From: Anisus vortex
Lineage: Eukaryota > Mollusca > Gastropoda > Planorbidae
DNA length: 64,000 bases
Assembly (NCBI GenBank): GCA_949126835.1
Contig: OX421506.1
Location: 21,035,426 to 21,099,425 of the forward strand
Direction of reading: 5' to 3'
The notes beneath the pieces were generated by a model, which did no database searches, was not told where the DNA came from, and saw only the letters and a program-made list of their open reading frames with translations. Within the stretch, counting starts at the first letter, position 1; every line of letters begins with the position of its first letter. The position numbers were made by a program, and so were the translations under genes. Below are positions 1 through 64,000 of the stretch, piece by piece.

Positions 1-279
1 TGATGACCTTAATTCTAGACTATCTCTGACGACCTAAATGTAATTTTGATTATTGTCATTATCAGCTCTAGTTTAAGTGCAAAAGTTTAAATGTTTTTGT
101 TTAGTTTTTGAATTATCATAGTACGTTCTAATCTAATTATCAACTTGATACTAGTTTCGTAATCGTATCGTGGATGTTATTCTGTTATCATCATCTTTTT
201 TTTCATAGATCACTTACCCGGAAGAAAATATAAAAATAAGCCTGGCATTTAAAAATATAATATAGATAAAGAAAAGTGC
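1..279. other. No gene seen
   Basis: AT-rich sequence with no coding pattern, RNA motif or repeat structure that I can recognise. Confidence 0.5.
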
Positions 280-453
280 GCTCAATTTGAATCTGTGGCG
301 CCTTCTTTATGGAACAGTTTACCTCAGACACTGAGAGAATCTGAGACAAGAGAGTCTTATAAAAAGAACTTAAAAGACATTTCTCTTTGGCTAGTGGATG
401 TGTGCCTTAGACATTTACATCTGCCACTGGAATTCACACAGAGAGCGCACTGA
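280..453 (+). pseudogene. 3' end of a non-LTR retrotransposon (LINE)
   Basis: An open frame runs from about 280 to TGA at 451-453. It reads like the C-terminal tail of LINE reverse transcriptases of the Jockey/CR1 type, with the pattern SVAPSLWNSLPQTLRES followed by a basic helix. The motif F-x-V-x-x-P-x-LWN-x-LP is the usual C-terminal signature of these proteins. After the stop the sequence ends in GCTATAAAAAATGACC and an ATT-rich tail at 495-515, as expected for a LINE 3' end. All upstream RT and endonuclease sequence is missing, so this is a dead 5'-truncated copy. A second copy with the same 3' end lies at 9375-9615. Confidence 0.7.
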
Positions 454-935
454 GCATGCTAAATTTGATAGCATGGATAGAAGCGCTATAAAAAATGACC
501 ATTATTATTATTAATTACATGTATTAGCATTTATTATGTACATAGGAGATGTTTTAACATTAGTTAAAATACTGCTCACCATAACATTGTTAAATATTAG
601 ATGCATCACGATTACTCTTAAGGGGAATGGGAATTTTAGACATTTAAGCCTAGTTTGTCTGTAATTCAGAGAATATTTTACAAACAAAAAGAATGACATA
701 GCCGACTCTTTAAAAAGCAAAACAGAATTCGATAAAATGTTGTAACTATTAACTAAGGTTAATAAATTTAATTGCTATGAGTCTGTATAAAGAAAATGCA
801 TGCGTGTTAATAAATTTATCGCTTAGATTTTTTTCCAACTATTGGAAATTTATAGACATTAATGTTCAGCTGTATTCCAGAGTGATTTGGTTGGATGAAT
901 TTATTTTCGGTGATTTTTCCTTAAGTGTTATATGC
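454..935. other. No gene seen
   Basis: LINE tail and AT-rich spacer leading to the LTR element. Short frames here have no recognisable protein pattern. The 5 bp TATGC at 931-935 are the left target-site duplication of the LTR element. Confidence 0.5.
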
Positions 936-2219
936 TGTCACGATGTGGCAATTGAGAGGGGGGTAATAATGGCTGGTTGTCTTAGAGGTACGAGGTGCCG
1001 ATGCTGTGGTTGACCTGGAATATTTATTTGTTCTCTACTGGCTCGCTTAGATGTTATTAACACACACAACAGACAGTTCTAAGTTAGGCAAGCAAGTCTC
1101 TGGTTACGTTTCAGGTGTTTATTTATGACTCAAATTCAATATCCAATGATGAGATACACATACTAACATGCAGGGGAGATACAATGCTTGAGATATATGC
1201 ACAGGAACGTCTAACACTCAATATACTGTGTTGTTACGGAATCCAGGTTAGGCTACGTGACTATAATGAGGGAATTACGATTACTGGCTAAGTATCTGCA
1301 AGTCCGAGTAACAATTTGGGAGCTAGACCAAAACGATGTATCTAGCTCGGGAGCTGGGAGAGATCTGCTTGAGTTTAGTTGGGCGGCTTTTTCGTGGACA
1401 CTAGTCACCTGACCCAAAGTTAATTTGGTTGGCTTACATTTAATTACATCCTATTCTCATTGGCTAGATTGAATATACATTTGCATAAGAAAAGCTTATT
1501 GGAGCCAAAAATGGATTGGGGGTCGGGGTTGCGAGGGCGGAAAGGGGGGGGAGAGAGAGGTCTAGATGAAAGACAATTTATACAGACGTCCTGCTGAGTG
1601 GGGAATTTTATCTCCCTTGGTAGAATCTTAAGTAGTTAACTCAAGTGGCTGGGGGGGGGGGGGGGGGGTTTCGGGCGAGAATTAGTTACGTGTGTGCGAA
1701 CTGCTGAGTGGGGGAATTTAGTCAACCGCTCAGAGAACGACCGTCTCAAAGCAATTGCATAACGTGCCGCTAAGCTGAGGGGATATAAGAGGGGATGGGG
1801 GTGGCGGGGACGCGAAGAGGAGGGGGCGAATGAGGGATCGAATAATGACTCGCTCACATGCGTTAAAATAGCACAAGATATAAATACATTAAGACATGAC
1901 ATGAATACATTAATATAGCATAGGATAAAATATATACATTCTAACACATTCGTACCCATTCAACCAAGATGTAGTACCAAGTTGAATCGTATTAGTCAGT
2001 AGACTCTGAATTTGGGCGTAGTACAAGAGTATAGTGAAGGGTAGAGAAACAGGTGAGAAAGAGTGATGGGGAGATGTAATTGCGTAAGGGAGGGAGGAGA
2101 TAGTGACGTCAGACTAACCTTCTCTCTATTCTAGCTAACTTAAGCTAATCTAAGGTTCTAGTTATACACTGCTATCTATCTAAGTGCTAATAGTCACTAT
2201 TAAATCCAGAATTGTGACA
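936..2219 (-). repeat. LTR (3' LTR of the minus-strand element)
   Basis: This 1,284-bp direct repeat is matched at 5415-6696. By eye I saw one substitution (near 1079 against 5558) and a difference in the length of a G run (near 1650 against 6130). I did not align the full length. It starts with TGTCAC and ends with TTGTGACA. Because the element lies on the minus strand, this copy is the downstream (3') LTR. Confidence 0.9.
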
Positions 2220-2230
2220 TCCCTCCGGGC
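2220..2230 (-). promoter_or_regulatory. Polypurine tract of the LTR element
   Basis: Read on the minus strand, the bases next to the 3' LTR are CCGGAGGGA. This purine run is in the normal place for the primer of plus-strand DNA synthesis. One base of spacer separates it from the TGTCAC end. Confidence 0.5.
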
Positions 2231-2381
2231 CAATTTGGAATACACTTGAGAGTGGATTCATACCTAATTTACTGAGTCTGAGGCCTGGGAAAAGGGGAGT
2301 AACTACACACTCATTAACAGTGTGCGCGCGTGGGGCCGTATTACTGAGTATGCTGGGCCACGAAGTGTGTAGGGGCACTAG

Positions 2382-4421
2382 TTAGTGTCCGCTCTGCCGC
2401 GTGTGTCGAAAGGGGTTTTGGCCTAGGCACTGTTGCAATGTCTCGAAAGCATCAGTAGCGAGTTTGTCCCAAGATAATGGGAACGATGTGGGTGCGTTTA
2501 GCAATCTAAATAACGGACGGGTAATTTTACGGAAGTTTGGTATAAGGGTATTCTGATAGTTGCTAAATTCGCCCAGTGTTTGCCTTAGTTCGAGTCTCGT
2601 CGTGGGCAGCCTTGCATGACGGAGCTTATCTTTAATGGACATGGGGTGGGGGAGAGGTGTCTGGTTGGGGGTGGGGCGGGGCGATCCGTAGGTTGCGGGT
2701 GTAGGCAGGCAATGCGTTTGTTTACCTACAATCGGTCTTCCGAGTAGGATGTCTACTTGTAGGCCTTCTATTACGGCGGCCTCAATGGGGCCTGTAAAAA
2801 GTGCTGAGCTGAGGTTTACGAGTGCGGTCGGTAGCTGCTGAATAGGAGAGTTATGAGATGGACCTTGGAGTCGCACATAGCGGCCTGTGTAGTCGCGGGG
2901 GTCGATTTTTGATTGCGTTACTAGGGCCTCAAAGCTAAGACCGGAATCATACGTGCACGAGGCGAGTCGGCCGTTGATTCTGACTATCTCGTCGACGTAG
3001 CTGCGAGGGAATTGGTTATGTTTGTCTGCCGAGGAAATAGAGAACACGTGGTGGACTCGATCGTAGTCACTGCTTGAGTACTGGTCACGCCCCTGATCGG
3101 CGGGTTCCTGTTCGGGAGCTAAGTGGCTCGGGTAGCTGGGCGTTTCTAACTCGTGCGTTGCAAGTCCGTTAGTGGAATCTTGCGCTGGGTCTACGGGGTC
3201 CGTCGTGGTGTAAAATGCACCGGCGGCAAGATAGGGGGTGGGGTCGCGTCGGTTTCTGTCGTGAGCTAATTGAGGGGTGGGCCTAGTGTGGCGGTGGTCT
3301 CTATGTGCGTTGTGAGGACGAGGTCGCCCGTGGTGGGGCGTGTGCGGCTGGGGAGCGGTTGATTGAGGGGGAGGGTTGGTGCGGTGGTTGTCCCAGTTAT
3401 TCCAGGGTGACTGTGGGTGACCCGGGCGGGACAGATGGCCCGGTGGCCGTGACGACCTCCCATTTTCCTGTCGGGAAGCGGGATGGGAGAGAGATTTCTC
3501 CCGGGGGTGGGACGATTCTACTAGGTTGGACTGCAGAAACCTATCTGCGCCCTGCAGGGAGGAGGGTAACCCTTCGATCCCGTGTTGTATCAGGAAGGCC
3601 TTGAGTTTAGGCGTCATTTGTGACTCTACCTGCTCAGTCATTAGGAGGGTGACCATACCGTCGAATGACTGCTCGATATTTCCCAACTCAACCCACTTAA
3701 GAAGGTAGGATTGGATTCGTTCCGCGAATCGGGTGTAATTCTCCCCTGGTCGTAGCGTGGACGACCGAAACTTCTTCTGGTAGTGGGATGAGTGTAACTG
3801 GTGCCGGTTTAAGAGCGCGTTCTTCAGTGCAGCGCATGACTCCCTGTCTTCTGGGGCCAGTTTACAGTAAGCCTCGTAGTCCTCTCCTCTCAGAGTGGAG
3901 ACGAGGATCCTACAATGCAATTCTGGGGGGACCTCATTCAGCTCCATGCAGTCGCTAAACCGTCGGAGGTAGATGTCAAACTGTTCTAAACGGGGGTCGT
4001 GGACGTCGGTCCATAGAGAAGCATGTCTGGGGAGGGGATGGTTGGGGGTGGCTGAACTAAATGATGAGGGGGAGTTTGGGTTGTCGTTGTTATCGGGGGC
4101 CCTAACACTTGCTGCTAATTCAGCTAATCTGAATTCGTGTGCCCTGCGTGCTTCCTCGTCTAACCTATTCCTCTCTTCTCTAGCTGATTCTTCTAACCTA
4201 AGTTTCTCTCTCTCCTCTCTAGCTAATTGTTCTACTCTAAGCCTATCTTCTCTTTCTAATTGCTTTGCTCTCTCCTCTCTAGCTACCTGTTCTGCTCTCT
4301 CTGTCTTGGCCTCATGGGCCGCTACCTGCTCTACTACGTATTTAGTGATGTCTGAGTCAATGTAGCCTATAGCTATAGCCTCTTCTCTCAACTGCTTACG
4401 CAATAGTACACCTTCCGCCAT
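2382..4421 (-). CDS. Gag-protease polyprotein with RT-thumb remnant
   Basis: An intact 679-residue ORF. Residues about 38-105 are very rich in E, R, K and A and predict a long coiled coil. Residues about 135-290 resemble a retrotransposon capsid, with the stretch LRPGENYTRFAERIQSYLL similar to the SCAN/capsid C-terminal region. Residues about 310-400 are rich in P, R and H. I see no CCHC zinc knuckle, so nucleic-acid binding may rest on this basic region. An aspartic protease follows: the active site reads YDSGLSF and the C-terminal motif ILLGRP. The last 80 residues match only the thumb of Ty3/Gypsy RT. The RT catalytic core is gone, so an internal deletion has fused protease to thumb in frame. 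The frame is unbroken, which suggests recent activity or complementation in trans. Confidence 0.82.
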   Translation of the reverse strand: MAEGVLLRKQLREEAIAIGYIDSDITKYVVEQVAAHEAKTERAEQVAREERAKQLEREDRLRVEQLAREEREKLRLEESAREERNRLDEEARRAHEFRLAELAASVRAPDNNDNPNSPSSFSSATPNHPLPRHASLWTDVHDPRLEQFDIYLRRFSDCMELNEVPPELHCRILVSTLRGEDYEAYCKLAPEDRESCAALKNALLNRHQLHSSHYQKKFRSSTLRPGENYTRFAERIQSYLLKWVELGNIEQSFDGMVTLLMTEQVESQMTPKLKAFLIQHGIEGLPSSLQGADRFLQSNLVESSHPREKSLSHPASRQENGRSSRPPGHLSRPGHPQSPWNNWDNHRTNPPPQSTAPQPHTPHHGRPRPHNAHRDHRHTRPTPQLAHDRNRRDPTPYLAAGAFYTTTDPVDPAQDSTNGLATHELETPSYPSHLAPEQEPADQGRDQYSSSDYDRVHHVFSISSADKHNQFPRSYVDEIVRINGRLASCTYDSGLSFEALVTQSKIDPRDYTGRYVRLQGPSHNSPIQQLPTALVNLSSALFTGPIEAAVIEGLQVDILLGRPIVGKQTHCLPTPATYGSPRPTPNQTPLPHPMSIKDKLRHARLPTTRLELRQTLGEFSNYQNTLIPNFRKITRPLFRLLNAPTSFPLSWDKLATDAFETLQQCLGQNPFRHTRQSGH

Positions 4422-4904
4422 AGTAACAGAGTGAGGCGAGATTAAGATACTAGAGGCGGACAGAGATATAGCGAGATAGGAAAGGAAATTATAGGAGGGG
4501 TGTTGGGGTTCAGAGTTTAGCTAACGTAATACAACTCAAAATGGTACTCACCAGACAGCAATTCCAGAATTTCACACACATACACTAACACACGTATATC
4601 CAATCATAAAGTTATCGTTTATATGGCGCTCGGCGCTGTTGGTGCAGATAACTTCGGGCTGGTTAGGAATTCTCTTTCCCCGTGCCGGGACTGGATTAGC
4701 GTTTAATGTCAGTGTCTATTTTCCCGGGTTTGGATACCGGGAACTACGGCGGGTTCCTACGGGGAGGTTGACAGGGCAGTTGTCGGGTTCTCGGCGGTCT
4801 CTAGTTGTCGTGCAGGTTGATGCGGCGGCGGTGGGTCTCTCTGCTGACGTCTCGGGTGCCGGTATGTTGATGCGGGGCCAGAGGGTGGCGACCTGGCGGT
4901 TGGG

Positions 4905-5225
4905 GCGGCAAATCTGGCGTAATGGGGTGGCAAATTTGGTTGCTGGTGTGTCTGGGGTGACGTAGGCTGGCGTAGTGTGGCGAGCCTGGCTTAATGGGGT
5001 GAGCTGGCTGGGGTGACGTAGATTGCTCGGAGTGGCGAATCTGGGGTGGCTTAGGTTGGCGTATCTGGGGTGCGTAGGCTGGGGTGACGTAGGCGTAGGC
5101 TGGGGTGGCGTAAGCGTATGCTGGGGTGTCGTAGGCGTAGGCTGGGGTGGCGTGAGCGTAGGCTGGGGTGGCGTGAGCGTAGACTGGGGTGGCGTGGGCT
5201 GCGTAAGGTGGCGAGCCTGGTTTGA
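4905..5225. repeat. GC-rich minisatellite in the LTR element leader
   Basis: Imperfect repeats built on GGGGTGGCGTAGGCGTAGGCT, with variable spacing, lie between the 5' LTR and the gag start of the minus-strand element. Their composition is unlike the AT-rich surroundings. On the minus strand they would form part of the untranslated leader. Confidence 0.7.
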
Positions 5226-5394
5226 TGGGTTGATGGATCTGGTTGCTGGCGTTGGGATGACGGGTCTGGTTGCTGGCTTAGAGTCTTTGTGTTGTAGAGA
5301 GATGAGCCCCCATCCAGGGTCGGTTTCAGAATCGGCGTAGTCCTCGGGTTGTTGCTGTTGACAGTGCGCTGAACGGCTTGAAGTTCAGATAATC

Positions 5395-5413
5395 CCGGAT
5401 ACGAGGTCCCACT
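5395..5413 (-). promoter_or_regulatory. Possible primer-binding site
   Basis: On the minus strand, three bases after the 5' LTR, the sequence reads TGGGACCTCGTATCCGGG. It starts with TGG, as expected for pairing with a tRNA CCA end, and has a T-arm-like part. I cannot name the tRNA, so the call is weak. Confidence 0.3.
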
Positions 5414-5414
5414 T

Positions 5415-6696
5415 TGTCACGATGTGGCAATTGAGAGGGGGGTAATAATGGCTGGTTGTCTTAGAGGTACGAGGTGCCGATGCTGTGGTTGACCTGGAAT
5501 ATTTATTTGTTCTCTACTGGCTCGCTTAGATGTTATTAACACACACAACAGACAGTTTTAAGTTAGGCAAGCAAGTCTCTGGTTACGTTTCAGGTGTTTA
5601 TTTATGACTCAAATTCAATATCCAATGATGAGATACACATACTAACATGCAGGGGAGATACAATGCTTGAGATATATGCACAGGAACGTCTAACACTCAA
5701 TATACTGTGTTGTTACGGAATCCAGGTTAGGCTACGTGACTATAATGAGGGAATTACGATTACTGGCTAAGTATCTGCAAGTCCGAGTAACAATTTGGGA
5801 GCTAGACCAAAACGATGTATCTAGCTCGGGAGCTGGGAGAGATCTGCTTGAGTTTAGTTGGGCGGCTTTTTCGTGGACACTAGTCACCTGACCCAAAGTT
5901 AATTTGGTTGGCTTACATTTAATTACATCCTATTCTCATTGGCTAGATTGAATATACATTTGCATAAGAAAAGCTTATTGGAGCCAAAAATGGATTGGGG
6001 GTCGGGGTTGCGAGGGCGGAAAGGGGGGGGAGAGAGAGGTCTAGATGAAAGACAATTTATACAGACGTCCTGCTGAGTGGGGAATTTTATCTCCCTTGGT
6101 AGAATCTTAAGTAGTTAACTCAAGTGGCTGGGGGGGGGGGGGGGGTTTCGGGCGAGAATTAGTTACGTGTGTGCGAACTGCTGAGTGGGGGAATTTAGTC
6201 AACCGCTCAGAGAACGACCGTCTCAAAGCAATTGCATAACGTGCCGCTAAGCTGAGGGGATATAAGAGGGGATGGGGGTGGCGGGGACGCGAAGAGGAGG
6301 GGGCGAATGAGGGATCGAATAATGACTCGCTCACATGCGTTAAAATAGCACAAGATATAAATACATTAAGACATGACATGAATACATTAATATAGCATAG
6401 GATAAAATATATACATTCTAACACATTCGTACCCATTCAACCAAGATGTAGTACCAAGTTGAATCGTATTAGTCAGTAGACTCTGAATTTGGGCGTAGTA
6501 CAAGAGTATAGTGAAGGGTAGAGAAACAGGTGAGAAAGAGTGATGGGGAGATGTAATTGCGTAAGGGAGGGAGGAGATAGTGACGTCAGACTAACCTTCT
6601 CTCTATTCTAGCTAACTTAAGCTAATCTAAGGTTCTAGTTATACACTGCTATCTATCTAAGTGCTAATAGTCACTATTAAATCCAGAATTGTGACA
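5415..6696 (-). repeat. LTR (5' LTR of the minus-strand element)
   Basis: The 1,282-bp partner of the repeat at 936-2219. It is followed by the right target duplication TATGC at 6697-6701. It contains the same short minus-strand frames as the other LTR. They are duplicated along with the LTR and are not separate genes. Confidence 0.9.
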
Positions 6697-6701
6697 TATG
6701 C

Positions 6702-7349
6702 TATATACTAGTAGCCTATAAATGCATCATTTATAATAAAATACTAACAATAATAATTCACTACACTCAACATGTCTCGTTAGGCGAAGTCAGAAATGGG
6801 CCAGGTAGTAAACTCGCAGATTTATACAAAGTTTAGCATTGAAAAACAAACAAAAAATGTAGATTTTATTGTTAGTTTATGTTTAATTTCGCTCACACAT
6901 CTCGACAAAATTATATTTGTTTGTCTTTATTGCATAATTTATTGTATAAAGGCGTATTCTTTGAAACAATGCATTTAAGGAATATTATTATATTGATGGT
7001 AAGTTCGTTATTGAGACATTCGAAAAGTATTTTTAACAGGTTGATTGTAAATTAAACTTAATAAAACTGATATTACCTAATTAGAACGTTTAAGATAAAA
7101 CAGTTATCATTGCAGGCCAAGCATCGTTTTTATCAAATCATGGCCAGTTTGAAAAGCAACGGTTCTCAACCTTTAATTAAATTTCGCCTCTGCTCAATGT
7201 TTATTTGTTTTGTGTGGAGTATCACCCCTTCTCTATAGTAAACACAATTTATAGTTTGTTTCAAATTAAATCTTTAATCGTTGAAGTTTTCTAATACAGT
7301 TTTGGCGAATCGCAGATCGGGGGAACCTTTGGCCCACGCAAAAGATAAA
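6702..7349. other. No gene seen
   Basis: AT-rich spacer between the LTR element and a MITE. I see no coding or RNA signal. Confidence 0.5.
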
Positions 7350-7807
7350 TTAAAGACCAAGTGAAGAGGTTTTTCTCAAAGGAACGAGATTTGGAATAGC
7401 CTCATACGGCAGTGACGTTTGAGAAAGAAAACAAATAAACAAAACTCTATGCTATAAATCTATATTTAACCATTTTGTTAAAAATAAGAACCGGGAAAAG
7501 ATTCAAAACATGTGGCAATAGATTCAAAACACGTGACAATATTCATTTTTCCTAGTCTAAATTCTTTCTCTTACGTCACTTTCCTATGTTGCCGGAAATA
7601 AAATCATCTCAAATAGCTACGAGATTTGGATTTGTCCTCCAAAAAACACACACATTTAAGTGCAAATATTGAACTAATTACTTAAAAGTTATCTTTGATA
7701 TTTTGTTTAAATGATTTTTATTTACATTCAGATACTGAATACACTATTTAATATTAAAATCTAATGTTAACTAAATTTTGATAAAAAGCTCTTCACTTGG
7801 TCTTTAA
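7350..7807. mobile_element. Small inverted-repeat element (MITE)
   Basis: The left end TTAAAGACCAAGTGAAGAG at 7350 recurs inverted at the right end (CTCTTCACTTGGTCTTTAA, to 7807). Both ends are bordered by TTAA, so a TTAA-targeting family (Kolobok or piggyBac type) is possible. The interior of about 420 bp has no ORF. It lies about 250 bp upstream of the lectin gene start. Confidence 0.6.
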
Positions 7808-8060
7808 CGTAAGCTACCTACACAAATTGATATCAGACATTTTCGACTTTAATCCAACACTTTAATAAGACATTTAAGGTAAAAAAAAATGTCCTTGATA
7901 TAAAATTACGTTGTTTGGATTCCTTTAATTCAGTGAGTAAAAAAAAAGCAACAACAATTATCTGGAATGTATTTATAAAACTATTCATATGCATAAATTA
8001 TAAATATTTATAGACATTTTTTACCTAGTAGGGCTAATTAGATAAAAACAACTTTCCACT

Positions 8061-8121
8061 ATGGTAGCCAAAAAAGTATTAGTATTTGCATTCTGTTTAT
8101 GTGTTGTGGGACTTTGTTCAG
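8061..8121 (+). CDS. Ig/H-type lectin gene, exon 1 (signal peptide)
   Basis: The frame from ATG 8061 encodes MVAKKVLVFAFCLCVVGLCS. This has a basic start, a hydrophobic core and a small residue before the expected cleavage point, so it is a clear secretory signal peptide. The exon ends in G followed by the donor GTAGGC at 8122 (phase 1). A signal-peptide exon ending in phase 1 before an Ig-domain exon is a common arrangement. The protein would be secreted, probably into haemolymph. The start is the only ATG that leads this hydrophobic frame. Confidence 0.75.
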
Positions 8122-8363
8122 GTAGGCATAAGTTGTGTTTATCGTAGCATTTATATATTCCTTTATATAATAGATATAATTGGTAATTAGGCCTATGTGA
8201 TGTTGGTAGATTTTTTATACTCAATACTTGTTATATAGTAAAATCGTGACGTAATGAGTGTTGAAAACTAGTTGCATTTGTACATACTAAAAGTGCATTT
8301 TTATTTTAGGAATTACGAAAACTTAAAATTCTCTGAGGAAAATAAATAGTTCTGGTATATAAT

Positions 8364-8510
8364 GAGGCCGGCTGCTGGTCCTGTGGTTAGTTCACCAGAC
8401 TGACAACAAAACGGCCCGGGTTCTAGCCCTGCCGCCCTGCAAGAGTATTGTGCCTAGGAAACGTAATAATCTTCTATCTAGAAGGAACGTCTGTAAACTT
8501 ATAAATAAAT
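8364..8510 (+). repeat. tRNA-derived SINE in lectin intron 1
   Basis: A tRNA-like head has an A-box-like region (TGTGGTTAGTTCACC) and a B box GGGTTCTAGCCC, followed by an unrelated body and an A-rich end (AAATAAATAAA). This pol III promoter layout is typical of a SINE. It is not a functional tRNA because the cloverleaf is incomplete. Confidence 0.5.
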
Positions 8511-9374
8511 AAACCGTGTGTTCATTGTTTTATTGCACATTTCATACAAGGGTATTGTGGGCCTAGATCTAGGCCTTATGTCTTGTATAATTCCTAGCCA
8601 CCTCTTTCTTTTCCAAACTAGTGGATGGTACTCATTTGAGACGGTAGAAAAACTCAGGAACTTGAAAGACATATCGTTGTGATTTGCCTGGCTTTGAATC
8701 AATGATCTCTAGATTGGCAACGCAGTTTTCTTACCCCATTGTGCTTTAATTATAAAATTATAATAAACCTATTATTTTTTTTATAGCTGGTTTAAGTGAA
8801 CTTTAATTTTAATGTATGTACATTTAAAGATAATGGCAATAGTATTTTACTAAGATGAATATTTTATATGTTCTATACAAAATGGTATTTTAAAAAGTAT
8901 AAAAACAATTTTTGAGTCAGTGGCATAACATGTAAAAAAATGAGACACATGACAGCATGTTATTTTTCAGTTTTTAGAGGATAAGTCGGTGTCTTGAATT
9001 CTTTGCTCTTTAGTCGATAACAAGTTTCTTAATTTGTGTCAGCTAATTTTTTTTAACTTTGTTTAGCGTTGGTCCCCATCCGCTCCTTTCTATTTACACC
9101 ATTGACTTAAGGCTTAAATGACGAGCACATGTGTATGCTGGATTTAGTACGCTTTCCGGTTAACACGGATATCAATAACGTCTACTAATTCCAGTCATAC
9201 GTACCTCAAATACATGCTTCCACGAACAGTGGTGTCTCTGACTTAATCTATATTTATAATAAAACAAACAGTTCATGCATTGTTGCGTTCGTGCAGTTGT
9301 TTTGAATGCACTGCAGCTTACTGTCTTCAAGTACGTAGGGCTATTTCCAAGCATGAATCTTCACCAGTCACTAG

Positions 9375-9615
9375 AGTTTTTAGTGTGGTAATTGGTATAG
9401 TTTTCCAATCGGTAACGCCTCCTTTATGGAATAACTTCTCTCAGATATCAATGGAATCTACAAAAAGGAGCAGGCTAATTTAAGACGCTAAAATATGTAT
9501 TCATTCGGCTTTAACTAGAGTTTTAGTTCTACACTTCAAACTTAGACGTGGATCATTCTAAGATAATAATAGCATGAGTAGATGCTCTATAAAAGTGACC
9601 ATCATTACTATGGCT
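9375..9615 (+). pseudogene. Second LINE 3'-end fragment
   Basis: The frame reads VFQSVTPPLWNNFSQIS and ends at 9483. This is a diverged version of the C-terminal LWN-x-LP motif seen at 280-453. The 3' end, GCTCTATAAAAGTGACCATCATTA, matches the first copy. It is a decayed fragment in lectin intron 1. Confidence 0.55.
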
Positions 9616-9657
9616 GATTAGTTTTATTTTATAGTACAAACATAATTATTATTTCAG

Positions 9658-9737
9658 CTTCGCAGATCACATTTATAGCCACGCCGACATTGGTCAGAGA
9701 AGTTGTAGATCCCTTAACAATGAACTGTACTTTTCAA
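9658..9737 (+). CDS. Ig/H-type lectin gene, exon 2 (first half of Ig domain)
   Basis: The acceptor TTTCAG at 9652-9657 and donor GTAAGA at 9738 bound an exon that continues exon 1 in frame. It encodes ASQITFIATPTLVREVVDP followed by LTMNCTFQ. The last part looks like the B strand of an Ig domain with its first cysteine. The exon ends in phase 0, but exon 3 needs phase 1. Either a small exon in between was not recognised, there is a sequence error, or the gene is damaged. Confidence 0.6.
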
Positions 9738-10756
9738 GTAAGACATCATCGCAATGCATCAAAGTCAAATTTGCATCTCTAGGCTCTACGTTTATTTGTC
9801 TTGAATAGAAATATTACTCCCTAAACAAACAGCTAATGAGGTCTATGCACAATTCCTTAGAGACAGAAAATATATCACGTGATGTTGTCTAAACTAAAAA
9901 AAAATGACTGATCCTACATCGATCTTATCGGCACCTATAATTATTAAAAATGTTAATTTTCCACATATCCTTGAATAGTGTGATATTATAAATGATGCTC
10001 ACGGAAGCAACAATGATTATAGACATTCAATTATTAAAGAACAACACCTATTTGTTGATCTTTCAAAGGAAATCGATGAAAAGATATTTTGTATTTTTAT
10101 ATTCTTTACATAATAATTTAGCGGTAGAAATTGCGCACCCAACAAGCAGCGCATTAAAACATTGTTAATGTTTCTAAGTGTATCTAGTCAACATCACGTG
10201 ACCGGGATATCATTCTGCATAGACCTCATTAAACTTGAAATCAATCTTCTCTATGTTACGCCACGACATGTATACTATTCTAAATAAATAATAACGGCGC
10301 ATATATTTTTTTTTTTCAAATCGAAAGATTGTCTATTAAATCTGCTTTGATGTCGCAACTGTGTTTTTGTTTTCTATCTGAAATTCATTTTCTAGTTCCA
10401 ATATCACAGTCGACTAAAACGTAGCATTCATCTTACCATTGTATAAATTGCAATACATATTTAATTGTGAAAATATAGTCTATTTGTATTTTAATTAAAA
10501 TTATAGAGATAAAAATTGTATCATTTAGATATTTTTAAAGACAAATTGTATAATTAAAATAATATATTTGTACTGCTCACATTCAATAACCTGTTTATTA
10601 TTTTCGTGTTTTTTCTAATGTACATTTAGTAGAGTTTCAAAGATATTTAAGCCTCGGTCGAAGACCCCCTTTTGTACTGCCCTGTCAAAGAAAGGGGTAG
10701 AAATAGGCTAGTAAAGATATAAATGTAAGAAATCGTAGATCGCCAATTTTGTCATG

Positions 10757-13700
10757 GGGAACTCTATCAGTCAATGAGAATGTTGAACTCTAACAGTCAT
10801 TGAGAATGTTGAACTCTATCGGTCATTGACAATGTTGAACTCTATCAGTCATTGAGAATGTTGAACTCTATCAGTCATTGAGAATGTTGAACTCTAACAG
10901 TCATTGAGAATGTTGAACTCTGTCAATCATTGAGAATGTTGAACTCTATCAGTCATTGAGAATGTTGAACTCTATCAGTCATTGAGAATGTTGAACTCTA
11001 TCAGTCATTGAGAATGTTGAACTCTATCAGTCATTGAGAATGTTGAACTCTATCAGTCATTGAGAATGTTGAACTCTATCAGTCATTGAGAATGTTGAAC
11101 TCTATCAGTCATTGAGAATGTTGAACTCTATCAGTCATTGAGAATGTTGAACTCTATCAGTCATTGAGAATGTTGAACTCTATCAGTCATTGAGAATGTT
11201 GAACTCTATCAGTCATTGAGAATGTTGAACTCTATCAGTCATTGAGAATGTTGAACTCTATCAGTCATTGAGAATGTTGAACTCTATCAGTCATTGAGAA
11301 TGTTGAACTTTCTCAGTCATTGAGAATGTTGAACTCTATCGGTCATTGAGAATGTTGAACTCTATCAGTCATTGAGAATGTTGAACTCTATCAGTCATTG
11401 AGAATGTTGAACTCTATCAGTCATTGAGAATGTTGACTTCTATCAGTCATTGAGAATGTTGAACTCTATCAGTCATTGAGAATCTTGAACTCTATCAGTC
11501 ATTGAGAATCTTGAACTCTATCAGTCATTGAGAATGTTGAACTCTATCAGTCATTGAGAATGTTGAACTCTATCAGTCATTGATAATGTTGAACTCTATC
11601 AGTCATTGAGAATATGAACTCTATCAGTCATTGAGAATGTTGAACTTTCTCAGTCATTGAGAATGTTGAACTCTATCAGTCATTGAGAATGTTGAACTTT
11701 CTCAGTCATTGAGAATGTTGAACTCTATCGGTCATTGAGAATGTTGAACTATCAGTCATTGAGAATGTTGAACTCTATCAGTCATTGAGAATGTTGAACT
11801 CTATCAGTCATTGAGAATGTTGAACTTTCTCAGTCATTGAGAATGTTGAACTCTATCGGTCATTGAGAATGTTGAACTCTATCAGTCATTGAGAATGTTG
11901 AACTCTATCAGTCATTGAGAATGTTGAACTCTATCAGTCATTGAGAATGTTGAACTCTATCAGTCATTGAGAATGTTTACTTCTATCAGTCATTGAGAAT
12001 GTTGAACTCTATCAGTCATTGAGAATCTTGAACTCTATCAGTCATTGAGAATGTTGAACTCTATCAGTCATTGAGAATGTTGAACTCTATCAGTCATTGA
12101 GAATGTTGAACTCTATCAGTCATTGAGAATGTTGAACTCTATCAGTCATTGAGAATGTTGAACTCTATCAGTCATTGAGAATGTTGAACTCTATCAGTCA
12201 TTGAGAATCTTGAACTCTATCAGTCATTGAGAATGTTGAACTCTATCAGTCATTGAGAATGTTGAACTCTATCAGTCATTGAGAATGTTGAACTCTATCA
12301 GTCATTGAGAATGTTGAACTTTCTCAGTCATTGAGAATGTTGAACTCTATCTGTCATTGAGAATGTTGAACTCTATCAGTCATTGAGAATGTTGAACTCT
12401 ATCAGTCATTGAGAATGTTGAACTCTATCAGTCATTGAGAATGTTGACTTCTATCAGTCATTGAGAATGTTGAACTCTATCAGTCATTGAGAATGTTGAA
12501 CTCTATCAGTCATTGAGAATCTTGAACTATCAGTCATTGAGAATGTTGAACTCTATCAGTCATTGAGAATGTTGAACTCTATCAGTCATTGATAATGTTG
12601 AACTCTATCAGTCATTGAGAATATGAACTCTATCAGTCATTGAGAATGTTGAACTTTCTCAGTCATTGAGAATGTTGAACTCTATCAGTCATTGAGAATG
12701 TTGAACTTTCTCAGTCATTGAGAATGTTGAACTCTATCGGTCATTGAGAATGTTGAACTATCAGTCATTGAGAATGTTGAACTCTATCAGTCATTGAGAA
12801 TGTTGAACTCTATCAGTCATTGAGAATCTTGAACTCTATCAGTCATTGAGAATGTTGAACTCTATCAGTCATTGAGAATGTTGAACTCTATCAGTCATTG
12901 AGAATGTTGAACTCTATCAGTCATTGAGAATGTTGAACTTTCTCAGTCATTGAGAATGTTGAACTCTATCGGTCATTGAGAATGTTGAACTCTATCAGTC
13001 ATTGAGAATGTTGAACTCTATCAGTCATTGAGAATGTTGAACTCTATCAGTCATTGAGAATGTTGAACTCTATCAGTCATTGAGAATGTTGACTTCTATC
13101 AGTCATTGAGAATGTTGAACTCTATCAGTCATTGAGAATCTTGAACTCTATCAGTCATTGAGAATGTTGAACTCTATCAGTCATTGAGAACGTTGAACTC
13201 TATCAGTCATTGAGAATGTTGAACTCTATCAGTCATTGAGAATGTTGAACTCTATCAGTCATTGAGAATCTTGAACTATCAGTCATTGAGAATGTTGAAC
13301 TCTATCAGTCATTGAGAATGTTGAACTCTATCAGTCATTGATAATGTTGAACTCTATCAGTCATTGAGAATATGAACTCTATCAGTCATTGAGAATGTTG
13401 AACTTTCTCAGTCATTGAGAATGTTGAACTCTATCAGTCATTGAGAATGTTGAACTTTCTCAGTCATTGAGAATGTTGAACTCTATCGGTCATTGAGAAT
13501 GTTGAACTATCAGTCATTGAGAATGTTGAACTCTATCAGTCATTGAGAATGTTGAACTCTATCAGTCATTGAGAATCTTGAACTCTATCAGTCATTGAGA
13601 ATGTTGAACTCTATCAGTCATTGAGAATGTTGAACTCTATCAGTCATTGAGAATGTTGAACTCTATCAGTCATTGAGAATGTTGAACTTTCTCAGTCATT

Positions 13701-14532
13701 GAGAATGTTGAACTCTATCGGTCATTGAGAATGTTGAACTCTATCAGTCATTGAGAATGTTGAACTCTATCAGTCATTGAGAATGTTGAACTCTATCAGT
13801 CATTGAGAATGTTGAACTCTATCAGTCATTGAGAATGTTGACTTCTATCAGTCATTGAGAATGTTGAACTCTATCAGTCATTGAGAATCTTGAACTCTAT
13901 CAGTCATTGAGAATGTTGAACTCTATCAGTCATTGAGAACGTTGAACTCTATCAGTCATTGAGAATGTTGAACTCTATCAGTCATTGAGAATGTTGAACT
14001 CTATCAGTCATTGAGAATGTTGAACTCTATCAGTCATTGAGAATGTTGAACTCTATCAGTCATTGAGAATGTTAAACTCTATCAGTCATTGAGAATGTTG
14101 AACTCTATCAGTCATTGAGAATGTTGAACTCTATCAGTCATTGAGAATGTTGAACTCTATCAGTCAATGAGAATGTTGAACTCTATCAGTCATTGAGAAT
14201 CTTGAACTCTATCAGTCATTGAGAATGTTGAACTCTATCAGTCATTGAGAATGTTGAACTCTATCAGTCATTGAGAATGTTGAACTCTATCAGTAATTGG
14301 GAATGTTGAACTCTATCAGTCATTGAGAATGTTGAACTCTATCAGTCATTGAGAATGTTGAACTCTATCAGTCATTGAGAATGTTGAACTCTATCAGTCA
14401 TTGAGAATGTTGAACTCTATCAGTCATTGAGAATGTTGAACTCTATCAGTCATTGAGAATGTTGAGCTCCATCAGTCATTGAGAATGTTGAACTCTATCA
14501 GTCATTGAGAATGTTGAACTCTATCAGTCATT
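10757..14532. repeat. 26-bp minisatellite, about 145 copies
   Basis: Tandem copies of the 26-bp unit GTTGAACTCTATCAGTCATT + GAGAAT fill nearly 3.8 kb of the second visible lectin intron. Variant units (GAACTTTCTC, AATCTTGAAC, AATATGAACT, GTTGACTTC, GAACGTTG) recur in the same order about 749 bp apart (for example GAACGTT at 13189 and 13938, AATATGAACT at 12620 and 13369). The array therefore has a higher-order repeat level. No spacer lies between units, which rules out a CRISPR array. Confidence 0.95.
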
Positions 14533-14769
14533 ACAAAATGAACTTTTTTTCCACTTTCAAGGTTCTACAATTCCCCAATCATCCGTAGTGTAGATGACTT
14601 CTTTATGTATATAACAAGAGGTATAGTAAAATGTTGCTATATATAATGTAAATATAATATAATATAAAAGACGTGAATGCGATGGTCAAACCCATGTACA
14701 AACATTTGAAGCGAATTAGTTATTTTAAATTCTGACGCCTTGTGATTTTATTTTTATTTTCTTGAACAG

Positions 14770-15431
14770 CAGATGGAACTATTCTTGCTGCGGTCTCCAG
14801 AAATACCCAGGCCTTGGCCAGACTCGACTCAGACTTCATAAACGTGGAAGGGCGCATGTCTCTAGATCACATTTCTTATCTTCAAATCACGTGGCCGAGT
14901 GTGTCGTACGGCGGCGGCAACCAATCAAAATACTTTTGCGTCGTTCACGTGCAAAACTCGGCTGGTCAAGAAACTATATACAATGCCAATGTTTTGGTTG
15001 CAGTGCAAAGGGTGAACTATGTGGACCTGGTCAACTTTATTTATAATGAAAAGAGGGCACTGGTGAAACACATAAGTGACATGGAGAAACTGCAACAAAG
15101 TGTCCGGGACCTAAATGCATTTAACACGGAGCTTACAACTCATATGGAACATGGCTCTAGGTTATATTGTGGGGGTTCAAACACATATGTGCCTAGCGGG
15201 TATGGCACAGAAATGCAATATGTCGCGCGGGTTAATTTTCAAAAGCCTTTTGCTAAAACACCAGTGGTTATGTACAATGTGCGCATTTTAGATGTCCCTG
15301 AAAATATGCACTTTCGCGTGTTTTATTATTCTCGGAATATTAACACTACAGGGTTTGATATGGTCTGTGGTACTTGGGATGGTTCATTCATCAATTCCAT
15401 AAGCATAGACTGGACTGCTAGTGTTGTTTAA
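14770..15431 (+). CDS. Ig/H-type lectin gene, last exon
   Basis: The acceptor CAG is at 14767-14769 (an alternative is 14772), and the frame runs to TAA at 15429-15431. The first part completes an Ig domain: E strand SYLQITWPSV, F strand SKYFCVVHV with the second Ig cysteine near 14937, then a G strand. This resembles the Ig domains of snail FREP/CREP proteins (FLQLSWP...Y-x-C). About 45 residues with heptad character follow (EKRALVKHISDMEKLQQ), a likely coiled coil. The C-terminal 90 residues are an H-type lectin domain: cysteine near 15168, PFAKTPVV, then a second cysteine near 15366 in GFDMVCGTWDGS and a final IDWTA. The cysteine pair matches the disulfide of Helix agglutinin. The predicted role is secreted sugar recognition, perhaps in immunity. 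Confidence 0.8.
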
Positions 15432-16808
15432 TCTACTTAATATTTCACGACGTTCTTTTGTTGAACTTACAGGGGGAGTGAGGGGGGGAATTAGACAAAC
15501 TACATGTGAATTTAGTAATAGCTGGCTTTCATAACCTTTAACCTAATCTATTTTGTTTATTATGCTTTGTACAAGAGCTTAAATAATAATCAGTCCAACA
15601 TGGTCTGTGAGATTAAGTTGTAGTGTGTTTATATGTAGCATAATATAAATGTAATTGTGTTTGCTTTCATCGGATTTAATCGTAATTGCCGCATTCATAT
15701 TTACTGGGACTTAAAGGGTATGCTAGCTCTTTGGTCCTTCCCTTTTTAGAATATACATTAAAAATAAATATGATTTTATACATAACGGAAGTGTCTACAA
15801 AGAAGAAGATTACTTGTGCTTCGCAAATCCGTGGTTAAAAAATCTAGTCTAGCGTCAAATGTTATATGATGTTAAGTTGTTGGTTTTCTTTGTTAGTTCG
15901 ACACAAAAAATATTATAGGTTCTAAGTTGTTGTTGTTTTAAAAAGATTTGACGTATAGGCTAGGTATCTTAGTTTAACTAATATACTGTATGTGTTATCA
16001 TTTTGTTGTGATGTTTATAAATGTAAAAATAAGAATATGAGCTTAATTTTATCCTACTCTATTGTCTAGGCCTACATTCGTCAACAAATTTAACTGGTAT
16101 ATAAACTCATATATACTCATAAATATGTTCCTACAAAATGTATTGATTACGAGTTACAAGGGCCGCGCGTATTTTGAACAAGCAACAAAAGAGGCTACCA
16201 GCGAGGAACAATAAAGGGAAAGTCCGAAAATTGAAGACAAAATTTTAGTAAAAAAAATATGAATGTATCATTCATATGTAAAATAAAATTCGGCACATTG
16301 ATTATAAGAATAGCCTTATTTGATGTATTCTAATATAGGCTTGTATTATTGTCATTGTAAGCTATTCTATTAGTAGCTGAAATATGTGTCTTACTGTGAA
16401 TCCTGTTTTTATGCAGTTAATTTAAATACAATTCTTAAATGTTTACCTAGCGTCCTTAAAGTCGTATTGTATTAAAAGTGTAACATAAGCTTATTCGAGT
16501 GTTGTTGTTTTTTAATATTCCTAAGTCTTTAAAATAATTTATTTTGATGTAAAAAAATAGCTAAGCAAATAACACAATTGCCTCATGTTCGGTTGCTAAT
16601 TATCTTTCCACATCACAAATATTATATCTAATTATACATGACTTTAAATGAGCATTATATATATTATATAAAAATAATAATAGGCCTTTGTTCTTTTTTT
16701 TTCTTTTCTAAATTGTCCATATTTATACGGATGTCGTATCAAGACTTTACCACAACTGTTATTGAACCCTAACTGATCATTTCATCGTTACGAGATCATA
16801 TTCTAGAC
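15432..16808. other. 3' flank of the lectin gene
   Basis: AT-rich, with no coding pattern. It begins with the likely 3' UTR. I see no other gene before the MITE at 16809. Confidence 0.5.
15763..15768 (+). terminator. Candidate polyadenylation signal of the lectin gene
   Basis: AATAAA lies about 330 bp after the lectin stop codon. It is the first canonical signal in the 3' flank, so it is a reasonable end for the transcript. Confidence 0.4.
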
Positions 16809-17323
16809 CAAGGACGGGCAAACTACGGCCCGAGGGACGCATGTGCCAGGCAACTGATATCATGCGGCCCACCAGTGCATTTAGAGTTATAAAAAAATTC
16901 TTCCTTATTTTTATAGTTGAATTTTGAAGAATTTCATGAATCGTGGTGGTTTTTATAACATTTTTGAACAGTTCAAGAATATTGTCAAAAAATGCAATAA
17001 GTTACACTCATCTCATTAGAAATCAATAATTGTAGAGACCATTTAGTGGGTTTAGGTATAAATTAAAGCTATTGATAGATAATATTAATTAATTAATTAA
17101 CAAATTAATAAAAGGATTGTGTAGTTTTTGTAAAATATAGTTTATACGTATGTAGTCTTAAGTACAATAAAATTGCAACAATTGTTTAATAACCTATAAA
17201 AAAAATCATAATTACATATTGCTATAGGTTGCGCAAACAAAGTGGACATTAAATATATCAGGCCCGCCAATACTTTTACATTTGTCAATGTGGCCCTTCA
17301 CAGAAAAAGTTTGCCCACCCCTG
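16809..17323. mobile_element. hAT-type MITE with 8-bp target duplication
   Basis: The ends are CAAGGACGGGCAAACT and AGTTTGCCCACCCCTG, which are imperfect inverted repeats of the CAGGGGTGGGCAAACT type. The flanks carry the perfect 8-bp duplication TTCTAGAC (16801-16808 and 17324-17331), the hallmark of hAT transposition. The 515-bp body has no transposase frame, so it is non-autonomous. Confidence 0.85.
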
Positions 17324-18115
17324 TTCTAGACCATTTTACATATAGGTCAGGCGGCACATAGTCCAGTTGTTTCCACGATGATACGAATGTATGGCTTTCG
17401 CATTTTTTATTTAACAGCAAACATAATCATTTAAAAATACGTGTTACAAACCTCTATCCAGCTAGAAAGTGACACTTTACTACTTCAAGACTCAAAACCC
17501 GAAAATTTCGGGCACCATTACTAGTAGTTTAATGTCAAAGCTAAAACCGATTTAAAGAAATTAAAACAAACTGTCATTCTTTTATTCGTCTTTGTTCTTC
17601 ATAACGGCTAGACAGCTAGTTATAGTACCTTAACTTCTAAAATTTTGTAAATTTAAATTTAAATTTTAGATAAGGGGGGTAATTTTGTAGAACTTTATTA
17701 AACACAGAATTATCTTAGTTGTCTCTCTTTTATTAAATGTTATTAACAGAAATACAACGTTTCCCAAACTGTAATTTTCCGTGACCCGGTTATTATTATT
17801 CTTGCCTTTTCGTAACACACTTACGTTTTGTATCGTCCATAATGCTAGTCCAAAAGTATATTAGTAATATTTAATTTATGGCTATTTTCGCGAATAGTAA
17901 TTATGTATATGTGTATACTTAATGTTAGGGGCAATGCTCTTCAGAGGCATAGCGAGGGGGGAAACGGCAAAAAGAGCGCATATACCCTGGGCGTCTAAGG
18001 GTGGCAGAATGAGGCTAATGAGCTTAGGACTAAATTTAGACAAATGTGATTAAACTGTTTAACTTTAAACAAATTTTATAGTTCGTCCCAGGACGCAAAA
18101 TATATCATAGCAGCT
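17324..18115. other. No gene seen
   Basis: AT-rich intergenic sequence with no coding or RNA structure that I recognise. Confidence 0.5.
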
Positions 18116-18500
18116 TAATTGCTCGGCGTTGCCCGGGAGAAAATAAAACAGGCCTGTATAAGCTACAGATAAAAAATAATTACAAACAACAGTGAACAGA
18201 AAGCTTTAAATCTAATAACTAAACATATATTATTTTTTACTGAAGACTTTTAGGAAAGTAATTTAAAATAAATGTTGTAATCGGGTACAAACTAAACAAG
18301 TCTTTTTTTTAATTAACGAAATCTAAATTGCCCGGTGTTGCCCGTAGATTGACAATTTTTTTTTTAAAGTAATATTTATTTAATTAAAAAAATGTGAAAA
18401 ATTGTATTGACTGACTGGAGACTCGAACTCGGGAAGCCAGCATGGCATTATCAACTTAGCTAGCGAAGACACATATCTGAATTGTAATCGCAAAAATACA
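18116..18500. repeat. Interspersed repeat with CGGCGTTGCCCGGG end, copy 1
   Basis: It starts with TTGCTCGGCGTTGCCCGGGA, continues with a shared AT-rich body (CTGAAGACTTTTAGGAAAGT and TGTAATCGGGTA), then an internal GCCCGGTGTTGCCCG near 18330. It ends in a tRNA-like block (GACTGGAGACTCGAACTCGG) near 18411. On the minus strand that block reads as a pol III B box. Related copies lie at 18556-19022 and 60575-60985. Confidence 0.6.
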
Positions 18501-18555
18501 ATAAGGAACAATTTAATAAGGTTTATCACACACGCAGTCTACTTTATAAATATAC

Positions 18556-19022
18556 AAGCCCGGCGTTGCCCGGGTGAAAAAAAAAAGGACTGTTTGAGGT
18601 GCAGATAATAAATTTATAAACTAAACTTAAAAGAAAGCTATAAATCTTATATTTAAATTATAATTTTTTTACTGAATACTTTTAGGAAAGTAAATAAATA
18701 TTGTAATCGGGTAAAAAAAAAAAGGCAAACATTTTTATTTAACAAACTTTATATTGCCTGTAGATTTACAATGTCTTTTGTTTAAAAAAGTTTGAAAAAT
18801 TAATTGTTGAAAAAAAAAGAGAACCTAACTGGAGAATCGAACCCTGGTCGCTCGTATAGCAGTCCACTACGTTTACCACTGAGCTATCTAAGACACATGT
18901 CCGATAAGAAAAATTATTAGACGGTATATAGTGCTAGGCCTAGATAGGTCAGTGATATCACGTGATTTCAAACTGACCAATGGAGATCCGCGGGGGGGGG
19001 CCTAACACGGTCTTTTTATATA
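18556..19022. repeat. Interspersed repeat with CGGCGTTGCCCGGG end, copy 2
   Basis: Same layout as copy 1: AAGCCCGGCGTTGCCCGGGT, the TTTTAGGAAAGT body, a tRNA-like block near 18830 (ACTGGAGAATCGAACCCTGG), then a stretch ending in a TATATATA tract near 19015. The tRNA-like block on the minus strand suggests a SINE or SINE-bearing composite. Confidence 0.6.
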
Positions 19023-19074
19023 TATAAATATTTACTGCTCTGGTTCTCTTTATTGCGAATTAGCCCTACTCGGA

Positions 19075-19876
19075 ACTCGTTTATAAGTCTTTCGTTAGTT
19101 TTAAAACGATAATATGACGTAGATACTCGTTTATAAGTCTTTCGTTAGTTTTAAAACGATAATATGACGTAGATACTCGTTTATAAGTCTTTCGTTAGTT
19201 TTAAAACGATAATATGACGTGGATACTCGTTTATAAGTCTTTCGTTAGTTTTAAAACGATAATATGACGTCGATACTCGTTTTAAGTCTTTCGTTAGTTT
19301 TAAAACGATAATATGACGTAGATACTCGTTTATAAGTCTTTCGTTAGTTTTAAAACGATAATATGACGTAGATACTCGTTTATAAGTCTTTCGTTAGTTT
19401 TAAAACGATAATATGACGTAGATACTCGTTTATAAGTCTTTCGTTAGTTTTAAAACGATAATATGACGTAGATACTCGTTTATAAGTCTTTCGTTAGTTT
19501 TAAAACGATAATATGACGTAGATACTCGTTTATAAGTCTTTCGTTAGTTATAAAACGATAATATGACGTAGATACTCGTTTATAAGTCTTTCGTTAGTTA
19601 TAAAACGATAATATGACGTAGATACTCGTTTATAAGTCTTTCGTTAGTTATAAAACGATAATATGACGTAGATACTCGTTTATTAAGTCTTTCGTTAGTT
19701 ATAAAACGATAATATGACGTATATACTCGTTTATTTAGTCTTTCGTTAGTTATAAAACGATAATATGACGTAGATACTCGTTTATTAAGTCTTTCGTTAG
19801 TTATAAAACGATAATATGACGTATATACTCGTTTATTAAGTCTTTCGTTAGTTATAAAACGATAATATGACGTAGA
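19075..19876. repeat. 50-51-bp minisatellite, about 16 copies
   Basis: The tandem unit begins ACTCGTTTATAAGTCTTTCG, continues TTAGTTTTAAAACGATAATA and ends TGACGTAGAT. Units change gradually along the array: TTAGTTTTAAAA on the left becomes TTAGTTATAAAA on the right, and TTATAAG becomes TTATTAAG (a 51-bp unit). The 51-bp form leaves an open minus-strand frame purely because 51 is a multiple of three. Confidence 0.93.
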
Positions 19877-20002
19877 TTTGTTAAAAGTTTTCGGTGGGCT
19901 AATTGCTTTGACGATTTGGTACCGGGTCGCGAACAGACATTTGGTCATTTGGAAAACGATACAACGTTAAAATTATTGAGGTAAATTAATTAAAAGGTAG
20001 AT

Positions 20003-20094
20003 GAATGCGTGTGTGTGCGCGTGTATGCGTGCGTGAATGCGTGCGTGCGTGAATGGGTGCGTGCGTGAATGGGTGCGTGCGCGTGTGTGTACAC
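20003..20094. repeat. Simple repeat (TGCG/TGAATGGG)
   Basis: A short low-complexity tract of GTGCGTGCGTGAATGGGT-like units. No function inferred. Confidence 0.85.
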
Positions 20095-20132
20095 TAAGCA
20101 ATGATATTTTCTGCCCAGTTTAAATTTGTTTT

Positions 20133-20395
20133 TGGGGGCACGGTAGCCGAGCGGCAGCGCGTTCGACTGGCGAGCCGAAGGTCCCGGGTTCGAATCCTGG
20201 TGCAGGCTATGATTTTTTTCTTGGGTCTGGAGGGTGTCCCTGAGTCTACCCAGCTCTGATGGATACATGAAATTAGTTAAGGTAAAGAAAAGGCAGCTGT
20301 GCATAGTGCTGGCCACACAATCACCTAGTATGCCGTGGCCACAGAAACTGGTGAACTGGTGAAACAAATCTTAATTTGACTTGATTGCAGATGTT
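20133..20395 (+). repeat. tRNA-derived SINE
   Basis: The head GGCACGGTAGCCGAGCGGCA contains an A box, and CCCGGGTTCGAATCCTGG contains a B box. Together they give a nearly complete tRNA-like half of about 75 bp. A non-tRNA body of about 180 bp follows. The 5' half would be transcribed by pol III in an active copy. I treat it as a SINE rather than a tRNA gene because the acceptor ends do not pair cleanly. Confidence 0.7.
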
Positions 20396-20629
20396 CCGCC
20401 TTTCACCATCAATTAAAAAATATATAAAAGGACTAAGCTTATTAGAACACAAGCACAGAAATATACTTACAAAATTGACATGCCCGCACACTATCATATT
20501 ATCTATCATTAGCCTTAAGAGTCATCTATTGAATTTCTGGCTGACAGACGATTCTGTTGAAAAATTCGCATTTAGAGTGGAACAAAGGCATTCCTAAATC
20601 TCTTTGATCTTGCCCTTATTGATAGAATC

Positions 20630-21010
20630 CGACCACTTCGACAAGATCAGATGTAGTTGTTGTTTAGTGGGTGTGCAAGGTCCTGGAGGATTTTATCAAT
20701 CATTGATAGGCAGTGAGGCACATTGAGTTGAACGAATCTCCAGGATTTTGTAGTTGTGTCTGTGTTGTAGCCTACGAGAAGCTTTGTTTATCAGACGGTC
20801 TGTATTTTGTTTAATGTAGTGGTATTATCATACCTGCATGTGATTGAGAAGGTCATAATGCTATCACCAGTCGCGGTGTAAAAAAATAGATTCATGATGG
20901 TCTTGTCTATATGAAATTTCTGGTTGATTTTCTTACAGAGGCTTTGGCAGTGGTCAGACCAAGACATCTTGTCATTGATTGTAACGCCTAGATATTTAGA
21001 TCCATATTGC
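20630..21010 (-). pseudogene. LINE reverse transcriptase fragment
   Basis: Read on the minus strand, it encodes YGSKYLGVTINDKMSWSDHC and then KKINQKFHIDKTIMN, a typical RT thumb region of animal LINEs (KYLGV-x-I-x-x-KLSW). The frame then breaks into stops. Only a short piece remains, so it is dead. Confidence 0.65.
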
Positions 21011-21214
21011 GAGACTTGAACTATTATCTGTTTTTTTTATATTTACAAATCAGCCAACTTGTGATTTGGTTTTCCTTTCAACAATCTACAGTCACTTCTT
21101 ATGCTTTTGTGACATTTAATATCAGTCATGTAGAGTCTAGGCCTTTAGTTGTCTCTTATCTTATACATTACAGTATATACTTGTATATATGTATGTATCT
21201 TATCTTATCTTATC

Positions 21215-22390
21215 TTATACATTACAGACGCTCCTTCTATAAAGAAGATTATTGCGTCCTACGCTCATCCGTGGTCCGAGTCTAGTCTTGCATTTTTATT
21301 AATGTTTTAAATGATGTTAGGTTATTGGTTTTCCTGGTTTGTTCAGGCAACCCATTCCATGCCCGAATGCCACTCGGGAAGAAAGAGTACTTATATGCAT
21401 TTGTTCTCGCATAAGGGACAAGGAAGGTGTTTTTGTCTTTATGTTTATCTGAGCTTTGCAACAGATTGTTATTGGGTTGTATTTCTAAATTAGAGTTTAA
21501 TGCCTTATGTATTATTACTACTTTACTCTTTGCCCTTCTGTCCTCTAGTGTTTCTAGGTTTAGTGATTTGATTAATGGTGTTACTCTTGTCAATGGGGAA
21601 TATTCACTACTTATAAACCTTGCAGCTCTTTTTTGAATTTGTTCTAATTTTGTAATGTTTTCTTTAGTTGATGGGTCCCATACAGATCCTGCATATTCTA
21701 GTATAGGCCTAACTAATGTGAGATAGCATTTTAGTTTTATATTCTTATTACATTTGTAAAAGTTCCTTTTTATGAATCCTAATGTTTTGTTTGATTTTTT
21801 AATTACTTCATCAATGTGAGGGTTCCAAGATAACTTATCATTTATTATTACTCCTAGATACTTAGCATTGCTAGTTTGAGTTAGTTCTTTACCATGAATG
21901 AAGTAGTTTGTTATTATTTGTTTCTTTTTCTTGGATACCCTTATTTATGGTCTCCGCACCATTTGTAAAAGTCTGAAATAGTTCTGTGATAGACACTTGG
22001 GCCTAAGCCTATTAAGCCTATTATCACTGGAAACAATACCGACTATGGTTGTGTTTGCGTATTTGATTAAGGGTACTGTGTCGATTGCCGGACTTCGAAT
22101 ATCATTGGTATAGGTGGCAGGCCTATAAAGAACCGGAGAGAGGACGCACACTTGAGTCGCTGCATTGGTAATTTCTCTTACTTTTCCGAGGTAGGCCTAC
22201 ATCGCTCCACTCTGACAAAGTGAGAGCAGTTTATCAACAAATCCATGACCCGGACTTGTTGGTGTTGATTGACATTTAAAGCGGGTATTTTTTTATAATA
22301 AGGTGTGATTGGGTGGTATTGAATGCAGTTGAGAAGTCAATGAAAAAATATTCAGGCGTATAATGTTTTGGTGTTGACCTGTCTTCTTCA
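21215..22390 (-). pseudogene. Decayed LINE reverse transcriptase
   Basis: On the minus strand the usual order of RT motifs can be followed across several frames: FFIDFSTAFNTTQSHL (motif A) near 22340, CVLSPVLY near 22145, KYANTTIVG (decayed YADD box) near 22050, FYKWCGDHK near 21960, KYLGVIINDKLSWNPHIDEV near 21860, and a C-terminal FLVPYARTNAYKYSFFPSG then WNGLP near 21350. Stops and frameshifts separate the motifs. Part of it may be a second LINE inserted in the first, because the thumb motif occurs twice within this region and 20630-21010. Confidence 0.7.
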
Positions 22391-22708
22391 TCATTGTAGG
22401 CAGAGCCTTTACAAGCTTATGTAGCGCCCCAGGGCAAAAGTTTCAGCGCCGCCCCCTTGCATACTGTAACTGCTTGTTTAGTACTATATTTGCTATATTT
22501 AGACTACATTTGCCGCCACCCTGGAAGTGTCGTCTCCGGGCAAATGCCCCCCTCTGACCCCCCCCCCCCTCTCAATGCGAGGGCACTGATTGTAGGCCTA
22601 CTGTGGTAACCCCGTTAGACCCGAGGAAAAAATCCACAATTTAAGGGTAATTTGATTGTTAATGCTATGGGATCAAAAGTGTGCATTACTACTTATCGTA
22701 TTTTATAG
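22391..22708. other. TE-like debris, no gene
   Basis: Contains a GC-rich stretch (AGCGCCCCAGGGCAAAAG near 22423, GGGCAAATGCCCCCC near 22538, then a C run) that looks like remains of a DNA element. I cannot define its ends. Confidence 0.35.
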
Positions 22709-22915
22709 CATGGGGTCGGCAACCTATGGCAGGCGTGCCAGACTTGGCACGTCGATGGATTATCAATGGCACGCGGAAAAGGCCTTGAAAGTCTATTTAA
22801 GTATCTTCTAAAAGAGATTTTGTGCTACAGCAGAATGAGTTTTAGGCTGTTGGCACACTGAATGGATTAGAAATAATACTTTGGCACACTGTTATCAAAA
22901 GGTTGCCGACCCCTG
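22709..22915. mobile_element. hAT-type MITE with 8-bp target duplication
   Basis: A 207-bp element with ends CATGGGGTCGGCAACC and GGTTGCCGACCCCTG. The 8-bp duplication TTTTATAG is perfect (22701-22708 and 22916-22923). Inside, GGCACGTCGATGG and TTGGCACACTG are remnants of longer subterminal repeats. No coding capacity. Confidence 0.88.
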
Positions 22916-23469
22916 TTTTATAGCATAGGGCAATCAAGAGTTCTACATTTACGACGGACTTTCATTTGAGATATCTCGTCAAAACCCTGCAGTGATGATT
23001 TGAAAGTCGGAACAGAAGGGGCAGTGAATGCATTGATGGAGGCTTGGTCCAGTGAATTCCACAGTCTAGCCTAATGGCTGACGGGAAAAAAGAATATCTG
23101 TAAACGTTAATACTCGGTACAATTTTTCTAAGATGACATCATTGGTGTTTCGGGTGTTTTTTTTAAGCAAATTGATGGGAGTCAAGGCTAAACATATATC
23201 TTATAAGAATAATTTCTCGAAACATTTCATTATGATTAGGGTTCATTTTTGTTGTACAAAATAGGCCTACTCAATGCGGACAACCTCGTCTGGGTCATTG
23301 TCCTTCTTAATTGCTGTTTGATATTTTTAAGTCTTGAAACTTACCTTTCTCCAGTAGGCCTACAATTAGTGACTATTACACTGAAAACAACCGTAAGATT
23401 TATTCCTAATTGGGGAAGGCCACTTGAATATTTTCTTTTAATATTATTAGATAGGCTACAAATCTGTAT

Positions 23470-24275
23470 GCGAAAATGTGGAATTTTTTTTAAGGCTTAT
23501 GCGTTTGTCTCCTATAGTCTATGTGTGAAAATGAAAAGTTCTTCAGTAAGATTTTGGTTGACATCTTCTGGGTATTCTCGTATTAACAGCGTAACAACTC
23601 TTTGAAGTTCTATCTTTGATAATGTAAGATCGGCAAGAAAGGAAAATATTTGTACTACATCATCATAAACAGAAGCTCTTCTTCCTAAATTTGATTCAAG
23701 TGCATCTAATATAGGAATTAATGATTTAATCCTAATCCTAAATTTATCCCTTGAAGATAGTTCGTACCCTAAGGCACCACCAGTGTCAGATGAATTTACT
23801 TCTTAGTATCCTTCTGGCAGTTTTACATTCAGTATTTTGCAAAATGGTTTTTGTTTGTTGCTGAAGTGCATCAAAATCTTCCCTAATTTCACGTAAAATA
23901 TCCTCAAGTGTCCGCTGTATCAATCTGCACAACTACTAAGCCAATATTATTATTAGGGCTCTGAAGAATTTTATTTACTCTTGAAAAATGTCTCTGTATT
24001 AGATTCCAGAAATGGAGCATAAACACGAATTCAAATTCTTCCATCTTATCTAAAAGATTGTTGTCCCTCAATCTAGTATCACCCTTTGTATTATTATCTG
24101 AATGTAAATAGGCCTAATTGAGTGCATCGGTGATAGGCCTATAGGCCTAATTGTAATTTTCTATAATAGCTTCTGTAGCTTTTGAGTGTGCCTCCCACCT
24201 AGTGTCTCTTATATATTTAGGCACTTTAGAATGAGGTTTCAAATATGATTTCAGAACTTTTAGAACTATATTTCT
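23470..24275 (-). pseudogene. Decayed hAT transposase (ZMYM1/TTF-type)
   Basis: On the minus strand, stretches such as VPKYIRDTRWEAHSKATEAI near 24200 and MEEFEFVFMLHFWNLIQRHF near 24010 match the pattern of hAT transposases of the ZMYM1-like type (L-S-DTRW-x-A...AI, then EFVF-x-L-x-FW). Several stops and frameshifts interrupt the frame. No TIRs were found, so the limits are approximate. Confidence 0.6.
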
Positions 24276-24439
24276 CCTTATTTTCGGTCCAGTGGTTTAG
24301 TGTTCACTGTTATTAGAATAGAAGGCCTAGTGTAATTATAATTTTGCTAACAATTTGAATGTAGGCCCTTCTTGATCTTGAGGCCCCTCTTGATCTTGAG
24401 GCGCTAGGCTGAAGCCTTGATAGCCTATAGGAAAATCCG

Positions 24440-25238
24440 GCCCTGCATACACCTGGAAACCCTGTAGGCCTATTAATTATGATAGATTGATAGATGTAAG
24501 TGTAAGAGCGATAGATATGCCATTATTCATTATTGCAAACAACCTTTGCTTTCTGTTTATAATCGAGTTTCTACGTCACGTTTGAGTTTGAGACTTGAGG
24601 AATTATACTCCAATCTTTTCGCGTTGTTTTTATAGGCTAATGTATACAATTTATGAATAGCGTGCATGTAATATAGATTCATGTCCAGTTTTCACATTGT
24701 AGGCTAGTACGTGCACAAAAAACGAAATAATTTTAACCTGAAAGACTTTATATTGTTTTGTTACTTCTCGACTAGGCGCGAATCTTAATTTTTGCAATTA
24801 CTGGGTGCAAAAGGAAGTAAATGCGCGAGCTATTTTAGTTGCCATTTTAGTCTTGTATTTGATTAAATTTCAACCAAAAATATTATCTTTCTTAACTAAC
24901 CACTTCAAAACCCAAAACTTAATTTATAAAGCTTCATCGAAAAACAATATTTTTTTACATCGCAATTAATGCCGGCAAAAGACCGGTGCATATATATGAT
25001 TTTTATTACATTAATGTCTATTGGTGAAATCGTTGCAAAGTCCAGTTTTTATCCAATCAGAAAACATTTTACGTGTTCTGGTGTACCGGAATTCAGTTAG
25101 TGTATTATTGCGCATTCCACATGTGTAGGGCCGACCTTCTTCAACGAACTAACTATTTATTTTTTTTTTACTTAAAAGTTTCTAGCAATATTGTCGAACA
25201 AGGCAACAGACATAGAGAAAATCAGCAAATATAGATAA
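24440..25238 (+). promoter_or_regulatory. Presumed promoter and 5' UTR region of KPNB1
   Basis: No gene is seen. The stretch directly before the importin start codon must hold its 5' UTR and promoter, but I see no convincing TATA box or other core element, so the transcription start cannot be placed. The codon just before the ATG is an in-frame TAA (25236-25238). Confidence 0.35.
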
Positions 25239-25278
25239 ATGGATCTAATAAAAATCCTCGAAAAGACCGTCTCGCCAG
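25239..25278 (+). CDS. KPNB1: KPNB1 exon 1
   Basis: Residues 1-13 ([13 protein letters not shown]), ending in phase 1 before donor GTAATG. Intron 1 is 2.7 kb. Confidence 0.93.
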
Positions 25279-28200
25279 GTAATGTATTAGGCCTAATGCA
25301 AAATTAAGGTGCATTTTTTCTTCGAATTTCATTTTCTATTTCCAACTAAGTCCATGCCCATGACTGACAACTTGACACTAGTTGAATAATTTTAATAATT
25401 ACTAGACTAGATTCTATTATTACTTGGCACAAATGTAATTAAAATGATTTATTCGCGCTAGAAAATCCTCGTTACCAATTAGGCCTAGATTCTAGACTAG
25501 ATCTATATGTAAAAGTTTATTTATACCAGTTACAAGGGCCCTACACTCATCCAACGTAATTTAATAAATATTCTACTTCATTTATCATTAGTTTTACAAC
25601 ACTCCCTACACTATCTACTAGATCTAGACTAGGCCTTCTACTTCTACTACACTACGCAAAATCAAAATATATTTTTATTTTCTTTATGTTTTAAATTAGC
25701 ATCATAAATGACATGGGCTTAGGTCCCTTGGTATAGACATATTGAATGATATTGTAATTCTAGTATTAAAAATAATCTTGCACTTGCATTAGCCTACTTA
25801 TTAGAAGGCCTACACTATAAGTGACTATTACACCAGTCCAGTGGCAAAGGCGAATGTCAAATCTCCAATAAATGAAAATGAAGTAAATCTACGAAACGGA
25901 CGTATTGCCCGCAGTCTACAATAATTAGTAGCCGGTTCTCTAACACTTCATACTTTGTTTTGTAAGCGTACCTATTTATTTGCGTTTCCTTTATTGTTTT
26001 CTTTTAATAAAAATTGGCATTTTATTTAAGAATGGAACTAGACTATTTAAAGTCTTTAGTTACAATGAAATGATTTAAAATCAGAGTGTCTAGATAGAGC
26101 ATCTGGCGACTGGACAAATAGTAAAAGTAAACCAGATTTTTGTCTGGCAACCAATTCACTTTGCTGCCGTAACAAAGAAATGTAACACGACCAGTCGACC
26201 GCCTGCTATTGATAGGAAAGTTGGCATTGGACAAGTTTGGGGAAACATGTGGGCAATATGAGATCAGTTCATTTAATAAGATTGTTCTCCGACTATTATT
26301 AATAAAATCGTACATTTAAATTACTAAATTTATTTAATACAGTATCAAGCTTTTAATGATCCATTAAAAACATATGTTTGAGGTTAAACTATGAAGACAT
26401 TGAAGAAGCTCTCTATATAAACTGTATTACATTGCATATTTCTCCGATAATGATAATGACAAAGTGTCACAAAGTCCCTAGCCTAGCCCCTATCCCAACA
26501 GATCATACCAAACTAGGCCTGTTTTTTTTTTAATATGCATACATTAGAATAAATCAAAATAAAGAAAAATTAATTCAACCCTTCTAGCTCATAGATAGGG
26601 CCTACCTACTTTTTTTGCTATGCATACTATCAATTATTCTACTAATTATTCCCCACGGCCCAGACTTTATTTTAGAATGACTGAAATATCAATAAGGTTA
26701 CGAAATAAAATTGTTACTTTTTTGTTTGTAAAAAAAAGTGATAATGACATGAGAGTAAATTGTTTTAAACTTAACTGATCTTATTAGACTTTATCTAATC
26801 CAATTCTTAAAATAATTGTATTAATTCGTAATGTTAATTCATAAGAAAAAGTTTTAGCAGCATCCTAAGTCCATAATAGCGGAAGGTAAATAGCCATCAG
26901 CTATTATACCCGCACTTTCAATTTTGAAAAAAAAGATTAATTGGTCAATTTTCATAATTTATAAATAAGATACAATTCTAGTATTCATAGTATTCAGCTA
27001 TCGAATAATCATTCTGCCTTAGACTATGGTGAAAGGTCAGATCCGTTTTTTTGTTCTTTAAATAGACACCCATCATTGACTGTACCAGGTATACTGTTTT
27101 CCCCTAATGGGCATGTTTTGGTTGTTGAAGGGCTAAAAGACAATGGAATAGAATATTGTTATTGACTGCTCACATGTTTTCTGATTTATACCCAGGGCAA
27201 AAGTTAAATTGCAAGCCTGATAATGAAATACATTTTCTTTCATTAACGCATTATAAATGTAACACATTTTTAAATAATAATTAATAGACCTTAGGATTAT
27301 AGTTTTATAAAAAAATGAAATTTAGTTAGGCTATGTAATATTTTAAACGAAGTGGCTATTCGGACCTTATAGACTTAGTGATAAATAGTTATATAAAAAC
27401 TATCAGTTAGTTTATATAGTATATAGGTTAGGGATGGCTTTGTAGTATTTTTGGTAAGAGTTAGTATCGGTTAGCTTATAAAGGATAGGGATAGATTTGG
27501 TGTTTTCTATGCTACTTCTTATAATATATATGGTAAAACAAATATATTTTGTGTTTGTTTCCCTCTTTTTTGATGTTTTTTATGAGTTTTAAGGAATTCT
27601 GACTGAAGCTGGGTCCGAATAGCCATTTCATGCTAAAGGGACCCGGGTCTGAATAGCGGCAGCCTATTTTAAATGGCCTAGACTATTTGTTTTGACATAA
27701 TATTATAACATAATATTTTATTAGCACTTTTTTTTTCATTAAAAAAAAAGTTAACATCTGAATTATTCACAATTAAAATATAAAAGTAACAGTAAAAATG
27801 GTTGCAAGAAAACATTCAAGCAGGCTGGTGTCTGCTTTTAATTAATAGGCTCTATCCTATGTTGACTAGTTTATTTTTATGATTACTGTAACTTGTTTTT
27901 GTGCACATTTTTTTGTAAAGAACATTATACCTTTATCTGACCTTTTTTTTTATATTACAGATACTCATGAACTTGAGACTGCACAGCAGTTCCTGGAATC
28001 TGCGGCGGCACAAAACTTAGTAAGTACATAAGAAAAAATTTACTGTACACAATTCTCCAACTATACTTTATAATCATAGGTAATATCTTGAGAAATGTTA
28101 AAATGTAATATCTAATTTCAGCCAGAGCTATTGAAGTCCCTCAGTAACATCTTGAAACATGGCGGTAACAGTCCAGTTGCTAGAATGCAAGCTGGTTTGC

Positions 28201-31200
28201 AGCTTAAAAATGCTCTCTATTCTAAAGATAACGCTATTAAACTTCAACATCAGCAGAGGTGGTTACAATTTCCAGATGAAGTTCGAAGTTTCATTAAACA
28301 AAATGTAAGTTGTTTTTTTTAAGTTTAATTTGGGTTACTTCTTTAAGACTGAAGTTTGTTTTGATAAGCATTATGATTTTTTTTCTGTTTTTTAGGTTTT
28401 AGATTCACTTGGCACAGAAACTGTTCGACCTAGTTCTGCAGCTCAGTGTGTGGCATATATTGCCTGTGCAGAGCTGCCCCATGGGTTATGGCCAGATCTC
28501 ATAGCCCGCCTCACAAGTAATGTCATCAACCCTGCTAGTACTGAAATGGTGAAGGAGGCAACACTTGAGGCCGTTGGTTATATTTGTCAAGAAATAGTAA
28601 GTATAAACTCTAGCATATTTACTAAAGTGATTTATTAGTGTAAATTTGAATATGCCATCAACATGTCTCATTCTGTTTGCTTTCTTTATTTTTGTGTAGG
28701 AGCCTGAAATTCTTCAGCCCCAGTCAAATGAAATTCTTACTGCAATAGTGCATGCTATGAAAAAGGAAGAACCAAGGTAAGTGTGTATATTAAACACAAC
28801 AAAGTACCTGGGCTTTTGATGGCTAATTAAGTTAGATATCTACTATTTTTGTCTGCTTAAATTTTTGTTTGTTTCTCCTTAAAGTAACCATGTCAGGCTG
28901 GCTGCTACAAATGCATTGCTTAATTCGTTAGAATTTACCAAAGCTAATTTTGACCAAGAGGTAAGTTGTGTTTATTTTGTTCAGTAGGTTTTAAAATTTC
29001 AGTTCTAAAAGCTTGGGTTACTTTCTAAAATGTAGGAATAGAATCACCCCACATTTTAACTTACTTTTTTTTTTTCTATTTTTTATTTAGGCTGAAAGAC
29101 ATCTTATTATGCAGGTTGTATGTGAAGCTACTCAATCTAGAGATACTAAGGTATTTCAATGGCTGTATTATATTGACACATTTTAGAAGCTTTTACTTTT
29201 AGTAACATTTATAACTTTTAATATACATTTTTTTTGTAACCAGGTCAGGGTCGCAGCTATGCAGTGTTTGGTAAAGATAATGTCACTCTATTACATCTAT
29301 ATGACACATTATATGGGGCCTGCACTTTTTGCTGTAAGTTATTAAATTTTAAATGGCTTGTTAAAAATGTAAACATCTTGATCAAATTTTACTATACAAG
29401 TACATTTTCTCATCAGTTGATAAATATGTCAGTGCACATGTCTTACCATGCATTCCTATTATTATATTTACATTATCTGTGTTTTAAAATCTCTCAAAAG
29501 ATAACAATAGATGCCATGGAACACGAGAATGACGAGATTGCTTTGCAAGGTATTGAATTTTGGTCAACAGTTTGTGATGAGGAGGTGGATCTTGCCATTG
29601 AGTTGTCAGAGGTACACAGTAAATTACTTGTGCTGTCCACATCTTGTTTAATCCTCTCTATCCATTGCTGTCATATGATTAATCTCTGGGTATTATACCA
29701 CCCCAGTCTGATTTTTATTTTGACTTGTGAGGTTTTATTCTAAGACTATTATTACATGCTGTTTGTTTGTGGAAATATTATATTTCATGTTATGCATTGT
29801 TAGTATGAAGGAAATACACATTTTTACAGACTACAATAAAACTATATCATGTTTTCGAGCCAAATATAATAGTTACAATTCCTTCTAGTTTTCTAAAGTA
29901 GCAATACTAAAATGTTTTTCCTACTGCTTCAAATTGGCTAGTAAAGCTGATATTGGTGTAATTAAAACAGAGATTTTGATAGTGACTAGTGTTTTTTTAA
30001 AAATATCTATTGAAATAAATTAGTCCATCTGTTTTTTTCAATTTGCTGCAAATGTAACTGCAATGACTTACTTAGGAATTTAGTTGGTATAGCAAAAAAA
30101 GCATTTAAATTTATGCTTAGTTAGAATATAGGTACAGTTATACATTATAGGTGAAGGTATACAATAACACTTATTATTGTCTTAGTTTGTAGATGAGCCC
30201 AAGTCAAAAGGTGCTCTTTCAAGGGAAAAAATTTAATATTCACAGAGAGGTGTAAAAATGCACTTAAGTATTGTCAGAACCTTCCTACACATGATTTGAA
30301 TAGTGGGAAGATAAGTTATACACTGGAAAAGACACAGTGACGAAAAACGAAACAAAAGAAATGGCTGCTATAGACATCTTGGTGTCACTTAGGACAAATG
30401 ACAACAAAAAATTGACTTCAGAAAAAAACATACTAATTCTTGTTGGATTTCTTCAAGAATTTAACACACATATCTCCATAGCCTATATTTATGATATTCA
30501 AGAGTATTACAAGCATAGGAGTTGCAAAAGAGGGAGTTTAGGAGCATAAACTCCACTCACTTGAAATGACAAAACTGTCCTAAGCAACACTGTTTTTTTT
30601 AAACCCTTGTAAAAAAATTATCCCTGCATCAATTTGAGCAAACTTTGTGGCAAATAGTTATTTAAGGGCTTCTTGTATTCACCAAATGAGTTTGAGATAC
30701 ATCTAAAGCTCCTAGGTTATTGAAATAAAGTCTAGAAAAATTGCATGTAATTAGTCATCGGCAAGAAACCGTAACATTCTCACCAAAAATGCGTTTTGAG
30801 GCATATTTTAATCAACCTAGGTCAAAATGCTATTTCATGCTATCTCGTTGTCCATGTTTGGTGTGAACTAAGTCCAAGTTTTAACTATTTCATTGCATTT
30901 TGACCCTTTAATAGCGATTTTAAAAATATCAGTTTAGAGGTACGACCTTTTTGACTTGGGCTCAGATAAATTTACAATTGATACTTAATAATTGTGCAAC
31001 ACCTCCTATAGCTATAAAGACAGAAAAATTAACTTTTCCTGTATAGTAGACATGGGACTGATATTTAATTGTTCCTTTGTTCCTCATTTTTGTCATAGCT
31101 GTTTCTCATTTTGATTAGTGGGGTTAGGTGTGTCTGTGTTAGCATAAACAAAATTAAATATATTCTTGTAGCAGTAAAACGTGAGAACTGCAATTAACTT

Positions 31201-34200
31201 GACTATATTGGACATCTACATAATTTGTCACACTTGGTACTTGTATTGAAAAAAATATTTTCTTTATATTGAAGACATGTTTTAATATTTGTGAAATCTT
31301 TTTGATAGGCTGCAGAACAGGGCCGTCCACCTGAACGCACAAGTATGTTTTATGCCAAGGGAGCCTTGCAATACCTCGTCCCAATTCTGTTGGTCACCCT
31401 TACTAAGCAGGTAATGGGCATATTAATACTAAGCTGTTATACTACATAGTTTATTAATGTGTTTGCATTCTCAAATTCTCCTTCATGTATCCGTGTATCT
31501 AGGAAGAGTATGATGATGACGATGAATGGAATCCTTGCAAAGCTGCTGGAGTTTGTCTTATGCTGTTGGCCTCTTGTTGTGAAGATGACGTAGTGTCGTT
31601 TGTTTTACCCTTTGTTAGGGACAACATCCGCAATGAAAATTGGCGCTACAGGGATGCGGCAGTGATGGCATTTGGTAAGCTTTTTCTTTCCTGTGTGCTA
31701 TTATATACTCAGACATGCCTACCGTTCCACTTTTGGCGTATTTGTTCCGCTTTTTTATTTAAAAAAAACCCACTTTGTTCTGCCGTTCTGCTTTTTACTA
31801 GTTTTGTTACGCCAAATTGGAAAGTTTTTTTTTTAAATGTTGAAATATAGTCCGTGTCTAGGTTGATAAAACAAAGGCACAAATAAAGTCACAATGCTAT
31901 AATTATCATTACTTGGGTTTTCTATTGTTTTTTTTAAAGAGATATTCTGGGCTTTTCTAACATTTTTTTTGCGGTATTACGCATGTTTGGCACTTAATCT
32001 ACTTTTCCTTTACTGTATTGCTAAGATTTGAATATATCTGCCTCAGAAAGTTTAAATATGACTTGTTCAGACTGTAAAAAAACTAATTCAGTTTTATTGG
32101 AAGGAATATTCAGAGTAGTTTATTCAGCAAAGAAAAGCATGTGAATTTAATGTTCCTTGTAGGCCTACTAGATTTAGATCCATTGCGAATTGTCTGTAAA
32201 ATGTAGTCCTACCTTACTACCTACATTTTAAATAGCTAATGTAGTTTTTTTGTTATAAAAGATTGTTAGATAAAGAGTGTTCCGCTTTTTTGTCCTTAGC
32301 GGTAGGCATGCCTGTATACTTGCTAAGAAATTACTTGGTTGAAAAGCTTAAACAATTTTTTTGATTGCAGGTTCAATATTGGAAGGACCAGATCCAGAAA
32401 AAATGAAACCTATTGTTGAGCAAGCCATGCCCATGCTTATAGAATTGCTTAAAGATCCTAGTGTGGTGGTCAGGGACACGGCTGCATGGACAGTTGGGCG
32501 TGTCTGTGAAATACTTCCTGAATCTGTACTTCATGAAACTTGTTTAACACCTCTGCTGACAGCTCTCGTGGAAGGTCTTGTTGCAGAGCCCCGTGTGGCT
32601 AGTAATGTTTGCTGGGTAATACTTGTATTCTTACATCTTTGAGTTACATTTGAGTTTCAGTATTAGTATAGATGTTTACAATTCATATTTAACATATACA
32701 AAAAACTATTTCCACAGGCTTTTTCAAGTCTTGCTGAAGCTGCGTATGAAAATGCAGAGCAGCCAGAAGATGGTACAGAGCCTGAAACTTACTGTCTTTC
32801 CAATTACTTTGAAATCATTGTAGAGAGACTGTTGCATACTGCTGACAGGTAGTTAAAATATCAAATTTCACCTATGATAATTATATCAAGTTTTACGTGC
32901 ATATTTGTATGTAAAAAAAAATTCTATTTTAGTTAATAAAGTTGGGAAAAGATTTCAAATTTTTTAAATAAGTAAAATGGGATTGGTAACCCAGAATCTA
33001 TACTTTAAAATGGATCACTATATCATTATTGATGTATTTTTTAATAGGCCTGACGGCAATCAGCATAATTTGCGAAATGCTGCCTATGAAGCTTTGATGG
33101 AATTGGTAAAGAATAGTCCCAAGGTAATTGAATTAATTCTGTCATTCCACTTTTAATAGTATTTCATTGTGTTGTAAAAAAAAATGTCAAGATTAAAGCT
33201 GATGCCACAGTTTATACAGAGCCACAATCGAAGTTACGTACAAGTTACAGTGATAGCTCTACAAACTATTTCTTTAAGCCCTTAAAGATATATTCTACAT
33301 TTGAATGTATTTTTTACTTCTTTCAGAACTGTTATTTGATAGTACAAAAAACCACTATGATTATTTTAGAAAGACTGGAAAGGGTTTTGTCTATGGAGGT
33401 AATACAATGTTTTGTTCATACTTTTGGTTTTAATATTTATGAGCTACGAAAACCTTTCTTTCTTACATGAAACATTTTTGTACTTAAGTTTTTTTTAATA
33501 TAAATATGGCTCAAAGATTTTTAAGTTCTAATATCAATGTATTGCTGCCAAAATCTGAAATTTGAAAGACAATCTCATCTGATACTACCAAGACGTGTTC
33601 TTTAACTCATTTGCTACTAACCTAGTTGCCAAAGACACCCCTGAAAATAATAGCCAAAGGGAAGGAACTCCTCGTTAAATTAAGTAAATTAATATTTTTT
33701 TAATGACTAAATATTCCCCTAAGTTAATACAAAATTACATCATAAAATAGATAAATATCTTAGCTTTATGGAAATGTATACTTTTATACATAAAAAAATG
33801 TCAATTTGTCGGTAGAATCATTCGCCGAGTGTTGAGACCCTAGGATTTGGCTAAATATTTTCACTAGCCCTAGCGTCAAAGTCAGATAAAGTATCATAAA
33901 GCCCATAAATCGAGTTGTAATGGAAGTTCATCTAAATCTATATCTGCAGCATCCTTATCAGAGCTGTTGTTAAATGTTATATTTGGAGGTATAGAATATT
34001 GATTAATAAAGTAGGCAATAAAAAAAGTACTACAAGACGAAAGATCAGTGAAAACTACCCGTACTTTGAAAGCGCATCGCAAAAAAAACAACTTTTTTTT
34101 ATCGAAACAAACTATATTCTTACTTTTTAAAAGCCGTGCTTGCAGTAAACAGAACGCATGACGAAAAATTAATAAACGACTGTAGGTTAGTCACACACGT

Positions 34201-37200
34201 GGCCGCCGCTTTTGGGCGCATTGGTACTTAGGGGGGGTATGCCGCATTCAGTCGCAATAGTTGCAAATGAGTTACCTGTGAACGTTATTTGTTATGAAAA
34301 TATTTTTGTATAGGCACTGTATGCTTTTTTTGTTGTTGTTTCTTTTATCAGGGAGCAATTCAGTCAACAAATGACAGGGTTCAATACAATGATTTACAGT
34401 CACTTTTGTGTGCCACCTTACAGGTATATGCTAAGACATCACATTTATCATTATAAACAAATTGAAGTCTTTGCTGTCTTAACAAAAAAAATTGTTTATT
34501 TTTCTACCACTGTTGGTTTCTAATTTGTATAGAGTGTACTGAGAAAGGTGACTCCTGAAGATGCACCTAAGATATCAGATCAGATAATGACTGCTCTCTT
34601 GAGAATGTTTCAGTCTACTAGTGGTAAAGCTGGTGGAGTCCAGGAAGATGCTTTGCTGGCCATGTCAACTCTTATTGAAGGTAAATTTCAAGATGCTCTT
34701 TTATAGTTCTTAGACACTTTGTTTGAAGTTTATTACTCTTTACCACTGGATATTAATGAATGTGGGTTTTTTATTATTTTTATTATTAATTTTTTTCTTT
34801 TTTCAGTTTTAGGCGATAAGTTTCAGATGTATATGGACGCATTTAAGCCATTCCTTCTACTGGGACTGAAGAATTATGAAGAATATCAGGTTTGTGTATT
34901 AATATTTATTAAATGGACAATAAGAAAAGAAAAAAAAATCAAATTTTAAATAATAATTGGAACTGATCCTGAAGGGAAAGAAATGGGTCTTAACTTTTTT
35001 TTTTGCAGACAAATCTGTTTTATACTGTCAGATCAGTTCCATCTGTTTTAATCCTTGATTTTAGGTCAAAATGTAAATTTATGTTTTGTAAAAACGTATT
35101 TTTCATATATTATGTATGCATGGTATATTTTTTCTTCTTACAAAAATTTTTTCTTAAACTGGGTGAATATAAAAGAAGTTCTATGATGATTGATATCACC
35201 GCCCCAATCTGAAATTTAAATGACTGATTGGTTTTCTTCTGAGACTTCTAACACAAATGCTTTAATTGCTTGTCACATTTATAATTAAAATATATTTTCA
35301 AAGTTAGTAGCTGGCACAATATACCTTCTTGATTGCTGAACCATTCAGCCTCCCAACTGTCCACCAACCTATCTATGACTCATTTTTGCCCAGCTAAAAC
35401 ATTTTTTTCTAAAAACTGATCCAGAAGTCTATTATGGTTTAAAAAGCTAACTTTCCATCTGTATAATTTAATTCTATAGACGTCTACTCGTGATTTTAGG
35501 GGACGATGTCAATGAACTTGCCTTTTAAAAATTTCAGCCACATTTAAGAAAGTTTTTGGCAGAGAGGATTTCATGTTTAAAAATTATTAAGGGTACTTAC
35601 TATTGGTTGTGTATGTAGTGATAACATTTTTCAGATGTTTGGCATATTTTTCTCCTTTCAATCATTTGTGTCTTTAACTGGGTAAATATAAAAGAAGTTC
35701 TATGATGATAGATGATTTTTTAAAACTGATCCTTACATCTATTATGGTTTAAAAAGCTCACTTTCCATCGGTATAATTTAATTCTATAGACGTCTACTCA
35801 TGATTTTAGGTGACAATATCAATTAACTTGCCAGTTTAAAAATTTCATAAAATTTGAGCCAAATTTAAGTCAGTTTCTGGAAGAGAGGATTTTATGTTTG
35901 AAAAATTAAATAGGGTACTTACTATTGATTGTGTATGTGGTGAAAACATTTTTCTTATGCATTACATATTTTTCTTCTTAAAATAATTTTTCTCTCAAAC
36001 TGGGTGAATATAAAAGAAGTTCTATGATGATTGATATAGCCGCCCCAGTCTGAAATTTAAATGACTGATTGGTTTTCTGAGACTTCTAACACAAATGCTT
36101 TAATTGCGTGTCACATTTATAATTAAAATATATTTTCATAGTTATTAGCTGATACTAAGTACCTTCTTGTTTGCCAAACCATGCAGGCTCCCAATTGTCC
36201 ACCAATCTACCTATCCATCTGTCTCATTTTTGCCTAGCTGTAACCTTTTTTTTTTAAAACTGATCCTGAAAGGAGGTAAAAAAGAAGATTTAAATCAATT
36301 TTTTTTTAATGTAAAAAGAACCTGAAATCTATTTTGGTTTAAAAAGCTAACTTTCTATCTGTATAATTTAATTCTATAGACGTCTACTCGTGATTTTAGG
36401 TGACGTTATCAATTAACTTGAAGTTTAAAAATTTCATAAACTTTGAGCCAAATTTAAGTCAGTTTTGGAAGAGAGGATTTCATGTTTGAAAAATTAATAA
36501 GGCAAGGGTACTTACTATTGGTTGTGTATGTAGTGAGAACATTTTTCATATGTATGGCATATTTTTCTCCTTACAATAATTTGTGTCTTTAACTGGGTAA
36601 ATATAAAAGAAGTTCTATGATGATTGATGTACTGCCCCGGTCTGAATCTTAAATGACTGATTAGTGTTCTTCTGAGACTTCTAACACAAATGCATTGATA
36701 ACATGTCCAATTTTATTGGATAGGTTATTGAATAGTTAGTTAATGGCTCGGAAAACCAACTTGACTGCCAAACCATTCAGCCACCCAATCTTCCTTGAAT
36801 CTAAATATCCATGATTAATTTTTGCTAGCTATAGCCTTTTTTTTAAAAAAAATCATCCTTAAACGAGGTGAAAAGAATATTCTAATCCAGTTTTTCTTCT
36901 TTATGTAAAAAGATCCTTACATCTATTATGGTTTAAAAAGCACACTTTCCATCTGAATAATTTAATTCTATAGACGTCTACTTATGATTTTAGGTGACTG
37001 ACAATATCAATTAACTTGCCAGTTTAAAACTTTCATAAAATTTTTAGCCAAATTTAAGTCAGTTTCTGGAAGAGAGGATTTTATGTTTGAAAAATTAAAT
37101 AAGGTACTTACTATTGATTGTGTATGTAGTGAAAACATTTTTCTTATGCATTGCATATTTTTCTTCTTAAAATAATTTTTGTCTCAATCTGGGTGAATAT

Positions 37201-40200
37201 AAAAGAAGTTCTATGATGATTGATATAGCCGCCCCAGTCTGAAATTTAAATGACTGATTGGTTTTCTGAGCCTTCTAACACAAATGCTTTAATTGCGTGT
37301 CACATTTATAATTAAAATATATTTTCATAGTTAGTAGCTGATACTAAGTACCTTCTTGTTTGCCAAACCATGCAGGCTCCTCCACCAATCTCCCTATCCA
37401 TCTGTCTCATTTTTGCCTAGCTATAACCTTTTTTTTTTAAACTGATCCTGAAAAGAGGTAAAAAAGAAGATTTAAATCAATTTTTTTTTAATGTAAAAAG
37501 AACCTGAAATCTATTCTGGTTTAAAAAGCTAACTTTCTATCTGTATAATTTAATTCTATAGACGTCTACTCGTGATTTTAGGTGACGTTATCAATTAACT
37601 TGAAGTTTAAAAATTTCATAAACTTTAAGCCAAATTTAAGTCAGTTTTTGGAAGAGAGGATTTCATGTTTGAAAAATTAATAAGGGTACTTACTATTGGT
37701 TTTGTATGTAGTGATAACATTTTTCATTTGTATGGCATATTTTTCTCCTTACAATAATTTGTGTCTTTAACTGGGTAAATATAAAAGAAGTTCTATGATG
37801 ATTGATGTACTGCCCCGGTCTGAATCTTAAATGACTGATTAGTGTTCTTCTGAGACTTCTAACACAAATGCTTTGATAACATGTCCAATTTTATTGGATA
37901 GGTTATTGAATAGTTAGTTAATGGCTCGGAAAACCAACTTGACTGCCAAACCATTCAGCCACCCAATCTTCCTTGAATCTAAATATCCATGATTAATTTT
38001 TGCTAGCTATAACCTTTTTTTTTTTAAAATCGTCCTTAAACGAGGTCAAAAGAATATTCTAATCCAGTTTTTCTTCATGTAACAAAATCCTTAGATCTTT
38101 TATATGGTTTAAAAAGCTAACTTTCCATCTGTATAATTTAATTCTATAGACATCTACTCATGACTATAATCAATGTCGATATCAATGAACTTGCCTCTTT
38201 AAAAATTTCATAAAATTTTAGTCGAATTTTGGAAGAGAAAATTTTATGTTTGAAAATTTAATAAGAGTACTTACTATTCTTTGTTTTCTTATTTTTGCCT
38301 TATATAGCAAAAACTGATTTTTCACATGCATGGTATATTTTTCGTTCTTACAGTAATTTTGTTTCTTAAACTGGGTGAATATAAAAGAAGATCTATGATG
38401 ATATACCCGCCCCAGTCTGAAATTTAAATGACTGATTGGTTTTCTGAGACTTTTAACACAAATGCTTTAATTGCGTGTCACATTTTATAATTAAAATATA
38501 TTATCATAGTTAGTAGCTGATACTAAGTACCCTCTTGTTTGCCAAACCATGCAGGCTCCCAATTGTCCACCAATCTACCTATCCGTCTCATTTTTGCCTA
38601 GCTGTGACCTTTTTTTTAAAACTGATCCTGAAAGAAGGTAAAAAAGAAGATTTAAATCAATGTTTTTTAAATCTAAAAAGATACTGAAATCTATTATGGT
38701 TTAAAAGCTAACTTTCCATCTGTATTATTTAATTCTATAGATGTAAGTTCTATGATGATTGATATAGCCGCCCCAGTCTGAAATTTAAATGACCGATAGG
38801 TTTTCTTCTGAGACGTCACGAATGCTTTGATTGCTTGTCATATTTATAATTAAAATATATTTTCAAAGTTAGTAGCTGGCACTAAATACCTTCTTGATTG
38901 CCAAACCATCCAGCCTCCCAATTGTCCACCAATCTTCCTACCCATCTATGACTCATTTTTGTCTAGCTATAACCTTTTCTTTTTTTTTAAACTGATCCTG
39001 AAAGTAGGTGAAAAGAAGATTTTAATCCAGTTTTTCTTTTTTGTGTGAAAAGATCCTTAGATCTTTTATGGTTTAAAAAGCTAACTTTCCATCTCTATAA
39101 TTTAATTCTATAGACATCTACTCATGACAATAATCAATGACGATATCAATGAACTTGCCTGTTTAAAAATTTTATAAAATTTTAGTCAGATTTTGGAAGA
39201 GAAAATTTTATGTTTCAAAATTTAATAAGAGTACTTACTATTCTTTGTTTTCTTATTTTTGCCTTATATAGCAAAAACTGATTTTTCACATGCATGGTAT
39301 ATTTTTCATTCTTGCAATAATTTTGTTTCTTAAACTGTGTGAATATAAAAGAAGATCTATGATGATATACCCGCCCCAGTCTGAAATTTAAATGACTGAT
39401 TGGTTTTCTGAGACTTCTAACACAAATGCTTTAATTGCGTGTCACATTTTATAATTAAAATATATTATCATAGTTAGTAGCTGATACTAAGTACCTTCTT
39501 GTTTGCCAAACCATGCAGGCTCCCAATTGTCCATCAATCTACCTATCCGTCTCATTTTTGCCTAGCTGTAACCTTTTTTTTTTAAACTGATCCTGAAAGG
39601 AGGTAAAAAAGAAGATTTAAATCAATGTTTTTTAAATCTAAAAAGATACTGAAATCTATTATGGTTTAAAAGCTAACTTTCCATCTGTATTATTTAATTC
39701 TATAGATGTAGGTTCTATGATGATTGATATAGCCGCCCCAGTCTGAAATTTAAATGACTGATAGGTTTTCTTCTGAGACGTCACGAATGCTTTGATTGCT
39801 TGTCATATTTATAATTAAAATATATTTTCAAAGTTAGTAGCTGGCACTAAATACCTTCTTGATTGCCAAACCATCCAGCCTCCCAATTGTCCACCAATCT
39901 TCCTACCCATCTATGACTCATTTTTGTCTAGCTATAACCTTTTCTTTTTTTTTAAACTGATCCTGAAAGTAGGTGAAAAGAAGATTTTAATCCAGTTTTT
40001 CTTTTTTGTGTGAAAAGATCCTTAGATCTTTTATGGTTTAAAAAGCTAACTTTCCATCTCTATAATTTAATTCTATAGACATCTACTCATGACAATAATC
40101 AATGACGATATCAATGAACTTGCCTGTTTAAAAATTTTATAAAATTTTAGTCAGATTTTGGAAGAGAAAATTTTATGTTTCAAAATTTAATAAGAGTACT

Positions 40201-43200
40201 TACTATTCTTTGTTTTCTTATTTTTGCCTTATATAGCAAAAACTGATTTTTCACATGCATGGTATATTTTTCATTCTTGCAATAATTTTGTTTCTTAAAC
40301 TGTGTGAATATAAAAAAAGATCTATGATGATATACCCGCCCCAGTCTGAAATTTAAATGACTGATTGGTTTTCTGAGACTTCTAACACAAATGCTTTAAT
40401 TGCGTGTCACATTTTATAATTAAAATATATTATCATAGTTAGTAGCTGATACTAAGTACCTTCTTGTTTGCCAAACCATGCAGGCTCCCAATTGTCCACC
40501 AATCTACCTCTCCGTCTCATTTTAGCCTAGCTGTAACCTTTTTTTTTTAAACTGATCCTGAAAGGAGGTAAAAAAGAAGATTTAAATCAATGTTTTTTAA
40601 ATCTAAAAAGATACTGAAATCTATTATGGTTTAAAAGCTAACTTTCCATCTGTATTATTTAATTCTATAGATGTAGGTTCTATGATGATTGATATAGCCG
40701 CCCCAGTCTGAAATTTAAATGACTGATAGGTTTTCTTCTGAGACGTCACGAATGCTTTGATTGCTTGTCATATTTATAATTAAAATATATTTTCAAAGTT
40801 AGTAGCTGGCACTAAATACCTTCTTGATTGCCAAACCATCCAGCCTCCCAATTGTCCACCAATCTTCCTATCCATCTATGACTCATTTTTGTCTAGCTAT
40901 AACCTTTTCTTTCTTTTTAAACTGATCCTGAAAGTAGGTGAAAAGAAGATTTTAATACAGTTTTTCTTTTTTGTGTAAAAAGATCCTTAGATCTTTTATG
41001 GTTTAAAAAGCTAACTTTCCATCTGTATAATTTAATTCTATAGATGTCTACTCATGATTTTAATTTTAGGTGACATTATCAATTAACTTGCATGTTTGAA
41101 AATTTCATAAACTTTGAGACAAATTTAAGTCAGTTTCTGGAAGAGAGGATTTTATGTTTGAAAAATTAAATAGGGTACTTACTATTGATTGTGTATGTAG
41201 TGAAAACATTTTTCTTATGCATTGCATATTTTTCTTCTTTAAATATTTTTTCTCTCAAACTGGGTGAATATAAAAGAAGTTCTATGATGATTGATATAGC
41301 CGCCCCAGTCTGAAATTTAAATGACTGATTGGTTTTCTTCTGAGACGTCACAAATGCTTTGATTGCGTGTCATATTTATAATAAAAATATATTTTCATAG
41401 TTAGTAGCTGGCACTAAGTACCCACTTGATTGCCAAACCATCCAGCCACCCAAACATCCACGAATCTAAATATTCATGTTTAATTTTTGCTAGCTATAAC
41501 GTTTTTTTTTTTAAACTGATCCTTAAACGAGGTGAAAAAGAAGATTTATATCAATTTTTTTTTTTAATGTAAAAAGATACTGAAATCTTCTATGGTTTAA
41601 AAGCTAACTTTCCATCTGTATAATTTAATTCTATAGATGTAAGTTCTATGATGATTGATATAGCCGCCCCAGTCTGAAATTTAAATGACTGATAGGTTTT
41701 CTTCTGAGACGTCACGAATGCTTTGATTGCTTGTCATATTTATAATTAAAATATATTTTCAAAGTTAGTAGCTGGCACTAAATACCTTCTTGATTGCCAA
41801 ACCATCCAGCCTCCCAATTGTCCACCAATCTTCCTATCCATCTATGACTCATTTTTGTCTAGCTATAACCTTTTCTTTTTTTTTAAACTGATCCTGAAAG
41901 TAGGTGAAAAGAAGATTTTAATCCAGTTTTTCTTTTTTGTGTAAAAAGATCCTTAGATCTTTCATGGTTTAAAAAGCTAACTTTCCATCTGTATAATTTA
42001 ATTCTATAGACATCTACTCATGACTATAATCAATGACGATATCAATGAACTTGCCTGTTTAAAAATTTCATAAAATTTTAGTCGAATTTTGGAAGAGAAA
42101 ATTTTATGGTTGAAAATTTAATAAGAGTACTTACTATTCTTTGTTTTCTTATTTTTGCCTTATATAGCAAAAACTGATTTTTCAAATGCATGGTACATTT
42201 TTCATTCTTACAGTAATTTTGTTTCTTAAACTGGGTGAATATAAAAGAAGATCTATGATGATATACCCGCCCCAGTCTGAAATTTAAATGACTGATTGGT
42301 TTTCTGAGACTTGTAACACAAATACTTTGATTGCATGTCACATTTTATTTTATAAAGATATTTTCATAGTTAGAAGCTGGCACTGAGCACCCACTTGATT
42401 GCCAAACCATCCAGCCACCCAAACATCCACGAATCTAAATATTCATGATTAATTTTTGCTAGCTATAACGTTTTTTTTTTTAAACTGATCCTTAAACGAG
42501 GTGAAAAAGAAGATTTAAATCAATTTTTTTTTAAATGTAAAAAGATACTGAAATCTTCTATGGTTTAAAAGCTAACTTTCTATCTGTATAATTTAATTCT
42601 ATAGATGTAAGTTCTATGATGATTGATATAGCCGCCCCAGTCTGAAATTTAAATGACTGATAGGTTTTCTTCTGAGACGTCACGAATGCTTTGATTGCTT
42701 GTCATATTTATAATTAAAATATATTTTCAAAGTTAGTAGCTGGCACTAAATACCTTCTTGATTGCCAAACCATCCAGCCTCCCAATTGTCCACCAATCTT
42801 CCTATCCATCTATGACTCATTTTTGTCTAGCTATAACCTTTTCTTTTTTTTAAACTGATCCTGAAAGTAGGTGAAAAGAAGATTTTAATCCAGTTTTTCT
42901 TTTTTGTGTAAAAAGATCCTTAGATCTTTTATGGTTTAAAAAGCTAACTTTCCATCTGTATAATTTAATTCTATAGATGTCTACTCATGATTTTAATTTT
43001 AGGTGACGTTATCAATTAACTTGCATGTTTAAAAATTTCATAAACTTTGAGACAAATTTAAGTCAGTTTCTGGAAGAGAGGATTTTATGTTTGAAAAATT
43101 AAATAGGGTACTTACTATTGATTGTGTATGTTAGTTGTAGTGAAAACTTTTTTCTTATGCATTGCATATTTTTCTTTTTTAAATATTTTTTCTCTCAAAC

Positions 43201-46200
43201 TGGGTGAATATAAAAGAAGTTCTATGATGATTGATATAGCCGCCCCAATCTGAATTTTAAATGACTGATTGGTTTTCTTCTGAGACGTCACAAATGCTTT
43301 GATTGCGTGTCATATTTATAATAAAAATATATTTTCATAGTTAGTAGCTGGCACTAAGTACCCACTTGATTGCCAAACCATCCAGCCACCCAAACATCCA
43401 CGAATCTAAATATTCATGATTAATTTTTGCTAGCTTTAAAGTTTTTTTTTAAAACTGATCCTTAAACGAAGTGAAAAAGAAGATTTATATCAATTTTTTT
43501 TTAATGTAAAAAGATACTGAAATCTATTATGGTTTCAAAGCTAACTTTCCATCTGTATTATTTAATTCTATAGACATCTACTCATGACTATAATCAATGA
43601 CGATATCAATGAACTTGCCTGTTTAAAAATTTCATAAAATTTTAGTCGAATTTTGGAAGAGAAAATTTTATGGTTGAAAATTTAATAAGAGTACTTACTA
43701 TTCTTTGTTTTCTTATTTTTGCCTTATATAGCAAAAACTGATTTTTCAAATGCATGGTACATTTTTCATTCTTACAGTAATTTTGTTTCTTAAACTGGGT
43801 GAATATAAAAGAAGATCTATGATGATATACCCGCCCCAGTCTGAAATTTAAATGACTGATTGGTTTTCTGAGACTTGTAACACAAATACTTTGATTGCAT
43901 GTCACATTTTATTTTATAAAGATATTTTCATAGTTAGAAGCTGGCACTGAGCACCCACTTGATTGCCAAACCATCCAGCCACCCAAACATCCACGAATCT
44001 AAATATTCATGATTAATTTTTGCTAGCTATAACGTTTTTTTTTTAAAACTGATCCTTAAACGAGGTGAAAAAGAAGATTTAAATCAATTTTTTTTTAAAT
44101 GTAAAAAGATACTGAAATCTTCTATGGTTTAAAAGCTAACTTTCCATCTGTATAATTTAATTCTATAGATGTAAGTTCTATGATGATTGATATAGCCGCC
44201 CCAGTCTGAAATTTAAATGACTGATAGGTTTTCTTCTGAGACGTCACGAATGCTTTGATTGCTTGTCATATTTATAATTAAAATATATTTTCAAAGTTAG
44301 TAGCTGGCACTAAATACCTTCTTGATTGCCAAACCATCCAGCCTCCCAATTGTCCACCAATCTTCCTATCCATCTATGACTCATTTTTGTCTAGCTATAA
44401 CCTTTTCTTTTTTTTAAACTGATCCTGAAAGTAGGTGAAAAGAAGATTTTAATCCAGTTTTTCTTTTTTGTGTAAAAAGATCCTTAGATCTTTTATGGTT
44501 TAAAAAGCTAACTTTCCATCTGTATAATTTAATTCTATAGATGTCTACTCATGATTTTAATTTTAGGTGACGTTATCAATTAACTTGCATGTTTAAAAAT
44601 TTCATAAACTTTGAGACAAATTTAAGTCAGTTTCTGGAAGAGAGGATTTTATGTTTGAAAATTTAAATAGGGTACTTACTATTGATTGTGTATGTAGTGA
44701 AAACATTTTTCTTATGCATTGCATATTTTTCTTCTTTAAATATTTTTTCTCTCAAACTGGGTGAATATAAAAGAAGTTCTATGATGATTGATATAGCCGC
44801 CCCAGTCTGAAATTTAAATGACTGATTGGTTTTCTTCTGAGACGTCACAAATGCTTTGATTGAGTGTCATATTTATAATAAAAATATATTTTCATAGTTA
44901 GTAGCTGGCACTAAGTACCCACTTGATTGCCAAACCATCCAGCCACCCAAACATCCACGAATCTAAATATTCATGTTTAATTTTTGCTAGCTATAACGTT
45001 TTTTTTTAAAACTGATCCTTAAACGAGGTGAAAAAGAAGATTTATATCAATTTTTTTTTTAATGTAAAAAGATACTGAAATCTTCTATGGTTTAAAATCT
45101 AACTTTCCATCTGTATAATTTAATTCTATAGATGTAAGTTCTATGATGATTGATATAGCCGCCCCAGTCTGAAATTAAAATGACTGATAGGTTTTCTTCT
45201 GAGACGTCACGAATGCTTTGATTGCTTGTCATATTTATAATTAAAATATATTTTCAAAGTTAGTAGCTGGCACTAAATACCTTCTTGATTGCCAAACCAT
45301 CCAGCCTCCCAATTGTCCACCAATCTTCCTATCCATCTATGACTCATTTTTGTCTAGCTATAACCTTTTCTTTTTTTTTAAACTGATCCTGAAAGTAGGT
45401 GAAAAGAAGATTTTAATCCAGTTTTTCTTTTTTGTGTAAAAAGATCCTTAGATCTTTCATGGTTTAAAAAGCTAACTTTCCATCTGTATAATTTAATTCT
45501 ATAGACATCTACTCATGACTATAATCAATGACGATATCAATGAACTTGCCTGTTTAAAAATTTCATAAAATTTTAGTCGAATTTTGGAAGAGAAAATTTT
45601 ATGGTTGAAAATTTAATAAGAGTACTTACTATTCTTTGTTTTCTTATTTTTGCCTTATATAGCAAAAACTGATTTTTCAAATGCATGGTACATTTTTCAT
45701 TCTTACAGTAATTTTGTTTCTTAAACTGGGTGAATATAAAAGAAGATCTATGATGATATACCCGCCCCAGTCTGAAATTTAAATGACTGATTGGTTTTCT
45801 GAGACTTGTAACACAAATACTTTGATTGCATGTCACATTTTATTTTATAAAGATATTTTCATAGTTAGAAGCTGGCACTGAGCACCCACTTGATTGCCAA
45901 ACCATCCAGCCACCCAAACATCCACGAATCTAAATATTCATGATTAATTTTTGCTAGCTATAACGTTTTTTTTTTTAAAACTGATCCTTAAACGAGGTGA
46001 AAAAGAAGATTTAAATCAATTTTTTTTTAAATGTAAAAAGATACTGAAATCTTCTATGGTTTAAAAGCTAACTTTCTATCTGTATAATTTAATTCTATAG
46101 ATGTAAGTTCTATGATGATTGATATAGCCGCCCCAGTCTGAAATTTAAATGACTGATAGGTTTTCTTCTGAGACGTCACGAATGCTTTGATTGCTTGTCA

Positions 46201-49200
46201 TATTTATAATTAAAATATATTTTCAAAGTTAGTAGCTGGCACTAAATACCTTCTTGATTGCCAAACCATCCAGCCTCCCAATTGTCCACCAATCTTCCTA
46301 TCCATCTATGACTCATTTTTGTCTAGCTATAACCTTTTCTTTTTTTTAAACTGATCCTGAAAGTAGGTGAAAAGAAGATTTTAATCCAGTTTTTCTTTTT
46401 TGTGTAAAAAGATCCTTAGATCTTTTATGGTTTAAAAAGCTAACTTTCCATCTGTATAATTTAATTCTATAGATGTCTACTCATGATTTTAATTTTAGGT
46501 GACGTTATCAATTAACTTGCATGTTTAAAAATTTCATAAACTTTGAGACAAATTTAAGTCAGTTTCTGGAAGAGAGGATTTTATGTTTGAAAAATTAAAT
46601 AGGGTACTTACTATTGATTGTGTATGTTAGTTGTAGTGAAAACTTTTTTCTTATGCATTGCATATTTTTCTTTTTTAAATATTTTTTCTCTCAAACTGGG
46701 TGAATATAAAAGAAGTTCTATGATGATTGATATAGCCGCCCCAATCTGAATTTTAAATGACTGATTGGTTTTCTTCTGAGACGTCACAAATGCTTTGATT
46801 GCGTGTCATATTTATAATAAAAATATATTTTCATAGTTAGTAGCTGGCACTAAGTACCCACTTGATTGCCAAACCATCCAGCCACCCAAACATCCACGAA
46901 TCTAAATATTCATGATTAATTTTTGCTAGCTTTAAAGTTTTTTTTTAAAACTGATCCTTAAACGAAGTGAAAAAGAAGATTTATATCAATTTTTTTTTAA
47001 TGTAAAAAGATACTGAAATCTATTATGGTTTCAAAGCTAACTTTCCATCTGTATTATTTAATTCTATAGACATCTACTCATGACTATAATCAATGACGAT
47101 ATCAATGAACTTGCCTGTTTAAAAATTTCATAAAATTTTAGTCGACTTTTGGAAGAGAAAATTTTATGTTTAAAAATTTAATAAGAGTACTTACTATTCT
47201 TTGTTTTCTTATTTTTGCCTTATATAGCAAAAACTGATTTTTCACATGCATGGTACATTTTTCATTCTTACAGTAATTTTGTTTCTTAAACTGGGTGAAT
47301 ATAAAAGAAGATCTATGATGATATACCCGCCCCAGTCTGAAATTTAAATGACTGATTGGTTTTCTGAGACTTGTAACACAAATACTTTGATTGCATGTCA
47401 CATTTTATTTTATAAAGATATTTTCATAGTTAGAAGCTGGCACTAAGCACCCACTTGATTGCCAAACCATCCAGCCACCCAAACATCCACGAATCTAAAT
47501 ATTCATGATTAATTTTTGCTAGCTATAACGTTTTTTTTTTTAAAACTGATCCTTAAACGAGGTGAAAAAGAAGATTTAAATCAATTTTTTTTTTAATGTA
47601 TAAAGATACTGAAATCTTCTGTGGTTTAAAAGCTAACTTTCCATCTGTATAATTTAATTCTATAGACATCTACTCATGACTATAATCAATGACGATATCA
47701 ATGAACTTGCCTGTTTAAAAATTTCATAAAATTTTAGTCGGATTTTGGAAGAGAAAATTTTATGTTTGAAAATTTAATAAGACTACTTACTATTCTTATT
47801 TTCTTGTTTTTGCCTTATATAGCAAAAACTGATTTTTCACATGCATGGTATATTTTTCATTCTTACAGTAATTTTGTTTCTTAAACTGGGTGAATATAAA
47901 AGAAGATCTATGATGATATACCCGCCCCAGTCTGAAATTTAAATGACTGATTGGTTTTCTGAGACTTCTAACACAAATGCTTTGATTGCGTGTCACATTT
48001 ATAATTAAAATATATTTTCATAGTTAGTAGCTGATACTAAGTACCTTCTTGTTTGCCAAACCATGCAGGCTCCCAATTGTGTAAAAAGAACCTGAAATCT
48101 ATTCTGGTTTAAAAAGCTAACTTTCCATCTGTATAATTTAATTCTATAGACGTCTACTCGTCATTTTAGGTGATGATGTCAATGAACTTGCCTTTTAAAA
48201 ATTTCAGAAACATTTAAGACAGTTTTTGGCAGAGAGGATTTCATGTTTAAAAATTAATAAGGGTACTTACTATTGGTTGTGTATGTAGTGATAACATTTT
48301 TCATATGTATGGCATAATTTTCTCCTTAGAATCATTTGTGTCTTTAACTGGGTAAATATAAAAGAAGTTCTATGATGACTTATGTACTGCCCCGGTCTGA
48401 ATTTTAAATGACTGATTAGTGTTCTTCTGAGACTTCTAACACAAATGCTTTGATAACATGTCCAATTTTATTGGAAAGGTTATTGAATAGTTAGTTAATG
48501 GCTCTGCTAACCAACTTGACTGCCAAACCATTCAGCCACCCAATCTTCCACGAATCTAAATATCCATGATTAATTTTTGCTAGCTATAACCTTTTTTTTT
48601 TTAAACTCATCCTTAAACGAGGTGAAAAGAATATTCTAATCCAGTTTTTCTTCTTTATGTAAAAAGATCCTTACATCTATTATGGTTTAAAAAGCTCACT
48701 TTCCATCTGTATAATTTATTTCTATAGACGTCTACTCATGATTTTAGGTTTCAATATCAATTAACTTGCCCGTTTAAAAATTTCATAAAATTTGAGCCAA
48801 AATTAAGTCAGTTTCTGGAAGAGAGGATTTTATGTTTGAAAAATTAAATAGGGTACTTTCTATTGATTGTGTATGTAGTGAAAACATTTTTCTTATGCAT
48901 TGCATATTTTTCTTCTTAAAATAATTTTTCTCTTAAACTGGGTGAATATAAAAGAAGTTCTATGATGATTGATATAGCCGCCCCAGTCTGAAATTTAAAT
49001 GACTGATTGGTTTTCTTCTGAGACGTCACAAATGCTTTGATTACGTGTCATATTTATAATAAAAATATATTTTCATAGTTAGTAGCTGGCACTAAATACC
49101 TTCTTGATTGCCAAACCATCCAGCCTCCCAATTGTCCACCAATCTTCCTATCCATCTATGACTCATATTTTGTCTAGCTATATATAACCTTTTCTTTTTT

Positions 49201-52200
49201 TTTAAACTGATCCTGAAAGTAGGTGAATTAATACAGTTTTTCTTTTTTGTGTAAAAAGGTCCTTAGATCTATTATGGTTTTAAAAACTAACTTTCCATCT
49301 GTATTATTTAATTCTATAGACATCTACTCATGACTATAATCAATGACGATATCAATGAACTTGCCTGTTTAAAAATTTCATACAATTTTTAGCGGATTTT
49401 GGAAGAGAAAATTTTATGTTTGAAAATTTAATAAGAGTACTTACTATTCTTGGTTTTCTTATTTTTGCCTTATATAGCAAAAACTGATTTTTAACATGCA
49501 TGGTATATTTTTCATTCTTGCAATAATTTTGTTTCTTAAACTGGGTGAATATAAAAGAAGATCTATGATGATATACCCGCCCCAGTCTGAAATTTAAATG
49601 ACTGATTGGTTTTTTGAGACTTCTAACACAAATGCTTTAATTGCTTGTCACATTAATATAATTAAAATATATTTTCATAGTAAGTAGCTGGCACTAAGTA
49701 CCTTCTTGTTTGCCAAACCATGCAGCCTCCCAATTGTCCACCAATCTACCTATCCATCTGACTCGATTTTGCCTAGCTATAACCCTTTATTTTTAAAACT
49801 GATCCTGAAAGGAGGTGAGAAAGAAGTATTTAATCAATTTTTTTTTAATGTAAAAAGATACTGAAATCTATTATGGTTTAAAAGCTAACTTTCCATCTGT
49901 ATTATTTGATTCTATACAGGGTTCCTGCGGCCTCCTAAAAATTCAGGATGACCTGAAATCCTCCTAAAATTGCAAAAAAAGTGCAAAAACTCCTCAAAAC
50001 CTCCTGAAATTTGAAATAATCTCCTGAAATGTCCTGACAAATTTTAGCTGACCCCTATTTTTTACTTCTCCAACACGTATCCCTAGTTCAACAGCCCCAT
50101 CTCCCGCGTGCGTGTTACGCTTACGCTTGCTACGCCAAGCCTATCCCTTCTCGCTTTGTGTCGGTAAAGATGGTATACATTCAGCTCTTCCTCCTCTTTC
50201 GCTCCCTCTCCCACAGTTTGGTGTATGCTAGATTACAAAATGATAAGGCCTAATGGTTAAGGACTAATGTGCCTATTTTCGCGATCTATGTTGAGAATGC
50301 CTGATCACGCTACGCTCGGCGCCTTCTAGTCTACTTGGGGTCAGCGAACCGACATATTTTGTCCAATTGATTTATTTTGAAATATATTTATATCAAAATA
50401 CACAGAAATAGGTCTTTTTATTAGTTAAAAAGAAAACGATGACGTTTAAGACGCTATCTTATATCATATGGTAAAAATTCCAGTAGGCCTATTTAGCTAG
50501 CCCGACGAGAGGAGCTATTCGCGATGTAGGCCTACTTTTCATTCTTGCAATAATTTTGTTTCTTAAACTGGGTGAATATAAAAGAAGATCTATGATGATA
50601 TACCCGCCCCAGTCTGAAATTTAAATGACTGATTGGTTTTCTGAGACTTCTAACACAAATGCTTTGATTGCGTGTCACATTTATAATTATAATATATTTT
50701 CAAAGTTAGTAGCTGGCACTAAGTACCTTCTTTATTGCCAAAGCATATTTTTCTTCTCACAATAATTTTTTTCTTTAACTGTTTGACTATAAAAGAAGTT
50801 CTGTTATGATTGATGTACTGCCCCGGTCTGAATTTTAAATGACTGATTAGTTTTCTTCTGAGACTTCTAACACAAATGCTTTAATTGCTTGTCAAATAAT
50901 ATAATTAAAATATATTTTCATAGTAAGTAGCTGGCACTAAGTACCTTCTTGTTTGCCAAACCATGCAGCCTCCCAATTGTCCACCAAGAGACCTATCCAT
51001 CTGTCTCATTTTTGCCTAGCTATAACCTTTTTTTTTTTAAACTGATCCTGAAAGGAGGTGAGAAAGAAGTATTTAATCAATTTTTTTTTAATGTAAAAAG
51101 ATACTGAAATCTATTATGGTTTAAAAGCTAACTTTCCATCTGTATAATTTAATTCTATACAGGGTTCCTGCGGCCTCCTGAAATTTCAGGATGTTTTGAA
51201 ATCCTCCTAAAATTGCAAAAAAGTGCAAAAACTCCTGAAAACCTCCTGAAATTTGAAATAATCTCCTGAAATGTCCTGACAAATTTTAGCTGACTTCTAT
51301 TTTTTACTTCTCCAACACGTATCCCTAGTTCAACAGCCCCATCTCCCGTCGAATTGATTTACCGTATATACTCGCGTATAAGTCGCACTTTTTTTACCGA
51401 AGATTTCGACGAAAAGTAGGGGTGCGACTTATACACCCGACATGGTTTTTGAAAAGTTCGAAAAACATCACTACTCTGTCATAAAGTTTCCTTCATAACC
51501 CATAGGCCTATAGATGATTGAAATGCTGAATACTGTTTTTCTGCCCCCCCTTCCACACACACACTTTTCTTTTGAACTTTCGGACCAATTTTGTTTTGCC
51601 GAAACGTGGCGTAAGTTTAAGGCGGCGTTTTTTTTTTTTTCATAGGCCTATTAAATGCACATTACAGTACGGAAGGAATCGTAAATGTGTACAAAACTGT
51701 CTAGACCTACAACGTAGCTTACGATGCGTTTTATTTAGGACCTATTGCCTCTGACTATACGTTATAGCCTACTAATAAGGCAGTGTGTAGCATTCCTGGG
51801 AAAACCGCGCTATGATTCCAAGACTACAATTGGCCGGCCGATCGACTCATTTCATTAAATTTCGGAAAAATTCTGCACTCAAACCTTTTTTTTTTAATCT
51901 TTAAATAATGCGTAAATGTCAATAGTATGTTTCATTTTTCATTTGTTGCATGTAAGAGTTGAAAAAAAAACACAGCTTATTGTCGGTGTCGCAGTGGCGT
52001 TTGTAATTATTACAAACAATGTTAATGGGAATTATGACACTTGTATAACGCGTGGTTAATACCGGCGCCGCTAAGTCTGAAATAACGCACTTTTGTAGGC
52101 ATATTGAACGCAAATATGGAAAGAATCGTAAATGTGTAAAAGCCTCTCTAGTCCTATAATATAGGTAAAAGCTTGTACACTAGTAGCTTAAGATTAGGAC

Positions 52201-55200
52201 CGAGAAAACCGCGTGCGGTGCGCCATGTCCGCATGTCCTAGCAGTGTTTCCAATAGGCCGATCGACACATTTCAAGACATTTCGGAAACATTCTGCAAAT
52301 CTATATGAAAAAATGCGTGAAATGTCAATAAAGTGTGTCATTGTTCCTTAGTTGCATGTATGAATTGAAAAAAACACAGCTTATTGTCGATGGCGAAGAC
52401 AGCACACCCTCCGAGAAGCCACCAGCACTCCCCCCTTTTTAAATATTGTTCGCGCAGTTGCTTTGAAATCATTACAAACAATGTTAATGGTAATTAGGTC
52501 ATCACTTGTATAGGGCAACTATGAATACCGGCACCACTCAGTCTAGGCTAATGATGCACATCAAAAGATTTTTTGTGTGTGTGGACCCACTATAGTGTAA
52601 CTATAGGATAGTATTTTGAGTAGGGACATGGACTTACAGACCTGCCTACTCTCCCGCATTGTGCGGGAGTTCTACGCATTTGAACCCTGTTTTCCGCTTT
52701 TACGCACACCTTTAAAATTCTTCCGCTTTTTTGTTCCCCGTCTATGGATTTTTTTTTCCGAAAATTGTTAATTTTTTTTTCCGATCGATATTTTTCCGAC
52801 ACTTGCAAAAATGCGAATCTTTTTCTGTCGAAAATCGGAACTAAAATTTATTTGCATGGACATGCGCAGTATACACATTTCCCTTTATTTTACCAACGAA
52901 TCGGCCAAAAAATGGCGGCACTTTCACTTTCTGGTCTGTGCCGGCCAAAAAAATCGGCAGATAAAAACTACGATAAAATAGCGATTTGCAATCCAATGTC
53001 TTCTAATAAATATAGTTACTTCCTTTTACTAATAAATAATCTTCCTTTTTTCGCTCTTCTGTTCTTTTTTTTTTTACATTTATTTTTACAACGATGGATG
53101 TCGAACTTGTTAGGTACTAGCAATGCAATGCCTAAGCCTATGCTAATACTATTGACTATTGTATTGAAATGGAATAAGATAGGTCATCTGGCTTACGTTA
53201 TAAATCAGTTAGGAACATTTTTAAGGCATGCTAATGCTATGTGACTCAGAAAATAATTTTGCAACTACATATGAAAGACTGTTAGTTTAAAGTTTAGATT
53301 TTGAGTAGGAAAGCTGATCCGAAGCTTCAGTCATTGACTACGTCATTCTCAAATACTGTTATTTTGCTATTAAGTTAGGCTATATCGGGAGAATTTTTTT
53401 TTTCAAATGCCCTAAATAACTGAAACCTCTATGTAAATATAATAATAAATAGTAAGTTTTCTATAAGATAAATAAAATATAAAATGGCTATTATTAAATT
53501 CCATTATAATATTTTTTTAATGACAATTAATAGGCCTATGTGCCTTTGAAAAGTGGAGTTAGGGGTTAGGGCCTAATCAAAAATTAAAACGACTTTTTCT
53601 GTCATGTGCCCCTCCTTCTATAAACTTAGAGAGGAGACAATTTCTGAGTTTTACAAGTCTGTAAGACTTTATTTTTGTAAAAAGTCTGTGAATACTTGGT
53701 GCAAAACCTGCCCTTGGATGACCAAGTCCTTGTCAATTCAGTTGTAGTCAACCTTCATGAAAGAAAGAACATAACGTCTTCCCATCTAAATTACTTCTTA
53801 GATAAGTTTCCAATGCTGATGGGGGATGCTGACAGGGATGTTATCCTTGAGCAGTTCACCAAGCTGCAGAGTAGGCTACTGACTTGGATCTGCCAGTAAA
53901 TGAACAGGTTGATCACAGCTGGACAAAGTTGTACCTCCGAGTATCCCCAACTCTCTAGTCATGAAGGGGATACTCACAATTCCCCACTCTAGCGCGCCTT
54001 GTGAGCGTATTTTTTCAATGGTCAGGAAGACCTGCACTGACCATTGCATTTGGAATGATGTTATTTCATGTAGATTAAATATTATCATATATTATGCTGC
54101 AAATGCAAACCTGTGTTTCTTTGTAACTATGATAAAATAGTTTGTGTATAATTATAATTATTAATATAATAGTATGTATTTTTGTTATGCTGCTCTAAAT
54201 CTCCCTCATCAGTTGGAAAATCTCCCACATAACTAGCCCCTGTCTTCCTCATGGGTCCTGTGGGGGGTAGGCAGGTCTGGACTTAGATGAAGAAACAGAT
54301 ATCTTACTTTCCCATATTATGACTGACTGTATTGACTGGTTGTTCAAAATAAATGAAGCGCTGCCTTTATTTGATTATGTTTGCATTATGCACAATTGAA
54401 ACCATTTTTTAAGGAAAGTTATCAAATTAGGGTGAATATTAGTAACTTTTGTTGTTTAAGGGTATGCATTTTTTGAGAAGTTAAAAGGCAGTGTAACCCC
54501 TGAAAGTCAGGGTGCGACTTATACGCGGGTCAATGACAACATATAAGAAAAAAAATCCTAAACTAGGGGTGCGACTTATACACCGGTGCGACTTATACGC
54601 GAGTATATACGGTATTTTGAAATATATTTATATCAAAATACACAGAAATAGGTATTTTTATTAGTTAAAAAGAAAACGATGACGTTTAAGACGCTATCTT
54701 ATATCATATGGTAAAAATTCCAGTAGGCCTATTTAGCTAGCCCGACGAGAGGAGCTATTCGCAATGTAGGCCTACTTTTCATTCTTACAATAATTTTGTT
54801 TCTTAAAATGGGTGATTATAAAAGAAGATCTATGATGATATACCCGCCCCAGTCTGAAATTTAAATGACTGATTGGTTTTCTGAGACTTCTAACACAAAT
54901 GCTTTGATTGCGTGTCACATTTATAATTATAATATATTTTCAAAGTTACTAGCTGGCACTAAGTACCTTCTTTATTGCCAAACCATATTTTTCTTCTCAC
55001 AATAATTTTTTTCTTTAACTGTTTGACCATAAAAGAAGTTCTGTTATGATTGATTTACTTCCCCGGTCTGAATTTTAAATGGCTGATTAGTTTTCTTCTG
55101 AGACTTCTAACACAAATGCTTTGATTGCATGTTCAATTTTTTTGGAAAGGTTATTGAATAGTTAGTTAACGGCTCTGAATAGCAACTTGACTGCCAAACC

Positions 55201-58200
55201 ATACAACCTCCCAATTGTCCACCAAGAGACCTATCCATCTATGACTAATTTTGTTTGATTTTACACTTCTGTCCTTACTTACAGATCTTTAAAAAAAAAA
55301 TTCCTTAACTAGTCCTGACACGAGGTATAAAATGAAAGATTCTAATCCAGTTTTTCTTTTTTATTATGCAAAAAGATCCTTATTTATTGGGAATTTAAAT
55401 ACACACTTGCTATCGGTATATTTTATTTCTTTAGACCTGCATCTGATTATAGATAGCTATATCAATACTTGTTCAGACATTTTATAATATTAGTGCAGAA
55501 ATACGTTTTTTTTTTTTTTCAAGGAGAGAATTTTATGTTTGAAAAATGAATAAGGGCACTATTATTTGTGTTACATTTAGCTAGCCATATGAGTATCAAA
55601 AACAATTTTTTTCACATGCGTGGTATATTGTGTCTTCTTTCCAAAAAATTTTTCTTAAATTGTGCGAAAATAAAAGAAGTTTTATGATGATATACCCGCC
55701 CCAGTCTGAAATTTAAATGACTGATTGGTTTTCTGAGACTTCTAACACAAATGCTTTTATTTTTACCTAAAATTATTTTCATTTACGCAGTATTGATTAC
55801 ATGAAAAGTTTTATTTGAAAGATTTTTTGATAGCTAGTTTCTGGCACTAATATCTCTGTATTTTCTTATACTTAGCATTGAGCTACAAGTCAAATTTGTG
55901 TTAAAAATGTTTGACACATAATCAGTAAACATTCTATTCAATGTAGATGCTCTTTTTTTCTTCAGGTTTGCTTAGCAGCAGTAGGAATAGTTGGTGATCT
56001 ATGTCGAGCCCTAAGTACCAATATATTACCACACTGTGATGAGCTCATGATGATGTTGCTAGAAAATTTAGGGGTAACTATTTCATTTTGTATTTTGTAA
56101 AACAGATGTTGTTTTTATTCCTGCTCTATTCTATAGAATATCATGCATGTGATGATTTATATCGCCCCAGTCTGATAATTATGACTGATTGATAGTCTGA
56201 TTTTCTTGTATAAAAATGACCTTAATAGAAAATGTTCCTTTTTTCTTTTATTATTAATAAAATTGTTTTTACATACTTGTGTGCAGAATGAAGGAGTCCA
56301 TAGGTCAGTGAAGCCTCAAATACTGTCTGTGTTTGGTGATATAGCTCTTGCTATCGGACCAAATTTTAAAATGTATTTAGATGTTGTCATGACTACATTG
56401 CAACAAGCTTCACAGGCACAAGTAGACAAGGTATTTCAGTTAGGGCTATTGAATTATTATTTTTTAAGCTTATGCCAATGATGAAATATTTAATAACTAA
56501 CTCTGTGTGTTTCTGATTAGTCTTTCTGAGGCCTCTTTTTGGTCTTAATTTATTTTTCTTTAAGGAAGAGAATTTATTTTTATATAAGAAACATATTTTT
56601 CTTAGACTGATTATGACATGATTGACTATCTAAATGAACTGAGAGAGGGCTGTCTAGAAGCTTATACTGGTATAGTGCAAGGACTGAAAGGAGATGCAGA
56701 TTCACCTAACGGTGAGTTTTAAATTCAATAAACAAAGTTTATTGCTGCTCTGTCTGATTAGATATTAATAAATCATGATTGGTCTCATTTCCTAATTTTT
56801 ATCTAATGTAAAAATTCAATTTGTTTTTTTTTATATGTCTAATTTTTACACCTGTTTTGTTTTTTTAATAGCTGATGTGGTTCTCATCCAACCACATGTG
56901 AACCATATTGTGTCTTTCGTTGAGCATATTGCAGTGGACGATGACAAAAGTGAAAGCAATGTGGCTGCTTGCTGTGGCCTTATTGGGTACGAGCTTTTAA
57001 ACTGTCTAGTTTTTATGCTAATACTCATGCCATTGTTGCAGTAATTATATCTGCAATTAAAACTAGGCTCTCATTTTAAAGCTATACATTTTTCTTTTAT
57101 TAGTGACCTGTGCTCTGCATTTGGAAGTAGTATGCTCCCCATGGTGGATAGAGAGAGTATAACCAATTTGCTTACTCAAGGCAGACGCAGCAAGGTGCAG
57201 AAAGCTAAAACTCTAGCCACTTGGGCCACAAAGGAAATCCGGAAGCTAAAAAATGCTGCCTCATCTTGGTCAGTTCAATTATTTCTTCTACCCAAATGAC
57301 TAAGTAAAATGCCTATGATGAAATTAATTATTGGTGAACAATGGTGTGCTTTTGATTAGTCTTTCTGAGGCAGTGCTTGTTAATAATCATCTATGTATCC
57401 ATGTTTAAAATTACAACATGCTTTTTGAAGTCAAGTTGTCCTCCATTATTTGTATTTAGGGTATTTAGACTCAAATGCTCAGCTTGTTGCTTAGTTGTTC
57501 TAAAAGAAAAATATTTCCTTTTTAGTGTGTGTGGGGGGAGGTCTTGGTACAAGCTCATAAGCATACTCCAGGTGCTTATACTTGTATGTGTTCCATATCA
57601 AATGTCTTGAAATAGTGGAAATTGAAGTATGGTTGGGGGCGTTTGTTTGTTTTTGTTATTATCCTTAACTTTGGTTCAAGTTCATACATAGAAATTTTCC
57701 CCTGTACCCTACAACACTTTTTTAAGCTTTAGCAACTATATACTGCTTTGTTGTTATAATTTATCTTTTAATTAACAGGTTTATTACGGATCATGGAATT
57801 TTGGAAAATTGATAGGACCTTTTCCAGTATAAAAAAGTTTTGGAAAAATGCATTTTGATAACTAGATCATGGAAAAGTTTTGGAATTTTTAAATTTAGAT
57901 ATTTTATTGCAATTTGCAATTTATTGCCTATACTATAGCCTATAGTTATACCATAGCGGCATAGCAGTGCATAGCCTGTCATGTTGTTCACTATTATCTA
58001 GTACTAGGTTAGCTATAGCCTATGACCATATAAGGATAGGCTATACGTTATAAGGTATAGGCTAAATATGAAGAGGCCTGTTACTAACATTTTTAGTAGG
58101 TCTATTAGTTACGAAGTATCCTACTATTTAGGCCTATTACTAGTACTAGGCCTAGGCTATAGAGCCTTTATTACAGTATTTAGCTTTGTAATTATTGATA

Positions 58201-61200
58201 TTCTGTAAAGTTAAATACACAGATTGCTATTAATTAAAACTTTAATTTAATTACATTAATAACAAACAATAAGCCTACTAGTTACTTTCTTTCCAATTGT
58301 AAATGCATAACTTGTGCTACATATCAATACAGTATTATAAAGTTTTCATTATTAATAGTCTGTCACAATCTGATTTACTAATAAATCAATCATCATCATC
58401 ATCATCATTGCCCGTCACCCCAGCTGGGGTATGGGCCGCCAACCACAGATCTCCAGAGTCCTCTGTCCTGGGCCATTCTCTCCAATTGAGTCCAGCTGTA
58501 CCCCATCTTTTCTGTGTCGGCCTCAAGGTCGCGTCGCCAGGTATTCCTTGGGCGGCCCCTTTTCCGCTTGCCTTGCGGGTTCCACTTGAGTGCCTGTCTG
58601 GTGATGTTGGTTGGCGGCTTGCGCAGGGTGTGCCCTATCCAACCCCATCTTCTTCTTCTGATATCCTCTTCTATAGGGCGTTGGCAGGTTCTTTGCCAGA
58701 GGTCGGTATTGTTTATGGTGTCAGGCCAGCGGATCTGGAGTATCCTTCTGAGGCAGCTGTTGATGAAGGTTTGGACTTTGCCAGTGGTAGCTTTTGTCAT
58801 TCTCCAAGTTTCAGCGCCATACAACAGGACTGACTTAACATTAGAGTTGAACAGTCTAATTTTTGTATCTAGGGACAGCTCTTTGGAGTTCCATATATTC
58901 TTGAGTTGGATGAAGGCGGCTCTTGCTTTGCCTATCCTTGCCTTGACGTCTGCAACTGTTCCTCCTTGCTGGTCAATGATACTCCCCAGGTAGTTAAAGG
59001 ACTGCACCTCCTCGAGTGGGATTCCATGCAGTGTGATTGATTCGGCACAAGAGGGGTTGATCTTCAAGGTTTTGCTCTTTTCTTTGTTGATGTTCAGTCC
59101 AACCTGTGCTGATGTGGCTGCCACCATGTTGGTTTTTTCTTGCATTTGTTGTTGACTGTGAGAGACGAGTGCAATGTCATCTGCAAAGTCCAAGTCTTCG
59201 AGCTGGTCCCACAAGGTCCACTGTATACCGTTTCTGCGCTCCCGAGTGGATGTTTTCATAATCCAGTCTATGACAAGGAGGAAGAGAAATGGCGACAACA
59301 GGCATCCTTGACGAACTCCGGTTCGCACTTGGAAAGAGTCTGTAAGCTGTCCTCCATGTACGACTCTGCAGGACATCTCATTGTAGGAATTCTTGATAAG
59401 GTTGGTAATCTTATTTGGGATGCCGTAGTGTCGTAGAAGCTTCCAAAGGGTCTCTCTGTCCACGCTGTCGAAGGCTTTTTCATAATCAATAAAAAGTATA
59501 TACAGCGGGGAATTCCACTCTAATGACTGCTCGACTATGATGCGAAGAGTCGCAATCTGATCCGTGCAGGATCTGTTTTGCCGGAAGCCTGCCTGCTGGT
59601 CTCTCAATTTGGGATCAACAATGTCTCTCATCCTATTAAGGAGGACTCTGTTAAAGACCTTTCCCGGCACTGAAAGAAGTGTGATGCCTCTGTAGTTGTT
59701 GCAATTACTGAGGTCACCTTTCTTAGGGAGTTTGATCAGGTAACCTTCTTTCCAATCTGCTGGTATGTTTTCATCTTCCCAAATCCGTTCAAAGAGTTGG
59801 TATAGCATCTCTACTGAAAAATCCACATCTGCTTTAAGGGCCTCTGCTGGTATGTCATCTGGTCCAGCTGCTTTCCCATCTTTTATACCAGCAATGGCTC
59901 TCCTAATCTCGTTTCTGGTCGGCTTTTCGCAATTAATCGGAAGATCCTCGTTTGCTGGCACAATGATAGGGGTATCAGTAAGGGGTTTGGGCCTATTAAG
60001 AAGCTGTTCAAAATGCTGAACCCATCTATTCATTTGTTGGTCTAATCTATTGATGGCCTTCCCGTGTTCGTCCTTGACAGGTCTTTCTGGTTTGTTGAAC
60101 TTGCCAGAAAGGCGTTTGGTAATATCATACAGCTGTCGCATGTTTCCACTGTACGCTGCTTGTTCTGCTTCTTTCGCCAGTCCGTCTATATAATTCTTCC
60201 TATCTTTCTTTATGCTTCTCTTTACTATTCTGTGAGCCTCTGCATACTCCTCTTGAGCCTTTGCTTTGGTTGCCCTTGTTTTGCTGTTGCTTACTGCTGC
60301 CTTTTTCTTCCTCCTATCTTGGATCTTGACCAAAGTTTCTGCTGTTATCCACTCTTTATGCTGCTGTTTCGTTTTCCCTACTACCTCTTGGCATGTAATA
60401 AATAAATAAATCAAGCTGGGAATTAATTCGTCTGCTCTATTGGTGATAAACTCTCTTATTATTTTTACCTATTTTATTATTAATATTGTTTGTTTTTTTT
60501 TACTACTCTCTTTTGTTTTCTTGTCTAACTTCTTTTTTTAATTGTAAACAGTTTTATATCAATACAAGCTAAATTGCCCCGCGTTGCCCGGGTGGGAAAA
60601 AAAACAGGACTGTATAAGGTGCAAATAAAAATTGTATAAATTACAATTAAAAGAAAGCTATAAATCTAATAATAATTTTTGTTTTTTACTGAAGACGTTT
60701 AGGAAAGTAATTTAAAATAAATATTGTATGCCCCCTAATCGGGTAACAAAATAGGCAAGTATTTTTATGTACTCTAATAGACTAACTGGAGATTGGAACC
60801 CGGGTCGCCCGCATGGCAGCGCGATACGTTAACCTCTTAGCTAGTGAAGTCACATGTCCCATGTGAAAAATTATTAGACACTATATAGGCCTAGGCCTAG
60901 ATCAGTGACACAAAACTCGCGTGTTTTCAAATTGACCAATGGGGATCGGTTTACCTGCAAACACTGACTTTTTATATATATAGATTTCATTGGTATATTT
61001 TGGGATTTTTACTCAAAGGAGGGTCTTGGAAATTTTGTACATTATCATGGAGAAGTTTTGGAAATGTCATGGAAATTTTGAAATCCAAAGTTGTGGGAAC
61101 CCTGAATTAAGAATCTTAAAAGAAAATTCAAATATATTTAGCAGTGATTATTGAATGTTAACTCATTTGCTACTAACCTACTTTCCAAAGACACCCGGGA

Positions 61201-61982
61201 AAGTACTAGCCAAAGGGAAGGAACTCGGTATTAAATTTAGTAAATATTTTTTTTATATTTTTTTTAAATAATTAAATATTCCCCAAAGTGAATAAAAATT
61301 ACATCATAAAATAGATAAATATCTTAGCTTTCTGGAAATGTATACTTTTATACATAAAAAATGCCGAATTATCGGTAGAATCATTCGCTGAGTGTTCAGA
61401 CCCTATGATTTGGCTAAATATTTTCTCTAGGCCTAGCGTCAAAGTCCGATAAAGTATAATAAATCCCAAAAATCGAGTTGAAATGGAAATTTATCTAAGT
61501 CTATATCTGCAGCATCCTTATTATCAGAACTGTTGTTAAATGTTATATTCGGATGTATAGAGCTATCGATTAATAAAGTAAAAAATGAAAGACGAAGGCT
61601 ATAAAAAAAGTTTTACAAGACGAAAGGCAAGTGAAAAATACCCAATTTTTTTACGCGCATAACAAAAAAACGAAATTAGATAAAAACATCCGGTTTTTAT
61701 TAACGAAACAGACTATATTCCTACTTTTTAAAAGCCGTTTTTGCAGTAAAATAAAACCCCAGAACGCATGTCGAAAAAAATCTAGAAACGACAAGGTTAG
61801 TCACACACGTGGCGGCCGCGTTTGGGCGCATTAGTACGGAGGGGGGTATGTCGCATTCAGTCGCGGTAGTAGCAAATGAGTTAATTCTCAAAAAGCTATT
61901 TGTAATTCTAAAAATTATTAAGACAAAAAATATTTGCAGTAAATAGTACATTACTAATATTTCTTTTTTTTTCTTCTCCAGA
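25239..61982 (+). CDS. KPNB1: Importin subunit beta-1, complete split gene (23 coding exons)
   Basis: Importin beta-1 carries cargo-importin alpha complexes through the nuclear pore and releases them when Ran-GTP binds. The joined exons give 878 residues against 876 in human, and every intron phase is consistent. The N-terminal importin-beta (Ran-binding) domain spans about residues 21-101. HEAT-repeat helices fill the rest. The HEAT-8 acidic loop reads [12 protein letters not shown] near residue 334. The start is fixed by [13 protein letters not shown] and an in-frame TAA just before the ATG. The chain ends KLKNAASS, with a TGA split by the last intron. Exons are 40-245 bp. Intron 18 (21 kb) is an array of snoRNA-like repeats, and introns 9, 11, 15, 18 and 23 hold transposons. 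Nothing in the coding exons suggests damage. Confidence 0.95.
25300..27350. other. KPNB1 intron 1, first part: nothing specific
   Basis: AT-rich intron sequence rich in TAGGCCTA-type words. No RNA gene or transposon with defined ends was recognised here. Confidence 0.5.
27351..27630. mobile_element. Possible inverted-repeat element in KPNB1 intron 1
   Basis: GGCTATTCGGACC near 27354 recurs inverted as GGGTCCGAATAGCC near 27611, about 270 bp apart. A further partial copy (CCCGGGTCTGAATAGC) follows near 27642. The ends and any target duplication are unclear. Confidence 0.4.
27961..28019 (+). CDS. KPNB1: KPNB1 exon 2
   Basis: Residues 14-33 ([20 protein letters not shown]). Acceptor ATTACAG, donor GTAAGT, ends in phase 0. 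Confidence 0.93.
28122..28304 (+). CDS. KPNB1: KPNB1 exon 3
   Basis: Residues 34-94, starting [11 protein letters not shown] and containing [17 protein letters not shown] and QRWLQF of the N-terminal importin-beta domain. Donor GTAAGT. Confidence 0.95.
28396..28596 (+). CDS. KPNB1: KPNB1 exon 4
   Basis: Residues 95-161, including [27 protein letters not shown] and [11 protein letters not shown], all close to the vertebrate sequence. Confidence 0.95.
28700..28776 (+). CDS. KPNB1: KPNB1 exon 5
   Basis: Residues 162-187 ([20 protein letters not shown] then KKEEPS), ending in phase 2. Confidence 0.95.
28885..28960 (+). CDS. KPNB1: KPNB1 exon 6
   Basis: Residues 187-212 ([20 protein letters not shown] then NFDQE), ending in phase 0. 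Confidence 0.95.
29091..29150 (+). CDS. KPNB1: KPNB1 exon 7
   Basis: Residues 213-232 ([20 protein letters not shown]). Confidence 0.95.
29244..29333 (+). CDS. KPNB1: KPNB1 exon 8
   Basis: Residues 233-262 ([20 protein letters not shown] then [10 protein letters not shown]). Donor GTAAGT. Confidence 0.95.
29501..29611 (+). CDS. KPNB1: KPNB1 exon 9
   Basis: Residues 263-299, containing [20 protein letters not shown]. Intron 9 (1.7 kb) contains an inverted-repeat transposon. Confidence 0.95.
30195..30963. mobile_element. Inverted-repeat transposon in KPNB1 intron 9
   Basis: The ends GAGCCCAAGTCAAAAGGT and ACCTTTTTGACTTGGGCTC are inverted repeats. The flanking 4 bp AGAT occur on both sides (30191-30194 and 30964-30967). 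The 769-bp body encodes no recognisable transposase, so it is non-autonomous. Confidence 0.7.
31309..31410 (+). CDS. KPNB1: KPNB1 exon 10
   Basis: Residues 300-333 ([20 protein letters not shown] then [14 protein letters not shown]). Confidence 0.95.
31503..31674 (+). CDS. KPNB1: KPNB1 exon 11
   Basis: Residues 334-390. It opens with the acidic loop EEYDDDDEW, a known feature of importin beta HEAT repeat 8, and ends [12 protein letters not shown] in phase 1. Confidence 0.95.
31720..32314. mobile_element. TIR element with 6-bp target duplication, intron 11
   Basis: The ends are CAGACATGCCTACCGTTCC and AGCGGTAGGCATGCCTG. The 6-bp duplication TATACT is perfect (31714-31719 and 32315-32320). 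It shares terminal sequence, including a TTCCGCTTTTTTGT block, with the 1.64-kb element at 52637-54279, so the two form one family. It is 595 bp long and non-coding. Confidence 0.75.
32371..32615 (+). CDS. KPNB1: KPNB1 exon 12
   Basis: Residues 391-472, with [20 protein letters not shown] and [10 protein letters not shown]. This is the longest coding exon and among the most conserved parts. Confidence 0.95.
32718..32848 (+). CDS. KPNB1: KPNB1 exon 13
   Basis: Residues 473-515 ([20 protein letters not shown] then [19 protein letters not shown]), ending in phase 2. Confidence 0.95.
33048..33123 (+). CDS. KPNB1: KPNB1 exon 14
   Basis: Residues 516-541 ([20 protein letters not shown] then KNSPK). 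Confidence 0.95.
33327..33398 (+). CDS. KPNB1: KPNB1 exon 15
   Basis: Residues 542-565 ([20 protein letters not shown] then LSME). Confidence 0.93.
33606..34271. mobile_element. piggyBac-like MITE in KPNB1 intron 15
   Basis: The ends CTCATTTGCTACTAACC and TTGCAAATGAG are inverted. The element is flanked by TTAA on the left (33602-33605) and TTAC on the right, probably a mutated TTAA. It shares most of its length with the element at 61162-61880 in intron 23 of the same gene. A TA duplication of a Tc1/mariner type is the alternative reading. Confidence 0.65.
34352..34423 (+). CDS. KPNB1: KPNB1 exon 16
   Basis: Residues 566-589 ([20 protein letters not shown] then ATLQ). Confidence 0.95.
34533..34680 (+). 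CDS. KPNB1: KPNB1 exon 17
   Basis: Residues 590-638, containing [20 protein letters not shown] and [15 protein letters not shown], ending in phase 1. Confidence 0.95.
34807..34889 (+). CDS. KPNB1: KPNB1 exon 18
   Basis: Residues 639-666 ([20 protein letters not shown] then LKNYEEYQ). Its donor GTTTGT opens the 21-kb intron with the snoRNA-like array. Confidence 0.95.
35174..35249 (+). ncRNA. C/D-box snoRNA-like copy 1
   Basis: Closing stem AGAAGT/ACTTCT, box C ATGATGA 35183-35189, D' CTGA 35209-35212, D CTGA 35239-35242. The guide before D' reads CACCGCCCCAAT (one mismatch to the LSU target). Confidence 0.75.
35693..35715 (+). pseudogene. Truncated C/D snoRNA-like copy
   Basis: Stem AGAAGT and box C ATGATGA are present, but the sequence then diverges and lacks the guide and D boxes. 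Confidence 0.55.
36015..36087 (+). ncRNA. C/D-box snoRNA-like copy 2
   Basis: Stem AGAAGT/ACTTCT, box C 36024-36030, guide GCCGCCCCAGT then D' CTGA, box D 36077-36080. All boxes intact. Confidence 0.78.
36608..36682 (+). ncRNA. C/D-box snoRNA-like copy 3 (variant guide)
   Basis: Stem AGAAGT/ACTTCT, box C 36617-36623, guide GTACTGCCCCGGT then D' CTGA, box D 36672-36675. The variant guide can still pair with the target through two G-U pairs and extends it by three bases. Confidence 0.78.
37204..37276 (+). ncRNA. C/D-box snoRNA-like copy 4
   Basis: Guide GCCGCCCCAGT, boxes C, D' and D intact. The 3' stem strand is CCTTCT, which still pairs over five bases. Confidence 0.76.
37786..37860 (+). 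ncRNA. C/D-box snoRNA-like copy 5 (variant guide)
   Basis: Stem AGAAGT/ACTTCT, intact boxes, guide GTACTGCCCCGGT as in copy 3. Confidence 0.78.
38386..38455 (+). ncRNA. C/D-box snoRNA-like copy 6
   Basis: Short form with ACCCGCCCCAGT before D'. Box D is intact, but the 3' stem is changed to ACTTTT. Confidence 0.65.
38744..38817 (+). ncRNA. C/D-box snoRNA-like copy 7 (weak stem)
   Basis: Box C 38752-38758, guide GCCGCCCCAGT, D 38808-38811. It sits in the 365-bp unit type, where the flanks GTAAGTTCT and GACGTCAC no longer form a good closing stem. Confidence 0.6.
39350..39418 (+). ncRNA. C/D-box snoRNA-like copy 8
   Basis: Stem AGAAG/CTTCT, guide ACCCGCCCCAGT, intact C, D' and D boxes. Confidence 0.75.
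39709..39782 (+). ncRNA. C/D-box snoRNA-like copy 9 (weak stem)
   Basis: Box C 39717-39723, D 39773-39776, guide GCCGCCCCAGT. Flanks lack the AGAAG/CTTCT stem. Confidence 0.6.
40314..40384 (+). ncRNA. C/D-box snoRNA-like copy 10
   Basis: Guide ACCCGCCCCAGT, intact boxes. The 5' stem is damaged (AAAAAGA in place of AGAAG). Confidence 0.62.
40674..40747 (+). ncRNA. C/D-box snoRNA-like copy 11 (weak stem)
   Basis: Box C 40682-40688, D 40738-40741, guide GCCGCCCCAGT, 365-bp unit type. Confidence 0.6.
41275..41349 (+). ncRNA. C/D-box snoRNA-like copy 12
   Basis: 5' stem AGAAGT is present but the 3' side reads GACGTCAC, so the stem is poor. Boxes and guide GCCGCCCCAGT are intact. Confidence 0.62.
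41640..41713 (+). ncRNA. C/D-box snoRNA-like copy 13 (weak stem)
   Basis: Box C 41648-41654, D 41704-41707, guide GCCGCCCCAGT. Confidence 0.6.
42246..42314 (+). ncRNA. C/D-box snoRNA-like copy 14
   Basis: Guide ACCCGCCCCAGT, intact boxes. The 3' stem reads ACTTGT, one change from ACTTCT. Confidence 0.68.
42608..42681 (+). ncRNA. C/D-box snoRNA-like copy 15 (weak stem)
   Basis: Box C 42616-42622, D 42672-42675, guide GCCGCCCCAGT. Confidence 0.6.
43215..43289 (+). ncRNA. C/D-box snoRNA-like copy 16
   Basis: Guide GCCGCCCCAAT with one mismatch to the target. Boxes are intact, with 3' flank GACGTCAC. Confidence 0.58.
43810..43878 (+). ncRNA. C/D-box snoRNA-like copy 17
   Basis: Equivalent of copy 14 with guide ACCCGCCCCAGT and 3' stem ACTTGT. 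Confidence 0.68.
44172..44245 (+). ncRNA. C/D-box snoRNA-like copy 18 (weak stem)
   Basis: Box C 44180-44186, D 44236-44239, guide GCCGCCCCAGT. Confidence 0.6.
44772..44846 (+). ncRNA. C/D-box snoRNA-like copy 19
   Basis: Superunit equivalent of copy 12 (41275), about 3,497 bp downstream. Guide GCCGCCCCAGT, boxes intact. Confidence 0.62.
45135..45208 (+). ncRNA. C/D-box snoRNA-like copy 20 (weak stem)
   Basis: Superunit equivalent of copy 13. Box C 45143-45149, D 45199-45202. Confidence 0.6.
45741..45809 (+). ncRNA. C/D-box snoRNA-like copy 21
   Basis: Superunit equivalent of copy 14. Guide ACCCGCCCCAGT, 3' stem ACTTGT. Confidence 0.68.
46104..46177 (+). ncRNA. C/D-box snoRNA-like copy 22 (weak stem)
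   Basis: Superunit equivalent of copy 15. Box C 46112-46118, D 46168-46171. Confidence 0.6.
46711..46785 (+). ncRNA. C/D-box snoRNA-like copy 23
   Basis: Superunit equivalent of copy 16. It keeps the same guide change, GCCGCCCCAAT. Confidence 0.58.
47306..47374 (+). ncRNA. C/D-box snoRNA-like copy 24
   Basis: Superunit equivalent of copy 17. Guide ACCCGCCCCAGT, 3' stem ACTTGT. Confidence 0.68.
47901..47969 (+). ncRNA. C/D-box snoRNA-like copy 25
   Basis: Stem AGAAG/CTTCT restored. Guide ACCCGCCCCAGT, intact C, D' and D boxes. Confidence 0.75.
48363..48437 (+). ncRNA. C/D-box snoRNA-like copy 26 (variant guide)
   Basis: Stem AGAAGT/ACTTCT, box C ATGATGA 48372-48378, guide GTACTGCCCCGGT, box D intact. 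Confidence 0.76.
48953..49027 (+). ncRNA. C/D-box snoRNA-like copy 27
   Basis: Guide GCCGCCCCAGT, intact boxes, 3' flank GACGTCAC gives a weak stem. Confidence 0.62.
49556..49624 (+). ncRNA. C/D-box snoRNA-like copy 28, box D mutated
   Basis: Stem, box C and guide ACCCGCCCCAGT are intact, but box D reads TTGA, so this copy should not assemble a normal snoRNP. Confidence 0.55.
49917..50540. mobile_element. Insert beginning CAGGGTTCCTGCGG in the array
   Basis: Foreign sequence replaces part of a satellite unit between TTCTATA (49916) and TTTTCATTCTTG (50537). It starts CAGGGTTCCTGCGGCCTCC and contains repeated CTCCTGAAAT words. It includes a CT-rich block and ends in GATGTAGGCCTAC. A second copy starts at 51159 and is itself interrupted. 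The CAGGGTTCC end suggests a hAT-like DNA element. Confidence 0.5.
50583..50651 (+). ncRNA. C/D-box snoRNA-like copy 29
   Basis: Stem AGAAG/CTTCT, guide ACCCGCCCCAGT, intact boxes, just after the insert at 49917-50540. Confidence 0.72.
50794..50868 (+). ncRNA. C/D-box snoRNA-like copy 30, box C degenerate
   Basis: Stem and box D are intact and the guide reads GTACTGCCCCGGT, but box C is changed to TTATGATT. Probably inactive. Confidence 0.5.
51159..51361. mobile_element. Second copy of the CAGGGTTCCTGCGG insert, left part
   Basis: Matches 49917-50100 closely. After ATCTCCCG it lacks roughly 250 bp present in the first copy and is then split by the TA-flanked element. The rest of this copy resumes at 54613-54780. 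Confidence 0.6.
52637..54279. mobile_element. Nested TIR element with 6-bp target duplication
   Basis: The ends are CAGACCTGCCTACTCTCCCG and GGGGTAGGCAGGTCTG. The flanks share GACTTA (52631-52636 and 54280-54285). Terminal sequence and the TTCCGCTTTTTTGT block match the element in KPNB1 intron 11. It contains a broken coding fragment at 53640-53899. Confidence 0.72.
53640..53899 (+). pseudogene. Fragment of an unidentified transposon-borne protein
   Basis: Across two frames it reads [14 protein letters not shown], then [20 protein letters not shown] and [20 protein letters not shown], ending in a stop at 53899. This looks like part of a protein that accompanies transposons in invertebrates, but I cannot name the family. 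A frameshift lies near 53690. Probably the remains of the element's own transposase. Confidence 0.45.
54823..54891 (+). ncRNA. C/D-box snoRNA-like copy 31
   Basis: Stem AGAAG/CTTCT, guide ACCCGCCCCAGT, intact boxes. Duplicate of copy 29 after the transposon block. Confidence 0.72.
55034..55108 (+). ncRNA. C/D-box snoRNA-like copy 32, box C degenerate
   Basis: Duplicate of copy 30, with box C TTATGATT and a guide further changed to TTACTTCCCCGGT. Confidence 0.45.
55675..55743 (+). ncRNA. C/D-box snoRNA-like copy 33
   Basis: Last copy of the array, about 220 bp before exon 19. Stem AGAAGT/ACTTCT, box C ATGATGA, guide ACCCGCCCCAGT, intact D' and D. Confidence 0.75.
55966..56073 (+). CDS. KPNB1: KPNB1 exon 19
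   Basis: Residues 667-702 ([20 protein letters not shown] then [16 protein letters not shown]). It continues exon 18 exactly in frame across the 21-kb intron. Confidence 0.95.
56142..56209 (+). ncRNA. C/D-box snoRNA in KPNB1 intron 19
   Basis: Box C GTGATGA 56149-56155 (the full consensus), guide ATCGCCCCAGT, D' CTGA 56172-56175, a C'-like ATGACTGA, and box D CTGA 56197-56200. A short closing stem ATGCA/TGTAT is possible. It is a diverged single-copy relative of the intron 18 array and shares the guide CGCCCCAGT. It may be close to the ancestral snoRNA. Confidence 0.72.
56287..56430 (+). CDS. KPNB1: KPNB1 exon 20
   Basis: Residues 703-750, with [20 protein letters not shown] and [11 protein letters not shown], nearly identical to the vertebrate sequence. 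Confidence 0.95.
56471..56535 (+). ncRNA. C/D-box snoRNA in KPNB1 intron 20
   Basis: Box C ATGATGA 56478-56484, box D CTGA 56526-56529, short closing stem GCC/GGC. The guide before D reads CTGATTAGTCTTT, complementary over 11 bases to the LSU rRNA segment AAAGACTAATC. It shares this guide with the snoRNA in intron 23, so the two are paralogs. Confidence 0.72.
56606..56711 (+). CDS. KPNB1: KPNB1 exon 21
   Basis: Residues 751-785 ([20 protein letters not shown] then [15 protein letters not shown]), ending in phase 1. Confidence 0.95.
56872..56986 (+). CDS. KPNB1: KPNB1 exon 22
   Basis: Residues 786-824 ([20 protein letters not shown] then [10 protein letters not shown]), ending in phase 2. 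Confidence 0.95.
57104..57268 (+). CDS. KPNB1: KPNB1 exon 23 (last coding exon)
   Basis: Residues 824-878, with [40 protein letters not shown] and RKLKNAASS. The exon can end at TG before donor GTCAGT (57269). Joining to A at 61982 then makes TGA. Without that splice the frame runs on through [10 protein letters not shown] to TGA at 57297-57299, giving 888 residues. Confidence 0.88.
57308..57374 (+). ncRNA. C/D-box snoRNA in KPNB1 intron 23
   Basis: Closing stem TGCCT/AGGCA (57310-57314 and 57368-57372), box C ATGATGA 57315-57321, box D CTGA 57365-57368. The guide TTTTGATTAGTCTTT before D is complementary to AAAGACTAATCGAA of LSU rRNA over 14 bases with one G-U pair (rRNA from memory). By the fifth-base rule it would methylate the A in AAAGA. 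It is the best-formed snoRNA in the window. Confidence 0.8.
58390..60397 (-). mobile_element. 5'-truncated RTE-like LINE
   Basis: Minus-strand non-LTR retrotransposon ending in an ATGATG repeat tail (CATCATCATC on the plus strand near 58390), typical of RTE elements. The short flanks AATAAATCAA near 58380 and 60405 may be the target duplication. The endonuclease domain is missing. Confidence 0.8.
58405..60393 (-). CDS. Reverse transcriptase of the truncated RTE-like LINE
   Basis: An open frame of about 660 residues with no stop inside. The RT motifs come in order: [59 protein letters not shown] (motif A), [13 protein letters not shown] (motif B), [12 protein letters not shown] (motif C with the catalytic FADD), and FNYLGSIID. 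The C-terminus has the [15 protein letters not shown] motif typical of RTE-like elements. The N-terminal endonuclease is absent and the first in-frame ATG lies in flanking DNA, so the copy is dead on arrival. The intact frame indicates a young insertion. Confidence 0.85.
60575..60985. repeat. Interspersed repeat with CGTTGCCCGGG end, copy 3
   Basis: It starts TTGCCCCGCGTTGCCCGGGT, shares the GACGTTTAGGAAAGT body, and has a tRNA-like block (GGAACCCGGGTCGCC) near 60797. It ends in TTTTTATATATATAG. On the minus strand the block gives a B box (GGGTTCCAATC) and an A-box-like TAGCTAAGAGG. Confidence 0.6.
61162..61880. mobile_element. piggyBac-like MITE in KPNB1 intron 23
   Basis: The ends CTCATTTGCTACTAACC and GTAGTAGCAAATGAG are inverted repeats, with TTAA on both sides (61158-61161 and 61881-61884). 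It is a relative of the intron 15 element at 33606-34271. Both have the block TTTGGGCGCATT near the right end. No transposase frame. Confidence 0.72.
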
Positions 61983-63835
61983 TGCCCGAAATGAAAGAAT
62001 TTAAGACCGAAGACAAGACAACTTCCCGACTGTAACAGCCTTGGCAACACGGTGACTGACGGCGTTTATGACACTCCCCAACCCCAAACACCTGCTAATG
62101 CCCATACTTGGTCAGACTATATTTCTCTCATCGGCTGGTCAGCGGAAGGGCCCCAAACTATTGACTGTTTTGACAGCTACTCCAAAACAACCATACTACT
62201 TGAATGCTACTTGACACTTGTGCCAGGCAGTTGTGCATAACGAGACGACGAGTCAAGAATTTCACTGGGACTGCAGAAGTCATAGGATTGTGGTTTAGGA
62301 TTTTAACTCCTATTTTGCAAATACATTTGTTTGTTTTTGTTGTTTTTTTCTCTGCTCATTACCTGTTTTGCCATTCAGGTAATGGCAAGGCAACTCTGGT
62401 TGTTAAATTGCTGTATTGTTGAACAAAAAAGGTTCCAGTGAACTAGGTTTTCTGCCTGAAATTAGCATGGGTGTACAATATGTATTCTCAGAACTCACCA
62501 AAAGCCAGGCTGTAACTTCTGTCGTCTTCTTTATATTTCCTTTTAGTATGCAACAGTTGCACATTTATAATGGAGTACTTCACTTGTGTATAGATACAAC
62601 TAAAGTTAACATTTTTATTCAACATTTTTCTACTAAATTAATATATGTTCTAAAAATAGTTTTTTTTTTTTTACTGCAGTGTGATTGAGTTGTAATTTAA
62701 TCAGACATCCATTGTTGTTTTTTAAATATATTTTGGGTATGTGGTACCTAAGAGGAAAACTAAAAACTATATTAAAACACAACTAATGTGTGTAAGATTC
62801 TGATTTAAGATATATAAGATTGACCAGTTTAAAAATATATGCTACAAATGTTTAAAAAAAAAAAAAAAGAATAGCCCATTCACAAATGACAGCTACTATT
62901 TCAAATTAAGAGGCTCTATTTGATGCTATCAAAGCCACTAAAACAAAAAAGAAACCTAGCTTCATCTCCCAAACTCAGACACAGAGTGGAGACCAGATAT
63001 GTGAGAAGCATAATATATCATTATCAGAATGAGCAACTCCTACCAGAATTTAGTCTGAAGATTATTGTGCTGGTCAATTAAAAGCATTCAAAAATCCATT
63101 GTGATTAAAATTTGGGATGTTCTATTCATGCAAACATTGGAGCTAGAGGCTCCAGTTACACAAAACTGCTCACAAATAAATTACATTTTTGGCAACTTGC
63201 ATGTTGCTGACACATTATGGAGTTAAAAGTATGGTGCTAAGATGATATGAACGTACATGTTCCAATGACTTTAGCAAATTGAAAGGGACATGAATAAATG
63301 GGAGTGTTTCTGATTGATAATCAATTTATCTTTGTAAATTCATCTTCATTTTAAGCTAACTAAATTTAATATTGTGGTGTAAAAATTAATAGTTTATGTT
63401 TTAAAATAGGTATTTTACTAGTGTTTGTTTTTTTAAGCCAATATGGTGATAGTCAAAAATATTTATAGCCCCAAATGTTCTATTGGATATTGAACAAAAA
63501 CAATGCAAATCAATTTACTCAAAAGACTGATCACTCAAATAATAAAATTTTACTGTAAATGCATTTTTTTTTTACTTTTTCATTTTACTACATAGATTAT
63601 TAATAAGGACTGCATTTTCTTTAAATGATTTCCTTTATGACTGGACTCTTAGCACAGATATAAAAATTTGATTAATTTGTAAGCCTGTTTGCATGGTGTC
63701 TTAGCTGGGTATACAATTTTGTCATGCTTTAGGATATTTCTTTTGTTGTAAAGCACATCTGTTGAGCATTAACAATGATTATGTAATACAAAGTTTACTT
63801 CCAATTCAATACAATAAATGAGTGGAAATTCAATT
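61982..63835 (+). other. KPNB1: KPNB1 terminal exon: last stop base and 3' UTR
   Basis: A strong acceptor (TTCTTTTTTTTTCTTCTCCAG, shortened here to its pyrimidine tract, ending at 61981) precedes A at 61982. That A would complete the split TGA stop. About 1.85 kb of AT-rich non-coding sequence follows. The short frames in it have no protein pattern. Confidence 0.6.
63813..63818 (+). terminator. KPNB1: Candidate polyadenylation signal of KPNB1
   Basis: AATAAA followed within 40 bp by a T-rich stretch. An earlier AATAAA at 63541-63546 is an alternative. Confidence 0.4.
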
Positions 63836-64000
63836 ACATTTCTTTCCAGACTTTTGGGGGATGGGGTTTAACTGTAACCAATTTATATTGTTTAATCCCC
63901 TACAAAATTGTTTGCTCAATATCAAATTTCTCTGTACTTACTTGTTTTGTTACCAACAGGAAGTATTTGTCACACATGTTGTGTGAATGATAGTATGGTA

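Follow-up and report, generated by a model that had tools for sequence, protein, structure and literature searches.

In animals, snoRNA genes are as a rule found one per intron. A 2024 review describes large tandem C/D arrays as eutherian innovations whose orphan snoRNAs are carried by lncRNA genes subject to imprinting, reports a fifth array only in rat, and suggests that understudied genomes might hold further arrays (PMC11028025). The copies of SNHG14 are reported to occupy 29 and 48 introns, one copy in each (PMC11608373). Clusters of snoRNA genes within a single intron have been described in plants (PMC2656528), and a distance of ~70 nt from the 3′ splice site is reported as best for an intronic snoRNA (PMC1821038). 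U31 is tabulated as the snoRNA for human 28S Gm4166, corresponding to yeast snR67 (Gm2619) and Arabidopsis snoR35 (PMC8817022). Here we describe a mollusc case of a large C/D array, from the snail Anisus vortex, whose guide has a known and universal target. A literature search for a comparable array returned none among the matches listed.

The array lies in a 64,000-nucleotide stretch of genomic DNA (the window) that contains the importin-beta-1 (KPNB1) gene on the plus strand (25239..62035; 24 exons, read by eye). Its open reading frame of 878 codons has the importin subunit beta-1 of Biomphalaria glabrata as its best protein match (97% identity over 98%), and 876 of 876 residues align to importin beta in the PDB. 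The frame is open through exon 23 and all 23 introns start with GT and end with AG; exons 1–23 are coding, and exon 24, past the stop codon, is a putative 3′ UTR. According to this gene model, the array is hosted by intron 18 (34890..55965), which is 21,076 bp long. An ARAGORN search of the window found no tRNA genes.

A core pattern scan of intron 18 recovered 33 complete box C/D units in tandem on the plus strand, with the first core at 35201 and the last at 55698, and the pattern did not occur on the minus strand of the window. Because this pattern requires CCCC and box D′, decayed units could escape it. A 194-base query, of which about 50 bases come from the 3′ half of the snoRNA and the rest from the spacer, also found 33 sites in the window, which correspond one-to-one with the 33 cores when compared by hand. 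Every unit matches the Rfam family RF00089, SNORD31 (U31), and 28 of the 33 reach the gathering score of 40 bits; the other five score 39.9, 39.1, 39.1, 37.0, and 30.9 bits. Box C is ATGATGA in 31 of 33 units (GTTATGA at 50820 and 55060), box D is CTGA in 32 (TTGA at 49579), box D′ is CTGA in all, and C′ is ATGACTGA in 26 of the 27 units examined. A pattern defined by the spacing of boxes C, D′, and D occurred 30 times on the plus strand of the intron, never on its minus strand, and once on the plus strand of the rest of the window, at a copy in intron 19. In 300 first-order Markov shuffles of intron 18, the same pattern occurred 0.013 times on average and at most once; a tighter version gave 17 occurrences against 0.010 in shuffles. 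Together with the Rfam E-values, the shuffles rule out chance motifs as the source of the units. The units of intron 18 are U31 C/D snoRNA genes, one kind that has been amplified far beyond chance.

These results bear out most of what the original prediction had read from this DNA, namely a tandem array of about 33 C/D units in one importin-beta intron, about 30 copies with both boxes C and D retained, a better fit than shuffled intron sequence, and the amplification of one snoRNA within a housekeeping host gene. The prediction assigned the snoRNA correctly to the C/D class but missed its identity as U31/SNORD31 and the separate U31 gene in intron 19. The proposal of a nearly constant C-to-D spacing of 56 or 53 bp must be given up, as the stretch bounded by boxes C and D, both boxes included, falls into four length classes of 53, 57, 59, and 60 nt (12, 2, 5, and 14 copies). 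Closure by an AGAAG/CTTCT stem was seen in 14 units, where the outer pairing reaches −4.9 kcal/mol or better, but is not a general feature: in 8 units a different 5-bp pairing takes its place (−5.4; GATGT/ACGTC by eye, set off from box C), and in 11 the outer pairing is weak (−3.4 or weaker). The stems that had been proposed for mapping RNA ends are thus weak in 11 of 33 copies.

The copies, all on the plus strand and given here with their Rfam scores, can be sorted into several types. Upstream lie copy 1 (35176..35247, 44.8 bits; guide CCGCCCCAAT), copy 2 (36017..36085, 44.6 bits), and copy 4 (37205..37275, 43.3 bits), along with a half copy, read by eye, that consists of box C and its upstream flank only (35702..35708). 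Variant V, with guide CTGCCCCGGT, comprises copies 3 (36610..36680, 39.1 bits), 5 (37788..37858, 39.1 bits), and 26 (48365..48435, 42.1 bits). The V′ copies are copy 30 (50796..50866, 37.0 bits), with box C GTTATGA, and copy 32 (55036..55106, 30.9 bits), the most decayed, in which box C, guide, and C′ are altered. Type B includes copies 7 (38745..38816, 41.5 bits; C′ ATGACCGA), 9 (39710..39781, 43.5 bits), 11 (40675..40746, 43.5 bits), 13 (41641..41712, 44.7 bits), 15 (42609..42680, 44.7 bits), 18 (44173..44244, 44.7 bits), 20 (45136..45207, 44.8 bits, the top score in the array), and 22 (46105..46176, 44.7 bits). Type C is formed by copies 12 (41277..41348, 43.9 bits; weak outer stem), 16 (43217..43288, 40.1 bits; guide CCGCCCCAAT), 19 (44774..44845, 43.9 bits), 23 (46713..46784, 40.1 bits; guide CCGCCCCAAT), and 27 (48955..49026, 43.9 bits). 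The short type S is represented by copies 6 (38388..38453, 39.9 bits), 8 (39352..39419, 40.5 bits), 10 (40317..40384, 40.5 bits; the weakest outer stem), 14 (42248..42313, 40.8 bits), 17 (43812..43877, 40.8 bits), 21 (45743..45808, 40.8 bits), 24 (47308..47373, 40.8 bits), 25 (47903..47970, 40.5 bits), 28 (49558..49625, 41.3 bits; box D TTGA), 29 (50585..50652, 40.5 bits), 31 (54825..54892, 40.5 bits), and 33 (55677..55741, 40.7 bits), the last of the array.

The D′ guide is predicted to pair with the P-loop of 28S rRNA, ACUGGGGCGG, a part of the peptidyl transferase centre, and would direct 2′-O-methylation of the nucleotide five bases from D′. Counting G-U pairs, the guide pairs at 10 of 10 target positions in 29 units and at 9 of 10 in the remaining 4, and the position to be modified is paired in all 33. 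In variant V the guide forms a longer duplex that includes two wobble pairs. The target ACTGGGGCGGTACATCTG is present in the Anisus vortex assembly inside an LSU rRNA fragment, and the same 10-mer starts at position 2247 of E. coli 23S rRNA, where its fifth base is G2251. The predicted methylated base would be that of human Gm4166 and yeast Gm2619, equivalent to E. coli G2251.

Outside the array, a single U31 gene occupies intron 19 (56142..56206, plus strand), with the end of its box D 86 nt from the 3′ splice site. Its Rfam score of 50.9 bits is above that of every array copy. Among the matches listed, its similarity to the array spans box C to box D only, apart from two weak matches (E 0.012 and 0.51), which suggests that the snoRNA has outlasted its flanks. 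Intron 9 carries a decayed U31 on the plus strand (29673..29748, core at 29700; partial match of 20.6 bits) with box C ATGATTA, box D CTAA, and one guide mismatch. By its box pattern, intron 20 contains a C/D candidate (56478..56529, plus strand; box D ends 76 nt before the 3′ splice site) that matched no Rfam family at its cut-off, and a sister candidate with the same D guide lies in putative intron 23 or the 3′ UTR (57315..57368, plus strand; snoU54 at 27.5 bits, below the cut-off of 35). The spacer-weighted repeat unit, when searched against the assembly with all 33 first-look candidates scored and repeat counts taken as lower bounds, gave at least 35 matches: the 33 in intron 18 and 2 in one eEF2 intron, which lie in sense orientation like the array. 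The 46-residue exon beside this pair was assigned to eEF2 by PDB comparison and matched 0 families in Pfam. A dispersed mobile element was rejected, as the eEF2 pair was the only match elsewhere in the assembly in this lower-bound count.

We consider it probable that the locus is a tandem array of U31 guide snoRNA genes that has grown within one importin-beta-1 intron and is matured to add to the U31 dose. Growth would have proceeded by repeated duplication of a 0.36–0.6 kb unit and of multi-unit blocks. In chosen pairwise alignments, identity is 99.5% for blocks of 965 bp and 99.8% for blocks of 2167 bp, indicating that many copies are very young; judged by these alignments, duplication of the array is recent. 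The copies would be transcribed as part of the host pre-mRNA, and each bound unit could form a C/D snoRNP. By exonuclease trimming alone, an intron can release just two snoRNA ends, the outermost ones. Therefore, release of the inner copies would require endonuclease cleavage within the spacers, as happens in plant clusters. The array would then supplement the standard single gene of intron 19 in supplying U31. Output probably varies among the copies, since the outer stem is weak in roughly one in three of them and the V′ copies are in decay.

Selection on the array was approached through rates of change, using box- and guide-anchored parsimony on a spacer tree of 27 of the 33 units. The 33 functional sites, that is the boxes and the D′ guide, show 6 changes, compared to 205 at 228 spacer sites. 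None of 196 spacer windows was as quiet as the functional sites, and none of 20,000 site draws gave as low a count. The D′ guide accounts for 4 changes at 10 sites, none confined to a single unit, and the ten bases adjoining box D upstream show 15 changes in the same 27 units. With shorter spacers and sets of 28, 32, and 33 units, functional changes number 6, 14, and 14, versus 66 at 101, 80 at 96, and 60 at 46 spacer sites. A less careful, unanchored alignment yielded 16 changes at the 33 functional sites, a count matched or undercut by 1 of 176 slid masks; the extra changes arise because box C is misaligned. Boxes C, D′, C′, and D and the D′ guide have changed much more slowly than the spacers. 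For the newest changes, unique to one unit, the outcome is mixed (fractions of 0.007, 0.32, 0.39, and 0 of draws as low), and constraint on each present copy is thus less certain than constraint over the history of the family. Across the 18 long segments, another block, which lies outside the snoRNA, is about equally quiet.

Several of these observations would also fit a passenger satellite, in which unequal crossing-over amplified a U31-bearing unit, the copies stay mostly unmatured, and the intron-19 gene is the active one; the quiet boxes would then trace back to constraint on a few seed copies, the source of the recent blocks. The youth of many copies, the mixed single-unit tests, the further quiet block, and the decay of the V′ copies are all consistent with this. 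So is the geometry of the array, which is poor for splicing-linked processing: the 3′ splice site is kilobases away from the inner copies and ~230 nt from the last copy, compared to 86 nt for the intron-19 copy, so that intron 19 alone might supply U31. However, the quietness is limited to the boxes and the D′ guide and does not extend to the ten bases that precede box D in the same 60-nt stretch, a pattern that tract copying alone would not yield and which therefore counts against a passenger. Likewise, all 33 units recovered by the spacer-weighted search retain the core. We regard the satellite as unlikely.

A further alternative is that trimming acts from the ends only and leaves sno-lncRNAs of up to ~20 kb, with a U31 snoRNP at both ends and up to 31 more inside, which would serve C/D proteins as a sink or scaffold. 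An intron with two snoRNAs is described as able to leave a sno-lncRNA once its ends are trimmed (PMC11028025, PMC4234469), and the finding of no splice sites unit by unit agrees with such a product. A scaffold would get by with K-turn boxes and no D′ guide, but the guide shares the low rate of change, and we think this alternative improbable. Assembly collapse or an artefact may lie behind the array, against which stand its position inside a 36-Mb contig and the absence of any N from intron 18. That each unit is its own small intron between unannotated exons, as in SNORD115/116 hosts, is very improbable and unit exons were rejected, for although donor-like sites exceed expectation (36 versus 22.7, with AGG|GTACTT 10 times and GAT|GTAAGT 6 times) and a conserved CTAAC...TATAG block resembles a branch point followed by a 3′ splice site, acceptors occur at chance level (27 versus 24.0) and consensus scoring of intron 18 found no donor/acceptor pair that recurs per unit.

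Returning to the matured array, we can tentatively go one step further, on somewhat less than even expectations, and propose a snoRNA cassette of many copies, in which one rRNA guide, present dozens of times and under selection, is freed by endonuclease or carried in a 20-kb sno-lncRNA and raises the dose of the P-loop guide. If true, large tandem C/D arrays would have arisen a second time, independently and outside mammals, from a non-orphan snoRNA. By departing from the one-per-intron rule, the array predicts either endonucleolytic release or giant sno-lncRNAs, and it offers a way to test directly by what route 33 snoRNAs could be released from a single intron in an animal cell. It likewise makes it possible to ask directly whether the methylation level at one rRNA base is set by the number of copies.

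The prerequisite described for sno-lncRNAs, at least two snoRNAs in one intron (PMC4234469), is present in intron 18 with 33 modules and ~20.5 kb between the outer copies. Like the intronic clusters described in plants and Plasmodium, the snail intron holds more than one snoRNA, but the P. falciparum cluster has two snoRNAs and the snail 33 of one kind (PMC2656528). Drosophila mfl (Nop60B) is similarly a single host gene for multiple isoforms of one C/D snoRNA that acts as an rRNA guide, although the four DmSnR60 copies are reported to lie one per intron, ~70 nt from the 3′ splice site (PMC1821038). The likeness to imprinted SNORD arrays that had been suggested for this locus stands in part. 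Large tandem C/D amplification, block duplication, and subtypes are shared with SNORD113/114, SNORD115/116, and rat Bsr as these are described (PMC11028025). The mammalian arrays, however, are characterized as residing in the repeated introns of lncRNA genes and as encoding orphan snoRNAs (PMC11028025), whereas the snail array has a canonical rRNA guide with a target, a protein-coding host, and all copies in a single intron, where no unit exons were found. Finally, the units share their boxes, D′ guide, and target with U31/SNORD31, yeast snR67, and Arabidopsis snoR35, and differ from an ordinary U31 in that the snail has 33 tandem copies in one intron, together with the variant V guides.

A core-pattern search of intron 18 of the importin-beta-1 gene found 33 complete C/D units, all on the plus strand. 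The C/D pattern matched this intron 30 times, compared with a mean of 0.013 matches in shuffled intron 18, and so the tandem array of snoRNA-like genes put forward in the original prediction held up well against chance. All 33 units match the Rfam family SNORD31 (U31), 28 above and five below the curated score. The core pattern requires part of the guide and box D′; as a core-independent check, a spacer-weighted query returned 33 places in the window, which are the identical 33 units. A 34th unit, with box C only, was read from the sequence at about 35702. Foreign inserts lie inside the array at 49918-50535 and 51160-54770 and have parts in common; in the latter (~3.6 kb), one end carries a ACTCGCGTATAAGTCGCAC motif and the opposite end carries that motif inverted.

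Adjacent blocks of the array are nearly identical (965 bp at 99.5%, 2167 bp at 99.8%), whereas units outside these blocks differ far more from one another. Near the 3′ end of the array, an inserted repeat is itself duplicated (95–98% in three comparisons).

The host gene lies in the part of contig C15 of the 863-Mb assembly that forms the window, and has 24 exons as read by eye. Its joined frame runs for 878 codons without a stop through exon 23; exon 24, which is 3′ of the stop codon, is uncertain as an exon. Among the 120 of 2211 protein matches listed, the protein is closest to that of Biomphalaria glabrata (97% identity over 98%), followed by other gastropods, and the PDB importin beta aligns with it end to end. 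Intron 18 spans 21,076 bp, compared with less than 2 kb for 20 of the 22 other introns. Within the putative last intron, a minus-strand open frame of 669 codons (58405-60414) reads by eye as a non-LTR (LINE-type) reverse transcriptase. A 26-bp satellite (146 copies) and a 50-bp repeat (16 copies) are found 5′ of the gene, at 10759-14532 and 19075-19877.

A table entry pairs U31 with human Gm4166 and yeast Gm2619 (PMC8817022), and a passage elsewhere places Gm4166 in the P-site (PMC6316459). We scored the guides against a target sequence that is present in this genome. The D′ guide pairs at 10 of 10 target positions in 29 of the 33 units and has one mismatch in the other four; in guides of the variant V subtype, full pairing involves wobbles at two positions and a duplex of greater length. 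A single exact copy of the target turned up in the genome; the LSU rRNA fragment carrying it is isolated, about 400 bases long, and holds the full P-loop (stretch L014, 1328-1724, minus strand). Because an exact search of the assembly found no second copy of an 18-base P-loop pattern, the rDNA array seems to be absent from it; full rDNA was not found in the assembly, so that a working 28S gene was not seen and the target is known here from the fragment. In E. coli 23S, the identical ten bases place the guided base at G2251, which is methylated and lies within the P-loop.

Changes were counted by parsimony with boxes and guide anchored in the alignment and the tree built from spacer alone. In the 27 of 33 units with long spacers, we counted six changes at 33 functional sites versus 205 at 228 spacer sites, and 0 of 196 spacer windows had so few; 15 changes, some from length differences, fell in the ten bases preceding box D, which adjoin functional elements. 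The decaying V′ pair is among the six remaining units (47924, 50606, 50820, 54846, 55060 and 55698). When 32 or 33 units were counted over shorter spacers, there were 14 functional changes versus 80 at 96 or 60 at 46 spacer sites. Changes confined to single units gave a mixed picture (the share of draws with equally few or fewer was 0.007, 0.32, 0.39 or 0), and an unanchored alignment weakened the contrast, with 16 changes at the 33 functional sites, a count matched or undercut by 1 of 176 slid masks. Across 18 long segments, the downstream unit's snoRNA was the quietest of 582 windows, and the upstream snoRNA stood 38 windows from the lowest. We take the boxes and D′ guide to have been constrained over the history of this family of copies, with constraint on each present copy less certain. 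The same segments hold a second block, GCTAACTTTCCATCTGTATAATTTAATTCTATAG, nearly as quiet as the snoRNA. In long units it sits about 350 nt 3′ of every snoRNA, as at 41008-41044, and contains a branch-point-like CTAAC and TATAG.

Intron 19 carries one U31, with the top Rfam score and with 86 nt between the end of its box D and the 3′ splice site; among the first 30 matches listed, its likeness to the array is confined to the box C–box D stretch, save two weak short matches. Intron 9 holds one decayed U31. An Rfam search of the remaining assembly, which scored 61 of 154,675 candidates, found at least two further U31 units, located on contig C1, and the spacer-weighted query found the same two and no place in the assembly beyond these and the array (33 of 33 candidates scored). 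These two units are flanked by eEF2 exons and run in the same direction as that gene, on the minus strand (C1:67603880-67604840; about 5440-4480 of stretch L011), and one has a D′ guide ending in AGA and the C′ box ATGAATGA. The pair starts with TAAACTGG and ends with TTCTTAA. Because these two ends coincide at a single point of the unit, insertion as a whole number of units would fit, for example from an excised circle.

Two sister C/D candidates, at 56478-56529 (intron 20) and 57315-57368 (putative intron 23), have a common D guide, TGATTAGTCTTT, complementary to what we take to be its 28S target, AAAGACTAATC, which may be the U38 site. Neither candidate reached the cut-off of any Rfam family.

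How the copies might leave the intron is constrained by their number. According to a passage of PMC11028025, debranching and exonuclease trimming release the intronic snoRNAs of animals, for the most part with a single snoRNA to an intron; two within one intron can yield a sno-lncRNA. Inner copies among 33 would need cuts in the spacer, otherwise a very long sno-lncRNA would result. Donor-like sites in intron 18 number 36 versus 22.7 expected and acceptors 27 versus 24.0, and a unit-exon search of the intron found no donor/acceptor pair recurring per unit. Judging from sequence, we favour a U31 dosage array with endonuclease release as the probable reading, ahead of its rivals. That the array is a passenger satellite comes second and appears unlikely. 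A giant sno-lncRNA, the product expected if the spacers stayed uncut, ranks third and is quite improbable.

More than one snoRNA in one intron is already reported from plants, Plasmodium and human, in passages of PMC4234469 and PMC2656528. Among the literature matches listed, from a search that left subscription journals mostly outside, we found neither a canonical-guide array in one intron nor a C/D array in a mollusc or in importin beta. The tandem C/D arrays of eutherians, as a passage of PMC11028025 describes them, are orphan snoRNAs in imprinted lncRNA genes, whereas the snail array consists of U31, a canonical guide, in one intron of importin-beta-1.
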